From a virus: a stretch of 21,687 bases of DNA. The notes below the pieces were generated by a model. That model searched no databases and was not told the origin of the DNA. It saw only the letters and a list, made by a program, of their open reading frames with translations. Shown here piece by piece: positions 1 through 21,687 of this stretch. Within the stretch, counting starts at the first letter, position 1; every line of letters begins with the position of its first letter. The position numbers were made by a program, and so were the translations under genes. Location: positions 1 to 21,687 of IMG/VR virus record IMGVR_UViG_3300047319_001363; one strand, 5' to 3'.

Positions 1-30
1 TTATCACCGCTGCAGAGAAGGGAGAGAAGA

Positions 31-228
31 TTAGATGCGTGGGACTCCGCCGGTCGTGTTCTTCAAAGTGTTCTGGGCAGCGGTGATAACCTCGATTATT
101 CCGCTGATTTCCGATGCATCGATCTTGGTTGGGTCCAAGGCATCGACCATGGTCTCCATGACTGCGCTTAATTCCTTGACGACCCTGATCAGCTCCAGGA
201 TCTCGCCTTGCAGCTTGTAGGTTTCCAT
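31..228 (-). CDS. hypothetical small helical phage protein
   Basis: A 65-residue protein that I do not recognise. Almost the whole chain reads as amphipathic helix, with hydrophobic residues spaced through ILELIRVVKELSAVMETM and IIEVITAAQNTL, so a short coiled coil or oligomerising helix is likely. There is no signal peptide, cysteine motif or catalytic signature. The ATG shares bases with the stop of the upstream gene (TAATG), and an AGGAG-type ribosome-binding site lies inside the end of that gene, so translation is probably coupled. It is the last of four leftward genes in this block. Function is unknown. Confidence reflects the coupled start and strong ribosome-binding site rather than homology. 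Confidence 0.6.
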   Translation of the reverse strand: METYKLQGEILELIRVVKELSAVMETMVDALDPTKIDASEISGIIEVITAAQNTLKNTTGGVPRI

Positions 229-419
229 TATTTCTCCTCTCGGTTCCGGTAAATCAGCGCCAGTCTGGCAGGAATTACCTTGGTGCCGTTGCAGTTATCG
301 CAGCAGCGATCCTCTGCTATCTTGGTTACCGGCCAAGGATTATTGCCAAATCCCAGGAATGTGTCAGAGCAAATTGAGCATACGAACAGCTTTCTTAGCT
401 CGGGGCTTTTTGTATTCAT
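228..419 (-). CDS. small cysteine-rich (putative zinc-binding) phage protein
   Basis: A 63-residue protein carrying CSIC near residue 13 and CCDNC near residue 39, with the sequence GFGNNPWPV between them. This paired-cysteine layout around a GNNPxPV core resembles a group of small uncharacterised proteins common in phages; the likely role is zinc binding for structure, but no function is known to me. The start at 419 is preferred over longer in-frame options because AAGGAC lies just upstream. Its 5' end overlaps the 3' end of the 364-597 gene by 56 bases in another frame, and its stop overlaps the next start (TAATG). It belongs to the leftward block headed by the DUF2493 gene. Confidence 0.65.
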   Translation of the reverse strand: MNTKSPELRKLFVCSICSDTFLGFGNNPWPVTKIAEDRCCDNCNGTKVIPARLALIYRNREEK

Positions 420-597
420 AATTGTCGTCCTTTCGAAGCGTGTCCCAGGTTTCTCGTTTGATCCTGACGCCACGCTCAGCGCCAGGAGTCTTGATGCGAA
501 CCCATTTGTAACCGATCTGGGCTAGAACGGGCCGCCAGCCAGCACCGATCCTTGGTGCCTCGTCTTGGAAATAAACGTGGAGTCGTTGGGTCTTCAT
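364..597 (-). CDS. hypothetical phage protein
   Basis: A 77-residue basic protein of unknown function. The composition is natural for a small soluble protein, with several aromatic residues (HVYFQDEAP, IGYKWVRI) and a lysine/arginine-rich C-terminus (KKPRAKKAVR) that might contact nucleic acid. The ATG overlaps the TGA of the upstream DUF2493 gene (ATGA), which supports the start and coupled translation. The last 56 bases are shared with the next gene in a different frame, a longer overlap than elsewhere in this block. No signal peptide or membrane segment is visible. The C-terminal part is less certain than the N-terminal part because of that overlap. Confidence 0.55.
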   Translation of the reverse strand: MKTQRLHVYFQDEAPRIGAGWRPVLAQIGYKWVRIKTPGAERGVRIKRETWDTLRKDDNYEYKKPRAKKAVRMLNLL

Positions 598-941
598 TTA
601 AAAACCTTTCCTGGGATGTTTGCCTTCTTGAGCCTCCTGACCATATCGGCGGTGCCTGGACCGCCAGGAAAGGCGACGTAGTAATCCGGCTTGCCTTCAT
701 CGATCATTCGCTGATTGCGAATGGGACCGGCCATTTTGCCCCAGTTGTCCCAGTCCGCTTCGAAGCTGGCGTGGTCTTTAAGGCCGCGCTGACGAGACCA
801 GCAGCCGGACAAATAGTCAGCGCCGCCAGCGCCGCCTTCGATGATGCAAGTAATTGGAAAAATCTCGTGGATTTTATCCAACTCCTGCCGCAGGAACTTG
901 ATGTCCGCAAACTTGCGGCCTCCGCAGACTAAAACTCTCAT
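594..941 (-). CDS. DUF2493 / SLOG-family nucleotide-binding protein
   Basis: A 115-residue protein with the N-terminal motif MRVLVCGGRKF, then IIEGGAGGADYLSG near residues 45-58, and a C-terminal AFPGGPGTADMVRR segment. These are the hallmark glycine-rich loops of DUF2493 proteins, part of the SLOG (Rossmann-like, LOG/DprA-related) superfamily thought to bind nucleotides or nucleotide-derived ligands. Members are common in phages and plasmids, and their exact role is not established. The start at 941 has AAGGAG immediately upstream; longer in-frame starts would run through the dyad at 957-995 and the TerS start. It heads the leftward four-gene block and diverges from TerS. The family assignment is strong; the biological role is open. 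Confidence 0.8.
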   Translation of the reverse strand: MRVLVCGGRKFADIKFLRQELDKIHEIFPITCIIEGGAGGADYLSGCWSRQRGLKDHASFEADWDNWGKMAGPIRNQRMIDEGKPDYYVAFPGGPGTADMVRRLKKANIPGKVFK

Positions 942-956
942 GGTGGCTCCTTCCTT

Positions 957-995
957 CTCTACTTCTGTCCTCGAAGAGGACGGACAGAAGTAGAG
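957..995. repeat. perfect 14-bp inverted repeat in divergent intergenic region
   Basis: Left arm CTCTACTTCTGTCC (957-970) and right arm GGACAGAAGTAGAG (982-995) are exact reverse complements around an 11-base spacer. The spacer holds a second, overlapping dyad (GTCCTC/GAGGAC). The element lies between the ribosome-binding site of the leftward DUF2493 gene and the TerS start, so transcripts of either gene could carry it in their leaders, or it could be a DNA operator shared by both promoters. It has no T-run in either direction, so an intrinsic terminator is unlikely. Confidence 0.7.
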
Positions 996-1031
996 AGTTT
1001 GCAGTGCATTTTCAGTGTGATAGAATGGGCT

Positions 1032-1592
1032 ATGGGACGAATGCTGAAGAATCCGCGCCAAGAGCGTTTCGTAAAGCTGTACCTGATGGAAATGGCCAAC
1101 GGTGGCAGTGCCACGGCGGCCTATCGCAAGGTTTATACCAATGCCACGGGCTTCAATTGTGCTTCTGCTTCAGCACATCAGTTGCTGAAGCTGCCGCACA
1201 TCAAAAGCCGGATCATGGAAATGCGAATGGACATCAAGCGCAAGGCCGACATCACTTACGAGAAGATCCTGACTAACTATGAGGAAGCTCTCAAGCTGGC
1301 CAAGGAAAAGGGCGATCCAGCCAATATTATTGCTGCGGCCAGAGAACAGGCCAAGCTCGTTGGCCTGATCATTGATCGCAAGGAGGTTGGTGGTGCCGGT
1401 GATTTCGAGAACATGGAGAATATCTCGGAAATCCTCGAAGCGGTTGCCCAGCAGGTTGGTCCGGAGGCCGCTTTGGCTTTGTCCCAAGCCTTCAAACTGG
1501 TAAGCCCGACTGTGGTAACGGTAAAAGCCCCCGCTTCTGATGAAGCGGAGGCTCTATTCAAGGCCGAGACGCCAACAGACTCGGTTAATTAG
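1032..1592 (+). CDS. terS: terminase small subunit (TerS)
   Basis: A 186-residue protein that begins KNPRQERFVKLYL, then ATAAYRKVY and ASAHQLLKLPHIKSRI. This matches the N-terminal helix-turn-helix of Terminase_2-type small terminase subunits, which recognise the phage packaging site and load DNA onto the TerL motor. Residues about 75-125 are helical and probably form the oligomerisation core, followed by an Ala/Val-rich tail. The ATG at 1032 is chosen because the family similarity begins just after it; a TTG at 999 and an ATG at 1041 are in frame, and no ribosome-binding site is clearly best. The gene is isolated: leftward genes flank it on both sides, and TerL lies about 14 kb downstream, which is unusual. 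Confidence 0.8.
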   Translation: MGRMLKNPRQERFVKLYLMEMANGGSATAAYRKVYTNATGFNCASASAHQLLKLPHIKSRIMEMRMDIKRKADITYEKILTNYEEALKLAKEKGDPANIIAAAREQAKLVGLIIDRKEVGGAGDFENMENISEILEAVAQQVGPEAALALSQAFKLVSPTVVTVKAPASDEAEALFKAETPTDSVN

Positions 1593-1594
1593 AT

Positions 1595-1798
1595 TTACTC
1601 GTCCTCCTCTGGAAACGTCGCATCCCATTCCTCCGGACTAATGCCGGTTAGAATGAACTCACGCTGGCTTGGGGTTAAATGCGGAAAGGCATCCTGGATC
1701 ATGGCTCCCCGGTTGTAATTGCCGATTTGCTCGGCGGTGATCGGCAAGTCCATTTCATGGGACTTGCCGGTGAGCGGTGATTTGCGTTTGACCTTCAT
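1595..1798 (-). CDS. conserved small phage protein (LTGK...MDLPIT...IQDAFPHLT type)
   Basis: A 67-residue protein containing SPLTGKSHEMDLPIT, then AMIQDAFPHLTPSQREFILTG and an acidic end (PEEWDATFPEEDE). I recognise this pattern as a small uncharacterised family frequent in tailed phages, in which the QREFILTGI(x)PEEWD segment is the most conserved part. Its function is unknown. The gene runs leftward and its stop lies only two bases from the TerS stop, so the two transcripts converge with no visible terminator between them. The ATG follows four bases after the stop of the upstream 30-residue membrane microprotein, with a GGGG-type ribosome-binding site. The call as a real gene is firm; the function is not. 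Confidence 0.75.
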   Translation of the reverse strand: MKVKRKSPLTGKSHEMDLPITAEQIGNYNRGAMIQDAFPHLTPSQREFILTGISPEEWDATFPEEDE

Positions 1799-1802
1799 GT
1801 GA

Positions 1803-1895
1803 TTATCCCCAGAGGAAAGCCGCTATGAAGATCACAGCGGCTATATTGAAGGTGGTGGCGACGATGAACAGCATGTTGTCGTATTTCGATGGCAT
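1803..1895 (-). CDS. putative 30-residue membrane microprotein
   Basis: A 31-codon frame encodes MPSKYDNMLFIVATTFNIAA followed by VIFIAAFLWG. Residues 8-28 form one uninterrupted hydrophobic segment suited to a single membrane span, with the charged residues K4 and D6 at the N-terminus. The ATG directly follows the TAA of the upstream gene, with GGAGG about ten bases before it, and the next gene starts four bases after its stop, so the frame fits the operon exactly. The function is unknown; small phage membrane peptides can act in lysis, superinfection immunity or membrane targeting, but nothing here distinguishes these. The alternative is chance, made less likely by the spacing and ribosome-binding site. 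Confidence 0.5.
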   Translation of the reverse strand: MPSKYDNMLFIVATTFNIAAVIFIAAFLWG

Positions 1896-2147
1896 TTAAT
1901 CCTCCCCGTCTTTGATTTTGGTACGTTCCAGCATGGCCCAAGCCATAGCGATAACTCCATCGACATGGGCCATTTGCTTATTGGATAAGATCATTGGATG
2001 GGTATCCGCAGCTATTGCCAGAGCCGTCAGCATAACCACGAGTTCATCGTAGGTTGGTTTCATGCTAGCCTCCTGTTTTGCTGGATACTTGCGATTGAAC
2101 TCTCGAACAAACGCTTGGATTTCAGGACCGCTTGGTTTTAAGGCCAT
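1896..2147 (-). CDS. hypothetical phage protein with possible internal restart
   Basis: An 83-residue, mostly helical protein of unknown function. The ATG at 2147 has GGAGA about six bases upstream. A second in-frame ATG at 2063 is preceded by a stronger AGGAGG, so a 55-residue form beginning MKPTYDELVVMLTALAIAAD could be made as well as, or instead of, the longer form. The C-terminal region contains long hydrophobic helices (VVMLTALAIAA, GVIAMAWAMLE) interrupted by charged residues, which suits a helical bundle better than a membrane span. The leader upstream (2163-2219) can fold into competing hairpins. The stop abuts the start of the 30-residue membrane microprotein. Confidence 0.6.
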   Translation of the reverse strand: MALKPSGPEIQAFVREFNRKYPAKQEASMKPTYDELVVMLTALAIAADTHPMILSNKQMAHVDGVIAMAWAMLERTKIKDGED

Positions 2148-2162
2148 CGTTGTTCTCCATTT

Positions 2163-2219
2163 GGTGGTGGTGGTGAGTTCGTAAGAACTCACTCACCAAC
2201 ACCACCAGTTTGTGGTGGA
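2163..2219 (-). promoter_or_regulatory. leader with mutually exclusive hairpins
   Basis: In the leftward transcript, CCACCA (2219-2214) can pair with TGGTGG (2208-2203). The latter also overlaps a G/T-rich stretch that can pair with the downstream CACCACCACC run. The core of the second hairpin is GTGAGTTC/GAACTCAC (2173-2180 with 2185-2192), a perfect 8-bp stem with a 4-base loop. The structure ends about 16 bases before the ATG at 2147 and just before its ribosome-binding site. This is consistent with an attenuator-like or translation-controlling leader, but that role is inferred from pairing alone. Confidence 0.4.
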
Positions 2220-2271
2220 TTGAGAGTTGTTTGAACTGGTGATTTGTGTTATCCCTCAATGGGATAGGCCT

Positions 2272-2340
2272 TCAGAAGTAGTAGGACAGCACCAGGATGA
2301 GGATGAACACCATCAGGGTGTAAGTGACGAAGTAGATCAT
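2272..2340 (-). CDS. putative 22-residue membrane microprotein
   Basis: A 23-codon frame encodes MIYFVTYTLMVFILILVLSY followed by YF. Nearly every residue is hydrophobic or aromatic, as expected of a single membrane-spanning peptide. GGAG lies six bases upstream of this ATG; an in-frame ATG at 2352 would add METR but has a poorer ribosome-binding site. It sits between a terminator-like hairpin (2371-2398) and the leader of the next leftward gene. The function is unknown, and so short an all-hydrophobic frame can arise by chance. It is the second such membrane microprotein in this leftward block, which raises its plausibility a little. Confidence 0.4.
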   Translation of the reverse strand: MIYFVTYTLMVFILILVLSYYF

Positions 2341-2370
2341 GCGGGTCTCCATTGGTTACCAAACGGCAAA

Positions 2371-2398
2371 AGGCCCCGGAGCAAAAGCTCCGAGGCCT
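2371..2398 (-). terminator. intrinsic terminator, leftward
   Basis: AGGCCCCGGAGC (2371-2382), loop AAAA, then GCTCCGAGGCCT (2387-2398) form a 12-bp stem with one mismatch. Read leftward, the stem is followed by a short TTTT run, as in a Rho-independent terminator; the rightward side has no T-run. It lies about 17 bases past the stop of the 55-residue gene at 2415-2582. Confidence 0.7.
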
Positions 2399-2414
2399 AC
2401 GGTTGACAGTCTGA

Positions 2415-2582
2415 TTAAGCCGCGAAGCGGCGATCCGCCCAGCGGTCAAGAGCAAGGAGGCCACTAGCCTCCTCATCGTCCCAACAGTCTGGCTCAATGG
2501 CAGCCCGCCTTTGGGCCTTCAGATCGTTCAAGAAGGAGTAAACTTGGTCGGACAATAGTTCACCAATCTCAGCTTGTGTCAT
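2415..2582 (-). CDS. hypothetical small acidic phage protein
   Basis: A 55-residue protein, too short for many gene callers, starting MTQAEIGELLSDQVYSFLND. It continues with a basic LKAQRRAA segment, an acidic DCWDDEEASG stretch and the C-terminus LALDRWADRRFAA. The composition and codon pattern look like a real soluble helical protein, but I do not recognise a family. The ribosome-binding site is weak (AAGAAAG, somewhat far upstream). The gene is followed by a good leftward terminator at 2371-2398, which supports it as a transcription unit end. A GC-rich hairpin (GCCGC TTC GCGGC) falls within its last codons. Confidence 0.5.
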   Translation of the reverse strand: MTQAEIGELLSDQVYSFLNDLKAQRRAAIEPDCWDDEEASGLLALDRWADRRFAA

Positions 2583-2631
2583 GATCGCGTCTTTCTTAGT
2601 GAATGAAGATCGTCTGATGGATGGAGAAGAA

Positions 2632-2653
2632 GCGAGGAGCTTTCGCTCCCCGC
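2632..2653 (-). terminator. hairpin after the 2667-3062 gene, possible leftward terminator
   Basis: GCGAGGAGC (2632-2640) and GCTCCCCGC (2645-2653) form a 9-bp stem with one mismatch; leftward, the loop reads GAAA, a stable tetraloop. The following leftward bases are pyrimidine-rich (TTCTTCTCC) but not a clean T-run. It lies 13 bases beyond the stop of the upstream gene, so it may be a weak terminator or an mRNA 3'-end stabiliser. Confidence 0.5.
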
Positions 2654-2666
2654 CATTTAGTTGCCC

Positions 2667-3062
2667 TTAGGCAACAGCTTGGACAACGGGCTGTCCAGTA
2701 ACGAGGCTGATGGGCTGATCTTTCTTAACCTGACCACTGTGAAACAGTGTGCCAACACCCTTAACGAAGATGCCACGCTGTCCAGCTTGGACTCGCATAC
2801 CCTTCGACAACCAGCCCTTGTAGGTAAGGCAATCAACCCGAGGAGTGACCAGAAAGCCCTGCTTTTTAAAGGCTTTCGCAACAGCAACGTCATTCTTAAG
2901 CTGACGATCACTGAAGCCACTGGTATTGCCCTTGGCAATGAACTTGGAAGCTGGCTTGTAGGTCGATACTGCCTTGTGAGTGGTCTGCTTCTTTGAGTTC
3001 AAAGCAGTAGCAACTGCGATTGCAATGGCAGTGGAAAGGGCTTGGATTTGGGCGTTTGTCAT
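2667..3062 (-). CDS. phage protein with ArdC-like segment
   Basis: A 131-residue basic protein. The N-terminal 25 residues are an alanine-rich helix (IQALSTAIAIAVATAL); a basic linker follows; residues about 72-115 read FLVTPRVDCLTYKGWLSKG, then MRVQAGQRGIFVKGVGTLFH and SGQV. The W..KG..V..G..GI.VKG....LFH..Q pattern is reminiscent of the N-terminal ssDNA-binding region of ArdC-type antirestriction proteins. The zincin part of ArdC is absent, so at most a DNA-binding role could be suggested, and the similarity is weak. A GGAG ribosome-binding site precedes the start. It is the first leftward gene from the dyad-rich hub at 3063-3531 and is followed by a hairpin. Confidence 0.6.
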   Translation of the reverse strand: MTNAQIQALSTAIAIAVATALNSKKQTTHKAVSTYKPASKFIAKGNTSGFSDRQLKNDVAVAKAFKKQGFLVTPRVDCLTYKGWLSKGMRVQAGQRGIFVKGVGTLFHSGQVKKDQPISLVTGQPVVQAVA

Positions 3063-3177
3063 TGTCAGTCTCCGTTTCGGTTGGCGAGCAGCTTAGCTCT
3101 CTGAGTAAGCTCTCAAAGCGAAGCAGAACGGAACGAAGTGAAGTGTAGAGCTTACGAAGAGAGCGAAGCGAGATGAG

Positions 3178-3275
3178 TGAAGACTAGATGCGCGAGGCAT
3201 TTCAATCACTTAGCTCAACACCTCTGGTGTTGCACACTTGCCACACTGGGGGCTGCTGCCTCGCATCTCTCTTCA
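3178..3275. repeat. long imperfect inverted repeat
   Basis: The left arm at 3178-3199 includes AGATGCGCGAGGCA, and the right arm at 3257-3275 includes TGCCTCGCATCT. They pair along most of their length with a two-base bulge (extra CG) and a few mismatches near the outer end (TGAAGA with TCTTCA). The 57-base interior contains its own perfect hairpin CAACACC-TCT-GGTGTTG (3216-3232), so the element can fold as a branched stem. Confidence 0.6.
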
Positions 3276-3298
3276 TTGATTGAGTTTAAGACGCGACC

Positions 3299-3347
3299 TG
3301 CCAAGCCATTGTAATCACTAGGCTACTTAGCCTAGTGAGGGCTGGCA
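3299..3347. repeat. nested two-stem hairpin
   Basis: Inner stem: TCACTAGGCT (3315-3324), loop ACTT, AGCCTAGTGA (3329-3338), a perfect 10-bp pairing. Outer stem: TGCCAAGCC (3299-3307) with GGCTGGCA (3340-3347), eight pairs with one bulged A. No T-run follows on either strand close enough for a standard terminator, so a cruciform, protein-binding site or structured RNA is more likely. Confidence 0.65.
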
Positions 3348-3494
3348 GCGGCTGTTGGTCCTTAGCTTCTTTGTAAGGCAAAGCCTTACTGTAAGGGGAG
3401 CCGTACTAGGGGGTAGGGGGCTATTAGGAGGGGCGGCGGGTGCGATTTATATTTGTGTGCAGACAATCTTATGAGCAAAAAATCCATAGAAACA

Positions 3495-3539
3495 GTTAGA
3501 CTAACAGACGGCCTCATGTTAGACTAACGCCATGTTAGA
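3495..3539. promoter_or_regulatory. GTTAGACTAAC operator-like direct repeats
   Basis: GTTAGACTAAC occurs exactly at 3495-3505 and 3518-3528. Each copy is itself a dyad (GTTAG-A-CTAAC). A third partial copy, GTTAGA, lies at 3534-3539 over the start of the next gene, and CATGTTAGA repeats at 3516-3524 and 3531-3539. The placement at the start of the rightward block suggests binding sites for a dimeric regulator. This is inferred; no regulator has been matched to it. Confidence 0.5.
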
Positions 3540-3852
3540 TCCGCTTTGCAGGGACTGTAAGACTCGGCACCGATTGGGGGCTGAGTATTGTCCTTTGTAT
3601 AAGGCTGAGAAGAAAACTGCGGAGAAAAAAATCAAGGAGAAGGCATGCTTGCCGAGTACGGCTTCTGTTTCAGGTTCCCCTGTCCTTGGTGCCAGGGAGA
3701 GCGATTCAGGATCAAGCGACCCGGTCTCCTCGTCCTTGTCAAGTGTCTTGAGTGCGGTGCGGTCCAAACGTGCTTCTACGGAGAGTTTCGACCGCAATGC
3801 ATATCAGAGGGAGTACATGAGGAAGTACCGCAAACGTCAGAAGCAACCCTAG
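3532..3852 (+). CDS. hypothetical phage protein with CxxC head and basic YQREYMRKYRK tail
   Basis: A 106-residue protein in three parts. The N-terminus holds CRDC (residues 6-9) and a further Cys near 20, a possible small metal-binding knuckle, followed by a lysine-rich helix. Residues about 40-80 are serine-rich low complexity. The C-terminus NAYQREYMRKYRKRQ is a basic helix that I recognise from small proteins of phages and their hosts, probably DNA- or RNA-contacting. There is no ribosome-binding site; the ATG lies within the GTTAGA repeat region, so initiation may be leaderless or the start may differ. The serine-rich middle coincides with the zinc-ribbon frame at 3645, so the two frames compete there. 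Confidence 0.5.
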   Translation: MLDPLCRDCKTRHRLGAEYCPLYKAEKKTAEKKIKEKACLPSTASVSGSPVLGARESDSGSSDPVSSSLSSVLSAVRSKRASTESFDRNAYQREYMRKYRKRQKQP

Positions 3853-4088
3853 GAAGGCAATCATGTCCAGCGAAGAAGAAGAGGCCGGAGCTACCCCTCA
3901 TGAAAAACTTGGAGAGGATTTCTTCTATGCCGCCTGTGTCTGTGGCGGCACCACGTTCAGGATCAAGCTCTACCCACCCCACAACAACAAGTACAGAGCC
4001 CACTGTATCACCTGCGGCAACGACTGGTCACAGTCGCCCGAGGCTGGAAGACCGTCTCAGAGCCACTAGGAGCGGTCATGAACCTTGA
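3645..4088 (+). CDS. putative overprinted zinc-ribbon protein
   Basis: The ATG has a strong ribosome-binding site (AAGGAGAAGGC just before it). Residues 8-38 read CFRFPCPWCQGERFRIK followed by CLECGAVQT, a convincing zinc ribbon (CPWC ... CLEC). It resembles the ribbon of the next gene (CVCGGTTFRIK ... CITCG), and the FRIK codons share the exact 12-mer TTCAGGATCAAG (3705-3716 and 3956-3967). The frame overlaps the 3532-3852 gene and then runs through the whole 3863-4069 gene in a third frame, where its composition (Pro/Ser/Thr-rich) looks like a shadow. Either this is a real overlapping gene with an unstructured tail, or an old ribbon gene that lost its own stop. The ribbon segment is the trustworthy part. 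Confidence 0.4.
   Translation: MLAEYGFCFRFPCPWCQGERFRIKRPGLLVLVKCLECGAVQTCFYGEFRPQCISEGVHEEVPQTSEATLGRQSCPAKKKRPELPLMKNLERISSMPPVSVAAPRSGSSSTHPTTTSTEPTVSPAATTGHSRPRLEDRLRATRSGHEP
3863..4069 (+). CDS. small zinc-ribbon phage protein
   Basis: A 68-residue protein. After an acidic N-terminus (SSEEEEAG) comes CVCGGTTFRIK (Cys near 25 and 27) and, about 20 residues later, HCITCG, giving a four-cysteine zinc ribbon; the C-terminus is short and polar. Such ribbons in phage proteins usually serve nucleic-acid or protein contacts, but there is no specific match. AGGAAGG lies just before the ATG. It is probably a paralog of the ribbon encoded in the overlapping frame at 3645. The next gene begins eight bases after its stop, so it is part of a rightward run of small genes. 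Confidence 0.65.
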   Translation: MSSEEEEAGATPHEKLGEDFFYAACVCGGTTFRIKLYPPHNNKYRAHCITCGNDWSQSPEAGRPSQSH

Positions 4089-4263
4089 GGGAAGGCCTTA
4101 TTTTTATGGCATTGGAATGCTGCCGGATGAAGGCTTTGGGTATGCCGCTGTGATTATAGCGGTGCTTTGTTATGCTCTGTTGGAGGCAGCCAGGGGAGCC
4201 ATTGGCAAGCCTCCGCTCTGGTATCCGGTCTATCTCTGGTGGCGGAGCAGGCGTCGTGTCTAG
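4078..4263 (+). CDS. small single-pass membrane protein
   Basis: A 61-residue protein with one clear hydrophobic segment, FGYAAVIIAVLCYALLEAA (about residues 20-38). It ends in an aromatic and basic tail (LWYPVYLWWRSRRRV), which by the positive-inside rule should stay in the cytoplasm. The function is unknown; in a phage early region it could be a membrane-targeting, exclusion or lysis-related protein, and the sequence does not decide between these. AGGAG lies upstream of the ATG. The stop overlaps the GTG start of the next gene by a few bases, so translation is probably coupled. Confidence 0.6.
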   Translation: MNLEGRPYFYGIGMLPDEGFGYAAVIIAVLCYALLEAARGAIGKPPLWYPVYLWWRSRRRV

Positions 4264-4513
4264 GCCTTCGGTTCCCGAGGTGATCCAGTTCTATCTGCCC
4301 CGGACCCCGGAGGAGCGGTCGAGGTGGTCCGATCCCGGCAGGAAGGCCGAGGCCACCCTGCTGACCTGGATCCACCGGATGCCCGACAACTTTGTCCTGG
4401 GTGCCGATGGCTACTGGTACTTCTATCCCGACATCGGGTTTCACATGAAACATCGAGCTGGAAAGAAAGGGTCCCATCCCAATGGAGAAAAGGACGGGAC
4501 CCCAGGCTGCTGA
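4256..4513 (+). CDS. hypothetical phage protein, GTG start
   Basis: An 85-residue soluble protein that I do not recognise. The sequence has protein-like character from residue 1 onward, with EVIQFYLPRTPEERSRWSDP, then ADGYWYFYPDIG. A GTG at 4256 is chosen because the longer upstream frame merely shadows the preceding membrane-protein gene, and GGAG lies at a suitable distance. It overlaps the preceding stop by eight bases. The last residues (KKGSHPNGEKDGTPGC) are glycine- and lysine-rich. Its stop begins a 13-base sequence (TGAACTTAGGAGA) that recurs at 4794-4806. Function unknown. Confidence 0.55.
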   Translation: MSRPSVPEVIQFYLPRTPEERSRWSDPGRKAEATLLTWIHRMPDNFVLGADGYWYFYPDIGFHMKHRAGKKGSHPNGEKDGTPGC

Positions 4514-4631
4514 ACTTAGGAGAATCAGCCCGCCTAATGTAGCAAAACCCGTGGCTGCTGGCTAGGCCGTTGTTCCCACAGGCCGAATTGTCTCCGACCT
4601 TGTAGTCGCTGATTCGCCCGAGGGTCTCCGA

Positions 4632-4796
4632 ATGCACGGGATTGCACGGTGTCACCGTGCATTCCCGGTGATTGCAGGAAGCCGCATAACATGGGCCTTG
4701 CAGCGATTTCCGTGGATGGCGGTTTATGTTCGCTTGACCGCGATGTCTTTTCGGGACAGCTTCCATGGTGCTGCCGAATCAGAGCAGCGGACATGA
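4632..4796 (+). CDS. possible short gene between the direct repeats
   Basis: A 54-residue frame starts MHGIARCHRAFPVIAGSRIT and ends with a TGA that forms the beginning of the second 13-bp repeat, just as the TGA of the 4256-4513 gene begins the first repeat. GAGGG lies about eight bases before the ATG. The central part (WALQRFPWMAVYVRLTAMSF) is amphipathic, and the tail is polar. I do not recognise a family. The strong hairpin at 4637-4667 falls inside its first codons and constrains the sequence, so the frame could be fortuitous. If it is not a gene, the 4514-4815 stretch holds only the repeats and the hairpin. Confidence 0.3.
   Translation: MHGIARCHRAFPVIAGSRITWALQRFPWMAVYVRLTAMSFRDSFHGAAESEQRT
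4637..4667. repeat. strong hairpin
   Basis: CGGGA, a mismatch, then TGCACGGT (4643-4650), loop GTC, ACCGTGCA (4654-4661), a mismatch and TCCCG make 13 pairs interrupted by one T/T mismatch. No T-run follows on either strand, so it is not a typical terminator. It lies within the segment bounded by the 13-bp direct repeats. Confidence 0.6.
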
Positions 4797-4815
4797 ACTT
4801 AGGAGACGTGGTAAA

Positions 4816-5265
4816 ATGGATATTATTGAGAAGGCTCAGGCGTTGCAGAATCTGGTGGCGGTTTATCGTGACCTTGGCGACATGGAGGCTTTGGATGCCA
4901 TGTTGGCTGCGGTCAGGAAGGCCACCAGTGCAGAGCAGGAGGAGCAGGAGGAGCAGGCGGTTTCACGCGGGAGGCGGACTGGCATCAAGCGTGGACCTTA
5001 CAAGACCAGCGGGATGCGGATGGCGCTGATGGGTTCCGGCGTGATCACGCTGGAGGACTTGGTGCCGCTGGTCGAGCAGCATCAGCATGTCCCGGGCCGC
5101 ACTGTGGAGGCCAAGGGCGGCTGGCTGGCTGGCCAGATGCGCAAGAGCAAGCATGTCTACCGGGAGTGGCCGGATGGCCGCTGGAGTCTGCGCAACGACA
5201 ACTCTCCAGGACCGAAGGAAGTCCAGAAGGACGGACCCAACGGTTCGGCCCCGACCGGGAAGTAA
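4816..5265 (+). CDS. putative DNA-binding phage protein (basic linker plus winged-helix-like C-terminus)
   Basis: A 149-residue protein. Residues 1-45 are helical (IIEKAQALQNLVAVYRDLGD), then comes an acidic, Gln-rich stretch and a basic RGRRTGIKRGPYK segment that resembles an AT-hook-type linker. Residues 80-135 (VITLEDLVPLVEQHQ, then GWLAGQMRKSKHVYREWPDG and RWSL) resemble a small winged helix whose wing ends in a W-x-L strand. DNA binding is therefore plausible, but no family is firmly recognised. The ATG at 4816 is used because TAGGAGA of the second 13-bp repeat lies upstream; an in-frame start at 4765 would run through that repeat. It is the last rightward gene before the convergent terminator. 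Confidence 0.6.
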   Translation: MDIIEKAQALQNLVAVYRDLGDMEALDAMLAAVRKATSAEQEEQEEQAVSRGRRTGIKRGPYKTSGMRMALMGSGVITLEDLVPLVEQHQHVPGRTVEAKGGWLAGQMRKSKHVYREWPDGRWSLRNDNSPGPKEVQKDGPNGSAPTGK

Positions 5266-5276
5266 CTGACAAAAAA

Positions 5277-5312
5277 CAGGGTCCCTGCCCACGGAGACAA
5301 GCAGGGACCCTG
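5277..5312 (-). terminator. strong intrinsic terminator of the leftward sugar operon
   Basis: CAGGGTCCCTGC (5277-5288) and GCAGGGACCCTG (5301-5312) form a perfect 12-bp stem. Read leftward, it is followed directly by TTTTTT, a textbook Rho-independent terminator. It lies 50 bases beyond the stop of the last leftward gene (5362) and close to the stop of the rightward 4816-5265 gene, so it insulates the convergent units. The rightward side has no T-run. Confidence 0.9.
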
Positions 5313-5361
5313 ATGAGGATGCGTAGAGGGACGTTCAATCCAGCGAAGAGTCCGGATCGTA

Positions 5362-5667
5362 TCAGCACTCGGACTTGTTGGATACCCCCTGGGTCAGAAC
5401 CCGGTTGATAACCTGACCGCCCTCGAAGCTGTCGAGATAGACGAACTTCTCGCCGTCATAGATCTTTCTGACAACTCTGGTGTCAGTCATTGGATTGGCG
5501 TTATTCCGGTAGAGGTCCAGGGCGGTTTCCAAGGTGTCCATAATCTGCCCCAGGATGAACTTTGGCGGAGCCTCCGCTAGGGTAGTAGCTGCCACTTGTG
5601 CAGGTTTGGCAGCACTGGCGGCGACCGGAGCCCCGAGGATCAGGCCCAGCAGAGATCTGCGGTTCAT
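5362..5667 (-). CDS. putative exported protein, last gene of sugar operon
   Basis: A 101-residue protein with an N-terminal export signal: MNRRSLLGLILGAPVAASA has a twin-arginine-like RRSLLG followed by a hydrophobic stretch and an AxA cleavage site near residue 19. The mature part has no recognised domain; it contains a helical ILGQIMDTLETALDLYRNN and a strand-rich C-terminus (VVRKIYDGEKFVYLDSFEGG). The ATG overlaps the TGA of the upstream gene (ATGA). It is the final gene before the strong terminator at 5277-5312. An exported protein in an operon for a probable surface sugar is suggestive, but its role is unknown. Confidence 0.6.
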   Translation of the reverse strand: MNRRSLLGLILGAPVAASAAKPAQVAATTLAEAPPKFILGQIMDTLETALDLYRNNANPMTDTRVVRKIYDGEKFVYLDSFEGGQVINRVLTQGVSNKSEC

Positions 5668-5975
5668 GACGGCGTCACCGTTGTGACCGGCTTGTCCGGT
5701 GGCGGTAAGGGATAGGCCGCCGCTCGCTGAGCGAGGGCATCGACCTGGATCATGAACTGCTGGTCCATGTAGGCGCTGCTTTGCAGCGAGACCCTGGGAA
5801 CCCAGGCCGTCATCGGTGCTTGTTTGTTTCTCCAGACTTTCAGCATCAGCGTGTCGAATGGATTGTCGACCTTGATATCGGCAAGGAGGCTGAACTTGGC
5901 CGCCTCGGCGGTGACAATGGGCAGCAGGATCGCTTGGATCTGTTCGAGGCTCTGGCCTGGATCGAATGGGTTCAT
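5664..5975 (-). CDS. hypothetical protein downstream of pseI
   Basis: A 103-residue protein of unknown function. It begins MNPFDPGQSLEQIQAILLPI, contains a long helix (LLPIVTAEAAKFSLLADI) and a central tryptophan-containing segment (LKVWRNKQAPMTAWVPRVSL), and ends in a proline- and threonine-rich tail. The start at 5975 overlaps the pseI stop (ATGA), which argues against the longer in-frame extension into pseI. Its own stop overlaps the start of the exported-protein gene in the same way. Continuous overlaps place it in the operon, but nothing in the sequence suggests an enzymatic role. Confidence 0.55.
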   Translation of the reverse strand: MNPFDPGQSLEQIQAILLPIVTAEAAKFSLLADIKVDNPFDTLMLKVWRNKQAPMTAWVPRVSLQSSAYMDQQFMIQVDALAQRAAAYPLPPPDKPVTTVTPS

Positions 5976-6973
5976 TTCAGTGCATCTCCCCTGCGGTACT
6001 TCATCCCGGCCTTGCGGCCTATCAAGCTGGGCAACAGCTTGCATGGTAACCCATAGCCCGGTCGGATCGAACCGATATTCTCCAGCGAGAACTTCTCGCC
6101 CTTCTTGATGTCCTGGATGGCATAGAGACTCCGCCTGACCTGCCGGGTCGGATTGCTGTCCATCTTGGTCGGCTGCATGGCGGCATAGGTCTGCCTGACC
6201 TGATTAACCATGTGGGCAAAATCCCGTGGTCCCATCGAGAACTCGTCGTCCTCGGACACCACGTCCGGCAGATGGCCGAAGTGCTTCTCGATGATGCAGG
6301 CCCCGACCGCTACTGCTGCAATTGGCGCAAGGCTTCCTTCAGAATGGTCCGACAGTCCGACAACAGATCGTGGAAGCAGTCGCTGCAAGTGTCGGATCCC
6401 GCCAAGGTTAGATGTTTCGATGGTTCCAGGATATTCCGACATACAGTGCAGAAACGCGGCTTTGCCTCCGGAAGCCTGATCCGCGTCTTTGATCTCCTGG
6501 TCATTGCCCATCCCTGTAGAAATGATCATCGGTTTGCCGGTCGAGGCGGCATATTCAATCAATGGAATATCCACCAGTTCCATCGAGGCGATCTTGTAAG
6601 CCGGACAGTTCAACTTTTCCAAATGATCGATAGCCGACATATCGAACACCGAACTGAAGATGGTAATCCCGGAATCCTTGGCCACCCGGTACAGATCCGG
6701 ATGCCAGTCGAATGGGGTATGCGCCTTCTTGTATAGCTCCCACAGGGTCCGGCCCTTCCACAGCCCCTCCTGCACGATGAAGTCAGGCTTGTTCAGTTCG
6801 AGCGTAATGGTCTGCGGCTCATAGCACTGGGTCTTGATCGCCGAGGCCTTGGCTAATTTGGCCATCCGGATGATCTTCTTGGCGTTATCCAATGAGCCGC
6901 CATGGTTGCAGCTCATCTCGGCAATCACATAGGGCGGAAACTTCGGCCCGATATTGACCTTGTCGATCTTCAT
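5972..6973 (-). CDS. pseI: pseudaminic acid synthase (PseI, NeuB family)
   Basis: A 333-residue protein matching NeuB-type nonulosonic acid synthases, which condense a 6-deoxy-diacetamido-hexose with phosphoenolpyruvate. The TIM-barrel motifs are present: VIAEMSCNHGGSL (16-28), YKIASMELVDIPLI (126-139), KPMIISTGM (147-155), LSDHSEG with H210 and EKHF with H231, the two histidines expected to bind the metal. A C-terminal SAF/antifreeze-like domain runs from about 280 (RRSLYAIQDIKKGE ... SIRPGYGL). LWKGRTLWELYKKAHTPFDW and the C-terminal segment resemble Campylobacter PseI more than NeuB or LegI. The ATG overlaps the upstream stop (TGATG) with GAAGGGGA before it. Full length and intact; the substrate stereochemistry is inferred from similarity and the neighbouring PseB. 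Confidence 0.92.
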   Translation of the reverse strand: MKIDKVNIGPKFPPYVIAEMSCNHGGSLDNAKKIIRMAKLAKASAIKTQCYEPQTITLELNKPDFIVQEGLWKGRTLWELYKKAHTPFDWHPDLYRVAKDSGITIFSSVFDMSAIDHLEKLNCPAYKIASMELVDIPLIEYAASTGKPMIISTGMGNDQEIKDADQASGGKAAFLHCMSEYPGTIETSNLGGIRHLQRLLPRSVVGLSDHSEGSLAPIAAVAVGACIIEKHFGHLPDVVSEDDEFSMGPRDFAHMVNQVRQTYAAMQPTKMDSNPTRQVRRSLYAIQDIKKGEKFSLENIGSIRPGYGLPCKLLPSLIGRKAGMKYRRGDALK

Positions 6974-7161
6974 CAATTCCCCTTCGGGTCATCTCTGAGC
7001 TTTATCAACTCGGCGATCACCGTATCGAGACTGCCTCGTGGAAGGACAATCTGTTTGACGAAGCAGTCGTCCTCGTCATAGGCGGCAAAGTGAATGCCGT
7101 CGCACTCATCGCAGGTGAAAATCTGGACACGAACACAGTCCTCATCGATTTGCAGGATCAT
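6973..7161 (-). CDS. small paired-cysteine protein, paralog A
   Basis: A 62-residue protein with VQIFTCDECDGIHFAAYDED near the N-terminus and a C-terminal helix (SLDTVIAELIKLRDD). It is clearly related to the upstream gene at 7162-7362: both share [F/L]CD.C..IH.A.Y, a short strand, and a D-[T/A]-VI-E-[L/M]-[I/M]-K-[L/I]-RD helix. The single CxxC could bind metal in a dimer or act in redox chemistry; no function is known to me. The ATG immediately follows the stop of the paralog, and its stop overlaps the pseI start. The tandem pair inside the sugar operon probably arose by duplication. Confidence 0.65.
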   Translation of the reverse strand: MILQIDEDCVRVQIFTCDECDGIHFAAYDEDDCFVKQIVLPRGSLDTVIAELIKLRDDPKGN

Positions 7162-7362
7162 TCAATCCTCCTTTAGATTCAATTGATCCCGGATCTTCAT
7201 CATCTCGACAATGACAGCGTTAAGATCGTCCCGTCGAATCAAGGCCTGTCCTCGCAGGGTCTCATCCGGTGCATACATGGCGACGTGGATATCGGCGCAA
7301 CTGTCGCACAGGAATACCGTGATATGACAGTCGTTGGCTTTAGCTTTGAATGGAATGTCCAT
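7162..7362 (-). CDS. small paired-cysteine protein, paralog B
   Basis: A 66-residue protein, ITVFLCDSCADIHVAMYAPD followed by a helix DDLNAVIVEMMKIRDQLN. It aligns end to end with the adjacent 6973-7161 product, conserving the CDxC pair, IHxAxY and the C-terminal helix, so the two are tandem paralogs. Divergence is considerable, so the duplication is not recent or the pair was inherited together. The ATG at 7362 shares its first base with the stop of the upstream gene; the longer in-frame start at 7401 would lie inside that gene. Role unknown; it could form a heterodimer with its paralog. Confidence 0.65.
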   Translation of the reverse strand: MDIPFKAKANDCHITVFLCDSCADIHVAMYAPDETLRGQALIRRDDLNAVIVEMMKIRDQLNLKED

Positions 7363-7622
7363 CAGCCCTCCTTCAGCGCGGCATCGATCATGTCCATCCA
7401 CCGCTCCGCCGTCATGTCATGCTCGTAGGTGTCGTTGCCCGCCAGCAGCATCTCTTCGGTTGGCACCCGCATCTCGAACAGGCAGGCCCTGGCGATCATC
7501 TTGACCCGGCCCTGGTCCAGGAAGTCCAGTTCTTCGTATCTGGGTGCCCCCTCCGGAGCGTTGACCTTCCAGATGGCCATTGCCACCCGCTCGATCATGG
7601 TCGGTTCCACTGGTTCGTCCAT
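7362..7622 (-). CDS. conserved small phage protein (W..MIDAAL type)
   Basis: An 86-residue helical protein starting MDEPVEPTMIERVAMAIWKV and ending ERWMDMIDAALKEG. An N-terminal ERVAxAIW helix, a central R..ARA...MR.PT.EML and the terminal W..MIDAAL recur in small uncharacterised proteins of phages and their proteobacterial hosts, often in several copies per genome. The function is unknown. The start at 7622 has GGAGG directly upstream and is preferred over 7637. Its first 206 bases overlap, in another frame, the C-terminal end of the upstream 7417-8103 frame; this gene has the more natural protein sequence there. Confidence 0.7.
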   Translation of the reverse strand: MDEPVEPTMIERVAMAIWKVNAPEGAPRYEELDFLDQGRVKMIARACLFEMRVPTEEMLLAGNDTYEHDMTAERWMDMIDAALKEG

Positions 7623-8103
7623 CTTTCCTCCAGTCATCGATGTTGAACTTGCTCATGCCGATCAGCCGTTCCTGCGGCACCCACCAGCCCGACGAGTCGT
7701 TCTTCTTGTCGTAGGTCCAGAACTCGTGGCGCATGGTATCCTTCAGCATCATCCACCCGGCGATGACGAAGGTAAAACCGCGCCGTGGCGTGATCACCAG
7801 GACATAGGGCCGCTCCATGTCGGTATCGCTGGGATTGGTGATCAGATGGCCGCTTGCCACGGGCGTCGAGCGGATCTGCACCCCGAGAACATCCGGAGCC
7901 TTGTAGCTGCCGTTGGTCGGCTGCCAATAGACGCCATACTGCTTGGCCAGCATCTGCTCGGCATTAGCTCCGTCGATGTCACAGGACCAGTCGGACTTGG
8001 CGGCTTCGAGCCGGTTTGGCGAGCCACGCTCCAGCGAAGCGATACGGCGGTCAACACCACAGATGGCTCCGATCCGCAGTTCTGTCGGTGTGGCATCGAT
8101 CAT
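7417..8103 (-). CDS. conserved phage protein of unknown function with read-through C-terminus
   Basis: A 228-residue frame. Residues 1-159 look like a real domain: a GVYWQPTNG segment, KAPDVLGVQIRST (69-81), PYVLVITPRRGFTFVIAGWM (99-118), and GWWVPQERLIGM near 139-150. The pattern DVxGxxIR ... YVLV ... F.I.GW ... VPQE.L recurs in uncharacterised phage proteins and could reflect a degenerate PD-(D/E)XK-like fold, which is only a guess. After residue 160 the frame runs for 206 bases over the 7362-7622 gene, with Gly/Arg/Asp-rich shadow-like sequence, so the natural stop may have been lost. The ATG at 8103 is used; a GTG at 8121 overlapping the upstream stop (GTGA) is a good alternative. Confidence 0.55.
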   Translation of the reverse strand: MIDATPTELRIGAICGVDRRIASLERGSPNRLEAAKSDWSCDIDGANAEQMLAKQYGVYWQPTNGSYKAPDVLGVQIRSTPVASGHLITNPSDTDMERPYVLVITPRRGFTFVIAGWMMLKDTMRHEFWTYDKKNDSSGWWVPQERLIGMSKFNIDDWRKDGRTSGTDHDRAGGNGHLEGQRSGGGTQIRRTGLPGPGPGQDDRQGLPVRDAGANRRDAAGGQRHLRA

Positions 8104-8117
8104 GATCCTGTCTTCGG

Positions 8118-9248
8118 TCACTGGAGCGAGTCCCCTACTTCCTTGAAGATCTGACGCATGATCTTTCGCTGCTTCCTGTTGGGCGAATACGAGCAGACCT
8201 CGAAGGTCATCAGGTCGCAATCCTCCAGCGTTTCCGCTATTGGATGCACATCTGGCATGTTGAACACCCGATGTAGTGGCGGTGCGTAGCCCTCACGCAA
8301 CGGCAGACCGAAGCTGTTGATGCGGGCAACGAACTGCCGACGATCCCAATGCCAGATCTTGGCGGCCCAGATGTAATAGACATGATGGCAACCGTCCCGC
8401 TCGACCGGCGGATGGATGTTCGGATAGTCGAACACCATGTCGGTCAGCTCTAACGCCAGCTCCCTGCGATTCTCGATGATACCCGGACCTTTGCTCAACT
8501 GCGCCGAGGCCAGAGCCGCAATCGGCTCCGTCATTCTGAGGTTCAGACCCATGATCCCAGGCCGCAGCTCGCCGTGATTGACGGCATCTCTTACCTTGAG
8601 GGCGAGGTCGTCGTCGTCGCTGACGACGATTCCTCCTTCCCCAGTCTGGAGATGTTTATGAATGTTAAGGCTAAACACACCAAGATGGCCGACAGTGCCA
8701 GCGTAATGATCACCGACTTTGGCAAACGGACTCTGCGCATTGTCTTCGATCATCCAGACTTTGTTGTGGTCACACCAACGTCTTATCTCTTCGAGATAAG
8801 CCGGATGACCGAACAGGTTGGTGACGATAACAGCTTTTGGCTTTCCCTTCGAACCGCCGATCTGCTTAAGATCCATGGAGAATGTAACAGGCTCGATATC
8901 GATGAATTCTACATTTGCTCCAAGGATTTTAGCGCAGGATGCCGTGGCACTCATGGTGGTGGCAGGGCACCAGACCCTATCTCCGGGCCCAATGCCGACC
9001 GCCATGCATGCCGCCATCAACCCCGATGTGGCAGAATTACAGGGCACGGCATGTCGTACACCGAACGTAGATTGCCACTCGTCTGCGAGGCGCTGAACCC
9101 AATAGCCACCAGCATGATGACCACCAAGATAACCACTAAAAGGACGGCCCAAGGTCGATAGTACATAGCTCCTCTCCAGCCAGTTGCGGGTCTCGAACGG
9201 CTTCAGCACCCCAAGCTTGCTCTTCAACTTCGGCCCTAGTTTGTGCAT
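8118..9248 (-). CDS. DegT/DnrJ/EryC1/StrS-family sugar aminotransferase
   Basis: A 376-residue PLP enzyme. Motifs: CNSATSGLMAACMAVGI (70-86), WCPATTMSATA (93-103), MIEDNAQS with D169 facing the PLP ring nitrogen, and SLNIHKHLQTGEGG with K198 as the Schiff-base lysine. This family transfers an amino group to nucleotide-linked keto sugars. In a pseudaminic acid pathway it could act as PseC on the 4-keto product of PseB; its N-terminus (SGYLGGHHAGGYWV) is unlike classical PseC, so another keto-sugar is possible. The start at 9248 overlaps the end of the upstream reductase gene by 13 bases; the ribosome-binding site is weak. Longer in-frame extensions into that gene are rejected as shadow. Confidence 0.88.
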   Translation of the reverse strand: MHKLGPKLKSKLGVLKPFETRNWLERSYVLSTLGRPFSGYLGGHHAGGYWVQRLADEWQSTFGVRHAVPCNSATSGLMAACMAVGIGPGDRVWCPATTMSATASCAKILGANVEFIDIEPVTFSMDLKQIGGSKGKPKAVIVTNLFGHPAYLEEIRRWCDHNKVWMIEDNAQSPFAKVGDHYAGTVGHLGVFSLNIHKHLQTGEGGIVVSDDDDLALKVRDAVNHGELRPGIMGLNLRMTEPIAALASAQLSKGPGIIENRRELALELTDMVFDYPNIHPPVERDGCHHVYYIWAAKIWHWDRRQFVARINSFGLPLREGYAPPLHRVFNMPDVHPIAETLEDCDLMTFEVCSYSPNRKQRKIMRQIFKEVGDSLQ

Positions 9249-10087
9249 CGTATGCTCTGGCACATCCTGGCGATGTCCTGCTCCATGTTCGGCAGGGTAA
9301 AGCCGAACTTGCTCTCGACCCTGGTCAGGTCCAGCCTTGTGTCGAGCGGACGTGGAATCCGCCCTGGGATACCGACCGACTCCACCGGTCGCAGCCCCTT
9401 CAGGCTGTGGCCGAGGCCGTTGGCCAACAGCGCGGCAAACTTGGCTTTCGACATGCCGCTGGAAGAACCGAGATTGAAGGTGCCGGTTCGTGGCGTGTTG
9501 GCCATGGCCACCAGCCGTTCCGCCAAGGTCTGAGCCCACAGCGGACTGAACATGGCATCGGTATAGACATTGAACTCGACGCCTGACTTCAGCTTGCCGA
9601 TCATGAAATCGGCCAGACTGCTCCTGGCCGGTGATCGCGCCGTGCCATAGAAATTGGTCCGCACGATCAGGTGGTTCTGCACCTTGGCGGCGGCAAACTC
9701 GCCCATGAACTTGCTCATGCCGTACATATTGATGGGATTCTCGCTCTTGGAATGCTCGCGGTGCGGGCCGTTGCCGGAGTACACCATGTCGGTTGATATA
9801 TAAATCAACCGGCAGTTCCCCGGCATGTGAGCAGCGATGTTCTCCACCATGCCGCAGTTGTAGAGTACCGCCTTGTTCGGATCCTTCTCGCACTCATCGA
9901 TGTCGGTCAGCGCCGCAGCATGAACGATCATCTGCGGCGCTGTTTTTGCCATCCACGTCCTGACGCTGTCCCAGTCGGTCAGATCGCAACTGCTTCTGGC
10001 CAAGCCCTCGACAGTGCCAAGCCTGGAGAATGCCATCTTCAGGTACGGCCCCAGCAGCCCGGTGTCGCCCGTGACCAGGATCCTCAT
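9236..10087 (-). CDS. RmlD-like NAD(P)-dependent sugar reductase (extended SDR)
   Basis: A 283-residue short-chain dehydrogenase. The nucleotide-binding motif is VTGDTGLLG (5-13); IVHAAALTDIDECEKDP (54-70) is characteristic of dTDP-4-dehydrorhamnose reductases (RmlD) and methionine adenosyltransferase beta-type proteins; STD (98-100) and MYGMSK with Y122 and K126 give the catalytic triad. Substrate choice in this family cannot be read from sequence. It is not part of the standard pseudaminic pathway, so it may reduce a keto group to give a variant sugar or make a separate deoxysugar. The ATG at 10087 has CAGGAG upstream, somewhat distant. The C-terminus overlaps the aminotransferase start by 13 bases. 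Confidence 0.85.
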   Translation of the reverse strand: MRILVTGDTGLLGPYLKMAFSRLGTVEGLARSSCDLTDWDSVRTWMAKTAPQMIVHAAALTDIDECEKDPNKAVLYNCGMVENIAAHMPGNCRLIYISTDMVYSGNGPHREHSKSENPINMYGMSKFMGEFAAAKVQNHLIVRTNFYGTARSPARSSLADFMIGKLKSGVEFNVYTDAMFSPLWAQTLAERLVAMANTPRTGTFNLGSSSGMSKAKFAALLANGLGHSLKGLRPVESVGIPGRIPRPLDTRLDLTRVESKFGFTLPNMEQDIARMCQSIRCTN

Positions 10088-10104
10088 GTCCGTGTCAGCT
10101 CCTG

Positions 10105-10311
10105 TTACTTGGCGAGGTGGGTCCAGATCTTGCCGATCCGGTTGTCGTACTTCTGGATGTGGTTGATGACGCGACCGGATTCCCTGGGTGCCTCGCGAAC
10201 GGCGATGGCCAACAGCTCCATCCACTTGTCGTTGTTCCTGACCCTGATCTTGGCCATCCGGTCGATCAGGCTGCGCTTGGTCTTCGGTAACTCTTTGCGC
10301 TTCGTTCTCAT
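10105..10311 (-). CDS. hypothetical small basic protein between pseB and reductase genes
   Basis: A 68-residue protein. The first 20 residues are strongly basic (MRTKRKELPKTKRSLIDRMA); the rest reads RVRNNDKWMELLAIAVREAP and then a helix ending INHIQKYDNRIGKIWTHLAK. The NN(x)xWM..L..A...AP motif followed by I...D..I..L seems familiar from small proteins beside surface-sugar gene clusters, but I cannot name a family. The ATG overlaps the pseB stop (ATGA), supporting coupled translation and this start over the in-frame one at 10344. No catalytic or export signature is visible. It could be a scaffold or regulator of the pathway enzymes, which is speculation. Confidence 0.6.
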   Translation of the reverse strand: MRTKRKELPKTKRSLIDRMAKIRVRNNDKWMELLAIAVREAPRESGRVINHIQKYDNRIGKIWTHLAK

Positions 10312-11261
10312 AACATCCCTCTCAGTTGTTCGATGGTTAACCAATCGACATTAGTGTCGCTGGTGTAGCGCCATCCTGGAGGCACACGATTCTCGTAGTC
10401 TCTTTTTTTATGTCCAGGCTGGTCGATGCAGTAGAAGTTTGCGAAATCGGTTGTGTTCAGGCTTTCGTCTTCGGTGATCAGTGTCTCGTGGATTTTTTCT
10501 CCAGGTCTGATGCCGGTGTTGAATTCCAGAAATCCGTAATCGTCGCAAACAGCAACTGCAAGATCTCTGATTCTAATCGATGGAATCTTCGGTATGAGAA
10601 TCTTCGAGTGAATTCCGACACTAGCCAACTCCTCTGCGTAGAGGACCAGCTTAACGCTCTGATCCATGGTGATCCAGAACCGCGTCATTCTTTCATCGGT
10701 AACCTTGAGGACTTTGCCCTCCGCCTTTCGCTTCTTAAATAATGGAAGAACAGAACCCCGCGAACCGGCAACATTGCCATATCGCACAACATTGTAATGG
10801 CACCCGCCAGCGGCCAAGGCATTCGCTGCGACAAATATCTTTTCCGCTGCAAGCTTCGATGCACCATAAAGGTTGATTGGATTAACGGCCTTATCTGTCG
10901 ATAGTGCGACAACTCGCTGGACCTTAGCTCTGAGCGAAGCCTTAACCACATTCTCAGCCCCTGTGACATTGGTGGCGATGCATTCGGTTGGATTGTACTC
11001 GGCGGTCGGCACGATCTTCAGCGCGGCGGCATGGATCACGGTATCGATGCCACGCATTGCCATCTCCAGACGGTCGAGGTCGCGGACATCGCCAATGAAG
11101 AAGCGCAATCGCTCGTCGTTGAAGCTATGCGCCATCTCCTCCTGGGTATGTTCGCCCCTGGAGTAGATTGCGATTCGCTCGACACTCGGATCCTTGAGTA
11201 TCCGACTGGCGAAGGCTTGGCCGAACGAGCCTGAGCCGCCAGTGATCAGGACGGATTTCAT
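10308..11261 (-). CDS. pseB: UDP-N-acetylglucosamine 4,6-dehydratase/5-epimerase (PseB)
   Basis: A 317-residue extended SDR enzyme that matches PseB/FlaA1, which converts UDP-GlcNAc to UDP-2-acetamido-2,6-dideoxy-beta-L-arabino-hexos-4-ulose, the first step to pseudaminic acid. Motifs: TGGSGSFG (7-14), IYSRGE (32-37), IGDVRD (56-61), LKIVPTAEYNP (81-91), LSTDKAVNPINLYGASK (120-136). T122, D123, K124 and Y132 correspond with a constant offset to the T131, D132, K133 and Y141 catalytic residues reported for Helicobacter FlaA1. VRYGNVAGSRGSV and RMTRFWI follow as expected. Length is close to the family norm and the protein looks intact. Its ATG overlaps the stop of the upstream fusion gene (ATGA). 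It supplies the 4-keto substrate for an aminotransferase. Confidence 0.92.
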   Translation of the reverse strand: MKSVLITGGSGSFGQAFASRILKDPSVERIAIYSRGEHTQEEMAHSFNDERLRFFIGDVRDLDRLEMAMRGIDTVIHAAALKIVPTAEYNPTECIATNVTGAENVVKASLRAKVQRVVALSTDKAVNPINLYGASKLAAEKIFVAANALAAGGCHYNVVRYGNVAGSRGSVLPLFKKRKAEGKVLKVTDERMTRFWITMDQSVKLVLYAEELASVGIHSKILIPKIPSIRIRDLAVAVCDDYGFLEFNTGIRPGEKIHETLITEDESLNTTDFANFYCIDQPGHKKRDYENRVPPGWRYTSDTNVDWLTIEQLRGML

Positions 11262-13294
11262 GCGGACTTTCTTAAGGATTGACCGGCGATAGTACCTTTG
11301 AGGCGACTCGACATGATGCCTTGCTGCAAGACATCATTGATTACATCCATGGTATGTTTATAGGCTCGACGGATGATCTCGATCTCTGGATCTTTAATGG
11401 CGTAAGATACGCAATTAGCATTCAGGATCAGCACACCCATCCGCGCCATTTCCTGGGTGAACAGAGCCTGGATCTGTTCCTTGGTTGCGCCAAGGAAATC
11501 ATGAACGTCCAGTTTCAGGAGCGGTGGCGAGCCACGAAACGCAATTGGACCAGAATAGTGTGATGTTCTTTCAAGTAGCGGTGCTTCAGATCGGATCTTC
11601 AATCCAACAGAGTATAGATGATCAAGGACGTTCTCCCGTTCCATCTTCTTGATAGTGGCGAGTGCAGCAGCCATCGACAGAGTGTCACCAAAGAAGGTGC
11701 CGGAGAAGAACACGCCGAGGTGGCCGTTCAGCATCTTCATGATCCCGGCATCACCGACCAGAGCCGAGATCGGCATTCCGTTGGCCATCGACTTGCCGAA
11801 GCAAGCAAGATCGGGTGTGACACCAAAATACTCCTGACCACCGCCCATGGCGTAACGGAAGCCAGTCTGGATCTCATCGAAGATCAGAATGATTTCGTTC
11901 CTGGTACACCATGACCGTAATGCCTGGAGGTATTCCCTGTCGTGGGTTGGCTCGACAATGACGGCGGCGACATCGCTCCAGTCTTCGCCCCAGTCTCTTA
12001 ATTCATCGAGATCACCGTATTCGATCTTGTGTGACAGATTGGTTACGGATTCTGGAATTCCTTTGTTCTTTCCTTCCAGTGTTGAGGCTGACCAATCAGC
12101 CCAGCCATGGTAGGATCCGATTAGAATATGATCCCGTTCGGTGTAGGCCCTGGCCAGCCTGACTGCCGCCGATGTCACATCGGTACCGGACTTGCCGAAC
12201 TGGACCTTATCGGCACAAGGAATCAGGTCGCACAGCTTCTCGCTTAACTCACATTCAAGCTTGGTGGCCAGACTGAAGCTCATGCCGCAGTTCAGTTGCC
12301 GCCGCACCGCCTCATCAACGTCAGGATCGCGGTAACCTAGGACAACAGGAAGTAGAGCATTAACAAGATCAACATAGTCGTTCCCATCAACATCAAAAAT
12401 CCTCGCACCATCGCCATGAGAGGCGAATAGTGGAGCCCCGCCCCTGGGATACCAAAGAGCAGACTTCGAGTATGTTTGGGACCCAAGGGGAATTGTCCTG
12501 GTGGCTCGTACCAGCAGCTCATCTGACCGTTGATATGTTCGTTCTGGTAATCGTTCTCCAGCGAGGTCCTGGTAGAACCGCTCATTTCGAATGGCTCCAG
12601 CATTGATTTGCCTCAGGTGTGGGTTGTCATCGAGGATCCGCATGATATGCATGCATGTCGGCGGGAAAGCCAGCGGCAGTTGCTTGGCGATTTCCTTGCA
12701 CAGCTCGTAGTCTTCCTTGGTGTCGAGGACCCATCGCTCCTTGTGTGCCCCAGGAAACGGGCAAATCAGGTATTCCTGGGAGAACCGATCCCGGTTGCGG
12801 ATGATCCACTGTGTCACACAGTCCCGATCTGTCTTCCTGGTGGTCTCTCTCCAGGCTGTTTCCAGCGCATCGAAGGTGAGACACTCGACATCCAATCCGT
12901 CTGGCCATGTCGGCTGGTTGGAACAGTACGAAGCACCCGTCGTCTTTTGTAGTTGGACGACCTGTCCGACCACATAAGGGTCGAGGAACGGACAATCACA
13001 GGTGATTCGCAGGATAATGTCGGCTTTATAGTCTTTCGCACATTGATAATAGCGGTTCAGCACATCCTTTTCTGAGCCACGGAAGCAATCGATGCGGTTC
13101 TGTCTGCAATCCTTGGCTAGAACATCATCGGATTCCAGCGTGGTGGTGGCGATCACCACCTGATTGACTCCTGGAGAGTTGACTAACGCCCGCCAGACCC
13201 AGCGATACACCGGCATGCCTCCGAGTGGAGCCATCACCTTGCCAGGGAACCGCGTCGAGCCCATCCTAGCCTGGGCAATCGCAACGACTTTCAT
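11258..13294 (-). CDS. fused SpsF-type cytidylyltransferase and class III aminotransferase
   Basis: A 678-residue two-domain protein. Residues 1-235 are an SpsF/COG1861-type nucleotidyltransferase: IAQARMGSTRFPGKV (6-20), then LRITCDCPFLDP (95-106) with D100 as a likely metal ligand; such enzymes activate sugars as CMP derivatives. Residues 255-665 are a class III (HemL/glutamate-1-semialdehyde aminomutase-like) PLP domain: GKSGTDVTSAAVRLARA (367-383), GSYHGWADW (393-401), IFDEIQTGFR (471-480) and LACFGKSMANGMP with K501 as the Schiff-base lysine. No frameshift or internal stop is seen, so it is one polypeptide. The first domain could provide the PseF-type CMP step; the second domain's substrate is unknown. 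ATGA overlaps join it to both neighbours. Confidence 0.9.
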   Translation of the reverse strand: MKVVAIAQARMGSTRFPGKVMAPLGGMPVYRWVWRALVNSPGVNQVVIATTTLESDDVLAKDCRQNRIDCFRGSEKDVLNRYYQCAKDYKADIILRITCDCPFLDPYVVGQVVQLQKTTGASYCSNQPTWPDGLDVECLTFDALETAWRETTRKTDRDCVTQWIIRNRDRFSQEYLICPFPGAHKERWVLDTKEDYELCKEIAKQLPLAFPPTCMHIMRILDDNPHLRQINAGAIRNERFYQDLAGERLPERTYQRSDELLVRATRTIPLGSQTYSKSALWYPRGGAPLFASHGDGARIFDVDGNDYVDLVNALLPVVLGYRDPDVDEAVRRQLNCGMSFSLATKLECELSEKLCDLIPCADKVQFGKSGTDVTSAAVRLARAYTERDHILIGSYHGWADWSASTLEGKNKGIPESVTNLSHKIEYGDLDELRDWGEDWSDVAAVIVEPTHDREYLQALRSWCTRNEIILIFDEIQTGFRYAMGGGQEYFGVTPDLACFGKSMANGMPISALVGDAGIMKMLNGHLGVFFSGTFFGDTLSMAAALATIKKMERENVLDHLYSVGLKIRSEAPLLERTSHYSGPIAFRGSPPLLKLDVHDFLGATKEQIQALFTQEMARMGVLILNANCVSYAIKDPEIEIIRRAYKHTMDVINDVLQQGIMSSRLKGTIAGQSLRKSA

Positions 13295-14190
13295 TCCAGT
13301 CCCGCCTGTTTACGAACCTCAAGACAGATTTTGAGAACCTCAAGACCTTCTTCACCGGTACAGCCGATGGTTTCTTTGCCATCGATGCGGTCCAGGAATG
13401 CCTGCATTTCTTCAACATAATTTTCGTTCCAGGTGTCGAAGCCTTGATAACTATCAATAGGTCGCTCAATACCGAAGACGGCACCATTCCTATTCACAAG
13501 GTCACAGGAGATGCGACCATTATCACCAATGATGGTGAAGAACCTTAATTCCGGTCTTGTAACGTAATCCAGATGAACCGTAGTTCGACATCCTATGTCA
13601 TGCGTTAAGAGAATATCCGATATATCGTCCTTGCCATTAGTGAGGCAAGTCGATGAGCCAGCAACGATAGCAGGGCCAAGAAGGTAAAGAGCAAGATCCA
13701 ACTCATGGCTCCAATTGAGAATAACACCATCGCGTAGATAATGAGGTCGGTCGTTGTATTGACCGAGTGTAAAATTGGCCCAGATTGGCTTTCCAATAAT
13801 CCCAGCACCTAACCACTCCTTGGCTTTCTTGACGCAGCTATGGTAGCGGAGATTGTAGCCAACCATTGCTCTTTGGTTAAACGAGCTTGGCTCAACTATC
13901 GCCGGTAGAAGTATGTCGTATTCTTGTTGTGTGGTGGCGATTGGTTTCTCAATTAATATCGGTTTTGGATGTGTCACTATAATATGTTTATAGTGCTGAT
14001 CTGTCGGGCTGGCGATGACGAATGCATCCAAATTTATCAGCCTTGATTCCGGCCATAGCCTCCAGAAGGAAGGGAAATCCTCTGCGGCCACCTCGGGATC
14101 AAAACCAACAACATTATGGCCCATAGCCATGAGATTCTTGGCATGCCTCATGCCGATACTGCCAAGCCCAATCACACCGACTGTTTTCAT
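13291..14190 (-). CDS. Gfo/Idh/MocA-family oxidoreductase
   Basis: A 299-residue NAD(P)-dependent dehydrogenase. The Rossmann motif is GVIGLGSIGMRHAKNL (5-20), and the family signature EKP occurs at 81-83 (ILIEKPIATT). The C-terminal alpha/beta domain contains NWSHELDLALYLLG, which holds a candidate catalytic histidine, and the usual ending with a long helix. Family members oxidise or reduce sugars or nucleotide sugars, and several work in amino- and deoxysugar clusters. No step of standard pseudaminic synthesis needs it, so it may set a variant configuration or feed the aminotransferases. It is slightly short for the family but complete. ATGA overlaps link it to the gene before and the gene after. 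Confidence 0.85.
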   Translation of the reverse strand: MKTVGVIGLGSIGMRHAKNLMAMGHNVVGFDPEVAAEDFPSFWRLWPESRLINLDAFVIASPTDQHYKHIIVTHPKPILIEKPIATTQQEYDILLPAIVEPSSFNQRAMVGYNLRYHSCVKKAKEWLGAGIIGKPIWANFTLGQYNDRPHYLRDGVILNWSHELDLALYLLGPAIVAGSSTCLTNGKDDISDILLTHDIGCRTTVHLDYVTRPELRFFTIIGDNGRISCDLVNRNGAVFGIERPIDSYQGFDTWNENYVEEMQAFLDRIDGKETIGCTGEEGLEVLKICLEVRKQAGLE

Positions 14191-14339
14191 TTAGGCACAC
14201 AATAGAGGTATTTCCATTTATCTTTATGAAGAGTCTCCATTGCGGCGCGACATGATTGCTCCGAATTAAACTCAATAGAGTAAGGTACATATCCGCTATA
14301 AACAGCAACAAACATTATCAAGATCCATGGTGTCATCAT
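14187..14339 (-). CDS. small exported or membrane-anchored protein
   Basis: A 50-residue protein, MMTPWILIMFVAVYSGYVPY followed by a polar domain with two cysteines (SEQSCRAAMETL ... YLYCVPK). Residues 4-18 are hydrophobic and act as a signal sequence or a membrane anchor; the two cysteines could form a disulfide in the periplasm. Similar small proteins with an F-x-S-x-x-x-C-x-x-A-M...L and a terminal CVP are found in proteobacteria and phages, without known function. The ATG overlaps the methyltransferase stop, with GGAG five bases upstream; the second ATG three bases later is equally possible. Its stop overlaps the next start (ATGA). Confidence 0.6.
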   Translation of the reverse strand: MMTPWILIMFVAVYSGYVPYSIEFNSEQSCRAAMETLHKDKWKYLYCVPK

Positions 14340-14941
14340 TTCTTCTCCGGGAATGCGTTTTTGAGATCCTTCTTGAGGATCGTAACGCTGGTTTCGTTTT
14401 GAATGGTTCGCCCATAGAGCGAATAGCCGGGATGGCTGAGCCACAGATTGGCAAAGTCGTAGTGATACGAGAACAGCCCAGGCTTATGCTTGTAGGGGAC
14501 TCGGTGTGCAGCGGCTGGCGTGAAGTCATGGACGATGAGAAATCCACCATCCTGTAGAACCTGATCTCCCTCGAATGCGATTTCGAAATAGTCCTCGGGG
14601 TCACAGAGATAGAGACACCATCCGTAGATCAGAAGATCTGCCAAGTTTGGTGAGAAATGATGCGAGAGCTTGTCTGCGGTGCCAGCCCAGACCTGGACCT
14701 TGGATTGTCCTCTGGTCGAGATATAACACGGATCAATCCCCTCGACCTCACAGTCGTATCTCTGTTCGATGATGGCGAGCCGCCAGCCATTGGAACAGCC
14801 AATCTCAACCGCTCTCTTTGGTTTGATGTTGTATACCTCAAGCGCTTGCAGGACCGGATCGTTCTTTCCGGTCAGCTTGGCTTCATTGCGCTTCAGCCAT
14901 TCGGCTCCCTCGCCAAGGGCGAAGACTCTAGATTGCTTCAT
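14336..14941 (-). CDS. class I SAM-dependent methyltransferase
   Basis: A 201-residue protein. Motif I is AVEIGCSNGW (44-53), and the following acidic strand end is VEGIDP (66-71) with D70, giving a complete SAM-binding Rossmann core; LADLLIYGWCLYLCDPEDYF and GGFLIVHDF match motifs IV to VI of this superfamily. The target cannot be read from sequence. Within the operon, O- or N-methylation of a sugar or its amino group is likely, and similar methyltransferases occur in nonulosonic acid clusters. The start at 14941 overlaps the GNAT stop (ATGA); the longer in-frame start at 14965 would run into the GNAT gene. The end overlaps the exported-protein start. Confidence 0.82.
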   Translation of the reverse strand: MKQSRVFALGEGAEWLKRNEAKLTGKNDPVLQALEVYNIKPKRAVEIGCSNGWRLAIIEQRYDCEVEGIDPCYISTRGQSKVQVWAGTADKLSHHFSPNLADLLIYGWCLYLCDPEDYFEIAFEGDQVLQDGGFLIVHDFTPAAAHRVPYKHKPGLFSYHYDFANLWLSHPGYSLYGRTIQNETSVTILKKDLKNAFPEKK

Positions 14942-15453
14942 GGTGCGAATTTTCCAAAGGTCCACATGCTCATCGGCTGACCGTCAAACAGGAAATGACC
15001 GGGAACGACTGCCTCTTGGCTCATTCCATACTCGGTGCAAATTTTGATCATTTTGACGTTTGCTACCATGCAGCCCGCCTCGATTTTTCTGATTTGCTTT
15101 CTGGCAAACAGATAATCACAGACCGCCTTCCAGGCTTCGTAGCCATAGCCGTTGCCCCACTGGGTCCTGTCTCCGATCATGATGGCGACATTGGCGAGGT
15201 TGTTTTTGTCGTCCACATTGACTGATATCGATCCAATCGCGGCATAGGATGTCAGCAACCGAATCGTATTGGTGCTGTTAGGTTCCACGGTCGCGGCGGA
15301 GTACCAATAATCAAGTTGGGTGTCCGCTGAGTGGGTGTAGTGCCGGTGTTCCGAGTATTTGACGACCTCTGGATCGTTCAGCCATTCCGCAAATTGCGGT
15401 GCATCCGAAGTGTGGACCGGACCAATCTCTAGACGTGGAGATTTCAGAATCAT
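14938..15453 (-). CDS. GNAT-family N-acetyltransferase (possible PseH role)
   Basis: A 171-residue acetyltransferase of the RimJ/RimL/PseH-like type. The N-terminal substrate-contacting strand-helix is SPRLEIGPVHTSDAPQFAEW; the acetyl-CoA pyrophosphate loop is QWGNGYGYEA (98-107), followed by the helix WKAVCDYLFARKQIRKIEAG and the IKICTEYGM segment typical of motif B. In pseudaminic acid synthesis PseH acetylates the 4-amino sugar made by PseC, and this is the only acetyltransferase in the cassette, so that role is a natural inference. It could equally modify a later intermediate. The start at 15453 overlaps the stop of the 54-residue first gene, and its stop overlaps the methyltransferase start. 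Confidence 0.85.
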   Translation of the reverse strand: MILKSPRLEIGPVHTSDAPQFAEWLNDPEVVKYSEHRHYTHSADTQLDYWYSAATVEPNSTNTIRLLTSYAAIGSISVNVDDKNNLANVAIMIGDRTQWGNGYGYEAWKAVCDYLFARKQIRKIEAGCMVANVKMIKICTEYGMSQEAVVPGHFLFDGQPMSMWTFGKFAP

Positions 15454-15614
15454 TTCTTTTTTACCGTTGCTTTGATGTGTCTGACCACCTCCAGAAGCTG
15501 CTGTGCCAGGAACAGGATCTCCGGAGACTCGGCGGAGCGGCCACCCCAGCGGGTGAGGTAATCCACCTTGTTTGTTAGTTGTCTCTCAAGCTCGATGGCC
15601 TCGTCCTTGGTCAT
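15450..15614 (-). CDS. hypothetical 54-residue first gene of the sugar operon
   Basis: A 54-residue, largely helical protein, MTKDEAIELERQLTNKVDYL followed by a segment with RWGGRSAE and a second helix (LFLAQQLLEVVRHIKATVKKK). It has the look of a small two-helix coiled coil. No family is recognised. The ATG at 15614 has GAGGAGG immediately before it, one of the best ribosome-binding sites in the window, and it is the first gene of the leftward operon, diverging from TerL. A much longer in-frame extension across TerL is clearly a shadow. The GNAT start overlaps its stop (ATGA). Confidence 0.65.
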   Translation of the reverse strand: MTKDEAIELERQLTNKVDYLTRWGGRSAESPEILFLAQQLLEVVRHIKATVKKK

Positions 15615-15653
15615 GGTACCTCCTCGATCATGGGTAGCCCAATTTGGGTTTGA

Positions 15654-15682
15654 TTGCCCACAACTATCTCGCACCCTATAGT
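15654..15682 (+). promoter_or_regulatory. candidate sigma70-type promoter for TerL and structural genes
   Basis: TTGCCC (15654-15659) and TATAGT (15677-15682) are separated by exactly 17 bases, a good fit to a -35/-10 pair with a near-consensus -10. Transcription would begin near 15689, ahead of the ATG at 15708 and after the TTG at 15654 that would give a longer TerL, so it supports the shorter start. The gap to the leftward operon start is under 100 bases, so its promoter must overlap here too. Confidence 0.45.
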
Positions 15683-15707
15683 TCGCTATCCACAGGTCCG
15701 TGCTTTC

Positions 15708-17300
15708 ATGATCCTCAACAAGATGGCCAAGGCTGCTACGCAGATTGCCAAGTTGAAGGAGCGTGATGTCTATGAAGGCACCCTGATCGAGTTTGCCGAA
15801 TACGTCTGGCCGGTGGTGGAACCTGCGATTCCCTTCATCCGTGGCTGGGCCATCGAGGCGATTGCCGAGCATCTCCAGGCTGTTACCGATGGCTACATCA
15901 AGCGGCTGTTGATGAACGTGCCGCCGGGATTCACCAAGTCCCTGATGACCGATGTGTTCTGGCCCGCCTACGAGTGGGGTCCCAAGAACATGCCGTGGCT
16001 GCGGTATGTCTGCGCTTCCTACTCCAACCACCTGACCGAACGAGACAACATGCGATGCCGCAACATCGTGATCTCGGATCGCTATCAGCGGATGTGGGGC
16101 TCCCGGTTCAAGATCTCCAACGAGCAGTTCACCAAGATCAAGTTCGCCAACGACCATACCGGGTGGAAGCTGGCGACCTCGGTGGGCGGCATCGGCGTCG
16201 GCGAGCGGGGGGATCGGTTCATCATTGACGACCCGAACAACACCATGGACATGGAGTCCGAACAGGTCCGGGACACCACCAACCTGTGGTTTACCGAGGT
16301 CGTTCCCGACCGCCTGAACAACCCCCAGGAAAGCGCAATTGTCATTATACAACAAAGGCTTCATGAGGATGATGTGAGCGGAATCGCGCTGTCTCGGGAG
16401 ATGGGATACACCCACCTGATGATCCCGATGGAGCATGACACATCAAGGCATTGTGTGACTGTTTTGGGGCTAAATGATGATAATAGCCCCAAGACCTGGG
16501 AGGATCCACGGAAAGAAGACGGCGAGCTGGCTTGGCCGGAGCGGTTTACCCAGAAGGTTTGCGAAGATCTGGAGCGGGATAAGGGTCCCCACGCCTGGGC
16601 CGGTCAGTACATGCAGAGCCCGGAACCCCGTGGCGGGTCGATCATCAAGCGGGATTTCTGGCAGTTGTGGGAGGAAGACAAGTTTCCGGAGTTTGAGTAC
16701 ATCCTGGGGTCGGTGGACACCGCCTATACGGACAAAGAAGAGAACGATCCCAGTGCCTTGACCATCTGGGGTGTGTTCCGCGACATCAACAAGAACCCCA
16801 AGATGATGCTGATGTATGCTTGGCAGGAAAGATTACAGTTTCACGAGCTGCTTCAGAAGCTTATCGCCACCTGCACCATCGGCATCGGACCCAAGAAGGG
16901 CCCCCAGTTCCGGGTGGACCGGCTGCTGATCGAGTCCAAGGCCAGCGGGCTGTCGGTTGTCCAGGAACTGCATCGCCTGATCCAGGCCACCGGCAAGATG
17001 GGTGTCGAGTCGAATTCTGTCAAAGGCGACAAATACGCCCGACTGCAATCGGTTCAGCATCTATTCTCCGATGGCATGATCTATGCGCCTGACCGCTCCT
17101 TTGCCGACATGGTGATCGATCAGTGTGCGGTGTTTCCCAAGGGATCACGCGACGACTTGGTCGACTCGACCTCTCAGGCGCTGAAGTATCTGCGTGACAC
17201 CGGCTTTGCATTGCGGCGCGAGGAATACTCTGTAGAAGCTCATGAGGAAATGCTGTACCGTGGTCCATCTTATAACGCTCCGATTTACGGTAATTATTGA
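15708..17300 (+). CDS. terL: terminase large subunit (TerL)
   Basis: A 530-residue packaging motor. ATPase: VPPGFTKSLM (71-80) as Walker A, and GDRFIIDDPNN (168-178) as Walker B. Nuclease: GSVDTAYTDKEENDPSALT with D337 as the first RNase H-fold aspartate, LLIESKASG (407-414) with E409, and RDDLVDSTSQAL (480-491) with the C-terminal aspartates. This gp17-like two-domain enzyme pumps DNA into proheads and cuts concatemers. Length is normal. The ATG at 15708 is chosen over a TTG at 15654 because a promoter-like pair lies between them; the ribosome-binding site is weak. The stop overlaps the portal start (TGATG). Its usual partner TerS is about 14 kb away. Confidence 0.95.
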   Translation: MILNKMAKAATQIAKLKERDVYEGTLIEFAEYVWPVVEPAIPFIRGWAIEAIAEHLQAVTDGYIKRLLMNVPPGFTKSLMTDVFWPAYEWGPKNMPWLRYVCASYSNHLTERDNMRCRNIVISDRYQRMWGSRFKISNEQFTKIKFANDHTGWKLATSVGGIGVGERGDRFIIDDPNNTMDMESEQVRDTTNLWFTEVVPDRLNNPQESAIVIIQQRLHEDDVSGIALSREMGYTHLMIPMEHDTSRHCVTVLGLNDDNSPKTWEDPRKEDGELAWPERFTQKVCEDLERDKGPHAWAGQYMQSPEPRGGSIIKRDFWQLWEEDKFPEFEYILGSVDTAYTDKEENDPSALTIWGVFRDINKNPKMMLMYAWQERLQFHELLQKLIATCTIGIGPKKGPQFRVDRLLIESKASGLSVVQELHRLIQATGKMGVESNSVKGDKYARLQSVQHLFSDGMIYAPDRSFADMVIDQCAVFPKGSRDDLVDSTSQALKYLRDTGFALRREEYSVEAHEEMLYRGPSYNAPIYGNY

Positions 17301-19837
17301 TGGCTCCTCGCACCAACTCGATGCGGTTGGACGATCCCTATCCTGAGGTTGTGCCGCCAGCATTGACCTTGGTGAAAGGCGAGAGCGATGAGATGGGGCC
17401 GGACTCCACCTCGTTCGAGGACGGTGCCCTCAAGATCGAGCATCCTGATGGATCGGTCACCATCGATCTGAATCCTCCGGATGAGAAGGATGATGGCCCA
17501 GAGACCACCGAGTTCGACCGCAATCTCGCGCTTAAGATGTCCGATGATGAACTCAGCAGCATCGCCTCGACGCTGATCGAAGGCATCGACAGAGACAATC
17601 AATCCCGCTCGAAATGGTTAGAGACCAGGGCTCTTGGCATCAGTCTGTTGGGGCTGGAGCTTGAAAAGCCGAGAGCCGGAGCCGGATCCGAGTCGGCCCC
17701 CATCGAGGGCATATCAACAGTCCGCCATCCTATTCTTCTGGAGGCCACTGTTTCCTTCCAGGCCACCGCCAGGGCCGAGCTTCTCCCCGCATCTGGGCCG
17801 GTTAAGGTCCGCAACGATGCTCCATCTCCGCCAAAGGAAGTCGTTCAGCAAACCTCCGCCCAGCAACAGCTCATCGAGAGCATGCAGTCGCAGGATGAAT
17901 TGGCTCAGGCGCTGGAGAAAGATCTCAATCACTATCTGACTGTGACAGCCACCGAGTATGTCCCCGACACCGACCGCATGCTGTTCTACGTTGGCTTCGG
18001 CGGCGACGGATTCAAGAAGGTCTACAACTGTCCACTGAGACGAAGGCCGGTATCCGAGTCCATCGATGCGGAAGACCTGATCATCTCTAACACCACGACG
18101 GATATCCAGAACTCAGGCCGCATTACCCATCGCATCAAGATGCGGCCTTCGGTTCTGAAGCGCATGCAGATCATGGGGGTTTACCGGGATGTGGACCTAA
18201 GTCCCCCGGCAATAACAACGACAAGCCCCGTCGACAAGAAGATGGAGGCGATCTCCGGTGTGACCGAGGCCAACAAGCTGCCGGAAGATCGTGACTATGA
18301 AGTCTACGAGACCTACTGCGAACTTGATCTCGATGAGTTCGCCCCGAAGGGACTCAAGGGCAAGGGGCTTCCCCTGCCATACCGCGTAACTATCGAGAAA
18401 GACTCCAGGAAGATCCTCGATCTTCGTCGCAACTGGCAGGAAGACGATGAGCAGGCGCTTGCCAAGCAATTCTTCGTACAGTTTCCGTTCATTCGCGGAC
18501 TGGGCTTCTACGGTATCGGCTTCATCCACCTCCTCGGCAACACCGCCAACGCCCTTACCGCCGGATGGCGCGAAGCCCTCGACGCTGGAATGTTCGCCAA
18601 CTTCCCTGGCTTTATCTACAGCAAAGGCCTTGGCCGACAACTCTCCAATCAATTCCGTATCCCTCCTGGCGGCGGGATAGGTCTCGATGTCGGGCCGGGT
18701 CAGAGAATCCAGGATTCGGTCATGCCGGTCCCTTATAAAGAAGCCGGTGCTGGCTTCATCAGTCTTCTTACTCACATCGAAGAGACCGGCAGACGCCTTG
18801 CCTCCACCGCCGAAGTCAGTGTTGGCGAGGGCAAGCAAGACGCCCCCGTGGGCACGACCTTGGCTCTTATCGAGCAGGCATCGAAGGTCATGGATTCGGC
18901 CCACAAGCGTTTACACGCCTCCCAGGCCGAAGAGTTCAAGCTCCTGAAGTGCCGGTTCAAGGAAGATCCAGAAGCACTCTGGCGGCATAACAAGAAGACC
19001 ACCATCAAGTGGAAGAAGGATCAGTTCATCCAGGCCCTGGACGACTGCGAGCTGGTCCCGGTGGCCGATCCGAACAACCCGACCAGCCTGCATCGCTTGG
19101 CCAAGGGTGCCATCATCAAGCAGCTTCAGGCCGCCAATCCGGCGCTTTATGACGAAGTTGCCGTCGATATGCGGGTGATGCGGATCTCCGACATCGATCC
19201 TGCTGGCCTGTTCAAGGCCTCCCCGACTCCACCCCCGCCAGATCCACGCATGGTAGCGATCCAGGAGAAGGCCAAGGCGCAAGGCCAGATGAGCCAGATC
19301 CAGCTTCTGGAGACCAGGATCAAGGCCGCGACGGCGGCTCAGGCCATCCAGGACAAGGCCCAGGATCGCGCCTCCCGCGAGAAGATCGAGGGGATGAAAA
19401 TCCAGCTTGAGGGTCTCAAGATCAAGGAAGAGCAACTCATTCATGCCCATGACGCCGAGAAGGACATCATCTCCAAGATGCATGAGATGAACATGGAGCA
19501 TCAGGCCCATCAGCTAGAGCTTCATAAGGGTGTGGTTGAGAAGGCTCAGGAACTACAGCACAGCGATCTGGATAAATCCCAGGAGCTGCATCACAACGAT
19601 ATGGCCAAGGCCCAGGAGTTGCGTCACAGCCAGATCGATACGATGCACAGTGCTGCAACCAACCAAGCCCAGTCCGATCATGACCGCCAACTGTCCAGAC
19701 AGAAGCATGATGCCGAGATGTCTCGTGCCAATGCCAAGCACGAACAGGATATGGCCCACGCCAGGGAGATGCATGCTGCGAAGCTTGAAGCTGCCAAGCA
19801 GATGGCGAAAGTTAAACCCAAAGCCAAGAAGACATGA
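17300..19837 (+). CDS. portal protein with long hendecad coiled-coil C-terminus
   Basis: An 845-residue portal (head-tail connector) protein, the dodecameric ring through which DNA enters the capsid. It is recognised by order (after TerL), size and segments such as GSESAPIEGISTVRHPILLEA, VGFGGDGFKKVYNCPLRRRP, YGIGFIHLLGNTANALTAGW and ISLLTHIEETGRRLASTAEV, typical of large podovirus-like portals. From about residue 650 the chain is a long charged coiled coil; residues 748-780 contain three 11-residue repeats (KAQELQHSDLD, KSQELHHNDMA, KAQELRHSQID), and the His- and Gln-rich hendecad pattern continues to the end. The start overlaps the TerL stop. Full length and intact; the tail may form the portal barrel inside the capsid. 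Confidence 0.88.
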   Translation: MAPRTNSMRLDDPYPEVVPPALTLVKGESDEMGPDSTSFEDGALKIEHPDGSVTIDLNPPDEKDDGPETTEFDRNLALKMSDDELSSIASTLIEGIDRDNQSRSKWLETRALGISLLGLELEKPRAGAGSESAPIEGISTVRHPILLEATVSFQATARAELLPASGPVKVRNDAPSPPKEVVQQTSAQQQLIESMQSQDELAQALEKDLNHYLTVTATEYVPDTDRMLFYVGFGGDGFKKVYNCPLRRRPVSESIDAEDLIISNTTTDIQNSGRITHRIKMRPSVLKRMQIMGVYRDVDLSPPAITTTSPVDKKMEAISGVTEANKLPEDRDYEVYETYCELDLDEFAPKGLKGKGLPLPYRVTIEKDSRKILDLRRNWQEDDEQALAKQFFVQFPFIRGLGFYGIGFIHLLGNTANALTAGWREALDAGMFANFPGFIYSKGLGRQLSNQFRIPPGGGIGLDVGPGQRIQDSVMPVPYKEAGAGFISLLTHIEETGRRLASTAEVSVGEGKQDAPVGTTLALIEQASKVMDSAHKRLHASQAEEFKLLKCRFKEDPEALWRHNKKTTIKWKKDQFIQALDDCELVPVADPNNPTSLHRLAKGAIIKQLQAANPALYDEVAVDMRVMRISDIDPAGLFKASPTPPPPDPRMVAIQEKAKAQGQMSQIQLLETRIKAATAAQAIQDKAQDRASREKIEGMKIQLEGLKIKEEQLIHAHDAEKDIISKMHEMNMEHQAHQLELHKGVVEKAQELQHSDLDKSQELHHNDMAKAQELRHSQIDTMHSAATNQAQSDHDRQLSRQKHDAEMSRANAKHEQDMAHAREMHAAKLEAAKQMAKVKPKAKKT
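19541..19639 (+). repeat. three 33-bp tandem repeats in the portal gene
   Basis: Units at 19541-19573, 19574-19606 and 19607-19639 encode KAQELQHSDLD, KSQELHHNDMA and KAQELRHSQID. Codons differ between units, so the repeat is maintained at protein level more than at DNA level. An 11-residue period suits a hendecad coiled coil with little supercoil twist. Confidence 0.75.
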
Positions 19838-20022
19838 CCATGGCTCAGAACACATCTAAGTGGGGTAGAGACACCGCGCAAAAGAGATATGCCGCTGGTG
19901 GTACCGTTGATCAAGACGAACCCAAGCAGGCTGAGCAGGCTAGAGAGGCTGCTGCTAAAAGAGTGAGAAATACCAGAGCGATGCCAGATGCCTTCCCAGT
20001 CGGCGGCGAACCAAAGGAATAA
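19834..20022 (+). CDS. small hypothetical structural-module protein
   Basis: A 62-residue polar protein, MTMAQNTSKWGRDTAQKRYA followed by AGGTV, then a charged helix and the tail PDAFPVGGEPKE. The short RYAAGGTV motif resembles the AYAKGGKV element of the nearby 20240-20782 product. Such Gly-Gly motifs are common in small virion-associated proteins of podovirus-like phages, but the function is unknown. The ATG at 19834 overlaps the portal stop (ATGA); a second ATG at 19840 is also possible. The next gene follows two bases after the stop, with AAGGA before it. A role in the head or neck is inferred from position only. Confidence 0.55.
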   Translation: MTMAQNTSKWGRDTAQKRYAAGGTVDQDEPKQAEQAREAAAKRVRNTRAMPDAFPVGGEPKE

Positions 20023-20024
20023 CC

Positions 20025-20237
20025 ATGGCCAAGGAACCAGAAGAAGGTCTCATCGAGCAAGCCAATGTCCCACAGACGAGTCCTGAGTATCAGAAGCCTC
20101 AGGCCCAGGAGGACAGACACGAATCCAACTACGACAATGATGTGCCAAACAACTGGCTTCGTGGTATGGGGAAGGGCGAAGCTTGCGGTAAACCCGGCTT
20201 CGATCACGGCCCCTCAGGGAGCAGGTACGGAAAATAG
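20025..20237 (+). CDS. small hypothetical structural-module protein
   Basis: A 70-residue hydrophilic protein, MAKEPEEGLIEQANVPQTSP ... GFDHGPSGSRYGK. It is rich in Pro, Gln, Asn and Gly and probably lacks a stable fold by itself. No family is recognised. AAGGAATAACC precedes the ATG. It starts and ends within two bases of its neighbours, so it is translated as part of the rightward structural operon. The MAKEP start is repeated by the partial gene at 21389, but that similarity is short and may be chance. Likely a minor virion or assembly component, from position alone. Confidence 0.5.
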   Translation: MAKEPEEGLIEQANVPQTSPEYQKPQAQEDRHESNYDNDVPNNWLRGMGKGEACGKPGFDHGPSGSRYGK

Positions 20238-20239
20238 CC

Positions 20240-20782
20240 ATGGCAAATCCATTTGGATCTAAGGTTAGAAGCTCCAGCGCCGCCAAGTACAAGGCAATCA
20301 CCGGCAAGCCCTCGGGCGGCCAGACCTTTGCCGGTGGCTCCCAGGACTCCAGGGCCAAGGCCGCCGCCAGCGGCAAGGAGTCGAGGGAGTATAAGGTCGG
20401 GGGCAAGGTATCGCCGCCGAGCTTTGCCCGTGGTGGCCGATCCAAAGGCAAGGGCAAGGGTGGCCACAAGACTCACATCAATATCGCCGTGGTCGCACCC
20501 CATAAGGGTGACGATGCCGGTGCTGCTGGACTGCCTCCAGGACTTCCACCGGGAGGGCCTCCAGGTTTGCCCCCAGGAGGCCCGCCCATGGCACCACCTC
20601 CTGGAATGGGACCACCGGGCATGCCTCCGCCTCCACCCGGACCGCCGGGTATGCCCCCCATGAAGCGGGGTGGTGCCGCCTATGCCAAGGGCGGCAAAGT
20701 TGGAATGAAGTCAGGTGCTGAGTCTGGCCCAGGGAGGCTTGAGAAGATTCGTGCCTATGGAGGCAATGCCAGGAAGGGCTGA
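20240..20782 (+). CDS. proline/glycine-rich virion-associated protein
   Basis: A 180-residue protein. Residues 1-80 are basic and glycine-rich (YKVGGKVSPPSFARGGRSKG); HINIAVVAP (79-87) is a short hydrophobic strand; residues 99-140 are a low-complexity run of PPG and GPP units (LPPGLPPGGPPGLPPGGPP ... GMGPPGMPP); the C-terminus reads KRGGAAYAKGGKVGMKSGAE, then SGPGRLEKIRAYGG. The basic Gly-rich C-terminus with GRLEKIxAYG is a pattern I recognise in small proteins near portals of podovirus-like phages. The Pro/Gly run is irregular and not a true collagen G-x-y repeat. The function is unknown. Its stop overlaps the next start (TGATG). Confidence 0.6.
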   Translation: MANPFGSKVRSSSAAKYKAITGKPSGGQTFAGGSQDSRAKAAASGKESREYKVGGKVSPPSFARGGRSKGKGKGGHKTHINIAVVAPHKGDDAGAAGLPPGLPPGGPPGLPPGGPPMAPPPGMGPPGMPPPPPGPPGMPPMKRGGAAYAKGGKVGMKSGAESGPGRLEKIRAYGGNARKG

Positions 20783-20967
20783 TGGTTAAAACTCGATTCC
20801 ACGCTCAGCTTGAGGCGAGAATAAAGGAGGCCGTGGAAAATAGGACTGTCTCGATAGCTACTGGAGGAGCCACTGACTATGCTCATTACCGGGAGAATGT
20901 AGGTTATATCCATGGCCTACAGGATGCTCTCAAGCTCTGTGATGACATAGAAGCGGAATCTCAATAA
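20782..20967 (+). CDS. conserved small phage protein (MVKTRFH...TGGATDY type)
   Basis: A 61-residue protein, MVKTRFHAQLEARIKEAVEN followed by RTVSIATGGATDYAHYRENV and GYIHGLQDALKLCDDIE. I recognise this as a small conserved family located near portal and capsid genes in podovirus-like phages; its function is not known to me. The ATGG...ATDY...GYI.GL..AL core is well kept. The ATG shares bases with the stop of the preceding gene, and its own stop overlaps the GroES-like start (TAATG), so translation is coupled. No membrane segment or cysteine motif. A head-assembly role is inferred from its constant position. Confidence 0.7.
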   Translation: MVKTRFHAQLEARIKEAVENRTVSIATGGATDYAHYRENVGYIHGLQDALKLCDDIEAESQ

Positions 20968-21380
20968 TGCCCATCGTATCGTCTACGCGCGTCATCGAAC
21001 TGATCTCGAACTCCAAGAATCCAAAGATGGATATCTTGAAGCATATCGGGGATCTCTCCGGCGCTAAGGTCCACTTCAATCTGGTCTTGGTGGCGACTTA
21101 CATCCGCCCAGCCAAGACTTCCGGTGGCATTATCAGGCCAGACTCGAATGTTGGCGAGGACGAATGGCAGGGCAAGGTGGGCCTTGTTCTCAAACTTGGC
21201 TCCAGGGCATTCAAGGATGATAACGATTTTGAGTTCGGCGAGGACCGCGTTTCGGTGGGCGAGTGGGTGGTTTACAAGGTTGGTGATGCCACGCCCGTCA
21301 TCCTCAACGGCTATCCCTGCCGGTGGGTCAAGGACTCCAGTATCAAGATGACCGTCAAAGATCCAAACATGGTATTTTGA
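20967..21380 (+). CDS. phage GroES-like (Cpn10-fold) protein
   Basis: A 137-residue protein. After an N-terminal helix (MDILKHIGDLSG), residues 37-75 read FNLVLVATYIRPAKTSGGII followed by RPDSNVGEDEWQGKVGLVLK. The VLVATYIRP..T.GGII..D......WQGKVG.V pattern corresponds to the GroES beta barrel with its mobile loop (around KTSGGIIRPDS), and GEWVVYKVGDATPVILNG matches the C-terminal barrel strands. Phage GroES-like proteins can replace host GroES and help fold capsid proteins. No chaperonin partner is encoded in this window, so host GroEL would be used. It sits in the structural operon just before the putative scaffold. The start overlaps the previous stop. Confidence 0.75.
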   Translation: MPIVSSTRVIELISNSKNPKMDILKHIGDLSGAKVHFNLVLVATYIRPAKTSGGIIRPDSNVGEDEWQGKVGLVLKLGSRAFKDDNDFEFGEDRVSVGEWVVYKVGDATPVILNGYPCRWVKDSSIKMTVKDPNMVF

Positions 21381-21388
21381 GGAATCAC

Positions 21389-21687
21389 ATGGCTAAGGAA
21401 CCAGTAGCGAAGGATCCCAAGCAGGGCGATCTGATCGACAAGATCGAGCTTACTGCTCCGTCCGATGCAGCGGAGATTCCAACCCCACCGGAGCCGGAGA
21501 CCCCAGAGGTCGATGAACCGGAGGCTGAAGATGCCTCTGCTGCACTGCAAAAGCAGATCGAGGCGCTGCGTAAGTCCGAAGGCATCCAGAAGGACCGGGC
21601 CGACCGTTACAGGCAGGAGGCCGAGCAGCATCAGCGGCTTGCCAACGAGCGTGGCCTTGAGGTCGAGAAATCCCGCAAGGAAAAGCT
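21389..21687 (+). CDS. acidic coiled-coil protein, partial (possible scaffold)
   Basis: The window ends inside this gene; 99 codons are seen. The N-terminal region (about residues 20-50) is acidic and proline-rich (EIPTPPEPETPEVDEPEAED), followed by a highly charged helix (LQKQIEALRKSEGIQKDRAD, then RYRQEAEQHQRLANE) that should form a coiled coil. GAGG lies upstream of the ATG. Acidic, helical proteins placed between the portal and the major capsid protein are often scaffolding proteins, which direct prohead assembly and are then lost. That assignment is from position and composition only; another head protein remains possible. Confidence 0.5.
   Translation, partial: MAKEPVAKDPKQGDLIDKIELTAPSDAAEIPTPPEPETPEVDEPEAEDASAALQKQIEALRKSEGIQKDRADRYRQEAEQHQRLANERGLEVEKSRKEK

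Follow-up and report, generated by a model that had tools for sequence, protein, structure and literature searches.

Gene content of the operon and its flanks

The DNA analysed here is a stretch of 21,687 nucleotides (the window, positions 1-21,687), in which an operon runs on the minus strand from position 15614 down to 5362, all of its genes overlapping or tightly packed. At its 3' end lies an intrinsic-terminator-like site on the same strand (5312-5277), made up of a stem of 16 pairs with a T run behind it; no stem is longer among the 24 terminator-like sites listed for positions 1-20000. The head of the operon adjoins divergent plus-strand genes for the terminase large subunit (15654-17300; phrog_38, E 6e-80) and the portal protein (17297-19837; phrog_1216, E 1.5e-23). 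On the other flank, the terminase small subunit is encoded at 999-1592 (plus strand); the same gene at 37724-38317 of the 75.5-kb phage contig IMGVR_UViG_3300046724_000152 (G001) matches phrog_51 with E 1.2e-12. The initial annotation had described a single leftward operon with a strong terminator, next to terminase and portal genes, and this layout was confirmed.

The operon starts with a short ORF of 54 aa (15450-15614) that had no match in the Pfam search and is common to relatives (families f72/f87); a profile built from six of these (sm72) matches the copy in a separate contig, L005, with 39 bits. It is followed by a GNAT acyltransferase (14938-15453; PF13302, E 5.4e-21), a candidate for the PseH step whose NCBIfam matches did not include the PseH model, and by a methyltransferase (14336-14965) that is conserved in relatives and can be called probable, as its PF13489 match is weak (E 3.4e-4, below the Pfam cut-off). 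Next come a Gfo/Idh/MocA-type oxidoreductase (13291-14190; PF22725, PF01408 and PF02894 above cut-off) and a fusion protein, FUS (11258-13294), which joins an SpsF-type CTP transferase domain (CTP_transf_3, PF02348, E 9.3e-28; residues about 4-205) to a class-III, GSAM-like aminotransferase (PF00202, E 2.3e-48; about 254-676). Profile searches against the PDB paired the two halves with the cytidylyltransferase 6oew and the GSAM 5i92, respectively, and the PseF model was absent among the best 25 of the 74 NCBIfam matches of FUS. The CMP-transferase domain proposed earlier is therefore present, but the aminotransferase half of the fusion had been missed.

PseB, the inverting UDP-GlcNAc 4,6-dehydratase (10308-11261), clears the TIGR03589 cut-off narrowly (409.9 versus 407.75 bits), and its best solved relative is 2gn4 (303 bits), in an alignment that covers the STDK...Y...K stretch. 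PseI, of the pseudaminic acid synthase family (5972-6976), scores 367.5 bits against a TIGR03586 cut-off of 340.25, and is closest to the PseI structure 8h2c (258.9 bits, versus 141.5 for SpsE and 133.3 for NeuB). Since both proteins exceed the NCBI cut-offs, both earlier names hold. Between these two genes are a 79-aa ORF (10105-10344) with no match in the Pfam search and a likeness, by eye only, to family f39 of the relatives, an RmlD-type oxidoreductase (9236-10087; PF04321, E 3e-49; TIGR01214 164.7, under the cut-off of 224), a DegT-family sugar aminotransferase (8118-9257; PF01041, E 6e-51), and four short ORFs from the ORF list that together cover 6973-8112. The first of these (7417-8112) had no Pfam match, and among them (the others being 7362-7637, 7162-7401 and 6973-7161) only 7362-7637 has a copy in the related genome G002. 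Two more listed short ORFs (5664-6044, without a Pfam match, and 5362-5667) close the operon at 5362-6044. The DegT and GNAT families and the two further oxidoreductases of the initial annotation were thus all recovered by Pfam.

The DegT protein is not of the PseC type: it reaches 143.5 bits against the PseC model TIGR03588, far below the cut-off of 423.5, and the Helicobacter pylori PseC structure 2fn6 ranks 41st among its solved relatives (58.6 bits). PseG was likewise absent, with TIGR03590 found in none of 20 phage records and PF04101 in none of 14, and control bacteria positive for both. Because the PseC and PseG families are absent, a complete canonical pseudaminic acid (Pse) pathway in the operon is ruled out. 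Of the pseudaminic-acid-type operon proposed at the outset, what stands is a phage-borne nonulosonic acid (NulO) operon with PseB and PseI; the canonical pathway is incomplete, and the CMP-transferase is the SpsF-type domain of a fusion. Family membership supports the view that the operon is a NulO module of pseudaminic type, the product of which may differ from pseudaminic acid itself.

Conservation in a lineage of tailed phages

The operon is a lineage-wide module, beyond what the initial annotation could see, of uncultivated, diverged tailed phages whose genomes measure some 65-77 kb. An earlier tally, in which PseB, FUS, PseI, Gfo/Idh and DegT were present in 8/8 large genomes, was circular because those genomes had been found through FUS or PseI. 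We therefore relied on records chosen by the terminase or by fam16, a gene family discussed below. Of the records found by the terminase, nine extend 554 bases or more upstream, and operon genes were present in 8 of these 9. The 80 fam16 loci that were kept yielded 15 large records (at least 60 kb), 7 first found via FUS or PseI and 8 via fam16 alone; FUS, PseB, DegT, Gfo/Idh and GNAT genes occurred in all 15, the methyltransferase in 14 and a PseI-family match in 13. A NeuB search was positive in 11 of 22 fam16 records; mapping covered 10 of the 22, the other 12 all being below 52 kb. G041 lacks PseI, G042 has a different NeuB type in its place and G048 carries a shortened copy, so these phages do not in every case need or retain a synthase of their own. 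Some phages of the lineage additionally encode a formyltransferase. The RmlD-type gene, found only in G001 and G002 among 30 phage records (E 1e-30), is not a member of the conserved core. Among 50,697 records of sequenced phages, PseI was found in three (all below 32% identity), fam16 in one, and FUS over 80% of its length in none, with 62 partial matches.

In the FUS tree, 24 phage rows fell on one side of a branch with an SH-aLRT of 100, and this phage clade sits beside alphaproteobacterial homologues. Distances for FUS, DegT, Gfo/Idh and GNAT track terminase distances (Mantel r 0.36-0.56, 0/999 permutations), and those for PseB and fam16 do so loosely (r 0.19 and 0.30). Between G001 and G002, dN/dS was 0.07-0.21 for six enzymes versus 0.07-0.10 for terminase, portal and capsid, with dS near saturation. 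The lineage-wide presence and the FUS clade rule out a sporadic auxiliary metabolic gene of patchy, recent host origin, and together with the terminase-tracking distances they also rule out a recent stray acquisition.

That the operon is real and phage-borne is equally clear from the contigs. The initial annotation had considered a chimera of phage and bacterial DNA, and apart from the bacterial ancestry of the enzymes we found nothing in favor of this or of a recent stray host cluster. Positions 12-21687 of the window align gap-free to G001 at 99.97%, and L005, a 6.2-kb contig from another metagenome, spans the terminase-operon junction in one piece (98.1%). With a junction that recurs in independent contigs and throughout the lineage, the FUS clade of the phages, and end repeats of 114-127 bases that fit complete genomes (G002, G008, G015, G017, G042 and G050), the chimera is ruled out and the explanation as a whole is scarcely credible.

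fam16 as a candidate transferase

The fam16 gene is encoded outside the window, where the initial annotation could not see it, with the head and tail genes of the same phage genomes, and had no earlier annotation in PHROGs. The idea that it sits directly beside the capsid gene was weakened by measurement, since the distance was 1.7-7.8 kb in 14 of the 15 large records and at least 29 kb in G048. Maf (5mu5) and CstII were named as expected fold matches before the Foldseek search was run. With the predicted structure, 12 of the 14 chains with E <= 0.001 were sialyltransferases (CstII, E 5.9e-6), and VIA Z scores gave near ties of 11.6 for Maf 5mu5, 11.2 for CstII and 11.1 for CstI, the GT42/Maf-like part being residues 76-243. 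This fold leaves the function unsettled because HPPK (Z 10.3) and thiamin pyrophosphokinase (10.2) follow closely upon the sialyltransferases (10.7-11.6). fam16 models as a Maf/CstII-like sialyltransferase fold and is a candidate transferase.

At the sequence level, a loose first look for Maf in this first lineage had flagged one candidate in 9/16 records, none of which scored. PF01973 (MptE/Maf) matched fam16 in 0/16 lineage records and in 0/10 even at E 10, and no Maf was found by sequence in these records; a weak match was seen in 5 of 52 fam16 members. Profile comparison with 101 control families also gave no grounds to equate fam16 with Maf, as its E of 0.0038 to phage Maf was no better than that of controls (capsid family 0.002, f75 0.0043). 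Profile searches of fam16 against PDB sequences returned nothing meaningful (best E 0.21). A second phage lineage carries PseB, an SpsF and PseI, and has two to three MptE/Maf-family genes in 4/4 records, which in G018 lie 0.7 kb from the capsid gene.

Proposed function and known systems

Taken together, the operon and a sialyltransferase-fold protein suggest that these viruses put a sugar coat on some target, which could be their own particles. We give an even chance to the reading that a CMP-nonulosonic acid is synthesized by the phage and then transferred, with the virion as the probable target. By family, PseB would start from UDP-GlcNAc, PseI would condense the six-carbon sugar with PEP, and the SpsF-type domain could load CMP. 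The DegT enzyme may add the C4 amine, which is PseC's step; GNAT, in some phages with the formyltransferase, may acylate the sugar amine; and the Gfo/Idh enzyme and class-III aminotransferase might serve further amine or other sugar tailoring, with the methyltransferase methylating the sugar. UDP would be removed by host PseG or another enzyme. Judging from its fold, position and co-occurrence, fam16 would then hand the activated sugar on to an acceptor that is most probably a protein of the virion, with particle hiding, changed adsorption or stability as candidate benefits. Weighing against this reading are the missing PseC and PseG, the uneven fate of PseI, the lack of a PF01973 match in the lineage and of a profile score above controls, the fold shared with the two pyrophosphokinases, the distant fam16 of G048 and the loose tracking of terminase distances by PseB and fam16.

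Of the three purposes proposed initially (blocking rival phages, disguising the host, decorating the virion), the last gains weight from fam16 and the second phage lineage. The alternative that, in the infected or lysogenic cell, the operon alters the flagellin, LPS or capsule on the surface of the host, and so blocks rivals or disguises the cell, seems rather unlikely to us. The closest bacterial clusters do serve flagellin glycosylation, with flagellins and a Maf transferase alongside in L031 (Magnetovibrio) and Maf in L030; the L031 arrangement also counts in favor of a NulO that is made and attached by the phage. Since the cytosol is where bacterial Maf enzymes act on flagellin, host flagellin would still be within reach of a transferase located there. 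Tyrosine integrases (PF00589) in 3/16 records and the precedent of the Acinetobacter prophage genes epaA-epaB (PMC12053666) are in line with such a role, but 13/16 records lack PF00589, the only integrase type sought, and the candidate transferase sits among head and tail genes.

A different question is whether the phage supplements or alters a host pseudaminic-acid pathway instead of making the NulO alone, with host PseC and PseG filling the missing steps. This is a serious possibility that we nevertheless hold at somewhat below even: PseG occurs in 14/16 genomes of bacterial relatives and in 54/80 bacterial loci, and the loss of PseI in G041 fits as well, yet such a role would leave PseB and PseI superfluous, although all 15 large records keep PseB and 13 keep PseI. 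This alternative concerns the route and is compatible with virion decoration. Transfer to phage DNA or another small acceptor, with fam16 a pyrophosphokinase-like protein unrelated to the sugar, appears improbable. The fold common to HPPK and thiamin pyrophosphokinase, the failure of sequence to place fam16 in PF01973 and the DNA glucosylation known in T-even phages (PMC9614988) speak for it; on the other side, fam16 accompanies NulO genes in 15/15 large records and shares a short locus with PseI in 7 of 16 distant loci (L281-L296), and the 21 Pfam families recorded for 55 G002 proteins include no thiamin or pterin gene. More tentative than virion attachment itself, and a little short of even, is the broader view that the lineage is regularly equipped with its own NulO module and an enzyme of sialyltransferase fold and coats its virion with a sialic-acid-like sugar, and that at least one unrelated lineage reached the same design with Maf-family transferases by the capsid gene.

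Nonulosonic acids are cell-surface recognition sugars. That a virus lineage retains the genes for making them despite wide sequence divergence would imply an ability of tailed phages to coat themselves with sialic-acid-like residues, and if true this would have consequences for phage adsorption, defence and immune clearance. The module would also be a compact supply of new NulO enzymes, with a route that lacks PseG, a fusion of CTP transferase with aminotransferase and a small candidate NulO transferase, and it offers a testable claim on fam16.

Mycobacteriophage glycosylation is reportedly described in the Maravista announcement. Giant viruses resemble the present case in virus-encoded sugar synthesis or capsid glycosylation, but in both systems the sugars and enzymes are others, and passages of PMC9614988 contain no NulO synthase. 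Single genes of the NulO kind have already been noticed in viruses, namely neuB and neuA in a 2013 table of viral-metagenome genes (PMC3877843) and a sialyltransferase-annotated gene in an Azotobacter phage (PMC12772287); a phage NulO synthesis operon was not reported among the literature matches listed. The Acinetobacter prophages also carry phage genes that act on pseudaminic acid, but according to PMC12053666 these two genes convert host-made Pse on the capsule to its 8-epimer, without synthesis. The Maf and GT42 (CstII/CstI) transferases share the predicted fold of fam16, and the central PF01973 domain of Maf is reported to be similar to CstII (PMC11339370); fam16 differs in having no PF01973 match and is known from sequence and predicted fold.

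Among bacterial pathways, the legionaminic acid sps pathway of Bacillus subtilis shares an SpsF-type cytidylyltransferase predicted to load CMP, a PseI-related SpsE and a GNAT, but requires the SpsG hydrolase and serves the spore crust (PMC7439481). In the Vibrio B9-25K2 cluster, a bifunctional SpsF-like cytidylyltransferase replaces NeuA (PMC7371886); as in FUS, an SpsF-like domain is fused within a Pse cluster, but that cluster is bacterial and the partner is an aldo-keto reductase and not a class-III aminotransferase. The flagellin Pse pathway (PseB-C-H-G-I-F) has the same PseB and PseI families, whereas the phage operon does without PseC and PseG, uses an acyltransferase and a CMP-transferase of other families, and adds an aminotransferase, an oxidoreductase and a methyltransferase. 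Alphaproteobacterial nab clusters with FUS (e.g. L031, L035, L036 and L038) also hold Gfo/Idh, PseB, PseI and GNAT genes, with a second DegT matching the phage DegT in L035, L036 and L038 (424-433 bits) and a formyltransferase in L036 (200 bits). They differ from the phage operon in additionally encoding a PseC-like DegT and PseG and, in L031, flagellin and Maf.

A nonulosonic acid operon in phage DNA

The DNA that carries the operon is phage DNA. The 21,687-base virus record aligns without gaps, at 99.97% identity, to bases 36737-58412 of the 75.5-kb contig G001, and the junction between terminase and operon is spanned, at 98.1%, by a contig from a different metagenome. The operon is also present in the 76-kb record G002, which has an end repeat of 127 bases, at protein identities of 57-77%. 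In the window it occupies minus-strand positions 15614 to 5362 and encodes a GNAT acetyltransferase, a probable methyltransferase (MT), a Gfo/Idh/MocA oxidoreductase, an SpsF-type CTP transferase fused to a class-III aminotransferase (FUS), PseB, an RmlD-type oxidoreductase, a DegT aminotransferase, and PseI. Short ORFs are interspersed among these genes, a terminator-like stem of 16 pairs forms the 3' end, and the terminase large subunit and portal genes are divergent neighbours. Elsewhere in the window we observed a SLOG-family protein (YAcAr, PF10686; 594-1061) and, amid structural genes, a GroES-like co-chaperonin (PF00166; 20967-21380) that is conserved in relatives.

PseB and PseI scored above the NCBI equivalog cut-offs, PseB by a narrow margin. 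The nearest solved proteins were PseB 2gn4 (303 bits) and PseI 8h2c (259 bits, versus 141 for SpsE and 133 for NeuB). DegT was rejected as a PseC: it scored 143.5 bits where the cut-off is 423.5, and its match to the PseC structure 2fn6 reached 58.6 bits, with 114 bits for the top-scoring row.

The operon as a module of a phage lineage

The operon is a module of a phage lineage (lineage 1). A scan with the terminase only returned 11 loci, and operon genes were found in 8 of the 9 with 554 or more bases of sequence ahead of the terminase (L012 and L014, which begin within the terminase, were left out of this count); the ninth, L015, lacks them and its terminase is just 32% identical. Scans with FUS and PseI returned 16 and 35 viral loci, respectively. 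In the mapped contigs, portal-terminase is divergent from GNAT-(MT)-Gfo/Idh-FUS-PseB-DegT-PseI, with a different order of PseB, DegT, and PseI in G016 and G017. Mean pairwise identity within the lineage is 55% for both FUS and terminase (minima 46% and 42%). Between G001 and G002, dN/dS was 0.07-0.21 for PseB, FUS, PseI, Gfo/Idh, DegT, and GNAT (MT left out) and 0.07-0.10 for terminase, portal, and capsid, figures that are estimates with synonymous sites close to saturation. Distances of FUS, DegT, Gfo/Idh, and GNAT track those of the terminase (Mantel r 0.36-0.56, 0/999), those of PseI do so less (r 0.34, 6/999), and those of PseB barely (r 0.19, 22/999). Lineage-1 PseB is of two kinds, a canonical one that includes the window's and a divergent phage-only one, which seem swapped between otherwise similar operons. 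By eye, HNH-type, homing-like ORFs (family f37) interrupt the operon in G013 (19824-20348) and G015 (45475-45990). A second acetyltransferase (phrog_1249) lies amid tail genes in 8/8 large operon genomes (G001 10994-11503 and relatives).

Bacterial relatives and pathway steps

In a quick FUS tree of 24 phage and 48 cellular rows (LG+G4, SH-aLRT only), a branch with a support of 100 set all phage rows apart, with Rhodospirillales-type sequences next to them. PseI from three phage lineages also grouped together (support 90-91), G042 excepted. Judging by their nearest enzymes, which are alphaproteobacterial, we infer an alphaproteobacterial host; isolates whose terminases come closest include Roseobacter and Paracoccus phages (37-38%). 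Among 80 cellular FUS loci, the fetched stretches, many of which end at contig ends, contained PseI in 62, PseB in 59, DegT in 58, PseG in 54, and Gfo/Idh in 33. The phage DegT resembles the second DegT of the bacterial loci L035, L036, and L038 (424-433 bits) and not their PseC-like DegT (93-111 bits).

PseG (TIGR03590) was present in 14/16 genomes of bacterial relatives and in 0/20 phage records, and PF04101 in 0/14 phage records. The UDP-removing step would therefore be supplied either by the host or by an unrecognised enzyme. The synthase is the least stable operon gene: PseI is absent from G041 (L301-L304), gives way to a different NeuB type in G042 (L305-L308), and is shortened in G048 (L313-L316) to an ORF of ~230 aa without the C-terminal part; G045 and G051 have similar short NeuB frames. 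A hint of N-formyl sugars comes from a formyltransferase (PF00551; L165:8774-9379, family f43) encoded in the operon of G005, G008, G012 (a near-copy of G008), G016, and G017.

A candidate transferase and its acceptor

A second phage lineage (G018-G021; L198-L213), with a different terminase and capsid phrog_9953, also encodes PseB, a separate SpsF, and PseI. All four records carry two or three MptE/Maf-family genes (PF01973), and in G018 a distance of 0.7 kb separates the first of them from the capsid gene; none was found in 16 lineage-1 records. The search for a lineage-1 counterpart yielded fam16, a family of ~310 residues. In 14/15 large records its gene follows the capsid gene downstream by 1.7-7.8 kb, and in G048 the two are at least 29 kb apart. 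The fam16 sequence was not assigned to PF01973, and profile comparison was no better than for control families. With Maf 5mu5 and CstII set down as expected matches ahead of any fold search, an AlphaFold2 structure (mean pLDDT 83, with most blocks in residues 71-300 above 87) was compared with the PDB: of the 14 chains matched at E <= 0.001, 12 were CstII or a Pasteurella sialyltransferase. VIA-align Z was 11.6 for 5mu5, 11.2 for CstII, 11.1 for CstI, and 10.7 for 9c08, and beyond sialyltransferases 10.3 for HPPK and 10.2 for thiamin pyrophosphokinase, rows at most 1 Z unit apart being tied. Given these ties, and since the latter two have the same fold, the fold is not in itself proof of function.

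The connection of fam16 to the sugar comes from its co-occurrence with nonulosonic acid genes. Of 108 fam16 loci, 80 were kept, and every one of the 15 records of at least 60 kb among these carries the operon; 8 of the 15 were found through fam16 alone. In 7/16 distant fam16 loci, the short locus also contains PseI, at a spacing of 1.1-1.8 kb in G057 and G058. Distances of fam16 and terminase gave a Mantel r of 0.30 (3/999). In a Microcystis phage (L336, PP496355.1), a fam16 relative (35% over 174 aa) annotated as type 11 methyltransferase sits directly ahead of the terminase genes.

Most likely, these phages make a CMP-activated pseudaminic-type nonulosonic acid and attach it via fam16: the operon would synthesise the activated sugar, and fam16 would transfer it to an acceptor. 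The position of the fam16 gene favours the virion as that acceptor. Alternatively, flagellin or other surface glycans of the host may serve in this role; among bacterial clusters with FUS, L031 has two flagellins and a Maf transferase alongside, and in L030 a Maf gene adjoins. A tyrosine integrase occurs in 3/16 records, and lysogeny is therefore possible for some of the phages.

No close relative was found among 50,697 records of sequenced phages, and the matches listed from the open-access full-text literature held no report of a phage operon for nonulosonic acid synthesis. Modification of host pseudaminic acid by phage genes has already been described (PMC12053666), as have virus-made glycans and capsid glycosylation (PMC9614988).
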